DNA of 64,000 nucleotides from positions 17,628,354 to 17,692,353 of the forward strand of contig CM020620.1 in the NCBI GenBank assembly GCA_009829735.1, given 5' to 3'. Made by a program: the position numbers and the translations under genes. Source of the stretch: Pyropia yezoensis. Its lineage: Eukaryota > Rhodophyta > Bangiophyceae > Bangiales > Bangiaceae. Positions 1-64,000 of this stretch are shown piece by piece. The notes below the pieces were generated by a model that made no database searches, was not told the DNA's origin, and was given only the letters and a program-made list of their open reading frames with translations. Positions within the stretch are counted from its first letter, which is position 1. Each line of letters starts with the position of its first letter.

Positions 1-1107
1 ACCATCTTTCCTAGCAGCATCGTACGCGGACGTAGCGGAGTAAAGGCCACGTGCCGCGCGCTTGACGCCCTCTTCATCGAGGTTGCCCGTCAAATCGTCA
101 GAGCTGGCGATAAAGTAGAAGTGCGCATAACGCTGGCAGGACGGCCCGACGTTGCGCTGAAACTCCGTCTGAGCTGAGCCGACAGGTCGGTCCGCCCATC
201 GCCCTTTCAGTTTGGAGGCCGCCACGTTGGTCGGCGTCAGCCCGACGAATCCGTTGTAGACGGCCTTCCAGAAATTTTCTGGCGTCTGGTCGCTGCCCGA
301 AGCGGAGTTGAGCGTGGCCACCGCAAAAGCCTTGCAAAGCGCGACGCGCTCCTCCAGGTTCCACACCTTCCCCTTCCCCTTACCCTTGCCCCGACGGCCG
401 CTCGTATCGTCGCCGACGTCGTCTGGTGCCTCCACGGTCCCAGAGCTGGACAACCCCGATGCCACTGCAGGGGACGGGCGTTCCCCCGCTGCTCCATCGA
501 CGGCAAAAGAAGCGTCAGCTGGACGGGTGCCACGCACCCCCGCGGCGGCGCGTACAGCCGGGCGAGGGGCAGTGACCACGGCACAACCAGCTTCAGCCGG
601 TCGGGTGTCCGCCACCCTCGCGGCGGCACGTACAACCGGGACATCACAGTCGGCCCCCCCCGCCGGTCCACGCGAGTCATCCAAAAGCAGAGCGGGGGCA
701 CCCGTACTCGGAGGACAACCCACACCAGTGCGAGGACCTGCCGCTGGCACAGGAGGCGTCGAGCCGCGTTCCGCAGCGCCCTGAGCCCCCATCGGCATGC
801 CACTCGCCGCCCCGCCCGGCACCGCGGTGGTGGCATCAACCGCGCGGGCGTCCGCCATCGTGGCCTCCTTTTCGCCCTCGGCGCGCAGCGCGAGTTCCAC
901 AGCTCGAGCCGTCGCCTCCCGCCGTGCGCGGCTCGCAGCAATGGCCCTGCGTGCTGCAGCAGTGACTGCCATCTTCTTTGTCACGGCTGCAGCATCAACC
1001 CCTAGCAGGACGCTGCCGCCCGCGCCAGGTGCAGGAGTCGCAGATCGGGGGAAAGGAGATGAATGGCCCGTAGACCGCGGCGGCAGGGGTGGGAGAGAGG
1101 AGCTCAT
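1..1107 (-). CDS. Myb/SANT-like DNA-binding protein, C-terminus beyond window
   Basis: Open reading frame entering from the left edge and starting at ATG 1107-1105 in a good context (CACCATGAG). About 369 codons are visible. The first ~220 residues are low-complexity Ala/Pro-rich and contain an imperfect two-fold repeat of about 31 residues (near 500-650). A Lys/Gly tract (GKGKGKGK, near 365-390) precedes a folded region with the Myb/SANT-like pattern of plant and algal NAM-associated or PIF/Harbinger Myb proteins: W-x-x-E-x-x-x-L-C-K-A-F, then S-x-S-G-x-D-Q-x-x-x-x-F-W, then K-x-x-W, followed by a Q-R-x-x-x-F-x-F block. This family binds DNA in the nucleus, as a host regulator or as the partner of a Harbinger transposase. 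No transposase is visible beside it, so which role applies is unknown. Confidence 0.65.
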   Translation of the reverse strand, partial: MSSSLPPLPPRSTGHSSPFPRSATPAPGAGGSVLLGVDAAAVTKKMAVTAAARRAIAASRARREATARAVELALRAEGEKEATMADARAVDATTAVPGGAASGMPMGAQGAAERGSTPPVPAAGPRTGVGCPPSTGAPALLLDDSRGPAGGADCDVPVVRAAARVADTRPAEAGCAVVTAPRPAVRAAAGVRGTRPADASFAVDGAAGERPSPAVASGLSSSGTVEAPDDVGDDTSGRRGKGKGKGKVWNLEERVALCKAFAVATLNSASGSDQTPENFWKAVYNGFVGLTPTNVAASKLKGRWADRPVGSAQTEFQRNVGPSCQRYAHFYFIASSDDLTGNLDEEGVKRAARGLYSATSAYDAARKDG

Positions 1108-2739
1108 GGTGAAAGGATGGGCGTGTGACGGCGGGCGCTCTGCCGCCTCCGGCAAGAGCTGTGGAGCGAGCCCAGCGTACGGGCACAGGCTGGGCTGAGG
1201 TCGAAGCGGCGCCCACTCTGGTGGGAAGTGCGGAGGCTGCCCGTCCAGAACGCCGACGAACGGCGACTGTCTGGCCTCTTTTGAGCAATCCCGCCCACCA
1301 ACCAGCGTGCTCGCGTTGTCGGCGCCGCGTGAGACAGCGTGAAAGGGCCGTTCGCGCATCAGCACGCTATTTACGTTGGCAGCGCGTCGTGACAGCGCAC
1401 ACTGCAAAATAGGCACCCAGCCGCATGCTCCCATCAATCCAGAGGTCCGTCGAGAGACTTTCTCCAAGCAGTCACTCCAGGCCCCGTTCTCGTGCAGATC
1501 GTGCGCAGATCACGGAAGCGCGTCTGATTCACATGGGTGTTCTGATTGGCTCAGAGGGCGGCACGTCAAAACGGCAACAGGACTCGACTGAAAAACCTGC
1601 GAAATTCATCGACTGTCCTCCAAGCACCCGAGCGACCCCGCAGCTCCCGCCCGACGTATCACTACGATCAGCAAGACAACAACAGCACGTAGTGCACACC
1701 TGCTCTCCCCCCCCGTCGATGGCCCGCGCGGCCTGCCCCCGTGCAACACGCGTCCGCTTGCCCGCCTCGGTTGGGGGTCCCCCTGCCGCGATTCATAGAA
1801 GGCTCCCACGACTACCCGACGAGCCCGAACGCTGATATGTGTGCCGTGCCAGCACGCACCGTTTTAGCCCGGCCTTGCGCTGTCACCAGCTCTACGTATG
1901 ACACGTAGGTTGTTCCTGCCCCTCCCCTGTGCTTTCCCCGGCCGGTGCTATCTACCAGTGGGCAGCCGCGGTCCTCGTCCCCCGTTCTCCACTCACGCTC
2001 GCCACCAGGATCTCACTTGGCCCCTCCAGACAGTCGCAAGCCGTCCGCCCCCCACCCGCGAGCCGCTGTCTCGCGACACGCTTTCTCAACGCAGAGCCTT
2101 GACCGTCCCACACGCACCCCCCTCCACACTGCGCCGCCCCCCGCACCCAGCGCTCGCACCAGTCGGAGCGCTGCCCTGTGTCCCGACCGCCCAGCTCCGT
2201 GTAGGGGGCAGGGGCCGGCCCAGGCCCGCACCCTCCCCGCCGCCCAGGGCGGCATCGGTGCTGATCTAGGTCGCCCGCCCCGCCCGTCAGGCCCATCCCG
2301 GCCCACCGTGGTGGGCAGCTGCCGGCCCCAGACCGTCTTGAGGACCAGCAGCGTGCGCCGGTTGCCCGCCCTCGCCGCAGGCCATCGCTCCCCCTCCCCA
2401 AATCGGTGAGCCCCGCCGGCGAGGGCGCGACCAGTCCTCATGGGGTTGGCCCCCGTCGCTGGGGGCACTCTCTTGATCACCCTTCCCCCCCCGGAGAAGC
2501 GGGCCCCGCTTACAGCGCGCGGACGCCATCGAAAGCCGCGTGGATGACTCGCTCTTTGTACCGTGCGGACCGTGCCGAGACTCTCGGTATCGCATGACCT
2601 GCATCCATGCATGGCCTACGTAGCGTGACCTCTACGACACGCGAAACGGCGCTGGCTTATTCGTTATGTCGTGCAACAGAGAGAGAGACGCAGCTTTTTA
2701 CATGAAAAAAAACAGACACGCACATGCACACAAGCTGTA
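1108..2739. other. Intergenic, no supported gene
   Basis: GC-rich with several short overlapping ORFs on both strands and no recognisable protein family. The 5' flank of the Myb/SANT-like gene lies at its left end. Pyrimidine-rich low-complexity DNA occupies roughly 1900-2400. Confidence 0.5.
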
Positions 2740-4008
2740 TCACGCTCGACGGCGCTTGCTTGGCCTCCCCGCCGCGGATGAGGAAGCCGGATTTTCGACA
2801 CTCTTCCGTGCCTTCCCGTCAGACCGCCCGTGGCGTCGGCGTGCGCCCCTGCGCGGGGTGTCTAAAGCCAGGTCGCCGTCACCGGCTCCCGATGCAACGG
2901 CCGGCGCACGCGAGGCAGTGGAGGGCACTCTCCTCTCGCTGCGACGCGGCCGCTGTACAATATACGGCGCATCCGGCTTGCCACCCGATTCCTTGGCCGC
3001 CGTGGGACGATGTACAGGAAGCTCCTTGCCGCGGAATCGTCGCCCCCGGCCGGCGGTCGCCGACGACACGCCGTCCCGCCCAGAGTCCACCTTGGCAGCG
3101 CGCTTTTTCGGCCTGCGGCGCGTGTGCCGGGGCGGCAGCGAGGACGACTCGGACGGGACAAACGACGAGGACAGGGACTCGGTCCATGAAGCCGTCTCAC
3201 AGGAAGGCGTCTTGCGGACAGACGGCGACGACGCCAGCGGGCCCGACAGCACCGGTGACGGCGACGTCGACCTCGAAGGGCTTGTCGACAGCGCCAGTCC
3301 ACCACAGACGCCTCCTCGCGCAGGTTCCGCGGGTCCAGGGGGTCCCATTTCTGCTCCTCCTCCTAGACAATCTTCGTCGGTGTCCAGCACTGGCGGGGCC
3401 GCAATAGCTGCCTGCCCCACGCTTGGAGGGGCAGCCCGACGCGACGACGGCCACCCAGGCACACCGGACACAGGCGAAAGAGCAGCTTGCACCGCCCTGT
3501 CCATGGCGGCAGCGTCTTGGTCTGCCTCCAGCCGGTTGCCAGCCCAGCGAGGGACGCGAGTCCACACCGCCCGGGTGGCCATCGTTGCCGCCGCCGTCGC
3601 AAAGCCATCACTCGCCGCACACGGCGAGAGACCCTCTATTACGAGTCCCACAGGGGTGCCATCCGCACTTGGCTTTGCCGTGAGGCCGTCGGCGCCAAGA
3701 GACAGCGCACACGCACGGCATGCGACAAGGAGTGCCGCCGAGACCGCCACGGCGTCTACCGGGGACGGCCGCGTGGGGAACGATTTGTCCACACCCACCC
3801 CGTGCGGCGCAGCGAGGTTGCGCCATCTCACAGCATTCTCCGCTGCAGTGTAGGAGAGGACGTCGCTCGGAGCCTGCCGCGGCTGGATGACCAAGCGCAC
3901 CGAGGGTGGGGAGCCACACACCAAGCCAAAGAAGCACAAGTATTCGTAGAAGATCCCGACCCCCTTGCGCAGTCCACTCACGCGGGGCGGAGGAAGAGAG
4001 TGCTCCAT
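2740..4008 (-). CDS. Hypothetical basic, low-complexity protein
   Basis: Minus-strand frame of 422 codons from ATG 4008; the frame also extends to a GTG at 4056. The N-terminal ~100 residues look globular, with a hydrophobic aromatic stretch (IFYEYLCFFGLVCG). The middle is Ala/Ser-rich. The C-terminal third is Ser/Pro-rich with basic clusters (RRRPKKRAAK, ending SKRRRA) that could be nuclear-localisation signals. No family was recognised. The opposite strand carries a competing open frame (2666-3853), and long open frames arise by chance at this GC content. I prefer the minus strand because its basic C-terminus and acidic Ser clusters look protein-like. Confidence 0.3.
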   Translation of the reverse strand: MEHSLPPPRVSGLRKGVGIFYEYLCFFGLVCGSPPSVRLVIQPRQAPSDVLSYTAAENAVRWRNLAAPHGVGVDKSFPTRPSPVDAVAVSAALLVACRACALSLGADGLTAKPSADGTPVGLVIEGLSPCAASDGFATAAATMATRAVWTRVPRWAGNRLEADQDAAAMDRAVQAALSPVSGVPGWPSSRRAAPPSVGQAAIAAPPVLDTDEDCLGGGAEMGPPGPAEPARGGVCGGLALSTSPSRSTSPSPVLSGPLASSPSVRKTPSCETASWTESLSSSFVPSESSSLPPRHTRRRPKKRAAKVDSGRDGVSSATAGRGRRFRGKELPVHRPTAAKESGGKPDAPYIVQRPRRSERRVPSTASRAPAVASGAGDGDLALDTPRRGARRRHGRSDGKARKSVENPASSSAAGRPSKRRRA

Positions 4009-4194
4009 GGGTACCGCTCGGCGGAACCCGAAGCGACCGCCGTAGCCACGCGTCACCGCGCCGGCACCCTCCGCCCAAGCTGCGGGGCGTGTGCTTGAAT
4101 GAAAAGCCGGCGGTGTCCCTCAGGCGTGACCACAAGGTATGGCCAGGGTTGCGAGAGGAAGCGGGGGGCGCTGACGCGCGTCACCGTGCGGGAG

Positions 4195-4570
4195 CGGCAT
4201 GGGCCGCGTGGGTACCGGAGGGGGGGGGGGCGCCGACGCGGTCGACGACTGTGGCGAGCGCCAGCTGGCTTTCATCGTTGGCGGCGCCGTACGAGTTCCA
4301 CCACGCGGCGGGGCTCCATTCGGGTGCGGAAGAGTAGGGCGCCGCCACGCGTCACCCTTGTGGCGGGGCATGGGCTGGGTGGGGAAGGGGGGGGGGGGTG
4401 GCGGCGACGCGGTCGACAACTCTGGCGGGCGCCAGCTGGATTGGATCGTGGGTGGCGCCGCACGAGCCCCACCACGCGGCGGGGCGCCATTTAGGTGCGG
4501 AAGAGAGTGGCGCCGCCACGCGTCACCCTTGTGGCGGGGCATGGGCTGGGTCGGGGAGGGGGTGGGGGGG
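4195..4570. repeat. 171-172 bp tandem repeat, two and a fraction units
   Basis: The anchor ggcatgggc recurs at about 4197, 4368 and 4539, giving a period of 171-172 bp. Each unit holds a G-run, then gacgcggtcgac, then ccaccacgcggcgggg, then cgccgccacgcgtcaccctt. Units 1 and 2 are complete and the third is partial. The units diverge mainly in the G-run. No coding role is apparent. Confidence 0.8.
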
Positions 4571-6339
4571 ATGGAGTTGGCGTCGACGCGCGTCACGATA
4601 GTGTTGCGGCGCGCTCAGGCCAGGGGAAGTGGGGGCTGGCCACGCCTTTTCGACTCGCGGCAGGGCCTGCGCCGGTCGGGAAAGAGGGCGGAGACAACCA
4701 CTCTGCGCGCGCCTCCCACCAACAACCGTACACGGATCGTTACGCCGCTTATGCACACCAGTCCGCCCCAGCTCGCCCTTCTATCGGAGGGCGGCGGCAG
4801 GAATAGATGCTCGGTTGGGGCGCCGCGGGTCGTCAACGACCACTGAGAACCGGCGTGTGCGGATGGGACTCAAAAGCTTACAAAGAAGCTGAGCCCCCGC
4901 GCGGCCGCTTGCACCCCCACATATGGGGCGGCCGCCCTCGCCGGCCCCACCACGGCGACCCTCGTTGGCCATGCAGCCTGCGCTGCCGCGACGCGGTGAC
5001 ACCTGTCATGCGCACAGCGGGGAGTGCAAGCAGTGTACTCCCCGGTACGGCCACGCCCATTGGCCGCACGGCCGCACGACGAGGATCGCATCCAGCGTGC
5101 CGCGCGTCTTCGGCACACCTTACAGCGGGGAGAGCCTGCGACCGGTTGCGCACCGGTGGGGCGCCGGCGGGGGGGGTCCGGGGGGGGCGTCAGTCCTTCA
5201 CTGGGGCCGGTGCCGCACCCCTCCTGTGGAAAGGGGCCGTGTTGCGCAGGTCCACGCTGGAGCGTGACGCACTGGGGCTAGTGACGAGACTGATCGGGTG
5301 CCTGCGGGACACGTGCTGGCCTGACTCACGCCCTTGCCTACGTGCACCGCAGATTGAGGGGATCCTGGATGTCCGCGCACGGACGGCCCAATCAGCGCCC
5401 CGGACTAGAACGGACACGGAAGCGTGTCTGGTCTCCTGTCCATACGTCTGGGCGGGCTGTGTCATGAGCTAGGAGGACGGTGCGCACCGCGCTGCGACAA
5501 ACGCTTTCGAAGATCACTTTGTTGACGATACCATATCGGTGGACGGTTGGAAGCCCCCTCGAGCGCTTCTCAGGCCAGCCTGCTGTACGAAAAAGACGGA
5601 ATCTCATGGCTTCGCCTCGGCAAAACCATCGTGAAATGACAATCTCCGAGGACGACGCAAGTCGGCAAAGCGTCCAGCGAGCGATCCACCGCATGGCGGG
5701 TGCTGCGTCACGCCAGCAACCTGCTCGGCTGGCCCCTTGGCGACACCGAGGAGCGCTGTCGCGGCGGCCTCGCCGGCGTGTCTCTGTCGTCCGATCTCGA
5801 GAGCTGCTAGGTTCAATGAACTCTGAATCAAATAAATCTGAATGCGCGTGGACTTCATGCGCCAATCCGCTTGTACGTCACCAACGGTCGACTACGTAGC
5901 CACGAATGCTCGAGGTCACCGCAAAGCTGTCTGAAACCGGTCTCAACATGGAGTTGCTCGCTGCACAACCGACCACCAATGTGAACACTAACCGTTCACA
6001 AATTCGGGGTCTGAACTGGGCAAGCTGTCCTCCATTTTGCAAGGTAGCCTGTTGGTAGCCCCCGTGTCGACCTCAAGTCCTCAGCGTCCGACCATCCCGA
6101 TAGTACCGCGATGGTCGGACCAATCTGGAGCGTACACGTATGTACACGTGGCGTTCTGAAATGAACCGTTTAAGACCGATAGTCGACATTGGTGGCTGTG
6201 CCCTAAGAAAAAGAAGTAGCTTCGGAGCTATAGCGGGTCAAACATGGGACGAGCAAACCGGCCTAGCTATATGGAATACACCTTTAACTCACACCCTCGC
6301 CTCAACAGCGGCCGACACGCACTCAGTGTCAGCGTTGGC
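4571..6339. other. Intergenic, no supported gene
   Basis: No ORF here resembles a known family. GC content falls after about 5480. A perfect 11-bp inverted repeat is present at 6086-6120. Otherwise nothing was recognised. Confidence 0.5.
6086..6120. repeat. Perfect 11-bp inverted repeat (hairpin)
   Basis: GTCCGACCATC at 6086-6096 is the exact reverse complement of GATGGTCGGAC at 6110-6120, with a 13-nt loop. It lies in intergenic DNA with no gene beside it, so a terminator or transposon-end role is only a possibility. Confidence 0.6.
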
Positions 6340-7640
6340 GGCGGCGGCGGTCGGCATTGGCACCACTGCCGCCGCAGCCACCGCCGACCACACCGCAGCG
6401 CTCGCCACCTCCGCGAGGCCGCCGATGTCTGCCGCGCCGGCCGTGCCGTAGGGGGTGTGGGGGAGGGACCGTCCAACCACCGCTCCCCCGCGACCCCCAG
6501 CTCGCCGCCGCTTCCACCGGGCAGTGGCCGCCACGCCTGTCGTGCAGGGGACGTCGGCGGCGGCGATGGGCGGCACTCGGGGAGTTGCCGCCGCCGCTGC
6601 CGCCGACGCGCTAAACGCCGTCGCCGCCTCGGCGTGGCCGCAGGCGGCTGCGACGCCGGCTTTGTTGTCGAGGGGGGCAGGGGCGGCGCAACCGACCGCC
6701 GCGCCCCCGGCATTCCCACCTTGCCGCCGCGGCCGCTTGCCGGTGGCCGTCTCGCCGGTTGCGCGAGCGGGGGCAGGGGTCGAAGCGTGGCCGCCAGTCG
6801 CCCCCGCCTCCTCCCCCACGAGCACGCCCTCGTAGTCGGTAGCGGCCGTGGCGGCGGGCGGCATTGGTAGCACTGTCGCCGCCGCCGCCGCCGCCGTCCT
6901 TGCCGTCTCAGCGCGGCCGCTGGCGGCGGCCGCGATGGCCTTGTAGTCAGGGGTGTAGGGAGCGGCGTGATCAGCGGCCGTCGCCCCACAACCCCCACTG
7001 GACCGTCACGGCCGCCCGCCGGCAGACGTGCCGCCGGTTGCCCAGACGGGGAACAGGTCGCCTGCATCGTCGACAGTCACCTACGACCACACCACCACCA
7101 AAGCGCCCACGTCGGCGCCCTCGGGGGCGGCCGCGGACGGCATTGGCGGCAACTCCCCGCGCCCGCACCACCACCAGCGTCGCGCACACGCCGCCTCCCT
7201 CCCACCCCGCGGCGTCCGCGTCCCAGCCGAGCGCGACGCCGACGGACGCAGCCGACGCGGCCGACACCGCCCGGCAGAGAGTAGACCTGACACGCCCTCG
7301 CTGCCGCCACTGCGGCGCCGCTCGCACGGTGGCCATCCACGCCGCATCCGCCTGCGGCCGCGCGGCGGGCGGGCCCGCCACCACGGTCGCTGGCGGGTGC
7401 GGGACGACCAACTCGCCGACTGCCGCGTCGAGCGCCGCCGCGGCCGCCGCCGCCGCCACACGGCCCGCCGACGCCCCCCGCGCGTCGGCATCGGAGAGGA
7501 CCGCGGCGGCGGCGGCGGCGCGGCGGCGGAGTGCTAGCGCATCCACCTCCACCGCGGCGACGAGGGAGCGGGCGGCGTCCGCGAGGTGCCCGCCGTGGCG
7601 GCAGGGATCAAACACCGCCGCCGCGGACTCCCAAGCCGCG
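6340..7640. repeat. GCC-rich, Ala-codon imperfect repeat tract
   Basis: About 1.3 kb built from GCC/GCG triplets. An anchor (ggcattgg or ggcactcgg followed by gccgccgcc runs) recurs near 6352, 6566, 6866 and 7138, at intervals of about 215-300 bp. It is open in several frames on both strands (Ala-rich if read on the minus strand), which is expected of such DNA. It ends just beyond the stop codon of the NTPase-nuclease gene and may form part of that gene's 3' flank. I see no convincing protein in it. Confidence 0.5.
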
Positions 7641-7651
7641 GCGGCCGGCGA

Positions 7652-10600
7652 CTAGTCGCCATTAACCCTACCGCCAACACCCGCACCAGCGCCGCCGCCA
7701 CCGTCGCTGCTACCGTCATTGTCGGATGGCATCGTAGATCCCACGAAGGCCTCGGACATGAGTAGATCCCCAGCCTCCACCACAGGAAAGAGGACAGGTC
7801 CATAGAAGTCCTTGAGGTCGTCAAAAGTGAGAACCACCGTCTGGCCCACCCGCGACTGCTGCGCAAACTGCCGGTTTGTGATTGCAGCACTGTACCGCTC
7901 CACTTCACGCTCATCAGCCTCCTCCTTGAGCGGCTTGATGGGCGTCGCCTTGGATGCGTCGAAGGAGTTCGCCTTTGTTAGACGGCAGACAACGACAAGC
8001 GCAAAGCGGTTCTGCCAATGCTCCCAGCTTCCGCCAAGCACTGGGCACAGCTTGTCCCACATGTCCTGCATCATCTGGCCGTTGAGTTGCCGGACCGTCT
8101 TGTTGCCCTGCAGCAGGTTGGGGCTTTTGAACTGCAATCCCACCGCAATGAGGTCCCCTTGCTTGACGCCCGCACCATCTGACACACACTTGAAGAAGAT
8201 GACGGCATCAATACCCGCCTCGTTGCCGGGCATCAGCCACACGCACTGCTGCAGCTCCTCCTTGTAGTCAGGGTCCGAAGCTATCTTAAGCAGCTCATCA
8301 AAGGACTTGTCGTTGCGGACGCCCTTGAAGGCCAGATCAGCACACAACTGCACGTCCTTCACCAAGGGGCTATCGCCAACGTGCGTGACAGGGAGGGCTT
8401 TCCCGTCGACAGCAGTGGCATAGATGCCCCGGAGAGTTGTGGCTCGGTACTCGGCAGGCCTGCGCGATCGCAGCAAGGAGCGCACCACCTCCATCGCCGC
8501 CGTCATCCGCTCCCAGGTTGCCGAGTGTGACGTCGAGGAAGGCGCAAAGTAGGACAACGGCTTCAGCACGTCACAGGTGGTTGTCATGATGCCCGCCATG
8601 ACGTCAAACAGCTGCATTGGCACCACCAGCGGATTGAAGACACTGCCGCCGGACGCAATCACGATGGAGCTGCTGCGCAGCTCGTCCCACGAGTACTGGG
8701 TGATGCCGTCCTTGGTATGGATCGACAGGGCGTTGTCATGGTAGCGGACCTGCTCACCTCGAAAGATCTTGGTGAAGAACTCGTCCGTACCGGTGTACAT
8801 CCCTGAGATGACGTCCGAGCTGGGCACAAGTGCGATAGAGGCGTCGCGCGCTGCTTGCGAGAAGATGCCCCACACGCTGGCACCAGGCCCCGCTCTGGAC
8901 AGCAGTACGGCCGCCCAGGCAGCAAAACGTGGGTGACCACCCGTGAGGGCGCACAGAGCGTCCAGCAAACGAGTAGGGTTGGACACGTCGCGGCCCTCGC
9001 GTGACGCCTTCAGCTCCACCTTCCACGAGTACCGCCAACCAAAGCAGCTAAGATGGAGCCCCCTCGCACCCAATTGCTCCAGTGCACGCCGCAGAAGTGG
9101 CCGAACATCGACGGGGCCCTGCAGCTCGACGTATGTCAGCGACCGCTGCGAGGGCGTCTGGAGCTCGCGCTCCACCAGAGAACTGGTAATAGATGTGCAG
9201 ACCGTCAGGCCGCCAAGCGAGTCCGTTAGCCGGGCACAAGCAGATCGCAGCCCGTCAGCAGCGTCATAGTTGGGCACTTTGGCTGCCGCCTTGGGGTAAC
9301 GGCGCTGGTACGGCTGTGGCGGTAGAAGGTTGGCCGCCTTGCCCAGCTCGTCCACGGCCAGGATGATCCGGCTAGCTGGGCCGCCTCGCGATCCCCGGGT
9401 ACTCAGCAGATCGTTGACCTCCTTTTCGAGAGCATCACTGTGAAGAATGCCGGCCTTGATGGCGGCACAGGCCTGTCCGACAAACATCTTGAAGTCCTCA
9501 GCCACCTTTCCGGGCCTCAGCTCGGCCAGCTCGACGAAAAGGACCCGCAGGTACAGAGGCACTTCCACGTAGGCGTCGTCCGCATTGACCAGATGGTACT
9601 CTTCTGGTTGGATGGCGTAATTGTCGTTGAAGTTGACACCAAAGACGACACACGACGCAGCAAAGTCGGCCACCTGCGCCAGCGTTTGCCCCTCGTTGGC
9701 CAGCTCCTTGTCCAGCGTGGCCGCGCCCACCCACGAGCAATGCAGGTCCTCAGCCTCCCTGGCCAGCCGCATGTGTAGTCGGCAAAACTGCTGCAGCGCG
9801 AGCGTCTTGCCCAGCCCCGGTGTAGCGACCACAGCTGCAAGCTTGGCGCGGAGACGGTTCTTCGGTGCAGAGGAGTCGTCAACGGGCTCGTCGGTCGAGG
9901 CCACCACAGGTGGTGCCAGAGCACTGTGCGACAGCATCGTGCTCCATATCCGGACTGCCGTCCGTTGACCATCTTCGATCCCCGCGTCCCACGCCGGCAG
10001 CGGGTGAAACACCTCCCACCACAACGGGGGCTCGCGGTGTCGGTCGTCCCGCGAATGGCGCGTCAGCTCCAAGCGCTTGAGGATGTCGCCGACTGACACC
10101 TGCTTGTAGTCCAGAAGCCTCAACCGCTTGATGCGCAAGTCCGTCAGCGACGCGGTGAGCTGGCGCAGCTCCCCGATGCGCTTGCGCACCGCTCGACGGG
10201 AGTTCTTACGGTAGTTCTTTCCGCGACCAGCTGACGGGTCACCAGCTTGCACCTGGGAGACGCCCTTCACGCGAAGCCACTGCGCCACCGAGGAGCGCTT
10301 GTGGGTGAGCTTGGCGATCTCTGTGTCAAGCTGGTCTAAGGCTGCGGCCGCCGTCTCGGCCCGCTCGATGGATGCCTTCTTGGAGCGATACAGCGCCATC
10401 CCTTCTCGGTGCAGCGTTAGCAGCTCCTCGCGCTCGGCTTCTGTTGTAGCCAGCTCGCTCTTCCGCAGATGAAATGTGGCATCGCGGTAGAGCGCCGACA
10501 GCTCAGACGAAGGATCCTTGGGCGCATTGGCGTTGTCGCCGGGCACACCCGCAGAGCCAGACATCACCGTCGCTGGCCGACACGGGAAAGGCGTGGAGCT

Positions 10601-10762
10601 CTGGTAGAGCAACGCCGTTGAGAGCCGCACCCGCCGTGCGACTGCCACTTGAGGGAACAGCCTGGAGGGCCGCCCGATGCGCATGACGCCCGCGTGGTAC
10701 ACGCCTCCTCCAACAAGGCCCGACCCAGTCGAAGCACCCATAAACCCTAGGACGAGGGGCAT
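7652..10762 (-). CDS. Crinkler/RHS-like P-loop NTPase fused to a nuclease domain
   Basis: Intact 1036-residue frame from ATG 10762; the frame continues upstream only to a TTG. ATG 10564 is an alternative start that removes a basic, transit-like N-terminus. Residues ~90-150 form a Glu/Lys-rich coiled coil and ~180-230 a basic region. A Walker A motif (ATPGLGKT) lies near residue 312 and a Walker B-type motif (IILAVDELGK) near 467. The C-terminal part has the pattern G-I-D-A-V-x-F-F followed about 20 residues later by GLQFK (near 850-885), matching the D and QxK signature of PD-(D/E)xK nucleases. NTPase plus such a nuclease is the architecture described for Crinkler (CRN) effectors and trypanosome RHS proteins, thought to descend from mobile elements. 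Function here is inferred: an ATP-dependent DNA-targeting protein, domesticated or selfish. The frame carries no visible defects. Confidence 0.7.
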   Translation of the reverse strand: MPLVLGFMGASTGSGLVGGGVYHAGVMRIGRPSRLFPQVAVARRVRLSTALLYQSSTPFPCRPATVMSGSAGVPGDNANAPKDPSSELSALYRDATFHLRKSELATTEAEREELLTLHREGMALYRSKKASIERAETAAAALDQLDTEIAKLTHKRSSVAQWLRVKGVSQVQAGDPSAGRGKNYRKNSRRAVRKRIGELRQLTASLTDLRIKRLRLLDYKQVSVGDILKRLELTRHSRDDRHREPPLWWEVFHPLPAWDAGIEDGQRTAVRIWSTMLSHSALAPPVVASTDEPVDDSSAPKNRLRAKLAAVVATPGLGKTLALQQFCRLHMRLAREAEDLHCSWVGAATLDKELANEGQTLAQVADFAASCVVFGVNFNDNYAIQPEEYHLVNADDAYVEVPLYLRVLFVELAELRPGKVAEDFKMFVGQACAAIKAGILHSDALEKEVNDLLSTRGSRGGPASRIILAVDELGKAANLLPPQPYQRRYPKAAAKVPNYDAADGLRSACARLTDSLGGLTVCTSITSSLVERELQTPSQRSLTYVELQGPVDVRPLLRRALEQLGARGLHLSCFGWRYSWKVELKASREGRDVSNPTRLLDALCALTGGHPRFAAWAAVLLSRAGPGASVWGIFSQAARDASIALVPSSDVISGMYTGTDEFFTKIFRGEQVRYHDNALSIHTKDGITQYSWDELRSSSIVIASGGSVFNPLVVPMQLFDVMAGIMTTTCDVLKPLSYFAPSSTSHSATWERMTAAMEVVRSLLRSRRPAEYRATTLRGIYATAVDGKALPVTHVGDSPLVKDVQLCADLAFKGVRNDKSFDELLKIASDPDYKEELQQCVWLMPGNEAGIDAVIFFKCVSDGAGVKQGDLIAVGLQFKSPNLLQGNKTVRQLNGQMMQDMWDKLCPVLGGSWEHWQNRFALVVVCRLTKANSFDASKATPIKPLKEEADEREVERYSAAITNRQFAQQSRVGQTVVLTFDDLKDFYGPVLFPVVEAGDLLMSEAFVGSTMPSDNDGSSDGGGGAGAGVGGRVNGD

Positions 10763-13700
10763 GCTGGGCAAGATCTTGGCAACAGAGGATGTCGCCGGGG
10801 TCAGCCCACTGATCCTGTGGGCGGCGCAAGACAAGAGAAGAGGAGCAGGCGCAAAATCCTGTCAGTCCAACGGGGGAATATCAAAGGATAGGACGCAAGG
10901 ATGTCAGATGACCTCAGCTGGCGCTGGCAAGCTACAAGACGTTACGGCACCACCAACAGGGGAAGACCACCACACCACGGATTGAATGGCAGAAAGAGGA
11001 AGAAGAGAACATACAGCACCACGCAGAACCGCACACGCGAAGCACAGAAGAATGAGAAGAGGCGGACGGGGGCGGGTACGGGCCGTGCGGGACGTGGCCA
11101 CCAGCAAGGGGGGGGGGAGGATGAATGCAATGTGCTGCCTCGTACGCGGCTGCCGTCAACGCAACTGCCGCCCCACCACGCGCAAAGCCGCCACAGAGTT
11201 GACGTCAGCTGGGGGGCGATGCAGTTGGCGGGGGAAGCGGGAGGGAGCCTGTGGCGACAGCTGCGGCTGCCCCGTCGCGAGCTCAGCGCAGTGGGTCTTG
11301 ACCCATGTACCTACAATTCCGCGCATCGGGCCCGCATCTACGAAACACGTTTTTGCATGGTGGCCCCTGTGGCCTCTGGAGGGCGAAAACCGCGCATAAA
11401 AGGTGCGCGAGCACCACCACGAGCTGGGAGGTTCTTCTTTCCTCTTCGTTTCTGGCCTACGACGACCAGGACGTGGAGAGCTACGTCCTCATGTAAGAAG
11501 TGAAGCTTGTTGTTCAGTACCGGCTGAGATAGCCCAAAACCAACACGTATTCGCAGTGGATTCTCGCATGGAACAATCCGAAATGCACATGTCCCGTGAG
11601 AGTCCAAACATCAGTGCGGAGCAATGTTCTGCAAACGCGCATAAACAATGCAGAATCAAACGAACACTCGATGCAAATTGGTGACCGTCAGCGCATCCTT
11701 TCACAAAGGGCGTGTCGTTTCAGACACGTTTCGCTGCGCACTGTCCGCAAACTGTGCCACAACGGCGCTGACGAAGTGCACCAGGTCGACTACGCGGTGA
11801 CCGCGCACACCCCGCGGCGACGCGGGCGAGGTCAAGCAGCGCTTCCCGCACGAACTGTGCAGACACGTGTATGCCTTGCGCCGACGGGCGGTGCAAGAGG
11901 TTGTGGAACGATGTAATATGGTGGCCCACGGGTCATCAATGTGCATGCTTCCGGCAAGGGGCCGAAAAAAAAAACATGCATATGCACTCAGGGTGTTTTT
12001 TTCTGCTGGATGTGTGGCAGAATGCGCGCAGAATGTGGGGGAGTGCGCAATACAAGTGTTTTTTATCGTCTCTTGCGTGATCGTTCTCGAACTTGAAGCA
12101 GGGGTTCGCAGATGGAACCGGGGTCGACGGAGACCCAAAACACGCTCTGGCACGTGCTCGCATTCGCATGCGCGAAATTCTAGGTACATGGATTTAGATC
12201 CACTGCGCAGTGCTCTCCCGGCGGCCGCCTCGCGCCGCGCCTCCACCACAAGCGCACGTGGCCGCCGCGCCTGCGCAGTGGAGTACATTCTTTTTTCGCC
12301 TCCTGCATGGCCAGTATAGTGTACATACAACGGGCAGGCCTCAGAGCATACCCAGCAACAGCCCTCCCCATTGTTCAATGAACCCATTTAAGCACTTACG
12401 TGGAGGCACCTCATTGGAAGACCAACAGCAAACCCCAAGATGAATCGAATCAACGTGGACTTGTTTAAAAAACGTTCCACACACAAGTGAATTGGACGAG
12501 GTTGGGGATCTTGTCGTTGGGAGCGTCCGGACCAACTCCCAAAAATACTTAAAAGTTTAAGACTGGAATGCGAGGCACGTGTCTCGAGTCGCCGCCAGGG
12601 AGTCGACGTGCCCAGATTGGGGGTGCGATCGTCATAGCGCGCACCTCGGTGTAGTGGGCTACTTCATCGATCGTTGGGTCTCGCCTGCCCCCAGAGCGGG
12701 TCAATTTTCTGGACGATCGGTCTCGCTGGGTTTTTCGAAGCGATTCCGACTCCCTCTGTTGATGGGGTGGCCGGCAGGAGGGGAAACGGCCGCGCCACGT
12801 ATGAACCTCACAGAAATCTTGCATGGTCCCGGGGGCGCGAAAGGGAACCACTGCGGGCTTGCCGGCCCCCTATTGACTTTTAGACAGCGCATACCGCTTG
12901 ATTGGGGACACACGTGATATAAAGGAGCAGAGAAGACATGTCCTGGCACGTATCAGCACTGTGTGAGGCGCGCCGCCAGTTCGGTCATCGCTGGTACCCC
13001 CTCCTGAAGACCTTTTTTGGGGGCTTGGTGAGGAAGTGCAGAACGATCGGTAGTCAATCGTGAAGGGGTGCAGGGCGGTCAATGTGAGGGACAGCGTTGC
13101 TGTTCCCGCAAGGGTCCTATGAGGGTTCGCCTGTGCGGGCTTGAACGCCCTTCCCGCATGTTTGACTGCTCCGCGCCGCGCGAGGCCCTGCGGATCGCGA
13201 CGCGCCTGGCGACCTGGATGCAATCGACGTTGTTTTTGACGCTGGTTCGCCTCTATGTGGCTTGTCACTGTTGGTGGCAGCGAGGACGTTGCTTGTCGAG
13301 TGCGTGCCAAGCGGCAGAGGGGGGGGGGGGGAGGGGGGCATCAGGCGTCCCCACGACGCGTCACTCCGCATCCCGATCCCTCGTGGATGTTACGTTTGTC
13401 TGAGGGGGCCTCGCACGAGACAGGAACGGGGAAAATGCTGGAGGAGGGGCCCTGACGGCTTGTTTGGCCACTGTTTGACCGGTGACGTCAATCTTCGGAG
13501 ATTTTTTTTCTTTGCGGGTAGGGCGGCGGTCGCTTTGCGCGTGCTGTCGGGTGACTGCTAAATGGTCGCGTGCTGCTTTGTGTGTGGGGCTCGTCTAGAC
13601 CACAAAATAAAAATATCCGTGTGATTGTTGTCGTATGATTGGCTGGAAGCCTCCCGCCGACTATCCTTGGGCCACTGAATACGCTGGGCGTGGGCTGCGG

Positions 13701-14252
13701 ATCGCCCCCCCCCCTTCCCACCGGCCCCTTCTGAGGGGATTGACCCCGGGGCGGGCCCTCACTGGGTGCACACGGGGCACCCGGGAGGCAGGCGGCGTGG
13801 TCTGTGGGGGGGGGTGGGGGCTGCCTGTGGGAGTCAGGGGGGGGGGCAGCCGGAGAGCATCAGGGTGGGAGGGGTGGGGGCCGCCGGTGGGAGTCTAGGT
13901 GGGGGGCGGCCGGGGGGTATCTTGGGGGGGAAGAAACCGCCACCCCGTGCCCCACAGACGCCTGGAGGGGGGGTGCTGGCACAAAAAGCCCACCGACGCA
14001 CCCCCCCCCCCCCCACACACTCGCGTTAGGCAGCGGGTTATCGTTTCTTTTGCCCGCGCGCGGGACGGGAGCCGGCGCGCAGTGCCACACCGCATCCGAC
14101 CACGCTCCTGCTCCCGCCCCGCCTTTGCCACCGCTCCCGCCCGCGCACCGTTCTCGCCCACGCCCTTTCCGACAGCGGGCACCGTGATCAACCCTCCCCG
14201 CGCGCGCCACTCGCCCGTTCCAACGGGTTCCCGCGCCATTTCGCCCCCCACC
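10763..14252. other. Intergenic, contains a possible MITE
   Basis: The 5' flank of the NTPase-nuclease gene occupies the left end. A pair of diverged inverted repeats spans 11278-12216 (separate entry). A TATA-like gatataaagg occurs near 12915. From about 13780 to 14030 the DNA is almost only G runs on the plus strand. No family-level protein match was recognised. Confidence 0.5.
11278..12216. mobile_element. Possible non-autonomous DNA transposon with ~45-bp diverged TIRs
   Basis: The left end (about 11278-11325) and the right end (about 12168-12216) are inverted copies of each other at roughly 80% identity, sharing the cores GCGCAGTGG and CCATGTACCTA. The outer right end reads CACTGCGCAGTGG on the minus strand, which recalls CACTA-type termini. 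The interior has no convincing gene. A target-site duplication is not clear, so the exact ends are uncertain. Confidence 0.4.
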
Positions 14253-15005
14253 ATGCGCCACGCCAAGGACTGGGCGTGCTCCGACCACCGCGGCTACGAC
14301 GATGACTACTGGACGCCGCCGCCGTCGCCTGGCGTCGCGTGTCACTGGACCTGCAAGTGCCCGTATGCTGCAACGCCGCCTCCGTACAGCGACTTCTGGG
14401 GGGGGGGGCGCGCTTTTACTGAAGGACCTGCCGGCTGGAGAGGTGGGTCGGGGCCGGGGGAGACGGGGGACGGCGGTTGGGGACCTCGCCCTGGGTGGCG
14501 CTGTTATGGAGGTGGAGGGGGGGCGCCCCGTGAGCCACTTTATAACAGCGGCCGCGGGCGCCCGTCCCAGCCTTTTCTCAACCAGCAGCTCTATTAAGGC
14601 CCGCCTGATTTTGAGGATCATCGACGAGGCCCGCAGTACCACGAAGATCTCCCGTCCCGACGCAACTACGACGACGTCCGCGGCCGCGGCCGCAGCCAGG
14701 CACCCGCCTTTCGCCAAGGTCGTGGTGACCGCTGGCCGGGTCCGCCGCCGCCGCCGCGGGCGCCACCTCCGCCGTCACCGCCCCCGTACGAGGACGTGCG
14801 CCCAATGCCTCACAGCTACAACGATAGCCGCCCACCACCGCCCAACTTTGAAGACCGCCGCCAGCCTGTGATAGACGTCGACCGCCTCCCGCCGCCGCCC
14901 AACTTTGAGGGTGGTGGGGGTGGCTTTCGTCGGCGTCCGTCGGCGTCCCGCCCTCCCCCTCGCGGCGGTCGCTGGACTTTCAACGACCTGCCTCTGCGTC
15001 GCTAG
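14253..15005 (+). pseudogene. N-terminal RG/Pro-rich segment of Harbinger Myb-like gene
   Basis: From ATG 14253 (context CACCATGCG) a frame runs to TAG at 15003-15005, broken by TAA at 14595-14597. The protein is rich in Asp-Tyr, Arg-Gly and Pro (repeated PPPPNFE), with a Cys cluster near its start (CHWTCKCPY). The second Myb-like locus (22685 onward) begins with a protein of the same character: D/R/P-rich, Cys cluster CSCHCHRTQECPC, then a Pro-rich stretch leading into the conserved C-terminal half. I therefore read this as the N-terminal exon or half of the SANT gene that follows at 15022. A small intron, a frameshift, or two separate ORFs could explain the junction. Confidence 0.4.
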
Positions 15006-15021
15006 CTGTTCCTTTTTCGTC

Positions 15022-16580
15022 ATGGGGTCAGCCAAGGGGTGGTCTGAGATGGAGCTGACTGTTCTGGCCAGCGCCTATCTGGCGGCGTCGGACGACACGC
15101 TGAAGGGGACGGACCAGAAGGGCGACGAGTTTTTTCTTCAATGCGGACATTTTTCCTAGAGGGCATGCGCGCGAAGGGTGTGGTGACAACTGAGGAAAGG
15201 TCGCTGGGGGCGGTGACAAAGACGTGGGACAAGATTAAGAAGGGGACGGGTGCGTTCGCGTCGTCCATTCTGGGGGTGACGCGGATGAACCTGACTGGCA
15301 GCCCGAGTGAGGCCGCTGTCATTCGTGGGGCGCTGGCCCACAGCAAGGGCCACAACACTTATGAGGCGATCCGCGATGAGCAAGCGCGCATGAACGGCAC
15401 GGAGAAGAAGGGCACCAAGCGGAAGAAGTACTCGCTGGAGCGGTTTGTGGGCACCTGGAAATTTCTGCGCAAGTCTGATAAGTGGAGCTCAGCTGCAGGT
15501 GCAGCAGCCGCCGGCATGGCAGCCACCGGCACTGGATCGGACAAAGACGAAGACAGCGAAGAGGAGTCCGCGTCTGGCAGCGCCAGCAAAGCTGTCTCTG
15601 TTCGCGGTTTTCAGTCCCGCCCTATTGGCAACAAGGCGGCTAAGAAAGCGCAGATGCAGGACCTGGCTGATGCGCGAGAGCTAAGAAGCAGCACTGAGGC
15701 CCTCAATGCCATTGCGCAGGCGTCTGCGGAGCGGTCTGCGATCATCCTCTTCAATTTGCCCTCCATGCGCGACTCTGATGAAGCGAAGTTGTTTATGCGG
15801 GCCAAAGCGAGAGAGCTGCTGGTGAAGGCGGGCGTGGCTGTGGCCCAGGATCCTGCAGTGACCAAGAAGCCTACAGTTACTCCGCAGATGGCAGTGATTG
15901 AGATTGACGACGGGGTGCTGCCGGCGGCCCCCCTTGCGGCTATTGCGGCTGCGGCTGAGGACGCCGACTTTTCGGGGACGTCGCCCACTGACCAGGCGGC
16001 GCCGCGTGTAACTGAGCCAGCCGAGCACAAGGACCTGGGCGCTGTGCCGGCGTCGCTCACTGACAAGGCGGCGCCGCTTGCAACTGAAGCAGCCGAGGAC
16101 GAGGACCTGAGCGTTGTGCCGGCGTCGCTCACTGACAATGCGGCGCCGCTTGCAACTGATCCAGCCGAGGACGAGGACCTGAGCGTTGTGCCGGCGTCTC
16201 CTACCGGCAAGGAGACGCTGGCTGGAGGACCGGACGAAGTCGGCACAGATGCGCATATTGGGAGGGCGCGCACCGTGCGTCGCCCGCCTCGCTTGGAGGA
16301 CATCACTCTGTATTGTGGAGAGGACCTGCCGATCCGTCGTCGTGGCCGCCGTGGCGCTGGGCCAACCAGCGCGGCGCGGAAAGCTCAGGCCGCCAAGGCG
16401 CACATGACGAAGGCGGCCGCGGTGGCCGCAGCCCTGGAGCAGCCTTTGGCCACCACCCTGCCGCTGGATGCGGTGGGCAGTAGCAGCACTGACACGACCA
16501 CTGGACTGTCCTCCCCGCCCCAACTGACCCATCTTTCCAGTGAGTTATCGAGCTCGGACTCGAGCGACAACGACCATTAG
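15022..16580 (+). pseudogene. PIF/Harbinger Myb/SANT-like accessory protein, 1-nt shift
   Basis: ATG 15022 (TCGTCATGG) opens a SANT-like domain (K-G-W-S-E-M-E, then a TDQKGDEFF block) in one frame that closes at 15159. The continuation (RTFFLEGMRAKGVVTTEERS, then TWDKIKKGTGAFAS) is in another frame from about 15135 to 16580. The switch lies at the T-run 15130-15137 and equals one missing base. The C-terminal half includes an S-x-x-A-V-I-R-G-A-L block, a helix-rich region, a coding tandem repeat (15984-16199) and a Ser/Asp-rich tail. In PIF/Harbinger elements this protein escorts the transposase to the nucleus and to the element ends. It faces the transposase gene tail to tail. The shift may be real decay or a sequence error in a homopolymer. 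Confidence 0.7.
15984..16199 (+). repeat. 72-bp coding tandem repeat, three units
   Basis: Three successive 24-codon units start at 15984, 16056 and 16128. Each encodes a T-D/G-x-A-A-P-x-x-T-x-x-A-E-x-x-D-L-x-x-V-P-A-S pattern. Units 2 and 3 are nearly identical and unit 1 is diverged. The period is a multiple of three, so the repeat keeps the Myb-like protein in frame. Confidence 0.85.
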
Positions 16581-16673
16581 GGGGTGCGTAAGTCTGTCCC
16601 TACGTTCTCTTTCAGCAGGCCTTTGCCAACATGTCCTCTTCCCTGCATGTTACTTGTTCTTTGCATCAAAAGA

Positions 16674-17321
16674 GGGTTTTTTCCCCATTCGGCAGGGGTT
16701 TTTTTCCTTATCCATCCGTGTGTTTCCATAGCAGTCGAGCATCAATCAACCCTCCCATGTAGTGTCTAAAAGCCCTCAAGGCACTTCAGGTCGCCCTCGC
16801 GCACGCGCCTCCTCTCCTCTTCTCCATTTGCTGTGTACTGGCTGTCTCCATACAAATAAACGGGGGTCCGCTTTGCCCAGTTCTTCTCTACCTCTTTCCC
16901 GTGGCAACGGCGGAGGTGCCCTTTCCCTCCGTGGTAGCGGCAAAGGCGGCAATTGTCCTCCGCCACGACCAGCCGCTGCCGATGGAGGCTGGCGGCGAGG
17001 GGGAGTAGTGGCTTTAGGGGGGAAGGGATAGGGGAAAGACGGCGGAGCTGGCGCGGCAGACTGGTCGGTGGCAGCGGCGGCGACGGCGCCTCCCCCCTAC
17101 GGCTTTAGCTGCATTGGCGGCGGCCGTCACCCACCGCTGACAAATGAGAAATGCAGCGCAGGGGGGGGAACGAAAGGAAGAAACTGGGAGGGCTGTGGCT
17201 GAGGAGAGGCGGTGAGGAAGGTAGCTGGGGGTGGAGGCTGGCTGAGGGGGGGACAAAGGCGAACGAGGGGCAGAGTGGTCTGCGTCCAAGGAAAAAATAC
17301 CCTGCCCAACGGGGAAAAAAC
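16674..17321. repeat. Inverted repeat pair between the convergent Harbinger genes
   Basis: A ~33-bp sequence at 16674-16706 (GGTTTTTTCCCC, then GGCAGGG, then TTTTTTCC) has an inverted copy at 17288-17321, with most positions matching. The pair frames ~580 bp of GC-rich DNA between the stop codons of the Myb-like (+) and transposase (-) genes. It could be a nested MITE or paired 3'-end signals. Confidence 0.6.
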
Positions 17322-17343
17322 CTGTCTTTGTGTGTGCTATAAG

Positions 17344-18897
17344 TCAAAGGTATGGCTCCAGGTACACAGCTCGCTCTTGGTAAACGTGCTCCGCGAGGTC
17401 ATTGCGCAGCGCGACGTGCTCGGACTCGTTCCTCAACTCTCGCCACGCTCTCATTGCGCGCACATAGGCATTGGGTGCCATCTGCCCGAGCGGCTGCACA
17501 ACAGGAGGGAGGAAATGAGGTCCAGCAGGGGCAGCCGCCATCGCTCCATCAGGGGCAGCAGGTCCAACAGGGGCGACAGGTCCAACAGGGGTGGCGAGAA
17601 CTGGTGCTACAGGTCCCGCCCCACCTTCTCCCGATCCCCCATTGTCGGCGCCGGGTTGCCCAACCCCAGCGCCGGTACCAGCACCGCACGCACCGCTCCC
17701 AGTACCCCCCATAGCAGCCTCAGCATACATCCGCGAGCGGGAGCGGGAGACGTACCCCCCCCGCCGGATCTCTGTCACCATATTGTGCAGAATGGCAATG
17801 GCCTTTGCCACCTCAATAACAGCTGTGATGGTCGCGTACCGTGCGCGGTGGGGGGCGACGTGGAAGCGCGAGTTAAGCACGCCGTAGAGTCGCTCAGCAT
17901 CTTTTCGGATAGCCTCCTGCAGCCGGTTAAAGACCTTCTTCTTGGGCGTGTCGGTGTTGGGATAGGCGCAAATAAAACACGGGTAGTGGGGGTAGATGCC
18001 GTCCACCAGGTAACATAGCAGCGTCCGCGTGCGTCCGTTCACAGTAAAGGGCTTGTCCCGAGGCGGCCAAGCCCCCGAGGTCACGTCGTGGTACAAGGGC
18101 GACTGGTACATGACGTTCAGGTCGTTCATGGAACCAGGGCAGCCTACGAACAGGTGCCAAATCCACAGGTCCTCATCACACACAGTCTCCATAATAATAG
18201 ACCGCTTGGCCTTCCGGTTCTGGTGGATGCCAGCCATACCCTTGGGACAGTTGCGCCACTCCCAGTGAGAGCAGTCGAGGCTGCCTATGCGCCCAGGCAA
18301 CCCCCGCTCGGCATTGCGCCGCAAGATCAGGTCCAGCTCCTCGTCGTTGAGGGCACGTAGGTAGGTGGGGGAGTGCTCTTCAACAATAAAAGCAACCAAC
18401 TTCTTCACAGCGACACCAATGGTGGAGTTCTTCAGCCTGCAGTACTCTTCGTCCCGGTCAGTCGCTTCGCCATAGGCAATGACACGAAAAGCAGCCGTCA
18501 GCTATAGCAGCGGGTGGCCTTGCAACTGGCCCGTGGCGTTCACACGCTGCTGCCACCACGGGCGGTCCTTCACTGCCAGATAAATGCGCGTTAAAACCAC
18601 ACGCGGCACGCGATAGCGCCGCTCAAGGTCGGCCTCGTCAAAAACAGGGGGGCGCCCCCTCAACCCAAAATAGTCCCGCAGAATGGATCGCAAACCCCGG
18701 GCAAAGTCTCGTGGTTTGTTGGGGCGCCGGCCGGGCACCGATCCCCGGTACCGCGGCGGCTTGCCGACCATGGACGCGCGCGAGCGGCGTCGCCACTTCT
18801 GCACGGCCGCTGTGTGCGCCGCTACAGCGGCCTCAATGTCCAGGTCCTCATGGTCGGCCAACAGGGTGTCCACGTCCAACGGCAGCGGGTCCTCCAT
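17344..18897 (-). pseudogene. PIF/Harbinger DDE transposase with one in-frame amber codon
   Basis: One minus-strand frame of about 517 codons, from ATG 18897 to the stop at 17344, interrupted only by TAG at 18504-18502. The N-terminal part has the helix-turn-helix pattern typical of the family (F-x-x-R-Y-R-V-P, L-x-x-I). The catalytic part shows all three acidic sites: D in GSLDCSHWEW, D in PGSMNDLNV, and E in RKDAERLYGVL, followed by IAILHNMV. Length and order match DDE_Tnp_4/PIF-Harbinger transposases. The stop replaces a residue between HPLL and LTAAFRVIAYG, where relatives read straight through. It forms a convergent pair with the Myb-like gene, the usual two-gene Harbinger layout. Terminal inverted repeats of the whole element were not found by eye. 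Confidence 0.85.
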
Positions 18898-19933
18898 GAG
18901 CACGGGCGAGAGAGCGGCAATGATTGGCACGGTGCTGTCGGACGCGATGGCGGCGGTGGTGGAGAGGATGGGCGCGACGTCGGTGGCCGGCGGTGACGCC
19001 CGGCCACCGGCGACCGACCGACCAGCATCCCCCACCCGATTCACCACCGCCTTGGCTCCCCCCCCCCCCCCCCGCGCTCCCCGCCCAGAAAGCGCACGGG
19101 GGCACCCCCCCGCAGACGACTATCCAGGCCGGTGTGCCCCCCCTCCACGCAGGCGTGCCGCCCCACAGGCACGTCTGCGGGGGACAGGGCCACCAATGGC
19201 CCAAAATCAGCACCCCCCCCCCTTCCCGCAATCGCCAGAGCCAATGAACGGCCGGCAATCTCGGCACCGTCGAAAACCACCCCCCAGCGCCTATTCGGGC
19301 TGTCCCTATTCAATCAAGAAAGAGAATCCGCCACCACAGATTGGCGTCGCCCTACTAATGAAAATCTATCAATCTCCCCCAAACCGGAGTGGGCCCCATG
19401 GTAACACCAATAGTGGACTGCTGGGCTCAGAACACCGGGCCCCTGGACGGGCCGTATTCCCATAAGTACGGCCTGTGGACGAGAGGGCTTTGCGGCCGGT
19501 CCCATTGTGAGCCCAGAAAGAAGGTGGGGGGCGGCAACAGGGCAAACAGACGGGGGGTGGGGGGGACGCTGAATTTTGACCTCTCCACTGGAGGATCCGC
19601 CACCTGAGATGCCACGCCCCACGCCGCCTGCAGGGCGGATCCGCACATGCGTTGGCGCCGTATTGACAGCGCGACGGGCTGTGCCTGCCGGAACCTCAGG
19701 ACGACACGTACTGCCAGGGGATGATGGTCGATCATTCAAAGGGCGCACGCGGAAGAAACGACAGACTGAAACGCACGCCAACGTTGCGTCACTGTTGAGC
19801 CACATCGGGGACCTCCAGGCACTGCGATCGTCTTCGGCCGTCAGCGATCGTCCAGCTTATTCAAAGTTTACAATAAATTGTGGCGAACCGGCTTCCGCAG
19901 GCCTCCAGATTCGACCCGGAGCAAATCAGAAAT

Positions 19934-19996
19934 GGGGAATGGGGATGGTCTTCCCCCATTCTCGTACAGAGTGGGGAAAGACCATTCCCATTCCCC
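19934..19996. repeat. Inverted repeat, ~23-bp arms, 16-nt loop
   Basis: Left arm 19934-19956 (GGGGAATGGGGATGGTCTTC, then CCC) and right arm 19973-19996 are near-perfect reverse complements, with two small differences. It lies 5' of the Harbinger transposase gene and could be a terminal structure of that element, or two abutting element ends. The matching partner on the other side of the element was not found. Confidence 0.65.
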
Positions 19997-21439
19997 AACC
20001 GGGATTCATAATCGAGATGTAGTTATATGGATTGATAACGACTTCGTTGACTATTGAATAGCCCATTGGGGAAAAAGCTGTTGCTACGGCCGTGAGCGAA
20101 CCCTATTGTAATAAGTTTGAGGTCTTTTTAGCCCGAATCGTGGTCAATTGCGTGATTCAGAGGAATGTTGTGCGGGGGTTTGCTGTTGCTGGGTAAGCTC
20201 TCAGAGCAAACCCAACCACGTCCATCTCGAAGCCCCAAAAATTCATTCAAGGACGAAACGCGAAGCACGTGGCATCCTGTGAATGGTGTGCCCATTTTGA
20301 ATATCGGGAGCCCAACCATTTTAGAAGGACTTGCGCAAAACGTCTCCAAAGCAAGGTTTTCGGTTGGAATCCGGCATACATAGTGACGTGCCATTTATTT
20401 TTTTAAATGGAAACGACATAAACTGGGAGAGACATGCATTTCGGTGGCATCCGTATCTCGAGAGAAGAGCTGCGATCGACCGGCAATACCCGTGCAATCG
20501 ACTTCAAAAAAGAGAGTGTTCACCATTAAGACGCAGCGATCATCCGTCAAATATGTGCGATTGTGCGGGACAAGAGTACGATCATTAGCGATCGACGTGT
20601 AGTCTACAGGGTCAATTTTTTCTAAACGAGGATGATAAAGTGCCACGTTGGGACTTCTGGCGCCTCACATGCTTGACTCGGAATGGACCGTCCAATGACA
20701 TCTCAGGATTGCTGCGCTGTGGAGACACTGTGGCCGCGTGGCTCCTCGCTGGCGGGAGCCGCATCATGGTCGTCAGATGCAGACGTAACGCTTTACGTGT
20801 GGCCTGAGTGAGACGCAGGTGCACTGCTGGGCCCTCTTCCCCTTCATTCTGTTGACGCGCAGGCGGGTCGTCTGTCGCGCAACCGCCACAGGTGACGGCA
20901 CGCGCAAATGCCCGCGCGATCCTCCTCATTGTTTCCTTTTTTAGGGGTGGGGGACGCATCTCTCATCCCCCGCCAACAGCACTATTGCAGGGGGAGGCAT
21001 TATTGGTGCACCCCTCTCCTCAGTACGGTTTGGCAGGGGGGGCCTGCGGCTTCTGGTGTTTGGGGCTCGCGCGCGGGCGGCTTGGGAGTACACTGCGCTT
21101 GCGGGGACGTGCGGCAGGGTGGCCCCCCGCCCAAAAGCGTCACGCGAGTGGAAAAGGGTCCCCGGCTGGGTCCGGAAGGAGGCACACCCTCCTACACTGA
21201 GTCTGAAGGGTGTTTGGGGGGTGTTGCGAGGAGTGCCTGGTCTGAAACGCTAGCTGGTGGGAGGGTGGGGGGCCGCACGATCACGCTTCAATGGGCATAG
21301 GGAGGGGGGGGGGGGTGGGGTTGTCATTACATCAGCCAACACGGCAGGGCGACAACAGCGTCTGGGGAGTGTTTTGGGGGGTTGGCGGATTGGGCCCGCC
21401 CCGATTGTGTTCTGAGGGGGGTTTGAGCCGTGTGACGTC

Positions 21440-21850
21440 TGGCCGAGAGCGCCAGGTCTAGGGAGTGGGAGGGGGGTGCGAACCCCGCTTGGATCGGTAT
21501 CTGAGACGGGGGAAGGTCGGACCACTTCTTTGATTGGTCCTCGGTGGGGGGGGGGTGGGGGCGCGACCTGTTCCCCAATCGGTACATGGGAGGAGGGGGG
21601 GTCAGACCGCTTTTCTGAATGGTGCCCGTGGGGGGGGGGGGGAGGAGGCCACCCCTCCTTTAGGTGCTCGTGGGGGGGAAGGTAGTTTGACCACCCCTCC
21701 GATCTGCACCTGTGGGGGGGGGGGGGGGTGGGACCCCCCCTCGATTGGCATCGGTGGGGAGGAGGGGCGGGGTGTCAACCCCCCTCCCGGGCGGTTAAGC
21801 TGGGCGGGCGGGCGGGCTGGCGGTCGGCCCCTCTTTCTTCGCCCGTCTTG
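21440..21850. repeat. Imperfect ~60-65 bp tandem array with long G-runs
   Basis: About six diverged units, each a run of 8-16 G interrupted by T, then a short segment containing accacccctcc or similar, then attggt/tgcacc, then the next G-run. The plus strand is strongly G-rich and could fold into G-quadruplexes. Non-coding. Confidence 0.65.
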
Positions 21851-22684
21851 GTCGGCACTGTGAGGCCCCTAGGGACCCTCTGGGGTGGTAGCACCGGAGG
21901 CTTCAATCCTCTCTTGGGGAGGGCCGTGCCCGGTCAACCACGCGGGGCGATCACTCCTCCCCTCTCGAGATTGGAGAGGGGAGACGCGACGCCCCGGCCC
22001 GAGTGGGCGCGCCCCCCTACGGTGGGTCGCGGCGCCTGGGGAGGTGGGACGCGGGTGTTGGGAGGAGGAGTTAGCCCGATTTGAGCGAATTGGGGGTATT
22101 GAGATTGTGAGGTGAGATGTGTGATTTGTGAGGGATTTGGAGATTTACCCCTCATGTATTTATTTGTGATTTGGGAGGCCCCCGGGACTTAGCCCCGTTG
22201 GCCGGGTTGGCCGGGTGTGGAGGCAGGTGAGTGGAAAAGTGGCCCACCTACGGGTGGGATGCGTGCGACCCGCGTGTGGCCCCGCGGAGGGGGAAGTTGC
22301 TGCGTGCGGGTGCTGTGGGTTTTATGCGTGCCCGGGGCTGCGCGTTGCTTCCCCTTGAGTAAAGTCATACTTGCGTGCTCGTCTCTTCCGCAGTCCTGGT
22401 GCCCGGGATTGGCCGTGCTTTGCAGCCAGGCGGTTGTGTTGAACGGGGCTCCTGAGCCTCGCTGCGCGCACAAGTGAGGTCGGTATTTCTCTGTGTGAAC
22501 CGGGGCGTTTCCTCTCCGGGTGCTCGATAATCACTACAGGCACCCTCTTCCCGTCCCCGCCCTAGCAACAGCCCGCCACCTGTGCTTGTCCTCGCCAATC
22601 TTCTTTGTGTTCCCGTGCGCGGGAGCGGACGCCCTCCCTCCACGCACACAGCGCACGCCCCTAATGTGCTCTTTTATCCCGGCC

Positions 22685-23689
22685 ATGAGCAACCGTTATG
22701 ACAGCCAGGGTTCCGCCGACAAGCGCCTGCTTCGCGATGATCGCGGACCTCTCCCCGACGGGTGGGACCGCTGGGGGCCTGGCCCCGCTCGTCCTCCCTG
22801 TTCCTGTCATTGCCATCGCACACAAGAGTGCCCGTGCGAGTCGCCAGTCCGGTCGGAATGGCCCTCTTCTGCAGGCGGCCCACCCCGCCGCCCACCATCG
22901 CCTGAGTATCCCGCCCGTCGACCTTTTGGACAACAGCCGCGGGAGCGATACCTGCCTGACGGGCGTCCACCCCCGCAGTGGGTCCCTGACGAAGACGTCG
23001 GCTGGGTGCCTCCCCCAGTTTTTGAAGACCGTGGCTGTGGGACTCCGCCCCCATTCCGCCAACCCACCTCCCAAGGTCCGCCCCCCGGTGCTCGGCCGAG
23101 TTTGCAGCAGCCTCCGCAGCGGTCTGGTGGTCGGGACGACCGCGTACGAGAATACATTTCAGGCGCTCCGTAGCGACCTCCCCCGCCGCCGTCGCTGCCG
23201 CCGCCTCCGCCGCCGCCGCCGTCCCCGCCGCCGCCCAATCAACGTCGCCATACTCTGCCCCCGCACGCTCGTGGGTCTGTTGGTGCCTTGGGGGCTGTCG
23301 GCACAAGCAAGACGCGGGCTGGCGGCCCCTTTAAGTGCCGCTCCTTGGGTAGCAAGACGGCGAAGAGACAGAAAGCTGAGGATCTGAGCTTGTCCCGTGA
23401 GTTAAGAGCCAGCACGGCGGCTCTGCAGGCCATTGCGAATGCGTCAAAGGAGCGGTCCTCGCTGATGCTGTTCAACTTTCCTGACATGCGCTTCACTGAA
23501 GTGGCCAAGCTGTCTCGCCAGGCGCAAGCTCGTGCCGCACTTGCTGCCACGGGCATCTCCAGTGCCACCCGGGACGCAACGACCACCTCAGCCCTTTTGG
23601 CTGCCACGAGGGCTGAACCTGCTGTGTATGGGATTGACGATGACGACTGTGAGCAGCCTCCCCCTTCACCTCTCGAAGGTCCGCATGTG
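22685..23689 (+). pseudogene. Second Harbinger Myb-like gene, SANT domain missing, cut by element C
   Basis: A frame starting at ATG 22685 (MSNRYDSQG) runs to TAG at 23171-23173 and continues in the same frame to the insertion point of element C at 23690. The start is Asp/Arg/Pro-rich with a Cys cluster, like the 14253 locus. A polyproline stretch then leads straight into the conserved C-terminal half. That half (GSKTAKRQKAEDL, SRELRASTAALQAIANASKE, RSSLMLFNFPDMR) matches GNKAAKKAQMQDL, ARELRSSTEALNAIAQASAE, RSAIILFNLPSMR at 15.63-15.77 kb. The intervening SANT/Myb domain, present in the first copy, is absent. The gene is therefore a deleted copy, or a naturally SANT-less form, of the same Harbinger accessory protein. 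Confidence 0.7.
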
Positions 23690-24041
23690 TGTAGCTCAAT
23701 AAGAATCCGTGTTAGTCCAGTCTCAGAGAACACTTACCAGGGGGGATCTGCACACAAGTCACCGGGAGGACAAGGTTGCTGACCTTTGAGCGCAGGCCGA
23801 GGGACCAAGATGGGAGCCCAAATGGGAGGGGTTTATTGTTCCTCTAGCGTCGCTGGCGTTCTCGCCGCCGACCACCCGAAGATAACCCACGAAGACGTCA
23901 ATAATTACCCTTCCCTCCAATGCATAAGGTCCTCGGCTATAAGTATCCCCCCGATATCGTAGCCCTCAAGAATCCGCTTGGCGCTGGAGCGGTGGAAGTG
24001 GCCCTCCGGGGATTCGCAATATAGGTAAACATATTACTACA
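23690..24041 (-). repeat. LTR of element C (3' LTR)
   Basis: 352 bp, beginning TGTAGCTCAATA and ending TTACTACA on the plus strand. It shares the block accaagatgggagccc, then aatgggaggggttt, with the family-A LTRs but is otherwise strongly diverged. Confidence 0.8.
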
Positions 24042-24503
24042 TATCCCCCCGCAGATTCGAACCGTGCCAGGTCGAATGGCTTCGCGTTCCGACAGGTGGA
24101 TCGTGCCACGAGTTCGATTTCCGAGTGCGTGCCACGTAGAATCCGAGTGCGGAATTCGATTCGAATTGCACGTACGGAGGCGTTTTCGTGTCGGTCAATT
24201 CGGTTCCGAATTGCATTCGGCTTGGCGCCCTGTCTCCGTTCCGGGGTGGAGCGGCCGTGCCGCGCTTTTGGTCACGAACGGTGATTGGGCAGGAGCCCGA
24301 TTGGTGACCACAAATTTCTGTGGGCGGCCCGCGTCGTCAAGGGCCCCGCGTGGGGGGCAGCGTGCACAGAGTTCCCTGCAGGTCACGGCTCTGCGCGTGG
24401 GGGCGAGGGGTGGATTCATGAGCTCGGCGGGGTAGCCCAGTGCGGCGCGGTCGCGCGCGGTATCCGCACGTAGCGGACGACGGGCGGTTTATGGCGTCAG
24501 CGC

Positions 24504-24983
24504 GTGGGCCGGGCATGCGGGGCGGTTATTCCGCCCGGCTTTGGTCGGTGTGACCTGGCCGCCCCGGCGTTGCCGCATCAAGGATATTGTCCCGGTGCGG
24601 CACGCGGGATTGTTACGTCACAAGAGCCTGTGGCGTTTGGCACCCCCGTGCCTAGCTCGGGTCGGCTACCCGGGTGGGATTCCTACCCTGGGGATCCCAC
24701 CTACCTTGCCCTGGCGGGCCCCTTCCCCCCGATGGCGGGCATGAAGTCCGCCTCCAGTTGGAGGCGGAACCGTGGTTCACGGTATCGTGGCCAATGGGAT
24801 GCGAACCGACATTACGTCGGCCCTGCAGACCGGTAACGGTCGTAGTCCCGTGCACACTCTGCCGCGCGCACCTGGGTGGCAGGAAGGGTGGGAGCCCGCC
24901 CCCATGTTCCGGTTCGATACTGGACCGTGTCTCCAGTACTTCGGCAGCGTGTTGGCGGGATGCCCCGTCCACGTCCTCCAGGG
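24504..24983 (+). pseudogene. Antisense ORF of element C, part 1
   Basis: Plus-strand remnants in shifting frames match residues ~330-490 of the family-A antisense protein: CDLAAPALP, then PMAGMKSASSWRRN, then RFDTGPCLQYFGSVLAG. The N-terminal third of the ORF is missing (deleted between 24042 and ~24500) and frameshifts are present near 24760. Solo LTR E interrupts it at 24984, and the ORF resumes at 56346. Confidence 0.65.
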
Positions 24984-25159
24984 TGTGGCGGTCGTGGGTC
25001 GGGGTTGGGCGGGCACCCCGGGGGGGCGTGAGGTGACGGATGATTGGACACGGGGGAGGAGAGAGCATCACGCCCGCCGGGGTTTTCCCACCGGGTTTTC
25101 CCGGCGGATTGTTCGTGCGAGAGAATTGCATTGCGTAGTTAAAATAGTAGTTAGGTAGG

Positions 25160-25522
25160 TGTAGCACAATAGGTATCCGCTGCACGTCCACTCTCAGGGA
25201 ACACTCGCCAGGGGGGATCGGCACCAACGTCACCGGGAGGCCAAGGTTGCTGTCCTTGGAGCGCAAGCCACGGGACCAAGATGGGAGCCCGAATGGGAGG
25301 GGTTTGTTGTTCTGCCTTGGCCGGCGGTGGATTTGCCGCCGGCCCCCTCGTTATAAACCCTCGGAGACACTACTAACTACCCTCTACCCCAAGATGCAAG
25401 TCGCTCTGGTCATACGTAACTTATAGATACCGTGACCAGTACGGACTCTCAAATTGAAAGCCAAGGATTAGAAGTAGCCTCCCTAATATTAGGGTCACAA
25501 TACGGCCGACCATATTGCTACA
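25160..25522 (-). repeat. 3' LTR of A'
   Basis: 363 bp, plus strand TGTAGCACAATAGG to CCATATTGCTACA. Inward it is followed by tatccccccctta, the complement of the purine tract used for plus-strand priming. Confidence 0.95.
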
Positions 25523-25959
25523 TATCCCCCCCTTAGATTCGGCTCGTCCTCGGGTCGAGTTGCATTCGGGTTACCGATTGTAAGTGGGTCGCGTGACCGT
25601 TTACCAGTCGGGTGGGGCTTTGCGCCCTGTCGCGACAGACACCCCTTTTCGAGGTTGTCTGAGGGGGGTGCCCCCCTTTGTGTGGTACACACACGATCCG
25701 TTTTCCGGACCGTTAAATTCCCGATGCGGGTTTCTGGTCACGACCCCCCTTTCCGAGGGGTGGTGCAAGCGGATCCGCCACCAGGTGTCTGGTGGTAGGG
25801 GGGCCCCTCTCGTGTGGACGATTGAGTGGGGGGCGGTTGGGGGTGACCCCCCTTGATTGCCCCGTGTGGGGGGGGTGTGGCTCCGGTCCAGGTGCCTGGG
25901 TGGAGCGCCCTCGTAGCTCGGCTGGCGTGGGTCGTCCCGCGCTGCCATATCGATCGTGC

Positions 25960-26000
25960 TGAGCTGTGTGGTTATAAGCGCGGGTGCCATCGCTTCCCTG
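25960..26000 (+). promoter_or_regulatory. TATA-like box upstream of the antisense ORF (A')
   Basis: GGTTATAAGCGCGGG near 25970-25984, about 105-115 bp upstream of the antisense ATG 26086. The same sequence is kept in element A on the minus strand (near 54208-54222). Promoter function is inferred. Confidence 0.4.
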
Positions 26001-26085
26001 GCTCGTCCGCGCGAGCGTTCCTCGTAATGGGTCGAGCCGGTTGCGGCTTTCTGGCACGGGACGCCCCTGCTACCCCGGTTTCACC

Positions 26086-28455
26086 ATGTCGGACCCCCAG
26101 GTACCCGGGGGCGAGGACGACCTCCTGCTTGAGGAGGAGGAGGAGGTGATGCAGGACGACGTTCCCGTCCCTGCCACCGACGCCGAGTGCTTCTTGGCGA
26201 GCTCGTCGGAGGACGAGGACGACCGGGTGACCGTTCGTGTGGCTCCGGAAGGAGCGCCGGGCGGATTTTCGTCCGTGTGCAGCGGCACGACGGCTCCGTC
26301 GGGTGGCGGACCACCGCGTGCAGCGGTGGCCTCTACCGCTACTCCTCCGGCGGCCAGGATGGCTTCTGTCGCCGGTGCCGGCGCGACTCTACCTCAAGAC
26401 GGCGTCGCCGGCGTGGCGGATGGTCGTGGCCGCACCCCAGCCGAGCCGGCGGGTCAAGACGGCGCGGGTGCCCGCCCGGTGGGTGTGTCCGCGTCGGCGG
26501 GTAACGGGTCTACCCCTGCCGCCCCCGTGGTGCCCACGTCCGGCCCGGGTGGCGGCGATGCTCTGCCCGCGGTGCCGCGGACGCTTGGTGGTCAAGAAAT
26601 GTCTACCCCGATGGCAGTGGACTCCGGGAGCTACTCCGGGCGGGCGCCCGCCCTTCTTCTGCCTTCTCGGCCCCGTGCACCTCCGGCACCGGCCCATCTG
26701 CCGGTGGGGCATCCCCCGGCGCCTTCTATTCTTCCTGGTCCTGCCCGGGTTGCCCCTTTGGGTGGCGGTGTCGCCTTGGCGGCGGGTCCACCCGCTATGT
26801 CGATGTCCGACTTGGTGGCTCAGGTCCGAGGCCTGACGGTGCAGGAGTCGATGGAGTCCGCTGGGCGGATGCGGGTGGACTTCCACCAGCCGCGTTTTCC
26901 TGGAGAGACCTCCCGGCGCGTCAAGGTGGACCCGAGTTGGGAGCGGGAGTTGGTGCGGCTGGTCAACCAGCCGAACGCGGTCCGAGTGGAGCATCATTGG
27001 ATCCTGAGCCAGCCGGACGACTGGCATGCGCAGCTCTGGCGCACCCGGATTGGGCGGGGTGAGGTCTACCTCGACTCCGCCTTCGGGATATGCGACTTGA
27101 TTGCCCCCGCGCTGCCGCGGGAGGTTGACTACCCGGCTAGTGCTCGAGGGATTGCGGCGGCGGCCGAGCCGGTTGCGTTTGGGGAGACGGTGGGTGATAC
27201 CAGCCGGTATCCCGGGTTCGAGTACTTCCCGGGGGTATCCCCGTACATGACGTTGACGGCTCTGTACCCGCCTATGGCGGGGTTGAAGTCAGCGTCGAGC
27301 TGGCGACGCAACCATGGTGTCATGGCGGATGCGTTTCGCACCGACATAACGTGTGCGTTGCAGACCGGTAACGGTCGCGCGCCGGTGTACACTGCCGTGC
27401 GCCCGCCTCTGTGGCAGGAGGGGTGGGAACCCGCCCCTGCTTTCCGGTTTGACACCGGCTCCTGCCTCCGATACTTCGGGAGTGTGTTGGCCTCCCGGCC
27501 GGTCCACCCGTTGCAGGGTACCTTCACCCTTGAGGTTACCCTCGGGCAGGCTTCCTCTTTCTTGCTGTCCGTTCGCCGGCAGGGGCGCCTGTTTCATCTT
27601 CCGACGGGTGTCCGTCGGCACATCGCGCAGTTGGGCGTGGACATGATAGCCGCCAAGACAGGGTTGGCCCGGGAGTTCGAGGCTCTGCTGGCTGTTCACG
27701 ATGCCGTGAACTGGGCTGGGGTGTTGGCCCTTCCCCCGTACCGGGACCCGCAGGCTGGGGCTTTCCCCTTGCCTCGTCACTCGTTGCGTATCCGGCGTAC
27801 TCAGCCGGGTGAGCCCAATTGCCATGGGTGGGCGTCCACCGAGGTTGTTGCTGACCCGGGGATTCCCATGGTTATCCATGACCCTTTTCAGGTCCTTGCC
27901 CCGTGGTTCGGTAACCCGATACCGGCGGCGGTTGGCCGTCGTCCCTGAGAGTGGGGCTCTGCGGGTGGGGAGCGTGAGGTGTCCCGTCGTCGGGCCGAGC
28001 CCCGCCGGGTTTACGGTGGGGCCCCTTCAGTAGGGTCCTACCGGGCCTCGTATCAGGTGCCACCGGCTCCGGTAGTTGCCGTGTCGGCTCCTGTGGTTCC
28101 TCTGGCTGCGCCAGTGTCACCTCCCGCCCCTGTCATGCGTGACGGGGGTCATTGTCTCTGGTATGAGGGCGTTGACGCCCTTCTTGCCCGCGCAATGCGG
28201 GAGGGTCTCTGTGCTAGCTGGGGGGATATCCCCCCAGGTGCTGCGCTGGTTGGGTCAGCGCGTTGCTTCGGTGGCGTGCTTGACCGCCTCCAGACAGCTC
28301 TGCAGGACGTGGAGGCTGGCCGCAGCACCCTCGTCCAGCTATGCACCGACGTAACTCGGGTGATTGACCGTCGTGAGATTGCCGACCGGTGGAGCATGGA
28401 GGTATACGCGCTTACGTGTGAGTGGCCTCCCTCGGGCAGTGGGTCTACCCACTGA
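26086..28455 (+). pseudogene. Antisense ORF of A' (789 codons, one nonsense codon)
   Basis: Reads opposite to A' gag-pol, starting at ATG 26086 (TTTCACCATGTC) and ending at TGA 28453-28455. The only break is TGA at 27946-27948, a CpG-type change of the CGA codon still present in element A. N-terminus acidic (EDDLLLEEEEE, SSSEDEDD); residues ~70-240 Ala/Pro/Gly-rich; ~260-620 a globular region (SWERELVRLVNQPNAVRVEH, CDLIAPALPREVDYP, PPMAGLKSASSWRRN, YFGSVLASRPVHPLQG, SVRRQGRLFHLP); then an Arg-rich linker and a helical C-terminus. No signal peptide or membrane segment. Family unknown. Copies occur at the same place in A, B and C. It converges on pol, whose stop lies ~450 bp away. Confidence 0.75.
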
Positions 28456-28739
28456 GGAGTGCTATTGTTTGTGAGGGCAAGGGCCCCGGTGACCCTTATG
28501 GTGGCCGGGTAGTAGTGAGTATAAAGTCATCCCCCGCTGGGGCGTTTGCATGATACCAATGCCTGCCATTGGGGAGTACCCCGTCTGACTTAGTCGTGGC
28601 TTGCCTCCGTTCTTTCCCGCCTCCCCCAACCCGTCCTGGTTGGTTAATACTCATGAAGGTCAACCTTCTTGGTCCGTCACTTGTCCCATGGATGAAGGTT
28701 TACATTGGTGTAAGCCTCAGGTTACTTTGAAATTATCGG

Positions 28740-28870
28740 AGTTAGTCATCTCCTTCAAGTAAACTTGTAACAGTCAGTAGCTTACTTAGTTTGCCTAAGT
28801 CCGCTCCAACTTAGTGAACCTAAGTCTTGACGAGTCCATGTGACACCCTACTTAGTAGGTATAAGCCTCA
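28740..28870. repeat. Palindromic CTTAG/CTAAG repeats between pol and antisense ORF (A')
   Basis: Short spaced palindromes (cttagtttgcctaag, cttagtgaacctaag, ctacttagtag) lie between the two convergent stop codons. The A copy has a related four-unit array at the equivalent place. They could form hairpins in either transcript. Confidence 0.55.
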
Positions 28871-28905
28871 CCCCCCAACAGCCGAAGTCGGTGTCGGTTG
28901 GGATG

Positions 28906-31900
28906 TTACAGTAGGCGTCGTCGCCTCATGTAAGGCATGAGGAGTTGGCGGGGTACATTCGCCGCCTGTTCCCAGGTGGGTGAGTCGTATCCGACCCACA
29001 TCACCTTGACGTACCAGGGTCCTGGTAGGTCCGGGTCGGTGTGTCCGACCACGCTCTCTACTTTGTATGGAATCCCATCCGGTCCCACCGGGTCGTCTGA
29101 CCGGTGGGTTGTAAGAGCTTCATGTAGCAACCCAGCCGGTACCGGCTGAGGCTGTTCCGGCTTCGGAGCAGGTGTCACATCATTGAGGTTGATGCGTTGT
29201 ATCTGCGTATCGGAGTGCAGGATGACAGAGTGATCATCTCTGTGTAAGATCTGGTACGGTCCCTTGACCGGTTGCATAAGCTTGTTCCCTCGGAACTTCT
29301 GGTGTCTGATGTAGACCCAGTCACCTGTTACCAGGGAAGCGTTGCGTACCCGTAACCGGGCGTCAAAGTTCTTCTTGTGTCGAAGTTGTGTACGGTCAAG
29401 GGCACCCTTGAGCTTTGGTATCATCCACGATAGCTTGGCCAACCAAGCTAAGTGGATCCGTTCCGCCGGTCGGCCTTTCGGTATATCATACCGAGTGCAT
29501 CAGCCCGGTGGCAGCGTCAGGTTACCGACGCCCATCGGCATGACCCATTCCAGGGGGGCAATGGTGGTACTCCGGTGGGGCCTGGCATTGTATGCCCGGG
29601 TCAAGACGGACAGAAGCCTGTCCCACGTCTTCGTGTGTTCCGCCACATAGCATTGAAGCATCTTGACGATGGTGCGGTTGAACCGCTCCACCTGCCCGTT
29701 GGACTGCGGGTGGTAGTCGGATGCCCGACGGGGTTCGATACCGAACATGCCCAGGACCTTAGTGCAGAATGCTGACGTAAGGTTTGCTCCGTTATCGGAG
29801 AGGAGTTGCTTCATCACTCCGTAAGCACTGATCCAGTGGTCAACCACTGCGTTCATGATGGTGCAGGCCGTATCGTCCGGGACTGCTACTGCCCGTGACA
29901 GCTTAGTAAAGCGGTCCGACATGACCAGGATGTACCTGTTCCCTTCTTCCGTTACCGGAAGCGGTCCGAATATGTCGATAGCGACTTGCTCGTTGGGTCC
30001 ATCCGGGGGGAACAGTTTCATAGCGGATGCCCGCCTATGAAGGCTCATGCGATTCCGTGCGCACGGGTGGCATCCCCGCACGTGGTCGATAACGTCGACG
30101 GCCATTGCTGGCCAGTAGAAGAACCTGCGCATTGCTGCGAACATGCGCGAACCCCCCGGGTGTCCGGCTGTGGGGTTCTCGTGTTCTCGTTCCATGACGG
30201 CCTGCCGTAAGGACACGGGAACCACGACCTGATGCCGTCCATCGGCGGGTGCCCGCCGATATATGAGTCCGTCTTCGTTCTCGGAGAAGATGCCGGCCGT
30301 GCCGGCCAGGAGGTCAGCACGATGGCGTTTACAGTCATTGTCATTGGCCTGTGCCTCGCGGAAGTCCGCGAGGGTCAATGGGCACACAAGGTGTGCCATG
30401 GTATGGTCAACCATACCTTGGGTAGCATTACCCACCATGCACACCGGTACCACCGGGATGTCTTCGTCCACCTGTCGGGTATCCCCGCTTGGGGTATCGA
30501 GTCGCGACAGCGCGTCCCCCAGATGATGGGTGGAGCCGGCCTTATATATGGTCCGGTAGTCGTGCTCGGCCATCTTCAGCCTCCACCGGGCTAGCCGACC
30601 GTGGCTGTCGGAATCCTTGTCACCAAGGTTGAGAAGCCATCGTAAAGGTTCGTGGTCGGACCTTACGATGAACCTGGAACCTTCCAGGTATGGCCGGAGC
30701 AGTTGCACTGCCCATATGACTCCGAGGCACTCGCGCTCGGTGGCACTATAGTTACGCTTAGCCGGGTTGAGCGTCCGGCTGAGGTACCCTACCGGATGTA
30801 GGTCCGGGATAGCATTATCGGTACCGATGATGGTCTCTCTCTGTAGCAGGGTGCATCCCACTTGGGTGTCGCAGGCATCGACGTCGATGACGAAGGTCCC
30901 GCGTCTATGCGGCAACGCAAGCACGGGTGGGGCTAGCAGAGCTAGCTTGAGCAGCTCGAATGCCTCTCCCTCGTTGGGCGAGGGAGGTTGGAGTACCTTT
31001 GGCAAGGCACTGCTCGTCAGAACCGTTAACGGTTTGGCTATACGAGCGAAGTCCTTGACGAACCGTCGGTATACGTTGCACATCCCCAGGAAGCTTTTCA
31101 GCTGTGTCTGGGTGGTTGGGAATTGCGCATCCCGGAGTGCCCGGGTATTAGCTTCGAGCACTCCCAGTTTACCTGGTGTGATCTGGTGACCCAGATACTC
31201 GACTGTCTGCTGGAAGAAGGCGCACTTCTTGAGGCGCAGGGTTACCCCGGCGTTCCGCAAGAGGGTGAGTACCTCGTCGACATGTTGCACATGGTCATCC
31301 ATGTTACGCGAGAAGACGATGACGTCGTCCACGTACACCAGGCAGTTACGCCACTTGACTCCAGACAGTATGATGTCGATGGCCCGTTGGAATGTGGCGG
31401 GGGCGTTGGACAATCCGAAGGGCATCCTTAGGAGCTCGTACACGCCACTGTGACAGACGAACGCCGTCTTGGGGATATCCTCTTCCGCCTTTGGGATCTG
31501 CCAGTACCCGGCATTGCAGTCGATAGTGGTAAACACTGTGGCCTCCCCCAGCGAGTCGATACACTCGTCCATCCTTGGTAAAGGGTATGAGTCTTTCTTG
31601 GTAACCAAATTGAGGCGTCGATAATCGATGCAAAACCGAGGGGTCTGATCCTTCTTCGGTACGATAACGACTGGGGCGCCCCACTCCGACATCGAAGGTC
31701 GGATCACCTTAGCTTCACTCATCCTCTTCACTTCTCCATCAACGATCTCTCGTTGCATAGGTCCCGCCCGGTGCGGTTGCGACCGCGCTGGTCGAGCACC
31801 TGGAACCAGGTCTATACGGTGCTGGGTTGCCCCAATGGTACCCAGCGCCCCGCCGGTCCAGATGACGTCGTGCTTTCTTAGCATCCGTCGTACCCCTTCA

Positions 31901-32950
31901 GCTACCGAAGGGGGAAGGTGGTCGAGGTCAGCCTCGGCCAGTGCCTTCAAGGCTTTTTGGTCCTTTGGCGGCATGTCCGCCGGAGCCGCCGATGGGCTAG
32001 GCTTCCCGTCATCGGGTTGCTGTCGCTCGGTGGTCTCGGCGACTGCCAGCACCTCAAGTGGTTCCACTTTACCTTCCTTGTCAGGGGTAAGGATATCTCC
32101 TTCGTAGAGCTCGGCAATCCCGAGGATAGTTCCCTTCGGGAGGGTGACTGCCTTACGGCGATAGTTCGCCATCACCAGCAGTGATGACCTCCCTGCTGGG
32201 AGGTCTGCGACACCATTGGCCATGGTCAACCCATGGCGCTTGTAGGTTCGTAGGTTGGACTGGACTCTGCAGATGCCTGCGAGGTCACAGTTAACCGGGA
32301 GGACGGTCTCCGACAACGGCTCAAAGCGAGTCCGCTTGGCCAGCCGGAGTGTCTTCGGTTCTACGCTTGCGTATACCTCAGCCACGTTAACGTGGCTCCC
32401 TTGTAGCGTCAGGTCCCTGACGATCGCTGTCTGTCCTCTCTTCGTCCCGTCGGCCTCTTGCAGCTCGACGGTCCTCCGGCCCGGCCGGATTGCATCAACG
32501 TGAACGTTGATGAAGGTGCACCCCAGTATGCAGGGCACAGATAGCGTCTCACATACCAGGAAGTCAACTTCCGTAGTAAGCTCCCCGATGGTAACCTGCA
32601 GCGACATCGCTGCGGTCGTACGAATGAGACGACCATTCGCATCCTTGATCGTGGGTCCCCGAGCAACTCTGACTCGCGGGAGCCACTTGTCCGGGAGGGT
32701 ATCCTTCCGGATCAAGTTAGGTCCAGCCTCTGTATCCAGTACAGGGTAGTACGATCGGGTCGACTGGGGGTCAACCCCCAGTGTGGCTGATACCTTGAAG
32801 TTCTTCAAGGTGAACAGCACGCGGCCTAGACCAATATCCGGTGTAGCTCGGGCATCCTGAACAGGGCCCTTGTCTGGTTCCATGTGACGGGGCTTCCCGT
32901 CCTCTCCTCCCAACCTTGGTTGTTGGTCATCAATCCCCTGACGCCGTGTC
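28906..32950 (-). pseudogene. A' pol: protease, RT, RNase H, integrase, chromodomain
   Basis: Minus-strand frame continuous from the B insertion (32950) to 28906 except for TGA at 29502-29500. Protease active site reads DTEA where A has DTGA (codon 32730-32728, GAG). The RT keeps motif A (TIDCNAGYWQIP) and YVDD. RNase H motifs (DVDACDTQVG, TERECLGVIWA, SDHEPLRWLL), the integrase zinc motif (H-x4-H...C-x2-C) and the D, D, E sites (AIDIFGPLP, LSDNGANLT, NGQVERFN) are present. The C-terminus is a chromodomain (VKVMWVGYDSPTWEQAANVP), so this is a chromovirus. The TGA falls between integrase and chromodomain. The start codon is lost and the 5' end is separated from the rest by element B. Confidence 0.9.
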
Positions 32951-32955
32951 GTCGG

Positions 32956-33424
32956 TGTGGCAGTATTGAACCCCAGGTAGGGGGGCAACACGTGTCATGC
33001 AAGGGGCGGCAGGCCACTAGCCTGATCCGTTCCTTCCCGTGCATTTGGGTCCATATTCCCTAAGTTTGGGATAGTTAGCTTAGTAGTAAATCCAACTTGG
33101 ATTTGAGGGTTTTCTGCATTTATCGTCTTGAATTTTCGTGTGGCCCGGTGGGCAGGTGCTGGGGTGGGAGATTCTGAGTGGCGAGATTCTGAGTGGACCC
33201 TGGGGGGATAAGGGGAGGGACAGCGGGGCTTGGCCCTGCGTCCCCGTCCCGACGAAGAAACTGTTGGACCACACACCATCCTCTTGTTTGTCCGTGGTGG
33301 GTTTGCCCCACAACAGGGACAGAGTGTGTGCGACTTGCACTTCTTCCGGTTCCCCCGACACGGGAGGCAGCCCTAGCACACCGCCCCAACTTGGGTGCCG
33401 TGTGTGCTTGTGGTTTTTGCCACA
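32956..33424 (+). repeat. 5' LTR of B
   Basis: TGTGGCAGTATTG to TTTTTGCCACA, 469 bp, with perfect 7-bp inverted termini. It holds a duplicated gagattctgagtgg motif near 33168-33196. Confidence 0.95.
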
Positions 33425-33426
33425 CT

Positions 33427-33445
33427 TGGTGGAGCAGCAGGGGAC
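33427..33445 (+). other. Primer-binding site of B
   Basis: TGGTGGAGCAGCAGGGGAC begins two bases after the 5' LTR. It is the complement of a tRNA 3' end including CCA (acceptor 3' strand GCTGCTC). Identical 19 bases occur in A and A'. The tRNA identity was not determined. Confidence 0.85.
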
Positions 33446-33543
33446 AGAGTTAAACTTTACCTCCGGGTGCATCCGGGTGCAGGGGGCCCTCTGTCTCAGA
33501 GGAACGGTGGACTTGGACCGTGTCATACGGATCGTCAGCCAAC

Positions 33544-35490
33544 ATGGCTAGTTCGGACCCCCCGTCGTCCGGGGAGTACACGGGTGACGCACGTACTTCA
33601 GTGCCTTTGAATACTGGTAAGACACAGGTGGGTTTACCTGGGGTCGCAGAGGGACTGGAGGTTCCTCAAGCCAGCAGGACTGGAAGTGCGGGCGGGCAAC
33701 AGGCCACCCCGACTCAGTCGGGAGTTCACTCGGGTGATACTTCTGATGTGGGTGGGCCGAAGTCTGGCCACCGTGTGGTACACTCAACGGGAACGTCCCA
33801 AGGGGTGAGGACTGTCCCCGCGGGATCCACTCGGGTTGGAGCCAACTTTGGCTTGGAGCCGTCGCCAACTAGGCTTTCGGAGGACGGCGGACCTCCGTCG
33901 GTCGGCGATGGGCTCACGCCCATGCCCCCGGTTGAGACCCCTGAGGAACGTGGTTACCCCTCAGGTGGACTCCCGGAGGCGGACCGAGACTCAACAAGAG
34001 TCGTCAATCCACTCCTCGCGGAAACTGTCCGTCGGGAGGCGACCAATGTGTTGCGGCAGACTTTGCCGGACCTGGTGGTCACGATGACGAATACTATTCT
34101 GAATCAGATTGTGGCGAGTTTGCCACAGGGCCTTAATGTCCAGACCGGATTGGGGCTTTCGAGCCCGCAGTCACAGGGGGAATCCCCCCTCAGACCTATC
34201 TCGGGTCGCCCCATACAGGGGGCGACACCTGTAACTCCCAACGAGGGAGCCACACCATACTCGGTGGGGCGTACGCCCTTCATGGGGGAGTTTCCCCCGG
34301 AAAGGCCGGCGGCTACACCCAGCGCGCCGCGCCAGACTATGGGCACTGAGGGTGAACTTACCCCAGTGCCACAGCGGCTATTCCCTCAACGTGAGGTGCC
34401 GCCCAAGATCCAGGTAGCCAACCCGGTCTACCAGAGGATCTTTGATTGTGAGACCTACGCCCTCCACAACAAGTCGGTGGCGTATGGTCCTGACCAGGCC
34501 CGAGCCATGGGCCGTGCCAAGAAGAATGCACTTCACTCTTTTGGGCACAAAGCGGAGTGCGATGGAACTCCCCCCCTCCGTGTCTTTGAGTTCCTACGTC
34601 GTTTCACAAAAGCCTGTGACGACAATGCCATAAGTGAAGGCATGGCTTTTTACATGCTACAGGAGTTTACGAAGGGCGACCTACGGACAGAACGTATGTC
34701 CGTCATGCCCAGCTCCTCAAGTGGAGGCGCTGGGGAGGTGACGTCCTATTTGGAGCTCGTCAACTGGTTGTTGAGGGCCATGGTTGATGAAGCGGCGTTG
34801 GCTTCTCAAGTCGAGGAGTTTACGCAAGCCCATCAGGAAGAGGCGGAGGACCAGTTGTCCTTTGCGGAGCGAGTCCGTAAGCTCAACAATCTTTGTGGGT
34901 TTCTTCATCCACAAGCTGTGGTGAAGAGTCGGTTTGTAGAGGGACTCCATTGGTCAGTCCGGATGGAGACCCGGGAGCATAACACTGCTCGGGCGACCCT
35001 GGCCGAGTTGGCTAGGTTCGCTTACCGCAGAGGTGAGGCCTACCGCAAGTTGCGGGAGGAACAACGCCAGGAGCGTCAGGCCGAGTTGGCCAAGGAACGT
35101 GCGGAGGCGCGCCAGGCCAGAGAGTTGAGAGAGGCACGCCGAATCCGCAAGGAGAGGGTGGTAGCTGCCGTGGGAACTTCCCAGGGTATCTCTTCGTCTT
35201 CCCCAGTCGGAAAGATCCCTCCCGGAACAGACAATCGGTGCTGGAACTGCAACTCCGATGGACACTGGGCATATGATTGCCCCAAGTTGAGTAGACGCAT
35301 CCAACAACTTGTTAGGAATGCGAGTAAGAAGTCGGCTACGAACGAAGTACGTTCACGCCGCGAGGGTGGGTCTCGACCGGTCGTCGCGGTCGCCACACCC
35401 TCGGCGGAGGAGGCGGACACGTCGTCCTCGGACTCGTCGTCTTCCTCCCCGCGCTCAGATTCGGACGCCAAGTCGGCTGGAAACGAATGA
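33544..35490 (+). CDS. gag: B gag polyprotein
   Basis: Intact 648-residue frame from ATG 33544 (the frame opens slightly earlier at a GTG). Residues 1-280 are Ser/Pro/Gly-rich. Residues ~300-530 form the retrotransposon capsid region, with the helix motif SFAERVRKLNNLCGFL followed by VVKSRFVEGLHWSVRM. A Lys/Arg/Glu-rich helix follows. A CCHC zinc knuckle (CWNCNSDGHWAYDC) sits near residue 570 and an Asp/Ser-rich tail closes the protein. It packages the element RNA in cytoplasmic particles. Its TGA stop overlaps the pol ATG as ATGA (35487-35490). Confidence 0.9.
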   Translation: MASSDPPSSGEYTGDARTSVPLNTGKTQVGLPGVAEGLEVPQASRTGSAGGQQATPTQSGVHSGDTSDVGGPKSGHRVVHSTGTSQGVRTVPAGSTRVGANFGLEPSPTRLSEDGGPPSVGDGLTPMPPVETPEERGYPSGGLPEADRDSTRVVNPLLAETVRREATNVLRQTLPDLVVTMTNTILNQIVASLPQGLNVQTGLGLSSPQSQGESPLRPISGRPIQGATPVTPNEGATPYSVGRTPFMGEFPPERPAATPSAPRQTMGTEGELTPVPQRLFPQREVPPKIQVANPVYQRIFDCETYALHNKSVAYGPDQARAMGRAKKNALHSFGHKAECDGTPPLRVFEFLRRFTKACDDNAISEGMAFYMLQEFTKGDLRTERMSVMPSSSSGGAGEVTSYLELVNWLLRAMVDEAALASQVEEFTQAHQEEAEDQLSFAERVRKLNNLCGFLHPQAVVKSRFVEGLHWSVRMETREHNTARATLAELARFAYRRGEAYRKLREEQRQERQAELAKERAEARQARELREARRIRKERVVAAVGTSQGISSSSPVGKIPPGTDNRCWNCNSDGHWAYDCPKLSRRIQQLVRNASKKSATNEVRSRREGGSRPVVAVATPSAEEADTSSSDSSSSSPRSDSDAKSAGNE

Positions 35491-38400
35491 CCGTTGGAGC
35501 TGGCCGTCCGAAGCTGAAAACGGCAGTCTCGGCCAAGTGGGCCAAGAGGACGAACCAACCGTGCCGGATACTGCGGCGACCTAAGGGAGTCCGCCCACCT
35601 CGGGTAGGACTCCCCAAGAACGTAAACCCACGTCGGGTCATCGCGGTGCTGACGGGTGAGAACTTCCAGGTGGCTGGACGGGTGCAACTTGCCGCCGGCC
35701 GTGCCTGCTGTGCCCGTATCGTACTTGATACCGGGTCGGGAGCCTCCTTGATACGCAAGTCGCTATTACCAAAGGAGGTGGAGCTCCAACGCTGGCGGTC
35801 TAAAGCTGACCATCTGATCGATATCAATGGTGGGGCACTTCCCATCGTTGGTGCCGTGACCCTACCAACTAGGTTGGGGACCCATGAGGTCGACGTGACC
35901 TATGGTGTAGTTGAGAATATATCGGTACCCCTGCTTCTGGGTACCCCTTATGTCGTAACACAAGTGCCTTTGATTTGTGGCCCTGAGTACTGGGTCAAGT
36001 TGATGAATGGGGAAACTATCCCCATCCTTGGTAAGGGAAAGTCTGTGGCTCCTGTGACAGTCTCACAGTCGAAGCCTGTTTGCTCTGTGAGGGAAGGGTT
36101 TACTGCCACCCTGCGTCTAGCCCGCAATGTCACGTTGCCCCCCAACTCGGTGGCGTTGATGTTGTAACTGATTATACGGGGAACGGGTTGGTGCACCCTT
36201 ACCCCCGTCTTGCTCGAAAGCACCAAGTGCATGTTGCCCTTGGCACGATGGACTCCAAAGCCGGAGTCCCGTGGAGGATCCAGGTGATGAACCTGAGCTC
36301 TTCGCCCCAGTACTTCAAGTCGGGAGCCAAGTTCGGCTATATCGACCAACACGAGGGACCGGTAGTAGCGGTCACCCTCAACGCGGGCGCAAGTAGCGAC
36401 CCGAAGTCCGGAAGGGAGAAGCATCAAGCCAAGTCGGCCGCCTCTCCTCGGCCCCATGTGAACATGGAGGGTGTTCCACCCAGGTTGAGGGTTCAAGTTG
36501 AACGCCTCTTGGACCAATATCGCAAGTTGTGGGATGGTCAATTGGGACTCATGAGAGCCACCCAACACCGGATCGAGTTGAAGCCCGGTGCACCCCCTAT
36601 ACGCCAACAACCGTATAGGGGAGGACCCCGTTCAAGGGCCCTCGTTTAAGAGCAAGTCGCTCGCATGGAGGCCCTCGATGTGATCGAGGCCAGCAACGCC
36701 GAGTGGGCGAGTCCGGTGGTTATCGTCCCCAAAGTTGATGGGACCCCCCGGTTCTGTATCGACTACCGTAAGCTCAACGAGAGCACGGTGAAGGACAGTT
36801 ATCCCCTACCTAGGATGGACGACTGTCTGGACTCCCTGGGGGAGGCGAACGTGTTCTCTACCCTGGACTGTAACGCGGGGTACTGGCAAACTCCCATTGC
36901 CCCGGAGGACAGGCATAAAACTACCTTTACCTGTCACTGTGGTACCTACCAGTGCAAGCGTCTACCGTTTGGTCTGTGTAACGCGCCGGCAACTTTCCAG
37001 CGCGCTATGGACATGATTCTGGCCGGAGTACGGCGGCAGATCTGTCTTGTGTACCTAGACGATATTATTGTGTTCTCCCGAACTCCGGAGGAACACATTG
37101 GCCATCTTGGCCAGGTGCTCAAGCTACTTGCTGACGCCGGTGTGTCACTGAAGGCGAGTAAGTGCCACCTCTTTACTCAAGAGGTGGAATACTTGGGACA
37201 TGTTGTCCGTCCGGGGCGTCTCAGTGTCAACGAGAAAAACTTGAGGGCCATCCGTAAGGCTCAGTACCCCCGGACCCAGACCCAGATGAGGAGCTTCCTC
37301 GGGATGTGTAACGTGTACCGACGTCTCACCAAGGGCTTCGCCAAGGTGGCGAAGCCGTTGAATGAGTTAGTGAGCTCAACGCTACCGAAGAACCTGCCTC
37401 CCCCAAGTCGGGTGGAGCAGGACTCCTTCGAGACTGTTCGGGACCTTCTGCTGAAGCCCCCTATCCTGGCTATTCCCAGGTTGGGAGGCCACTACATCCT
37501 GGATGTGGACGCTAGCTACGACCAACTTGGTTGTGTGTTGCTTCAGCAGCAGCCGGACAAGGAGTAGTTGCCGGTGGGATACTTCAGCAAGGGGCTGAAC
37601 TCGCCGAGAAGAACTACGGAGTCACCGAGTTGGAAGGACTCGCAGTGGTGTGGGCGGTGACGTCACTTCGTCACTACCTAGAGGGTGAGAAGTTCCTCAT
37701 CCGCTGTGACCACCGCGCGTTGCAGTTCATCTTCAAGACGGACTGTAGGAACACTCGCCTCAACCGGTGGATGGTGCGACTGGCCCCGTTCAACTTTGAT
37801 ATTGAGTACCGACCTGGCAGGCGACATGCCCTTGCCGACGGCCTCTCTCGGGTACCTACCGAGGGGCTGGACGCCAACCCAGTCGATGAGGACATCCCCA
37901 TCGTGGGGGTAGTCACGCGCTCGGGTCAGGCGTTGAACCCCGAGGCGCCAGGGAACAAGAAGTACTTGCCCCTGTCCCTGGACGAGGTGGTGAAGGCCCA
38001 GGCCGAGGATCCCTTCTGCAAGTCGCAGAGGGATATTCTGGATACCGTGGCGGAGACGCGGTTCCTTCTGGGAGACGATGGCCTCCTCATGAAGAGGGGG
38101 GTATTCCAGAGGACCGAACAACTTGTCGTCCCCGCATCCCTCAAGGACAGTATCCTTGAGAGGGAGCACAACGCTCCCACAGGTGGACACCTGGGGTCTA
38201 GTAAACTGTACCAGACCCTGAGGACCAGGTACTACTGGCCGTCCATGGTGGTGGACATCTACAGTTGGGTGGCTGCCTGCACAAGTTGTGCACAGAATCG
38301 TCTGATGAAACGGCGGCCTACTACGGCTATGCTATTGTTCCCGGCCAAGGAGCCCTTCGCCGCGTTGGCGATGGATATCCTTGGGCCACTGCCAGTGACC

Positions 38401-39465
38401 GATGAGGGCAACCAGTACCTCCTGGTCATCTGTGACCGCTTCACGAAGCTTACGCGAGCGATCCGACTGGCAGAGATCACGGCCATGTCGGTCGTGTCAG
38501 CCTTCCTAGATCACTGGGTTGCCGCGTATGGCATTCCGGATAGTACACTATCGGACAATGGACCACAATTTGCATCTGTACTGTTTCAGGGAGTGCTGGA
38601 TATGTGGAAAGTTAAGGCAAGCTATGCTACCCCCTACCACCCGCAAACCAACGGGCAGGTGGAGCGCTTCAACAAAACTATTGTTAGGCAGCTGCACCAC
38701 TATGTGAGTGAGCATGTGAAAACGTGGGACCACTACATTTCTATTCTTACCACTGCCTACAATTCGCAGGTTCACTCATCTACCGGGGAAGTACCCCTCG
38801 CTTTTGTGACCCCCCGTGGCGTGCGGTCTATTGCCGTGCGGCGGCCGCTCCCAACTAGGGAGGATGGCGGCAGTACGCCTACTCCTACTGAGAGTAAGGC
38901 GGAGTCCGCTGCTAGGCTTCAAAACCTCATCCCTAAAGTCAGGGCTGAGATGGACAAAGCACAAAAGCGCTACAAGCGTACCTTTGACAAAAAGGTGCGC
39001 AATGCTAAGCATGTCCCCGAGCAGAGTGACTGGGTGCTGGTACACTCACACACCCCAACTGGGGGTAAGTTGGTATTCCAGACGAAGGGGCCGTACCAGG
39101 TCCTTCGTACTGATGGGCGGCGCTTCACCATCGGAAGTGACCAAGGGGTCCGCACAGTGAACGGACAGGACGTGGTCAAAGTTGCACCACCGCCTGCAGG
39201 CGACCCAGCTTGGGCGCGTGCTTTGGAAGCGTGGCGCCTCCCCTCACTGCCGGCGGCCAAACAGGGCCCGCAGGAATACGTGTTCGATAAGTTCATCGAC
39301 CACGGATGGGATGAGGACACTGACCGCCTCATGTTGAGGGTGCGTTGGTTTGGCTACAAAGCCAAGGATGATACGTGGAAGTATGTGGAGGACCTTCCTG
39401 CTGAGAAGGTCCGGGCGTACTGTGCCCGGAATGAGATAGACCCTAACAGCCCTCCCTCAACATGA
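35487..39465 (+). pseudogene. pol: B pol: protease to chromodomain, broken
   Basis: Protease motif DTGSGASLI (near 35729) is intact. The frame shifts near 36155, then hits TAA at 36647-36649 and TAG at 37565-37567, and shifts again near 37600. Between breaks, RT (TLDCNAGYWQT, YLDD), RNase H (DVDASYDQLGC, TELEGLAVVWA, CDHRALQFIF), integrase (HNAPTGGH...C-x2-C; D in AMDILGPLP, D in LSDNGPQF, E in NGQVERFN) and a C-terminal chromodomain (LRVRWFGYKAKDDTW) are all recognisable. Pol starts at the ATGA overlap with gag, in the -1 frame. With two frameshifts and two stops this copy cannot make a full pol product. Confidence 0.9.
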
Positions 39466-39576
39466 GAGAAGGCCGCGCAACGGTGCCAAGAGAGTGCTTC
39501 AAGTCGAAGTGGTACGCAGAGTGGGTTTTAACTACAGCCCTAACCCTCACACTCTCACAACAAAGGCAGCGGCCAA

Positions 39577-41520
39577 CTAGGCACGCATGCTAGACTCCCC
39601 AACACCACGGCCCTTGCCCTCACGTGGAGGCGAGCGGCGAGACCCACGCCGATAACGGTCTCCATTCGTTGGAGGGGCCGGCGGCTCCAAGTCGGACCCG
39701 TCGCGCCCCTCACGGTCGCGCAAGTGGCGACGTCCGCGGCTGCTCTTCTGCTTAGTCTTGCGCGCAAGTTGGCGACGCAGACGCCGGACCGACTCCGACT
39801 CTGACGGAGTGGAGGACTCCGAGTCGGAGTAAGACAACTCGTCTTCCGACACGGAGAGAGAGCGCCGCGAGTGTCGGCGACGACGGCGAGGAGGCGAGTA
39901 TGCCCGGCTCGCGCGACGTTTGCCACGCCCAAGTGGGGCTGGCTGGGGCATAATAGCCCCAATGCGAGCCAACCCGGCCGTCATAAACTCCGCCACCGAC
40001 TCGCAACTCGCGGTCGCCACTGCAGTACGAACGCGCTCCTCAAGTTGAGGAGTCTCGTAACTTTGAAGGGTTGCGGTCGACGCGGCCAACCAGGAAATGG
40101 TGCGCACCAACGTGGTGATCATCATCTCTGAGGTAAGAGGCGTGGGCGGTAACACCAACTTGGGGTATACCGTCAGGAGGGTGGCCCCCAAGTGGGGGGA
40201 CACCGGGGTGGACGACTCAACGGCCACGCTAATCGGGATGTTCCCGTGCGGCTGGTAGGGGACAGGAGGAAGCGGAGGGGCACGCCGAGGTGGCGGGACC
40301 CGGGTGTAACTGCGACCCCGACTTGGGGCCCCCGCAGTGGGTTGAGTCATATGGTCATCATATGAGGGCACGGCCATAACTACGGGCTTGTCCGGGGGTG
40401 GCCCAGTGTGGCGATCCACCCCCGGTGCATACGGGTAGTCCCCGATGCCCAACCCCTCTCGTAGGACCACACGGCCGTCGTGAATTTCACGAGCGACCCA
40501 TACGAACTGGCGAAGTGCGCCGTCGTCCTTGGGCCCTCGAGTGGGGCGGCGCAACTTGTGCTCAATGCTCTCCCACTCGATAAACTTGTGGAGGCGGAGG
40601 ATCTCCTCAAGTAGAGTGAGTTGTCCTGATGAGCACCCCTCAGCAACTAGCTGAGTGGTGAGCTGTTCCAAACCCTGGATAAGCCGGAGGGGGAGATGCC
40701 AGAGCATGCCCCGCCGCTGAACACAAGACACCCAGGTCGACATGACCTCGAGGAGCCACTGGGTGGCCAACATGGCCCACACCAGGTGATCAGGGCCAGC
40801 CGTCATCATGACGGAGCCGAAGTGGTCAAGCAACCGTGGCAGCAACGCCGGGAACCCGTAGGGGACCTCGACTTGAGGCCACCACTCGGGCTTCTTCGGG
40901 TAGTACTGCTCCTTACTGGCAGCAGGCTGCTGAGGAAACTCAAGTTGAGCCGAGGTCACCAAATACGGACCTCGCCGGAAGTCCTTGTCCATCTGCACAT
41001 CAAAGTGATGAGTGTGCGGATCGGCCTCGTGAAGGCACGGGGGGCGAGTTGCCACCGCGTCCCAAGTAAAGGTCGGCAAGTCGCCGGGACCCGGGATAGT
41101 TCCCCCGCGGTCCACCATGGCCTTGGCCCGCTGTATGTCTTCGACCTCCTCGTCGTCCAGGAAGGCAAACTGGTCCGTCCTGAAGCCGGCAGGGAACCCG
41201 ACCCTACGGGGATACTTCTCCCGTAGGCGGTCCCATACCCGACCCATCGCTGCGCCAAGTCGGCCACAGCGAAGAACAGTCAACCCCTCCTCAAAGAGAG
41301 GCCAAGCGGGGTAAAACCACCGCCCCAAGGCCTCACGCGGGACAACTTGTCCCGCCTCCGGGGGAGATCCCGCCGTCAACCCAAAGCCGGGTGACGCGGG
41401 AGTCCCATCCCCCCGAGCGATCGCGGAGCCCCCGCCGGAAGTCCCGGCGGGTGCTGCACCGTAGGAGGTGTCCTCCATGCGCTCGTCAAGAGAGTCCGTC
41501 TCCACTCCCGGGGTCGCCAT
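39577..41520 (-). CDS. B antisense ORF, intact 647 residues, unknown function
   Basis: Minus-strand frame opposite to gag-pol, ATG 41520 (GGCGACCCCGG follows) to TAG 39579-39577, with no break although pol in the same element is destroyed. N-terminus acidic and Gly/Ser-rich; residues ~80-350 globular (RRVGFPAGFRTDQFAFLDDE, EWWPQVEVPYGFPALL, RLLDHFGSVMMTAGPDHLV, WVSCVQRRGMLWHLP); a Pro/Arg linker; then a C-terminal Arg/Ser-rich tail (RRRRRHSRRSLSVSEDELSY) like RS-domain or nucleic-acid-binding proteins. The FGSV...P-x-H...S-x-x-V-x-R-x-G-x-L-x-H-L-P pattern is shared with the A-family antisense protein. No signal peptide, membrane helix or known domain. It ends ~110 bp from the pol stop (39465), tail to tail. 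Confidence 0.75.
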   Translation of the reverse strand: MATPGVETDSLDERMEDTSYGAAPAGTSGGGSAIARGDGTPASPGFGLTAGSPPEAGQVVPREALGRWFYPAWPLFEEGLTVLRCGRLGAAMGRVWDRLREKYPRRVGFPAGFRTDQFAFLDDEEVEDIQRAKAMVDRGGTIPGPGDLPTFTWDAVATRPPCLHEADPHTHHFDVQMDKDFRRGPYLVTSAQLEFPQQPAASKEQYYPKKPEWWPQVEVPYGFPALLPRLLDHFGSVMMTAGPDHLVWAMLATQWLLEVMSTWVSCVQRRGMLWHLPLRLIQGLEQLTTQLVAEGCSSGQLTLLEEILRLHKFIEWESIEHKLRRPTRGPKDDGALRQFVWVAREIHDGRVVLREGLGIGDYPYAPGVDRHTGPPPDKPVVMAVPSYDDHMTQPTAGAPSRGRSYTRVPPPRRAPPLPPVPYQPHGNIPISVAVESSTPVSPHLGATLLTVYPKLVLPPTPLTSEMMITTLVRTISWLAASTATLQSYETPQLEERVRTAVATASCESVAEFMTAGLARIGAIMPQPAPLGRGKRRASRAYSPPRRRRRHSRRSLSVSEDELSYSDSESSTPSESESVRRLRRQLARKTKQKSSRGRRHLRDREGRDGSDLEPPAPPTNGDRYRRGSRRSPPREGKGRGVGESSMRA

Positions 41521-41848
41521 GGCTCTCCCCAAGTTGGGGAGAGACGCCCTGGCTACAGCGGCACGAGACCCGCCTCGAATTGAGGGGGACTCGGATCGTG
41601 GGTAGACGGGTGGCCTCCCCAGCGTGGGGAGGCCCCGTGGAAGGTGAAGGGGAGGTGGTGGTGTTGGTGAAGTGTGAACCGAGGAGAGCAAGCTGCCGAG
41701 TGGGCAAGCTTAAGGAGAGGGGCGGTCAACGTGACCGCCTCCACATCCGCGTTACGTACTCAAGGGGGGGGGACAGCACGTCGCGCCCCCAACGACGAGA
41801 CGTGCGTTTACGCACCCCCTCACAGGGCCGACCGGGTCGGTCGGAACT

Positions 41849-41861
41849 GAGGAGAGGGGAG
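41849..41861 (+). other. Polypurine tract of B
   Basis: GAGGAGAGGGGAG immediately upstream of the 3' LTR, the expected plus-strand primer. Confidence 0.75.
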
Positions 41862-42330
41862 TGTGGCAGTATTGACCCCCAGGTAGGGGGGCAACACGTG
41901 CCATGCAAGGGGCGGCCGGCCACTTGCCTGATCCGTTCCTTCCCCTGCATTGGGGTCCATATTCCCTAAGTTTGGGATAGTTAGCTTAGTAGTAATTCCA
42001 ACTTGGATTTGAGGGTTTTCTGCATTTATCGTCTTGAATTTTCGTGTGGCCAGGTGGGCAGGTGCTGGGGAGGGAGATTCTGAGTGGCGAGATTCTGAGT
42101 GGACCCTGGGGGGATAAGGGGAGGGACAGCGGGGCTTGGCCCTGCGTCCCCGTCCCGACGAAGAAACTGTTGGACCACACACCATCCTCTTGTTTGTCCG
42201 TGGTGGGTTTGCCCCACAACAGGGACAGAGTGTGTGCGACTTGCACTTCTTCCGGTTCCCCCGACACGGGAGGCAGCCCTTGTACACCGCCCCAACTTCG
42301 GTGTCGTGTGCGCAAGTGGTTTTTGCCACA
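41862..42330 (+). repeat. 3' LTR of B
   Basis: 469 bp, ending TTTTTGCCACA, followed by the GTCGG duplication. Differences from the 5' LTR are concentrated in the last 60 bp (seven of about sixteen). Confidence 0.95.
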
Positions 42331-42335
42331 GTCGG

Positions 42336-44309
42336 GGCCGGAAGGTGTACCCGGGGGTTGATGCGGCGTCGGCTCAACCGCGCTCTCCGTGGGGCTTTCC
42401 CCGCGGCAGTCCGGGGTGGCTTGCTCGGGTTACCCCAGCGACCCCGTGTCGTCCTTCCTCTTACTCCTTTCCCGTGCTCGGCCGGGTACCGTCCTCCGGG
42501 GCATCCGAGGGAGGGGGTGCCTCCTCGACTGCCAGTACTCCTCCTGGAGCTTGCTGCCTACCCGGTGCCGGGCTCCGGGCGGGATACCCACCCATGGAGG
42601 CCTTGCGTTCCGCCGCAGCCCGTCGAGACTCCTCCGGGATGAGTGGGCATGCGGACACCCAGTTTTGGGGGTCCCCGCACAACAATACATCCGGACGTGC
42701 CGGCCGTCCCGGGCGTCCGCGTCGGGTTGGCTCCATAGGTCCGGTTGCCTGCCTCGGGCGCCCGAGTGCCCGCCCCTTGGTAGGTGATGGGTCCCGGTGC
42801 CAGCCGGAACATGGACTCCCCCAACCGGTTGGCTCTTCCAGCGATGTGCGGAGGTGCCTCCGTACGTACTGCCCATGTCGGCAGGGGCTGGTGGGGGTTA
42901 CCCGTAACCGGGGCATACCCCGTAGTCCGCACATACGGGACGCGCCGACCCGCTCCCTCGTTGACCTGGAACTGGGTCCCAGCCGGGGCGATGTCCGCTA
43001 CCGTACCATGCTCATCAATCACCGGCGTCGCCGGTAGCAACAGGTGGCCCTGTTGGTCGACTAGAGGTTCATCCTCACCGGTAGGGGGATGTTCGGTCGC
43101 CACCAGTACTGGTGCGGCCTTACGTTCCACCTTCTCTTGCCTCGGTACCGGGGTAAGACTGGGCTTGCCTCCCTCACCCTTGGGCTTCGGGGCCAAGGCA
43201 CATTCCGGGTGTAGAACCCGGTAGGCGTCCCCTAGGGACTTGCACAGATGCATCAGTCGACTGAAGTTCGTCCGCGCCGTATTGGCTCCCCGTGCGGATA
43301 TCCGTACGTAGTTGGGTACTCCTGCGAACAGGATGGCCCGTAGTTCCCCTTCACCGAGGAGCTTCCCCAGCTCGTAGTCGAGCTCTTGGATCCGGCGTCC
43401 AAACATCTCCTAATCCTCCCAGCTCTGGGCGGTGGCAGTGCGAAGGGCCCGATAGTGGTCTTCGCACTTGTCCTCACTGAGGTAGCTGCTAAGCAACTCC
43501 TTCAATATACTACGTTAATCCATGGGGGTGGCTGCAACCCTCATTCCCGGCATCGGGGATGCCTGGCGGAGGATTCCTCGAACCCGCTCGTCAACAAAGA
43601 ACGGGAGGATCTCCAGCGCCAGCCCCTCGTTGACGAGTGCCTTGTCTGCGGCTGCCTTGAAGCTAGTCAAGAAGCCGATGACGGCCAACGGGCGTCCGTT
43701 GGGGCCCCCGAACATAGGGACTCCCTTCATAAGGGTCTGCATAGAGCGAATCGCTCGGTGCGAGGTCGTACGCATCGATTGCGATACGGCAGTGGATCGG
43801 TCCTCCAAACGATAACGTTCGGGAGGCAGTACCGACCTGAAGACTTCGTTGACAATCTCCGTGTCCGCGTCCTGGATATCCAGTCGCTTCGCCAGTTGAT
43901 GAGTGAACTCATTGGACTCCAACCGCTTCAGTAAGCTCACAGTAACCTGCGCTGCCATCGCTTGCATCAGTGACGCTGGAACTTCCGGCGTCGGTGCCTC
44001 GGGTACCCGAGTTGCCTGGCTTCCGTCGTCGAGGGGGTAATGGGAGACGGTACCGTCTCCCCCCATCGCCGACTCTGTTCCGGCGTAAGTGTCCGCCGGA
44101 TCATGTCCGCGGAGCCCGCTCTGGGTGCTCCGAGCTTAGCGCTCCGTATGGCTACGTTCCAGCTCACCCGGCGAGTCGGATCCATAACCCGCCGTGTCCG
44201 GGGGTTGTCCAGGAGTAGCAACACCGGGGTTGACCCTGGTGGCCTCCGAAAGTAGTCCGGCCGGTTCGAACCGTACCGGTGTGGGGGGGACCCGACGGGG
44301 TACCGTCGT
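42336..44309 (-). pseudogene. gag: A' gag2 and 3' part of gag1, between insertions B and A
   Basis: Minus strand. gag1 continues from the A insertion point (44309) to TAG 43412-43410, with an additional TAA at 43517-43515 where A has a Tyr codon. gag2 starts at ATG 43406, three bases after that TAG, and carries the second capsid half (RRIQELDYELGKLLGEGEL) and the SGC... zinc-knuckle region, where an extra T near 42690 shifts the frame. The TAA ending gag2 lies near 42480. The pol start in A' reads ACG where A has ATG. The first part of gag1 is at 55068-55388, beyond element A. Confidence 0.85.
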
Positions 44310-44314
44310 ATGGC

Positions 44315-44677
44315 TGTAGCAATATGGTTGGCCGTATTGTGACCCTAATATTAGGGGGGCTACTTCTAACCCTTCACTTTGAATTTGGGAGTCCGTACTG
44401 GTCACGGTATCTATAAGTTACGTATGACCAGAGGGACTTGCATCTTGGGGTGGAGGGTAGTTAGTAGTGTCTCCGAGGGTTTATAACGAGGGGGCCGGTG
44501 GCGAATCCACCGCCGGCCAAGGTAGAACAACAAACCCCTCCCATTTGGGCTCCCATCTTGGTCCCGTGGCTTGCGCTCCAAGGACAGCAACCTTGGCCTC
44601 CCGGTGACGGTGGTGCCGATCCCCCATGGTGAGCGTTCCCTGAGAGTGGACGTGCGACGGATTCCTATTGTGCTACA
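44315..44677 (+). repeat. 5' LTR of A
   Basis: 363 bp, TGTAGCAATATGG to ATTGTGCTACA. A TATA-like GGTTTATAACGAGG at about 44479-44492 is a plausible core promoter for the sense transcript. Confidence 0.95.
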
Positions 44678-44678
44678 T

Positions 44679-44697
44679 TGGTGGAGCAGCAGGGGAC
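44679..44697 (+). other. Primer-binding site of A
   Basis: TGGTGGAGCAGCAGGGGAC starts one base after the LTR. Identical to the sites of B and A' (A': minus strand, 55594-55612). Confidence 0.85.
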
Positions 44698-44902
44698 GGG
44701 TTTCCGTCACCCTTGTGGTGACGCCGTCTTCGGCCCTCGCACACGGATAGGGATCCGGTCCATTTCTTGTACTCGTGGTGTTGCGACCTGATCGATTGTG
44801 TTGAGCTTTTACCTGTGACTGTTATCTACTGTTACTCTCCCCAATCTACCCCTTCGCTCTCGTATTCGTGGTGATTGTTACGTCGGTTGACTGATTGTGA
44901 CT

Positions 44903-46132
44903 GTGGCTACCCAAGAGACGGGGAACGTTCAAGATGACGGATCGGCGTCGACGCCGACCCCGGAGGTGACTACGGGAACCGGGATCGGGAACCCGATCGA
45001 CAGCATTGAGACGCCAATGCTTTCCGGTGCCGGATCGACGTTTGGCACGGCTCGGACGGCAGGAGGCGGGGGTCCGCCTCAACTGTCATCGACCGACCTC
45101 ACTCCGCCGCCACCTTCACCAGGGGATTCCCTGATGGCATCATTGGCCCGCATCGAGGCCCGGTTTTCCGGACTCGACGCTCGTCAAGAGCGAACGGAGG
45201 ACGCAATGGCAGTGTTGATGTCAACACGCCACACGACGGGACCCCGTCGTGTTCCTCCCGCACCGGTACGGTTCGAACCGGCCGGACTACTTTCGGAGTC
45301 CACCGGGGTTGACCCCGGCGCAGCAACTCCCCGACAGCCCCCGGACACAATTGGGTATGGATCCGACTCGTCGGCAGAGTTGGAACGGAGTCACACGGAG
45401 CGATACGCTCGGAGCACCCGAAGCGGACTCCGCGGACACGACCCGGCGGATACTTACGCCGGTGGAGAGTCTGTCATTGGGGGAGGGGGTACCCTCTCAC
45501 AGTACCCCCACGACGAAGGAGGCCAGGCAACTCGGGTTCCCGAGGTGCCGACGCCCGAAGTACCATCTTCAGTGGTGGAAGCCATGACCGCGCAGGTAAC
45601 TGCGAGCCTACTGAAGCGGATGGAGTCCGATGAGTTTACTCATCAACTGGCTAAGCGACTGGATATCCAGGACACTGACACGGAGATCGTCAACGAGGTC
45701 TTCCGGTCGGTTCTTACTCCGGAACGTTGTCGTTTGGAGGACCGATCTACCACCGTATCGGAATCGATGCGTAATACGTCGCACCGAGCGATTCGCTCTA
45801 TGCAGACCCTTATGAAGGGAGTCCCTATGTTCGGGGGCCCCAACGGACGCCCGTTGGCCGTCATCGGCTTCTTGACCAGCTTCAAGGCAGCCGCGGACAA
45901 GGCGCTCGTCAACGAGGGGCTGGCCCTGGAGATACTTCCGTTCTATGTTGATGAACGGGTGCGAGGCATTCTTCGCCAGGCATCCCCGATGCCGGGAAGG
46001 AGGGTCGCGGCCACCCCCATGGATTACCGTGGGATTCTCAAGGAGCTGCTGAGCAGTTACCTCAGGGAGGGCAAGTGCGAGGACCACTACCGGGCCCTGC
46101 GCACTGCCACCGCCCAGAGCTGGGAGGATTAG
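44903..46132 (+). pseudogene. gag: A gag1 (N-terminal gag), start codon lost
   Basis: Open frame of about 410 codons ending at TAG 46130-46132. The A' copy starts with ATG (55388); A reads GTG at the equivalent codon 44903, so the next in-frame ATG is internal (45134). The first ~200 residues are Thr/Pro/Gly-rich. Residues ~220-410 are the N-terminal capsid half (FTHQLAKRLDIQDTDTEIVN, MQTLMKGVPMFGGPNGRP, IGFLTSFKAAADKALVNEGL). The TAG falls between QSWED and the MFGRRIQELDYEL helix, inside what is one continuous capsid region in the B gag. The same TAG is present in A'. Confidence 0.8.
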
Positions 46133-46135
46133 GAG

Positions 46136-47086
46136 ATGTTTGGACGCCGGATCCAAGAGCTCGACTACGAGCTGGGGAAGCTCCTCGGTGAAGGGGAACT
46201 ACGGGCCATCCTGTTCGCAGGAGTACCCAACTACGTACGGATATCCGCACGGGGAGCCAATACGGCGCGGACGAACTTCAGTCGACTGATGCATCTGTGC
46301 AAGTCCCTAGGGGACGCCTACCGGGTTCTACACCCGGAATGTGCCTTGGCCCCGAAGCCCAAGGGTGAGGGAGGCAAGCCCAGTCTTACCCCGGTACCGA
46401 GGCAAGAGAAGGTGGAACGTAAGGCCGCACCAGTACTGGTGGCGACCGAACATCCCCCTACCGGTGAGGATGAACCTCTAGTTGACCAACAGGGCCACCT
46501 GTTGCTACCGGCGACGCCGGTGATTGATGAGCATGGTACGGTAGCGTACATCGCCCCGGCTGGGACCCAGTTCCAGGTCAACGAGGGAGCGGGTCGGCGC
46601 GTCCCGTATGTGCGGACGACGGGGTATGCCCCGGTTACGGATAACCCCCACCAGCCCCTGCCCACGTGGGCGGTGCGCACGGAGGCACCCCCGCAGATTG
46701 CGGGCCGACCCAACTGGTTGGGGGAGTCCATGTTCCGGTTGACCCAAGGACCCAAGGCCTACCAGGGAGCAGGCACACTGGCGCCTGAGGGAGGCAACCG
46801 CAGCTACGGGGCTACCCCGATGCGAACTCTAGGGGGGACCGGCACGTCCGGATGTATGTTGTGTGGGGATCCCCAAAACTGGGTGTCTTCCTGCCCACTC
46901 ATCCCCGAGGAGTCTCGGCGGGCAGCGGCGCAACGCAAGGCATCCACCGGGGGGTATCCCGCCAGAGCACCCGGACCCGCACCGGGTAGGCAGCCAGCTC
47001 CAGGTGGAGTACTGGCCGTCGAGGAGGCACCTCCTCAGCCGGATGTCCCGGCGGACAGCACCCTACCAAGGGCGGGAAACGAGTAA
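46136..47086 (+). CDS. gag: A gag2 (C-terminal capsid half and zinc knuckle)
   Basis: Intact 316-residue frame whose ATG follows the gag1 stop by three bases (TAG-GAG-ATG) and is in frame with gag1. Starts with the second capsid helix bundle (FGRRIQELDYELGKLL, RAILFAGVPNYVRI), then a Pro-rich linker and a knuckle-like CMLCGDPQNWVSSC in which the usual His is Asn. Stop TAA 47084-47086 is followed after 8 bases by the pol ATG. It could be made by readthrough of UAG or by reinitiation. Confidence 0.8.
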   Translation: MFGRRIQELDYELGKLLGEGELRAILFAGVPNYVRISARGANTARTNFSRLMHLCKSLGDAYRVLHPECALAPKPKGEGGKPSLTPVPRQEKVERKAAPVLVATEHPPTGEDEPLVDQQGHLLLPATPVIDEHGTVAYIAPAGTQFQVNEGAGRRVPYVRTTGYAPVTDNPHQPLPTWAVRTEAPPQIAGRPNWLGESMFRLTQGPKAYQGAGTLAPEGGNRSYGATPMRTLGGTGTSGCMLCGDPQNWVSSCPLIPEESRRAAAQRKASTGGYPARAPGPAPGRQPAPGGVLAVEEAPPQPDVPADSTLPRAGNE

Positions 47087-47094
47087 GAGGAAGG

Positions 47095-50000
47095 ATGACC
47101 GGGGGGCGCTGGGGTTACCTAAGCAAGCCTCCCCGGAGTACCGCGGGGAAAGCTCCACGGAGAGCGCGGTTGAGCCGACGCCGCATCAACCCCCGGGTAC
47201 ACCTTCCGGCCGCGACGACACGGCGTCAGGGGATTGATGACCAACATCCAAGGTTGGGAGGAGAGGACGGGAAGCCCCGTCACATGGAACCAGACAAGGG
47301 CCCTGTTCAGGATGCCCGAGCTACACCGGATATCGGTGTAGGCCACGTACTGCTCACCTTGGAGAACTTCAAGGTATCAGCTACACTGGGGGTTGACCCC
47401 CAGTCGACACGATCGTACTACCCTGTACTGGATACAGGGGCTGGACCCAACTTGATCCGGAAGGATACCCTCCCGGACAAGTGGCTTCCGCGAGTCAGAG
47501 TGACTCGGGGACCCACCATCAAGGACGCGAATGGTCGCCTCATTCGCACGACCGCAGCGATGTCGCTGCAGGTTACCATCGGGGAACTCACCACGGAAAT
47601 CGACTTCCTGGTGTGTGAGACCCTATCGGTGCCCTGCATATTGGGATGCACCTTCATCAACGTTTACGTTGATGCAATCCGGCCGGGCCGGAGGACCGTC
47701 GAGCTACAAGAGGCCGACGGGACGAAGCGAGGACATACGGCTATCGTCAGGGACCTGACGCTACAAGGGAGCCACGTTAACGTGGCTGAGGTGTACGCAA
47801 GCGTCAAGCCGAAGACACTTCGGTTGGCCAAGCGAACTCGCTTTGAGCCGTTGTCGGAGACAGTCCTCCCGGTTAACTGCGACCTCGCAGGCATCTGCAG
47901 AGTCCGGTCCAACCTGCGGACGTACAAGCGCCATGGGTTGACCATGGCCAACGGTCTCATAGACCTCCCAGCAGGAGGGTCGTCCCTCCTAGTGATGGCG
48001 AACTATCGCCGTAAGGCAGTCACCCTCCCGAAGGGAACTATCCTCGGGATTGCCGAGCTCTACGAAGGAGATATCCTTACCCCTGACAAGGAAGGTCAAG
48101 TGGAACCACTTGAGGTGCTGGCGGCCGCCGAGACCACCGAGCGACAGCAACCCGATGACGGGAAGCCTAGCCCATCGGCGGCTCCGGCGGACATGCCGCC
48201 AAAGGACCAAGAAGCCTTGAAGGTACTGGCCGAGGCTGACCTCGACCACCTTACCCCTTCGGTAGCCGAAGGGGTACGACGAATGCTAAGAAAGCATGAC
48301 GTCATGTGGACAGGCGGGGCCTTGGGTACTATTGGGGCAACCCAACATCGTATTGACCTGGTACCAGGCGCACGCCCCGCCCGGTCACAACCGCACCGAG
48401 CGGGACGTATGCAACGAAAGATCGTTGATGGAGAAGTGAAGAGGATGAGTGAAGCTAAGGTGATCCGACCTTCGATGTCGGAGTGGGGCGCCCCAGTCGT
48501 TATCGTACCGAAGAAGGATCAAACCCCTCGGTTTTGCATCGATTATCGACGCCTCAACTTGGTTACCAAGAAAGACTCATACCCTTTACCAAGGATGGAT
48601 GAATGCATCGACTCCCTGGGGGAAGCTACGGTGTTTACCACCATCCACTGCAATGCCGGATACTGGCAGATCCCGGTGGCGGACGAGGATATCCCCAAGA
48701 CGGCGTTCGTCTGTCACAGTGAAGTGTACGAGTTCCTAAGGATGCCCTTCGGATTGTCCAACGCCCCCGCTACATGCCAGCGGGCTATCGACTTTATACT
48801 GTCGGGGGTGAAGTGGCGTAACTGCCTAGTGTACCTCGATGACGTCATCGTCTTCTCGCGTAACATGGATGACCATGTGCAACATGTTGACGAGGTACTC
48901 ACCCTCTCGCGTAACGCCGGGGTAACCCTGCGTCTGAAGAAGTGCGCCTTCTTCCAACAGACGGTCGAGTATCTGGGCCACCAGATAACCCCTGGTAAAC
49001 TAGGGGTACTCGAAGCCAATACCCGGGCACTCCGGGATGCCCGGTTCCCTACCACCCAGACGCAGCTCAAAAGCATCCTGGGAATGTGCAACGTATACCG
49101 ACGGTTCGTCAAGGACTTTGCTCGGATAAGCTAAACCGTTGACGGTTCTTACGAGCAGTACCTTACCCAAGGTACTCCAACCCCCTTCGCCTTGCGAAGA
49201 GGAGGCATTCGAGTCGCTGAAGCGAGCCCTACTGTCCCCACCCGTCCTTGCGTTACCGCATAGACGGGGGACCTTCGTCATCGATGTCGATGCGTGCGAT
49301 ACACAAGTGGGATGCACCCTGTTACAGAAAGAGACGTTGATCGGTTCCGATAACGTTATCTCGGACCTACGTCCGGTAGGGTACTTCAGCCGGACACTCA
49401 ACCCGGCTGAGCGTAACTATAGTGCCACCGAGCGTGAGTGCCACGGGGTTATATGGGCAGTGCAACTGCTCCGTCCATACCTGGAGGGCTCCAGGTTCAT
49501 CGTGAGGTCCGACCACGAACCCCTACGATGGCTCCTCAACCTTGGTGACAAGGATTCCGATAGCCATGGGAGGCTAGCCCGATGGAGGCTGAAGATGGCC
49601 GAGCACGACTACCGTACCGTGTATAAGGCTGGGTCAACCCACCATCTCGGAGACGCGTTGTCTCGCCTCGACACCCCGAGCGGGGATACGCGCCCGGTGG
49701 ACGAGGACATCCCAGTGGTACCGGTGTGCATGGTGGGTAATGCTACCCAGGGTATGGTTGACCATACCATGGCACACCTTGCGTGCCCATTGACCCTCGC
49801 GGACTTCCGCGAGGCCCAGGCCGATGACGATGACTGTAAACGCCATCGTGCTGACCTCCTGGCCGGTACGGCCGGCATCTTCTCCGAGAACGAAGACGGA
49901 CTCATATACCGGCGGGCACCCGCCGGTGGACGACATCAAGTCGTGGTTCCCGTGTCCTTACGGCAAGCCGTCATGGAACGAGAACACGAGAACCCCACAG

Positions 50001-51262
50001 CCGGACACCCGGGGGGTTCACGAATGTTCGCAGCGATGCGAAGGTTCTTCTACTGGCCAGCAATGGCCGTCGACGTGGTCGACCACGTAAGGGGATGCCA
50101 CCCCTGTGCAGGTAACCGCATGAGTCTACATAGGCAGGCGTCTGCCATGAAGCTCTTCCCACCCGATGGGCCCAACGAGCAAGTCGCTATCGACATACTC
50201 GGGCCACTTCCGGTAACGGAAGAAGGGAACAGGTACATCCTGGTCATGTCTGACCGCTTCACTAAGCTGTCACGAGCGGCAGCCATCCCGAATGATACGG
50301 CATACACGATTATGAACGCAGTGGTTGACCACTGGATCAGTGCTTACGGAGTGATGAAGCAACTCCTCTCCGATAACGGAGCAAGCCTTACGTCAGCATT
50401 CTGCACTAAGGTCCTGGGCATGTTCGGTATCGAACCCCGTCGGGCATCCGACTGCCACCCGCAGTCCAACGGGCAGGTGGAGCCGTTCAACCGCACCATC
50501 TTCAAAATGCTACAGTGCTACGTGGCCGAGCACACGAACACTTGGGACAGGCTTCTGTCCGTACTCACCCTGGCATACAATGCCAGGCCACATCGGAGCA
50601 CAAACATCGCTCCGCTGGAGTGGGTCATGCCACTAGGCGTCGGTAACCCGACGCTGCCGCCAGGCAGGTGCACTCGGTATGATACACCGAAAGGCCGCCC
50701 GGCCGAACGTATACACCTAGCTTGGTTGGCCAAGCTATCGTGGATGATTCCTAAGCTCAAGGGTGCCCTTGACAGAACACAACTTCGATACAAGAAAAAC
50801 TTCGACGCCCGACTACGGGTGCGCAACGCTACCCTGATGACAGGTGACTGGGTCTACATCAGACACCAGAAGTTCCGGGGGAACAAGCTCATGCAACTGG
50901 TCAAGGGACCATACCAGATTCTCCACAGAGATGACCACTCTGTTATCTTACACTCCGATACGGAGATCCAACGCATTAGTGTGAATGATGTCACACCTGC
51001 TCCGAAGCCGGAACAGCCTCAGCCGGTACCGGCTGGGTTGCTACATGAAGCTCTTACAACCCACCGGTCAGATGACCCGGTAGGACCGGATGGTATTCCA
51101 TACCAAGTAGAGAGCGTGGTCGGACACACCGACCCGGACCTACCAGGACCCTGGTATGTCAAGGTTATGTGGGTCGGATACGACTCACCCACCTGGGAAC
51201 AGGCGGCGAATATACCCCGCCAACTCCTCATGCCTTACATGAGGCGACGACGCCTACTGTAA
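47095..51262 (+). pseudogene. pol: A pol: protease, RT, RNase H, integrase, chromodomain, one frameshift
   Basis: ATG 47095 opens a 679-codon frame ending at TAA 49132-49134. The rest continues from 49139 to 51262 in another frame; comparison with A' shows one extra base near 49126, between RT and RNase H. Protease DTGAGPNLI (residue ~113) is intact. RT motif A reads TIHCNAGYWQIP: the catalytic Asp is His (codon 48646-48648). YLDD is present near 48835. RNase H (DVDACDTQVG, TEREC, SDHEPLRWLL), integrase zinc motif and D, D, E sites (AIDILGPLP, LSDNGASL, NGQVEPFN) follow, then the chromodomain (VKVMWVGYDSPTWEQAANIP). Confidence 0.9.
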
Positions 51263-51309
51263 CAACCCAACCGACACCGACTTCGGCTGTTGGGGGGTGA
51301 GGCTTATAC

Positions 51310-51435
51310 CTACTAAGTAGAGTGTGACATGGTTACGGCAGACTTAGGCTTCTAAGTGGAATCAGACTTAGGTTTCTAAGTCGATCCAAGCTTAGGCAAC
51401 TAAGTAGAGTCAAGCTTAGATAACTAAGTAAAACC
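51310..51435. repeat. Palindromic CTTAG/CTAAG array between pol and antisense ORF (A)
   Basis: Four ~25-bp units (51341-51435), each a small palindrome: cttaggcttctaag, cttaggtttctaag, cttaggcaactaag, cttagataactaag. It sits in the ~480-bp gap between the convergent stop codons of pol and the antisense ORF. Confidence 0.75.
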
Positions 51436-51740
51436 TGAACCTTAATAAGTTAACTTAAAGGTAAAGGCTAACTTCGATAATATCGAAGTAACTAGGGGGC
51501 TTACACGGGAGGATGACCTCCCCAAGCCAAGACACAAAGTGAGGGAGGATGACCTCCCCAAGCATGAACCAACCGGAAGAAGTTGGATGGGAGGCAAGGC
51601 ACCACTGAGCCAGAAGGGCTACTCCCCAGGGCAGCAAACAGAGGCAAGCAATGCCCCCAGAGGGGATGAGTTTATACTCACTACTACCCGGCCACCATTA
51701 GGGTTACCGGGGTCCTCTCCCTCACAAACAATAGCCCTCC

Positions 51741-54109
51741 TCAGTGGGTAGACCCACTGCCCGAGGGAGGCCACTCACGCGTAAGCGCGTATACCTCCGT
51801 GCTCCACCGGTCGGCAATCTCACGACGGTCAATCACCCGAGTTACCTCGGTACATAGCTGGACGAGGGTGCTGCGGCCAGCCTCCACGTCCTGCAGAGCT
51901 GTCTGGAGGCGGTCAAGCACGCCACCGAAGCAACGCGCTGACCCAACCCGCGCAGCACCTGGGGGGATATCCCCCCAGCTAACAGAGAGACCCTCCCGCA
52001 TTGCACGGGCAACAAGGGCGTCAACGCCCTCATACCAGAGACGGGGACCCCCGTCATGTTGGACAGGGGCGGGAGGTGACACTGGCGCAGCCAGAGGAAC
52101 CACAGGAGCCGACACGGCTACCACCGGAGCCGGTGGCACCTGATACGAGGCCCGGTAGGACCCTACTGAAGGGGCCCCACCGTAAACCCGGCGGGGCTCG
52201 GCCCGACGACGGGACACCTCACGCTCCCCACCCGCAGAGCCCCACTCTCGGGGACGACGGCCAACCGCCGCCGGTATCGGGTTACCGAACCACGGGGCAA
52301 GGACCTGAAGAGGGTCATGGATAACCATGGGAATCCCCGGGTCAGCAACAGCCTCGGTGGACGCCCACCCATGGCAATTGGGCTCACCCGGCTGAGTACG
52401 CCGGATACGCAACGAGTGACGAGGCAAGGGGAAAGCCCCAGCCTGCGGGTCCCGGTACGGGGGAAGGGCCAACACCCCAGCCCAGTTCACGGCATCGTGA
52501 ACAGCCAGCAGAGCCTCGAACTCCCGGGCCAACCCTGTCTTGGCGGCTATCATGTCCACGCCCAACTGCGCGATGTGCCGACGGACACCCGTCGGAAGAT
52601 GAAACAGGCGCCCCTGCCGGCGGACGGACAGCAAGAAGGAGGAAGCCTGCCCAAGGGTAACCTCAAGGGTGAAGGTACCCTGCAACGGGTGGACCGGCCG
52701 GGAGGCCAACACACTCCCGAAGTATCGGAGACAGGAGCCCGTGTCAAACCGGAAAGCAGGGGCGGGTTCCCACCCCTCCTGCCATAGCGGCAAGCGCACG
52801 GGAGTGTATACCGGCGCACGACCGTTGCCGGTCTGCAACGCACACGTTATATCCGTGCGAAACGCATCCGCCATGACACCATGGTTACGTCGCCAGCTCG
52901 ACGCCGACTTCAACCCTGCCATAGGAGGGTAGGGAGCCGTCAACGACAGATACGTAAATACCCCCGGGTAATAGTCAAAGTCGGGATACCGACCGGTACT
53001 GCCCACCGTCTCCCCAAACGCAACCGGCTCCGCCGCCGCCGCAATCCCCCGAGCACTAGCCGGGTAGTCAACCTCCCGCGGCAACGCGGGGGCAATCAGG
53101 TCGCATACCCCGAAGGCGGGGTCGAGGTAGACCACACTCCGTCCCACCCGAGTGCGCCAGAGCTGCGCATGCCGGTCGTCCGGCTGACTCAGGATCCAAT
53201 GGTGTTCCACTCGCACCGCGTTCGGCTGGTTGACCAGCCGCACCAACTCCCGCTCCCAACTCGGGTCCACCTTGATGCGCCGGGAGGACTCTCCACGGGG
53301 ATGCGGCAGGTGGAAGTCCACCCGCATCCGCCCATCGAGCTCCATTGACTCTTGCACAGTAAGGCCTTGAACCCGAGCCACCAAGTCGGTCATCGACATG
53401 GCGGGTTGACCCGCCGCCACGGCGACGCCGCCACCCAACGGGGCAACCCGGGCAGGATCAGGAAGAATCGGGGGCGCCGGGGGGGGCCCCACCGGCAGAT
53501 GAGCAGGCGCCGGAGGTGCACGGGGCCGAGGAGGAAGAAGAAGGGCGGGCACCCGCCCGGAGAAACTACCGGAGTCCACTGCCATCGGTGTCGACCCACC
53601 TTGACCACCAGACGCCCGCGGCACCGCGGGCAGAGCAACGCCGCCACCCGAGCTCGACGTGGGCACCTCGGGGGCAGCAGGGGTAGACCCGTCTCCCGCA
53701 GCCGCGGATGAACCACCTGGGCGGGCACCCAAGCCGTCTTGACCCACCGTCCCGGTCGGGGTGCCACCATAACCGCCCGACACGCCGGCGACGCCGTCTT
53801 GAGGTTGAACGGCGCCGGCACCGGCGACAGGAGCCATCCGGGCCGCCGGAGGAGTAGGGGTAGACGCAGCAGCTACCCGCGGTTGCCCGCCACCCGACGG
53901 AGCCGTCGTGCCGCTGCACACGGACGACATACGCCCGGAGCACCGTCCGGAGCCACACGAACGGTCACCCGGTCGTCCTCGTCCTCGGACGAGCTCGCTA
54001 GGAAGCACTCTGCGGCGGTAGCGGAGACGGGAACGTCATCCACCATCACCTCTTCCCCCTCCTCAGGCAGGAGGTCGTCCTCACCCCCGGGTACCTGGGG
54101 GTCCGACAT
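51741..54109 (-). pseudogene. Antisense ORF of A, one frameshift
   Basis: Minus strand, ATG 54109 (same start context as in A') to TGA at 51741. One base is missing near 53941, so the first ~56 codons (acidic MSDPQVPGGEDD...) are in a different frame from the remaining ~730, which are fully open to the end. Total length 2369 against 2370 in A', i.e. no other indels. Domains are as in the A' copy; residue 621, nonsense in A', is a normal Arg codon here. A TATA-like GTTATAAGCGCGG lies ~110 bp upstream (near 54210-54225). The purine tract and 3' LTR follow ~470 bp further upstream of the TATA-like box. Confidence 0.8.
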
Positions 54110-54687
54110 GGTGCAACTGGGATAGCAGGGGCGCCCCGTGCAGAAAAGCCGAGGCCGGCTCGACCCGGTACAGAGAACGCTCGCACGGACGAGCCAGGGA
54201 AGCGCGGGCAACCGCGCTTATAACCACACAGCTGGGCACCAGCGATGAGGAAGCGCGGGACGACCCGCGCCAGCCGAGCTACGAGGGCGCTCCCGCCAGG
54301 CACCTGGGGCGGGGCCTCGCTCCCCCCACACGGAGTAATCAAGGGGGGGTCACCCCCAACCGCCCCCACGCAACGCGGGCAGCCCCCGCCCCCCACTCAA
54401 TCGTCCACACGAGAGGGGCCCCCCTACCACCAGGCACCTGGTGGCGGATCCGCTTGCACCACCCCTCGGAAAGGGGGGTCGTGAACAGAAACCCGCATCG
54501 GGAATCTAACAGTCCGGAAAACGGATCGTGTGTGTACCACACAAAGGGGGGCACCCCCCTCAGACAACCTCGAAAAGGGGTGTCTGTCGCGACAGGGCGC
54601 AAAGCCCCACCCGACTGGTAAACGGTCACGCGACCCACTTACATTCGGAAACCCGAATGCGACTCGACCCGAGGACGGGCCCAATCT

Positions 54688-54699
54688 AAGGGGGGGATA
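54688..54699 (+). other. Polypurine tract of A
   Basis: AAGGGGGGGATA directly before the 3' LTR. The A' equivalent (reverse complement) is at 25523-25534. Confidence 0.75.
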
Positions 54700-55062
54700 T
54701 GTAGCAATATGGTTGGCCGTATTGTGACCCTAATATTAGGGGGGCTACTTCTAACCCTTCACTTTGAATATGGGAGTCCGTACTGGTCACGGTATCTATA
54801 AGTTACGTATGACCAGAGGGACTTGCATCTTGGGGTGGAGGGTAGTTAGTAGTGTCTTCGAGGGTTTATAACGAGGGGGCCGGTGGCGAATCCACCGCCG
54901 GCCAAGGTAGAACAACAAACCCCTCCCATTTGGGCTCCCATCTTGGTCCCGTGGCTTGCGCTCCAAGGACAGCAACCTTGGCCTCCCGGTGACGTTGGTG
55001 CCGATCCCCCTTGGTGAGTGTTCCCTGAGAGTGGACGTGCGACGGATTCCTATTGTGCTACA
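54700..55062 (+). repeat. 3' LTR of A
   Basis: 363 bp, ending GTGCTACA, followed by the ATGGC duplication. Differs from the 5' LTR at about five positions. Confidence 0.95.
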
Positions 55063-55067
55063 ATGGC

Positions 55068-55388
55068 GTGCTGACATCAGCACCGCCATTGCGTCCTCCG
55101 CTCTTGACGGGCGTCGAGCTCGGTGAACCGGGCTTCGATGCGAGCCAATGATGCCATCAGGGAGTCTCCTGGTGAAGGTGGCGGCGGCGTGAGGTCGGCA
55201 GAGGACAGTTGCGGCGGTCCGCCGCCCCCGGCCGTCCGTGCCGTACCAAACGTCGATCCGGCACCGGAGAGCATCGGCGTCTCAATGTTGTCGATCGGGT
55301 TACCGATCCCGGTTCCCGGGTTCAGCTCCGGGGTCGGCGTCGACGCCGATCCGTCACCTTGAACGTTCCCCGTCTCTTGGGTAGACAT
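55068..55388 (-). pseudogene. gag: A' gag1, N-terminal part
   Basis: ATG 55388 (MSTQETGNVQ) reads toward the A insertion and breaks off at the ATGGC duplication. It continues at 44309 on the far side of A. It preserves the start codon that A lost. Confidence 0.85.
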
Positions 55389-55593
55389 AGTCACAATCAG
55401 TCAACCGACGTAACAATCACCACGAATACGAGAGCGAAGGGGTAGTTGGGGGAGAGTAACCGTAGATCGCAGTCAAACGCAACTACTCAAAACAATCGAA
55501 CAGATCGCAGCACCACGAGTACAAGAAAAGGACTGGATCCCTATCCGTTTGCCAGGGCCGAAGACGGCGTCACCACAAGGGTGACGGAGACCC

Positions 55594-55612
55594 GTCCCCT
55601 GCTGCTCCACCA
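55594..55612 (-). other. Primer-binding site of A'
   Basis: Plus strand gtcccctgctgctccacca, the exact complement of the A and B primer sites, one base inside the A' 5' LTR. Confidence 0.85.
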
Positions 55613-55613
55613 A

Positions 55614-55976
55614 TGTAGCACAATAGGTATCCGCTGCACGTCCACTCTCAGGGAACACTTGCCAGGGGGAATCGGCACCAACGTCACCGGGAGGCCAAGG
55701 TTGCTGTCCTTGGAGCGTAAGCCACGGGACCAAGATGGGAGCCCAAATGGGAGGGGTTTGTTGTTCTGCCTTGGCCGGCGGTGGATTCGCCACCGGCCCC
55801 CTCGTTATAAACCCTCGGAGACACTACTAACTACCCTCCACCCCAAGATGCAAGTCCCTCTGGTCATACGTAACTTATAGATACCGTGACCAGTACGGAC
55901 TCTCAAATTCAAAGCCAAGGATTAGAAGTAGCCTCCCTAATATTAGGGTCACAATACGGCCGACCATATTGCTACA
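55614..55976 (-). repeat. 5' LTR of A'
   Basis: 363 bp, same termini as the 25160 copy and about nine differences from it, followed by the GTAGG duplication. Confidence 0.95.
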
Positions 55977-56345
55977 GTAGGGCGGGAGAGTTGGTTGCCG
56001 ATCAGCGGCTCCCACTCCCATTGAGGGGGAATTGGCGACAGCGACCCCAATTGGGGTAGCTGTCCGCCCAAGACCCCCAATTCACTCCAATTTGGGGTAC
56101 CGTCGAGGAATATGAGGGCGATCAGCGACGGCCTCGAGGGGTCGCCCAAGAAAGCAAATGAACTTTGGCTTTGCGTATCCACCCGGGCTTGGCCTGCATA
56201 CTCTGTACACCGAAGAGCAGAGCGGAAGAGGGCGCGACACCTGGTCAGTTGCTCCATCGTTTGTGTGCTGCGAGGCGCACGCTTTTGGTCACCTTTCAGG
56301 CAACGAAAATTTACTGGTGGTTCAGTGACGAACCGCTACACAGGG

Positions 56346-57122
56346 AGTCTTCACCCTGGAGGTAACGCTGGGGCCGGTGTCTGCCTTCCTACTGTCGGTC
56401 CGCCGACAAGGGCGGCTGTTCCACCTCCCCGACGGGGTCCGTCGGCACGTGCGCGAGCTCAGTACCGAGGCCGTCGCGGATCGGACGGGTTTGAGGCGCG
56501 AGTTAGCCTCGCTGCTGGCACTTCACGATAGCGTGAATTGGGTTGCGGTGGGAGGGCAGCCTCCCTACAACGCTCCGCAGGCTGGGGTTGTCCCCATGCC
56601 TCGGCACTCGCTGCAGGTGCGACGGGCTGCGCCCAGGGATGATTCATACCACGGGTGGGTATCCACCGAGTTCGTGGCTGACCTGGGGGTCCCCGTGGTC
56701 GTACCCGACCTTAACCAGGTATTGAGCCCCTGGCTTGGGTCGGGTGCTTCGCTGTGTTCCCAGCGGCGGGGCCGCGAAGGGGACCCTATCGCGGCGGGGT
56801 CCGGTAGGGCGGCAGTCCGTCGCCGCTCCGGACGCCAGTTCGACGTAGGAGGTGCCCCCATTGTTGCCACTCTGCCCGCTCAAGCCATGGCCAGGCACGC
56901 CCTTCCGGGGCCCGCGCCCGGACCTTGGGTTGCTTCGCCGGCAGCCCGTGCGGTGCTGGTGGCTCCGCCGGTTACGGCGAGTGTAACGTACCCCACTGAG
57001 GTGTCCCGGGGTGGATCTCGTTTGTGGTATCAAGGCGTGGACGCCTTTGCAGACCGAGTTCTCGGTGAGGACTTGCAGGTTAGCTGGGGGGATGTCTCCC
57101 CGGCTGCCGCCATGGCGTGTAC
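56346..57122 (+). pseudogene. Antisense ORF of element C, part 2
   Basis: Resumes exactly after solo LTR E (VFTLEVTLG) and stays open to the solo LTR D insertion at 57123. It matches the A' antisense protein over SVRRQGRLFHLP, LLALHDSVNW, MPRHSLQVRR and WVSTEFVADLGVPVV. The conserved segment is about 60% identical by eye. The linker that follows is diverged. Confidence 0.75.
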
Positions 57123-57903
57123 TGTGGCGCCACGCCCTGGTTGGGCGGGGCGACCGAGGGGTGAGGTGAGGGGGAGCGACGGCTACTCCCCTCGCCCCGA
57201 GGACACCCCCTACAGGTGACCTCTATGGTGCCTTGGTTGACACTGGGCGTGGCTAGTTGCCCAAGCCCGGCGTGCCCCCTAGCAACTTGGTGGGGGTGCA
57301 TGCGCGTGCAGGGCGTGCCCTACACGCTGACTGGTTACTGACCTCGGGGGACCTCCCCGAGGGGGCGTTTTGCCCGCGCCCAACCAGGGTCGACGCCTAC
57401 TTGGCGTCGGATACTTAGCCGTCCATGTAGGACGGCTGACCTGGGATTCTCACAAGCAACCCTTCAACTCTTGGACGCGAATGACCCATACGTCCCGATT
57501 CCACTCATCCTGATGTGGGATTGGTGATTCCACTGGATTCTCGCCCGTAAGGAGTAGTGCACCCAATAAAGGCGCTACTTTCCGCTGCTTCTCGAGATCT
57601 CAACTTGAGACCTCGCCGCTTGTTTTTCGTGGGCTATTCGTGGGCGGGTGCTGGGGGGGTTACTTGGTGGTGGGTCCCTTAGGGGGAAAGGGGGAGGACA
57701 GCAGGGCTCGGCGCGGGTCCCCCCTTCCCGACCAAGAAACGTTTGGCCCGCATACCTCTGTCTTGCTCCGTGGTGGACGGATAGGTCCACAGCAACAGTT
57801 GTGCGTGCGGCAACCTGCCTTTCTTCCGGTCCCTCTCGTTACAGGGGTGCGTCTTGGCCTTTTTCCCACCCGACTTGGGTGGGGCCGAGGTCAAAGCGTC
57901 ACA
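57123..57903. repeat. Solo LTR D, related to LTR B
   Basis: 781 bp from TGTGGCGCC to AAAGCGTCACA, flanked by TGTAC (57118-57122) and GGTAC (57904-57908), four of five matching. About 240 bp (57640-57880) are similar to the B LTR (cagcggggcttgg-like block, then the accaagaaac and cttcttccgg-like blocks). Removing it rejoins the antisense-ORF frame of C. Confidence 0.6.
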
Positions 57904-57908
57904 GGTAC

Positions 57909-58113
57909 CCTCGAAGTGTTGGGCGAGATCCTGAAGCGCCTCCAGGGCTCCCTGGACTCGGTTGACCAGGGGCATAGCACCCTGCTAGACTTACGTGCCG
58001 CGGTCTGTGCCGTCGTGGCCCGACGTGCCGTGGCGGAGAATTTGATCTCCTCGGTCTACGCGATAACGCGTGAGTGGCCCCAGTCACTGGGGCGCTCCCC
58101 TCCTCGGTGGTGA
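57909..58113 (+). pseudogene. Antisense ORF of element C, part 3 (C-terminus)
   Basis: Helical C-terminus (EILKRLQGSLDSVDQGHSTL, then ISSVYAITREWP) matches LDRLQTALQDVEAGRSTL and MEVYALTCEWP at the end of the A' antisense protein. Stop at 58111-58113. Confidence 0.75.
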
Positions 58114-58540
58114 TTGACCTTGCGGTCGTACGCCTTGGTGTGTTTCGTGTGTCGGTGGCCGCTATGGCTACCGAGGTGAGGGAATAAATATGTTCTTGCT
58201 TTGACTTTTTTTCCTTGGTTCCAAGGCCTAAAAACAGCCGACATCATTTCGGATTCCGAATTCGGATTCCAAATTTTGGATGACATGTCATTACCCATGA
58301 GCCATATGTGCCAAGGGCGACGATGGACAGTCCGATAACGGATTACACATTCGAATTGTTATTCGTGTGAATATTTCCTCCCGTTGTCGGGAGTTTTCGT
58401 GGGTTAATCTACCTCATCCGATCCCCATCTCTAATGGGTAGGGTGTTTCCGCAGATGCAAGACGACTCGGGGTTACCCGATTCGACTCCAAGCCTCACCC
58501 CCCCAACCGCAATCGGTGTCGGGTGCCATGTGACAGGAGT

Positions 58541-58758
58541 CTGTGGCGTCTCATGTAGGGCATGAGGAGGTGTCGTGCAATATCGGACGCGGGTTCCCAC
58601 GTTGGTGCGTCGTAACAGACCCACAATACCTTGACGTACCAGTCGCCTGGTGCCGTAGGGTCAGAGTGTCCGACAATGGCCTCGACCTGGTACGGTGTAC
58701 CATCTGGTCCGGTCGGCTCGGTGGACCGAGCCTGAGTCACTGGCAGCCACGACGACAT
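58541..58758 (-). pseudogene. pol: C pol remnant: chromodomain end
   Basis: Minus strand, GPDGTPYQVEAIVGHSDP, then YVKVLWVCYDAPTWEPASDI, then HLLMPYMRRHRLL, matching the last ~75 residues of A and A' pol. The stop codon seen in A is altered. Everything upstream is gone, with the junction near 58765. Confidence 0.8.
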
Positions 58759-58846
58759 ACTCGAGCCAGCTGCGCGCTGTGCTGAGGCACACGTTCCTTC
58801 TTGTGGTAGCCTTGCCCGTGCGCTCCACCTGGAGAGCGCCAGCGCG

Positions 58847-59896
58847 TCACTTCTTATCGTTCAGCTTTGACAACAGGTCGTCAGCCTTGGACACCACCGT
58901 GCAGCCGCTCACAGTCGTGCGGAGGTTATCCAAGCTGGCGGTGACGACGTCGAGACCCTTCGTGTAGTCAATACGCATGACAGCCATGGTGGCCACCACA
59001 CGCTCGTGCCCCCGCGCAAGGGTCTCGTGGCCAAGACGCAGCTGGTTCACCGCTGCAACTAGCTCGCCCAGCATGTGCGTTATACGCTCGAACTCCTCGC
59101 GTAGGGGGGAGATACCTCGCGCCACTACTTCAGCCAGCATGTTCGCGCCCCGGGCGGGCGCCGCAATCCCAGGGATCTCGGCCTCGGCCACAGCGGCCAA
59201 ATTAGATGCCGAGGGCGCCAAAGCGACGCTGGACAGCGGCATCGGGCGCGCCCGCCCAACCGAGCTCCCAGTTCCAGCAGCGCAGCTACCGGCGCCAGCG
59301 CCACCCATCGCCGTGATGGGCGCGCCGCCCGTCATGTGGGCCCGCTGTGAAGGCGAGCAGGCAGAGCTGCCATTGGCCGTCACAGGCAGAGTGCTCTCGG
59401 TGCCGGCAGCCGAGAAGGCCGTGTCTTCTAGCGCGTGGACGACCAGCGGTGCCTGCTGCGGCAGTCCGCCCGTCGTTGCCGCAGCCCTGCGGCCACCCAG
59501 ACGGGTGGGCGACACCGCCGGCTGCTTACCCTTGCTTCGAGCGGTTGTAGGCGTAGCAGAGGGTGGCGCACGGCCGTCGCACCCAGCGACAACGCTCACG
59601 CCAGCTGCCGCCCTTTCGCCCCCAAGAAGCGTCCTAGCGGCCGCGGCATTGGACGGCGGCAGGAGGGGAAGAGAGATGCCGCCACTCCCCGCGCAAATAC
59701 GCGCAGTTGTGGGGTCGGCGATATTATTGTTGACACTTGCAGCCGCCGCCCGCAAGAAGTCGTTGTCGTGGCAGGCGACTGCGCCGGGTGCAATGACCTG
59801 CTCCACGGCCGGCTGGGCTGGGACAATGCGTCGGCGCTGGGGAGTGACGCGACACCCGCGGGACGGGTTGGCCGCACGTTTAGGAGCGCGAGCCAT
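58847..59896 (-). CDS. Coiled-coil protein of unknown function
   Basis: Intact frame of 349 residues from ATG 59896 (MARAPKRAANPSRG); the frame extends to 59950. The first ~230 residues are basic, then Ala/Gly/Ser/Thr-rich low complexity. Residues ~250-340 form an amphipathic helix region (LREEFERITHMLGELVAAVN, then QLRLGHETLARGHERVVATM) consistent with a coiled coil, ending SKADDLLSKLNDKK. No family recognised. The length and Ala-rich-then-helical layout recall small accessory proteins of algal DNA transposons, but this is only a resemblance. Its 3' end lies ~80 bp from the truncated end of element C. A hAT-like MITE lies ~160 bp upstream of the start. Confidence 0.5.
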   Translation of the reverse strand: MARAPKRAANPSRGCRVTPQRRRIVPAQPAVEQVIAPGAVACHDNDFLRAAAASVNNNIADPTTARICAGSGGISLPLLPPSNAAAARTLLGGERAAAGVSVVAGCDGRAPPSATPTTARSKGKQPAVSPTRLGGRRAAATTGGLPQQAPLVVHALEDTAFSAAGTESTLPVTANGSSACSPSQRAHMTGGAPITAMGGAGAGSCAAGTGSSVGRARPMPLSSVALAPSASNLAAVAEAEIPGIAAPARGANMLAEVVARGISPLREEFERITHMLGELVAAVNQLRLGHETLARGHERVVATMAVMRIDYTKGLDVVTASLDNLRTTVSGCTVVSKADDLLSKLNDKK

Positions 59897-60056
59897 TGCA
59901 CGCGGGAATAGGGGACGAGAGATTGGTAGCAAAAAGCGCGGGCAGAGCACAAGCAGAAGACGCGGATCAGGAGGAGGAGAGACTCAGCAGGCGACGAAGG
60001 GAACGGGCAGAGTGGTCAGCGGGCAACTCAAGCTCCCAAAGAGCGACGGTCTTAAA

Positions 60057-60530
60057 CAGGGGTGGTCAGAATAATCATTTTCCATCGAAATACAGATATA
60101 TCCAACATATAGGAACAGAGTATAGATACAGATAAGGACAGTGCCCTACATTTTGGTTTGGATATTGGGTGTCCAGCAGAATAGATACGAGAGTACTTAT
60201 TCTTGGACCTTTCGGCCCGAATTATGAATATACTCGGATTAAAAGGTGAATATTCAACAAAGGGAACACGGACTCCCCCGGATACGAACGTGCTATTGCT
60301 GCCAACATGCTTTTTCTGTGTCCTGAACGTTATGATCCCCTGATATATCCGCCAATACTCCGGATTACATTCCAGAATATACTCCTTGACTTTGAGATAA
60401 AAGTGGAAAAATATACTCAAACCCAAAATGACAGAATATGATCAGAATACTTCCCATCAGCAAGAGAGTGAATATATCCCGTCTATTTATCCGGATGTAT
60501 CCGCGCCGGATAAGTTCGTGACCACCCCTG
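60057..60530. mobile_element. hAT-like MITE, AT-rich, 474 bp
   Basis: Perfect 12-bp terminal inverted repeats (CAGGGGTGGTCA at 60057-60068, TGACCACCCCTG at 60519-60530) flanked by an 8-bp duplication with one mismatch (GTCTTAAA at 60049-60056, GTCTTATA at 60531-60538). A CAGGG-type terminus with an 8-bp duplication is the hAT signature. The interior is far more AT-rich than its surroundings and has no transposase. Confidence 0.75.
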
Positions 60531-60538
60531 GTCTTATA

Positions 60539-62158
60539 CAGCTCGTCGCCGCCCGTAGCCACGCGATTGCCACTGGACCCCCCTCACACCACGCGCACAG
60601 CTCGAGCCCGTCCCACAATCCTCACTCCCGCGCTCACGAGCCCACCCGGCGCATACCCGCACCACCCGCACACTTCACACGCGCGGACACTGTAAAGAAC
60701 CACCATTGGCGGAGGGCGCTACGAATTTTCCACGGAGCTCGACTCGGCCACTCTTGGCGAATGTCCTACTCCCAGCAGAGGCCGGGGGCGCTCGTACAGC
60801 GGCAGCTGGACAACGCGGTGACGGTCCGCCAGACGGGGACCTCCTACATAGAGAGATGCCAAGAGAAAAGGGTCAGGCCAGTGGCGGGGCGACTTCTCGC
60901 CTAGAAAATGCCGCGCGGCCGACGCCAAAAACCGCCCGCAACGCTGGCGACGTCGCAGGCCGCAGGTGTCGTCGAGACATCTGCAGGCGCCGAGACACTG
61001 CTGGCGCGGATCGAGTTCCGCGGATCGCCGCTGCCGCTGGACCGCTGCGGCAGAGCGGCGGTTGCTCAGGCAGCCATTGAGACGGGCACGCGTCGCCACG
61101 GGTCGCGTTGTCAGTTACGCGGAGACACGTGCAGTCAGTCCTCAGAGCGCAAATAGCAATGGTTTGCCTGCCAGACACTGGTTCGCAATTTTTGCCATGA
61201 ACAAATGGCGCTGGACTCGGATTGGGGCCTTGTATGCTCTTCACATTTTTTTGCCAACCCCCTGTGTGTGCGGCTGAGCGACCTGCAGCTGGAATGGTGG
61301 TCGCTGTTGAAACATAAAATGTACAGGGAAATTCCAAGTACTTTTGGGTGCTGCTTTCAACACGCGTTCAATTATCCGATCCTGTGATTTATTATGGATC
61401 TCCCCCACCGTAGACACCGCCGTCGGCACCAGAGGCGAAGAGTCCAAGCGGCACCGACGCGGTGTCTCGCATTCCGACCGGCGCCACAAGCGCTGCTGGG
61501 ATTTTCTTCGCCTCGCTGGGCCACGCTGTGCTTCCCCCGCACGCCCAGCTTCTCCTCATTTTCTGCGCGCTGAGTCACCTGGCGGCTCATCGGGCGCAGC
61601 AGCACTGCGTGTCCACCCCACCTTTCACCGGGTTGCCTACCGGGTCACCATCTTAGATTGCGCCAGGAGTGGCGATCGGCCGCCGTCGCTGCCCGGCACG
61701 GCGCCGATATGGTGCTGGGCGCTTGGGTCGAGTATGAGATGATAGAGCAGCGCCAGACGGCGAGGAGAGAGTGTGTCTGAGTGCGCGCGGGGTGCTGAAT
61801 CGCTTTTTACGGCCGCGAGAGGTGGGGGAGATGATCTTGGCGTCCTTCTCACAGTGCCATGGAGCTCGGTGTCTCGTTTTCCATTTCGCTACACGCCAGA
61901 CGATATATTTTTCCTCGTTTCCCTACATGCCGTGTGCTGTTGGCCCTGTCTCTCGCTGGACAGGGATGCTCGATGTGTATCGAAAGAGCAAACTACGCGT
62001 ACTCGGCCGTCTGTGCGGGGAAGGGCGTGCGCAGGGGGGGGGGATTGGGGGCGCACCTAGGTGAGGCGGTACTGGTGGGGAGGGCGACGAGGGTGCAACC
62101 GACGGGAGAGGAGACTACCGCCTGCCCATGCAGCTCACGGTCGCCCACCACCGTGGCC
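60539..62158. other. Intergenic; one small ORF, no supported gene
   Basis: A basic 82-codon ORF (60908-61156, +, MPRGRRQKPP...) is the only ATG-started frame that looks protein-like, without a family match. The remainder is the 5' flank of the transposase gene. Possible 5' exons of that gene cannot be excluded. Confidence 0.4.
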
Positions 62159-64000
62159 ATGTCTGACCTCCCCCTCACGCGCAGCCAGTTGAGATATTTA
62201 ATCTGCCACCGTATCTTACCCACTCGTGGGAACCTCGCTCACCACCAGCGGACCAGCCACGGAAGCACCCCTCTTACTAAGCGGCGATGTGCGCCCTCTG
62301 TGCCTCCGCATCAAGCTGGTGGTGGTGCCCGGGAGCCTGGTGGCGGGCGCACCGATGCTGCCGCCCAAGGTGGTGCGGCCAGTGGAATGCGTGGGCCTGG
62401 ATTCGTGCAAAACGGCGGTGATGAGCACGGCCAGGGAGGCACTGGGGCCGGCATGCACGTAAATGGTGGTGGCGTTGGCGCAGGCGGCGACGTTAATGGC
62501 GCTGCCCACGTCGGTCTCGCCGACCCAGACTTATCCGCGCTGCTGGCGGCCGCTGGAGAGGCCGTCGAAATGGCCCCTCCCCCTCCTAAGCGGCGTCGGT
62601 ACGCCGGCGGCGCGGCTGCCGCGCTGCTGCCCGTCGGGGTCGCCGAGAAGTTAACCTTCTTCATGATGGCGACTCGGGTGCGCGCAATTTCTGAACGCTT
62701 TAAGGACGCTGAGCGCGCCAAGCCGGTCGTCCGGGCGCGTAAGCGAGCGCGGCCGGGCCAGTTTGACACCCCGTGTCTCCGCGCTCTCCAAGACCTGGTG
62801 TATTCCATGGGCCTCGGGCAGACGGACCAAACAAAGGTGCACAAGTTTCTGCACCTGTGGGAGCAAACCCTGCCTGGGGCTGCGGGTGACGACGGCACCA
62901 GTGTGCCCCTGGCGAACTCATTCAAGTCCCCTCACCTATTCCGGCAGGCGCTCGCGGACGACATTGACAAAGCAGTGATGGACAACGGGTGGCTGTCATG
63001 CGACATCGAGGAGAGTGGCATCACGTTTAAGGCCTGTTTTCGCGACGGGCTACGCATGGCTCTCTCCGAATTGCAGGCTGGAAAGAACGTGTCGCTCTGA
63101 AGCGGGGGGGACATGGTGGCCGAGGCGACTGACCATAGGAAGGGGCCGCTGAACGGTGACGCCTTCCGACTATGTGAGGCCGAGGTGGTCGTCGCGCACG
63201 GGCCTCAGGCTTTCGTACTTGCTCTACACGTCTACAGCGACAGCAGTGTCGTGTCGTGGTCTGGTGGTGAGTTGATCAGTCTTTTTTATTGGTGTGCAGT
63301 GTGGCTTGTGCAAGGCTGGGCGCAATGCTCCGTGTGCATGTGCGCGTGCGGCACTGTTGGTGAAGCTGCTCAGCGTGACCGAGGTCAACTGCAGGTGGAA
63401 ACTGACTGGCCTTCTAGTTCTTTGCTGTCTTGACGTACCTGCGCTCCTCACGTTTTTATTGGTACGTGCAGCGCCCAAGCTGTACCCGGTACGTATCAAG
63501 GTCGAAAACGTCATCGCCAAGGAGGAGGTGTGGTTAACCATTGCCTACTTGTCGTCCGTGCCCACCGAGAAGGGCCCGGGTGGAGCCGAGAGGTCACGGC
63601 AGAGTCGCATTGCAATCATTCAGCGCGTCCTCTCTTTTGCCCTGCGCAGGCTCATTCGCGCCAGCCACACGGGTGTGGGCTTCGTGAACGCGGCGGGCCG
63701 GAAGCTGCTCGCCTTCCCACGTGTGCTGCTCTACCTCTGCGACCAGCCTGGGGAGCGGGCGGTCTTGCGCTCGAAGCCAGGCCAGTGCGCCAAGCCGTGC
63801 AGCACGTGTGACGTGTCCCTGGCCTTCCTGTCTGCCCCCTCGGCGCTGACCGCCAAACGGCGGTCTGTCCTTAACACGCTGCACCCGCAGCTGGAGGCCG
63901 CTGGGCACATGCTGCATGGGCGCGAGAGGCGGCCGCGGCTGAACATTGAGCGGGCGCACGGCGTCAACAGCTACATGCCGGCTCTGGCTGCCATGGCCGG
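62159..64000 (+). pseudogene. Plavaka/CACTA-like DDE transposase, 5' part; one TGA, one intron
   Basis: ATG 62159 (GTGGCCATGTC). Residues ~9-30 resemble a C2H2 finger (ICHRILPTRGNLAHHQRTSH) whose first Cys position is Tyr. A Gly-rich linker and a helical region (LRALQDLVYSMGLGQ, KVHKFLHLWEQTLPG) follow. TGA at 63098-63100 interrupts the frame, which continues in phase. Downstream are VLALHVYSDSSVVSWSG (first catalytic Asp region) and, after a GT-AG intron (63267-63471), LYPVRIKVENV, AFPRVLLYLCDQPGERAVLR (second Asp region), C-x3-C-x2-C (CAKPCSTC), a GHMLHGRERR block and ALAAMAG at the right edge. This order is that of Plavaka-type transposases in the CACTA (CMC) superfamily. The final catalytic Glu lies beyond the window. 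Confidence 0.7.
63267..63471 (+). other. Intron in the Plavaka-like transposase gene
   Basis: GTGAGT at 63267 and a GTGCAG acceptor ending 63471. Splicing joins ...SWSG to APKLYPVRIK in one frame, whereas unspliced reading runs into stops. 205 bp, with a T-rich tract before the acceptor. Confidence 0.7.

Follow-up and report, generated by a model that had tools for sequence, protein, structure and literature searches.

The long open reading frame (ORF) that lies opposite to gag-pol in Ty3/Gypsy-type elements of Pyropia yezoensis is an accessory gene that codes for a protein. Its amino-acid sequence is maintained by purifying selection, and it is present in at least three element families: A (including the A2 subfamily), C and B. 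The favored reading, to which we assign a probability of roughly 0.5, is that this selected gene is transcribed antisense to the element and would encode a soluble factor acting in the nucleus on its own element.

Nested elements and their antisense ORFs

The window, a stretch of 64,000 nucleotides of contig CM020620.1, holds the elements A', A and B and a remnant, C (Table 1). Both B and A sit within A', which is a single element, and remnant C is interrupted by A', the insertion of which splits the C antisense ORF into two parts. In flanks read by eye, 5-bp target-site duplications are present for A (ATGGC), A' (GTAGG) and B (GTCGG). In A', A and B, the antisense ORF falls beyond the pol stop and ahead of the 3' LTR, opposite to gag-pol, in agreement with an earlier note on this DNA. 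The C pieces likewise code for the same protein, as had been claimed, with 31–74% identity to A' or to the Pyropia vietnamensis protein P0004, and the B copy is indeed fully open. The A' and A copies had also been described as open; the former is interrupted by an in-frame stop and the latter by a one-base frameshift after the ATG. The statement that these two copies differ by one net base is true of their length only, as 169 nucleotide differences are found across 619 compared codons.

Table 1 Features of the nested elements and antisense ORFs (positions in the window)
Feature	Position	Strand	Remarks
Element A', holding nested B and A	25160..55976	-	LTRs 25160-25522 / 55614-55976; 9/363 positions differ
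Element A, LTR to LTR	44315..55062	+	LTRs 44315-44677 / 54700-55062; 5/363 positions differ
Element B, LTR to LTR, inside A'	32955..42330	+	ends read by eye
Element A gag region	44897..47086	+	two same-frame ORFs, stop between
Element A pol	47095..51262	+	protease, RT, RNase H, integrase
Element B gag	33520..35490	+	CCHC zinc knuckle
Element B pol pieces	36665..39465	+	RT, RNase H, integrase, C-terminal chromodomain; broken frame
Remnant C, pol C-terminal end	58534..58740	-	68% identity to residues 639-707 of A pol piece 49139-51262; convergent with C antisense ORF
A' antisense ORF	26086..28455	+	in-frame stop 27946-27948; A' itself on minus strand
A antisense ORF region	51741..54109	-	one-base deletion near 5' end; open only 51741-54035
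B antisense ORF	39577..41520	-	647 aa, intact from ATG 41520 to stop
C antisense ORF, first piece	24489..24984	+	52-74% identity to A'; frame change near 24776
C antisense ORF, second part	56185..58101	+	matches 56185-57069, 57814-58101; 31-48% identity
B block homologous to A	40564..40833	-	residues 230-319
A' block homologous to B	27463..27723	+	residues 460-546

The order RT, RNase H, integrase, which is of the Ty3 type, is found in pol of both A and B, and A pol matches the Ty3 Gag-Pol 7q5b (E 1e-40). The chromovirus label given to both families stands for B, in which the chromodomain is clear: the integrase C-terminus matches the heterochromatin protein chain 9baq (E 5.6e-5) and Clr4 (E 2.2e-4), and its Pfam Chromo match (E 0.011) falls short of that family's cut-off. 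For A, chromodomain support is weak (Pfam Chromo E 0.23; in PDB, chloroplast SRP43 ranks first at E 0.45), and the alignment with B runs nearly to the end. Same-strand pol pairs 5–10 kb apart initially resembled tandem elements, but the one pair inspected spans a 500-N gap.

Genome copies and selection on the antisense frame

The longest antisense frames in A', A and B (620, 764 and 647 codons) exceed the maxima of 599, 581 and 476 codons observed in 2000 first-order Markov sequences of matched composition. At 64–67% GC, ORF length by itself is only moderate evidence; the strong evidence comes from the genome copies and dN/dS, which together rule out a pure chance ORF. When genome copies are sampled by rank of DNA similarity, 23 of 41 A copies and 24 of 40 B copies, over half of each sample, retain an unbroken full frame, and the ORF length is identical in all 40 B copies. 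Well over 100 copies each of the A type and the B type are present among the matches listed. Among the pol and antisense matches listed, at least 47 pol copies are paired with an antisense copy ~4.14 kb away (range 4.0–4.3 kb), on the opposite strand in every case, and 43 of 47 such pairs have an antisense frame of at least 815 codons.

Of the six frames, the ORF frame has the lowest dN/dS in both A (0.435) and B (0.398). The differences that change stops follow the same pattern, with 809 in the ORF frame of A versus 3089–4996 in its other frames, and 859 versus 1634–4130 in B. Between families, dN/dS is 0.43 for A versus C (bootstrap 0.35–0.50; dS about 1.1) and 0.40 for A2-type versus C. The ratio on the antisense frame is ~0.4, away from 1, in keeping with the earlier proposal of a conserved protein. 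For a recent C pair, the value is 0.72, with an interval (0.37–1.44) that spans 1. Selection is weaker on the antisense ORF than on pol: in the comparison of A with A', dN/dS is 0.15–0.20 for pol, 0.27–0.31 for gag and 0.45 (0.34–0.60) for the antisense ORF. Parts of the protein are near-neutral (0.85 for A codons 101–200 and 0.75 for B codons 401–500), and the N-terminus evolves fast while the core is slower.

A sense gene hidden on the opposite strand was considered as the source of the open frame and rejected. Opposite-strand frames of 369–372 codons occur in A2 copies, with 299 in A' and 298 in one C copy, and the opposite-strand frame has a dN/dS near 0.5. However, no plus-strand ORF of at least 250 aa starts opposite the A or B ORF, and all five other frames show more stop changes than the ORF frame. 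The opposite-strand frames and their dN/dS are taken as mirror effects of GC-rich coding DNA.

Relatedness of the antisense proteins

The A and C proteins are homologous, with 51% identity across 759 codons, and families at this level of protein identity retain stop-to-stop frames of 800–909 codons. The N-terminal residues M-S/G-x-P are common to A, A2, C and P0007. Between A and B, homology is confined to one block of ~90 residues (Table 1). This block, FGSV...HLP, had been noticed earlier, and its presence in both proteins is borne out by pairwise BLASTP (E 2e-8; 0/1000 shuffles). Profile–profile comparison with hhalign agrees with homology over the one block, but at a probability of only 66.5% (E 5e-5). 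The earlier division into two families is better drawn as three, namely A (including A2), C and, distantly, B, with A-type relatives in P. vietnamensis in addition.

The homolog search scored the best 8000 candidates by shared words. Among the matches listed are eight distinct homologs (seven A, one B), which are Pyropia hypothetical proteins or contigs, and none is a recognised host gene. Those of A type in P. vietnamensis are the hypothetical proteins MMPV_009242, MMPV_008948, MMPV_008454, MMPV_001347 and MMPV_008444, with 43–52% identity in the four of five for which a value is reported; their homology to the A-type antisense protein is established at the level of protein sequence. A B search restricted to the core gave no further relative, and plasmid tblastn gave no match. 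No credible match to the antisense proteins was obtained in Pfam, PHROGs, NCBIfam or PDB: NCBIfam returned nothing, the A-type profile had one MHC match in PDB (E 0.18), all PDB matches of B were above E 1, and a PHROGs tail-protein match in the Arg-rich part of B (E 0.08) is taken as chance. In Pfam, DUF6214 was matched by one of eight A-type members (E 0.014).

Comparison with known antisense genes

The placement of the gene is already known from plant and fungal elements, and the protein itself appears, on sequence comparison, to be without a known family match. Like the Pyropia ORF, those of Grande (gene23), RIRE2 and Retand are antisense to gag-pol and located between pol and the 3' LTR. 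In two accounts, the plant Tat/Retand antisense ORFs are described as conserved across families, with a nuclear or DNA-binding role proposed (PMC11963269, PMC7264820), and the TRP28 domain as confined to flowering plants (PMC11963269). Grande and Retand antisense genes contain this domain (PF04195), whereas the Pyropia protein has no Pfam match to it, and membership was rejected: PF04195 is absent from the A', A and B ORFs (E up to 1) and from eight A-type proteins (E up to 5, a range in which HMMER filters drop most matches above ~0.1). Retand is, in addition, described as a non-chromovirus, whereas the Pyropia elements belong to the Ty3 type and, in B, have a demonstrated chromodomain. For Grande, an antisense promoter of its own and a nuclear product have been reported.

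Outside plants, PMC7264820 names the Botrytis cinerea LTR element Boty as having an antisense accessory ORF, a likeness drawn from its description. In PMC11963269, two products of human T-cell lymphotropic viruses, HBZ and APH-2, are described as antisense-encoded nuclear regulators. These come from human retroviruses, and the analogy with the Pyropia ORF is one of layout only. The available portions of PMC2774666 and PMC5408684 add nothing on antisense ORFs, and no description of an antisense ORF of this kind in red algae was found in the literature searched, which covered few subscription papers.

Proposed role and alternative explanations

Transcription would start from a promoter between the ATG and the 3' LTR, or within that LTR, and would converge with that of gag-pol. 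No promoter signal was found 5' of the ATG, where 100-base windows from LTR to ATG diverge by 0.018–0.085 versus 0.012–0.069 in the ORF. The product is predicted to be soluble and to act as an accessory factor. It begins with an acidic stretch, followed by a linker rich in Pro, Ala and Gly and a conserved core of ~300 residues; several families have a basic segment past the core. In three of five proteins (B, C and P0004), the 30-residue window with the most basic composition follows the core, and in the two A-type proteins it falls inside the core. Modelled on the proposals for the Grande and Retand antisense genes, the product would most likely enter the nucleus and target the DNA, RNA or integration complex of the element that encodes it; composition and analogy are what suggest nuclear entry and nucleic-acid binding.

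A related role, in which the protein counters host silencing or steers the integrase, is unlikely but deserves some weight. It is consistent with the many open-frame copies, the fast N-terminus and slower core, and the co-occurrence with a chromodomain integrase in B; no known family was matched in the searches run, and the role is purely conjectural. That the ORF encodes a structural or particle protein, either a second Gag-like or an envelope-like one, is improbable. Like gag, the ORF changes more quickly than pol, and Gag proteins also have disordered linkers and basic tails. Against a Gag identity, the antisense proteins were compared five times with gag of A or B, and no score rose above shuffles (the B core versus the second A gag ORF being outside this set), and neither a zinc knuckle nor any other Pfam family was detected. 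An envelope protein was rejected on the antisense orientation, which places the ORF off the genomic sense strand, and on the lack of a membrane-like segment: in five proteins, Kyte-Doolittle 19-residue means peak at 1.2–1.6, with no window above 1.6.

That the ORF is a host gene picked up by the element, or a passenger frame that does nothing for it, is very improbable. Gene capture is a source of extra ORFs according to PMC7264820 and PMC11963269, but the ORF is common to families with dS above 1, its position is kept and, as noted, its listed homologs include no recognised host gene. Slighter still is the chance that the antisense transcript is itself the function, pairing with genomic RNA so that double-stranded RNA limits copying, and that the open frame is incidental. 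Given the layout, any ORF mRNA would be antisense to the 3' portion of the genomic RNA, and an antisense RNA role is raised for plant elements in PMC7264820. However, an incidental frame is expected to have a dN/dS near 1, not the 0.40–0.45 and fewest stop changes of the ORF frame, and would not account for long frames retained between families at 51% protein identity. The earlier note had suggested a regulator, an RNA-binding partner or a self-limiting antisense product as candidate roles; because selection acts on amino acids, a purely antisense-RNA role is argued against, and an additional RNA role may exist alongside the protein.

Implications

Accessory genes that run antisense in the region separating pol from the 3' LTR pose a puzzle best described in flowering plants, and a red-algal family under measurable purifying selection provides an independent case for asking what such genes do. 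The results also suggest that proteins annotated as "hypothetical" in Pyropia, for example the MMPV entries, may be encoded by transposons. More tentatively, red-algal chromoviruses might have independently acquired, or anciently inherited, an antisense nuclear regulator without known relatives that controls element transcription, silencing or integration. If so, antisense accessory genes would be a recurrent feature of LTR elements across plants, fungi, retroviruses and red algae.

Nested elements of the window and their antisense ORFs

The genome searched comprises 107.5 Mb in 11 contigs, among them C1, C2 and C3 (43.6, 34.3 and 29.4 Mb), and the window lies in C3. Four Ty3-type insertions, one within another, are found in the window: elements A, A' and B and the remnant of another such element, C. 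The LTRs of A and A' are 363 bp long (TG...CA), with 5 differences for A and 9 for A'. Inspection of the flanks by eye gave target-site duplications of 5 bp for A, A' and B. Protease, RT, RNase H and integrase are all present in the A pol; the B pol pieces contain RT, RNase H and an integrase that ends in a chromodomain (E 5.6e-5 versus a heterochromatin protein). The chromodomain signal of A is weak (Pfam 0.23, PDB 0.45).

The mapped coordinates bear out the placement, made in the earlier note, of a long frame opposite gag-pol (the antisense ORF) between the pol stop and the 3' LTR of each element. The claim that these ORFs are open holds for the intact B copy but not for A and A', which, given the one-base deletion in the former and the in-frame stop in the latter, are disabled copies. 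These two copies differ at 169 counted sites, not by the one net base that had been claimed. In A, where pol and the antisense ORF converge, a 24-base tandem repeat (51343-51430) separates their stop codons.

Elements and antisense ORFs mapped in the window
Feature	Position	Strand	State
Remnant C		minus	split by insertion of A'
Element A'	25160-55976	minus	contains B and A
Element B	32955-42330	plus	inside A'
Element A	44315-55062	plus	inside A'
Antisense ORF of B	41520-39577	minus	647 aa, intact
Antisense ORF of A'	ATG 26086	plus	in-frame stop 27946-27948; frame continues to 28455
Antisense ORF of A	ATG 54109	minus	one-base deletion; open 54035-51741
Antisense ORF of C	24489-24984 and pieces within 56185-58101	plus	

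Elsewhere in the window, an ORF at 17344-18408 (minus strand) matches Plant_tran/DDE_Tnp_4 transposases (E 9e-56) and one at 15141-16580 (plus strand) has a NAM-associated domain (E 2e-7); the region 15141-18408 is presumably a DNA transposon of the PIF/Harbinger type. A 1060-aa ORF at 7652-10834 (minus strand) has a weak AAA_19 match alone (E 0.003), and two adjoining 171-base direct repeats with 80% identity occupy 4157-4498.

Copies across the genome

For each of the A and B ORF regions, 40 DNA matches were scored and 39 non-query copies were retrieved; their order followed how closely the DNA resembled the query, not the state of the frame. The A set (n = 41) consists of these 39, A, and A', which was absent from the 40 matches and was added manually; the B set (n = 40) consists of 39 and B. 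The frame is intact from ATG to stop in 23 of the 41 A copies, the others having internal stops (14), a net frameshift (3) or no stop at the usual place (1), and in 24 of the 40 B copies, where 16 have internal stops and none has indels. This openness among genome copies agrees with the conservation proposed in the earlier note. Because scoring was confined to the best candidates, all copy counts are lower bounds.

Protein-ranked matches are biased to open copies and are used descriptively only. Within the core, the conserved part of about 300 residues, internal stops occur in 18 of the 129 A matches listed (306-aa core, hand count), in 2 of 129 for A2, a subfamily of A elsewhere in the genome, and in 0 of 120 for B; the stop-to-stop frame reaches at least 816 codons in 110 of the 129 A2 matches. 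Of the 120 B-family matches listed, 73 (hand count) have an identical score of 773.3 bits across the 336-aa core, and such near-identical copies suggest a recent burst. N runs lie within repeat elements (L093:5061-5560; L096 from 1766) and may be read as open in some of them, so the longest frames are not reliable at face value.

Among the best 129 pol matches and the best 129 A2 antisense matches, both protein-ranked, at least 50 pairs have members no more than 8 kb apart. In each of the 50 the two members occupy opposite strands, and in 47 the spacing is 4.0-4.3 kb, with an antisense frame of at least 815 codons in 43 of these 47. The pol frame has at least 1400 codons in 28 pairs, and in 26 of these the antisense frame reaches at least 805. 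The other 82 listed pol matches are without a partner among the A2 matches listed, which does not imply absence of the gene: of four such loci inspected, one has a 909-codon frame, one retains the region with a broken frame, and in the remaining two the region is cut by a 500-N gap or extends only 39 bases before other DNA. Same-strand pol pairs 5-10 kb apart may be explained by N gaps rather than tandem elements (one pair inspected).

Selection on the antisense protein

Pooled over copy pairs, dN/dS of the antisense frame, a comparison suggested earlier, is below 1 (0.435 for A, 41 copies; 0.398 for B, 40 copies), with 0.51-1.63 (A) and 0.48-1.84 (B) in the other five frames. In both families, the ORF frame has fewer stop-changing differences than any other frame. 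The ratio falls to 0.17 in the A core (codons 401-500), and near-neutral stretches are found at A codons 101-200 (0.85) and B codons 401-500 (0.75). Between lineages, it is 0.43 (0.35-0.50) for A versus C at dS 1.1, 0.40 (0.33-0.48) for A2-type versus C, and 0.44-0.55 for A2-type versus three A copies; two B pairs give 0.42, and a recent C pair gives 0.72, with an interval (0.37-1.44) that spans 1. Between A and A', dN/dS is 0.15-0.20 for pol, 0.27-0.31 for gag and 0.45 (0.34-0.60) for the antisense ORF. The antisense protein is under real selection, weaker than that on pol.

Relatives and homology between families

With scoring confined to the 8000 candidates with most words in common, the A protein has seven database relatives, and the B protein has one, from short contigs. 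Five of the seven are from Pyropia vietnamensis (identity 43-52% in the four for which it is given) and the other two from contigs. The C family has frames of 850 codons and of at least 875, whereas A2 frames have 909. The block that the earlier note had recognized in both A and B proteins holds up: about 90 residues align with 27% identity (pairwise E 2e-8), and the core-to-core local score of 89 exceeds all 1000 shuffles (mean 36, maximum 58). In profile-profile comparison the two reach an E of 5e-5, with a probability of only 66.5%. When antisense proteins were aligned with A or B gag, in five combinations, no score rose above shuffles. No credible match emerged from Pfam, PHROGs, NCBIfam or PDB, and direct Pfam scans gave none to TRP28 (PF04195), the domain of Retand-type plant antisense ORFs.

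Interpretation

According to the cited sources, 97% of Retand clusters have antisense ORFs that encode TRP28, for which DNA binding is proposed (PMC11963269); antisense ORFs are also reviewed for Grande, RIRE2, Retand and PvRetro13, with the fungal Boty named as well (PMC7264820); and red algae are among chromovirus hosts (PMC3605345). This kind of gene, an antisense accessory ORF, is therefore already known. The literature search found neither this protein family nor its presence in red-algal elements.

The ORF would have its own promoter; none was located upstream of the antisense ATG. Its product would be a soluble accessory protein, and a nuclear one judging from basic segments and by analogy with the plant antisense gene Grande gene23. 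In B, in C and in P0004, a Pyropia vietnamensis relative, the most basic window follows the core; in the two A-type proteins it lies inside it. The antisense ORF is linked to the element, antisense to gag-pol, and is very probably a coding, selected gene (probability about 0.93); that it acts as a nuclear regulator is an even bet.
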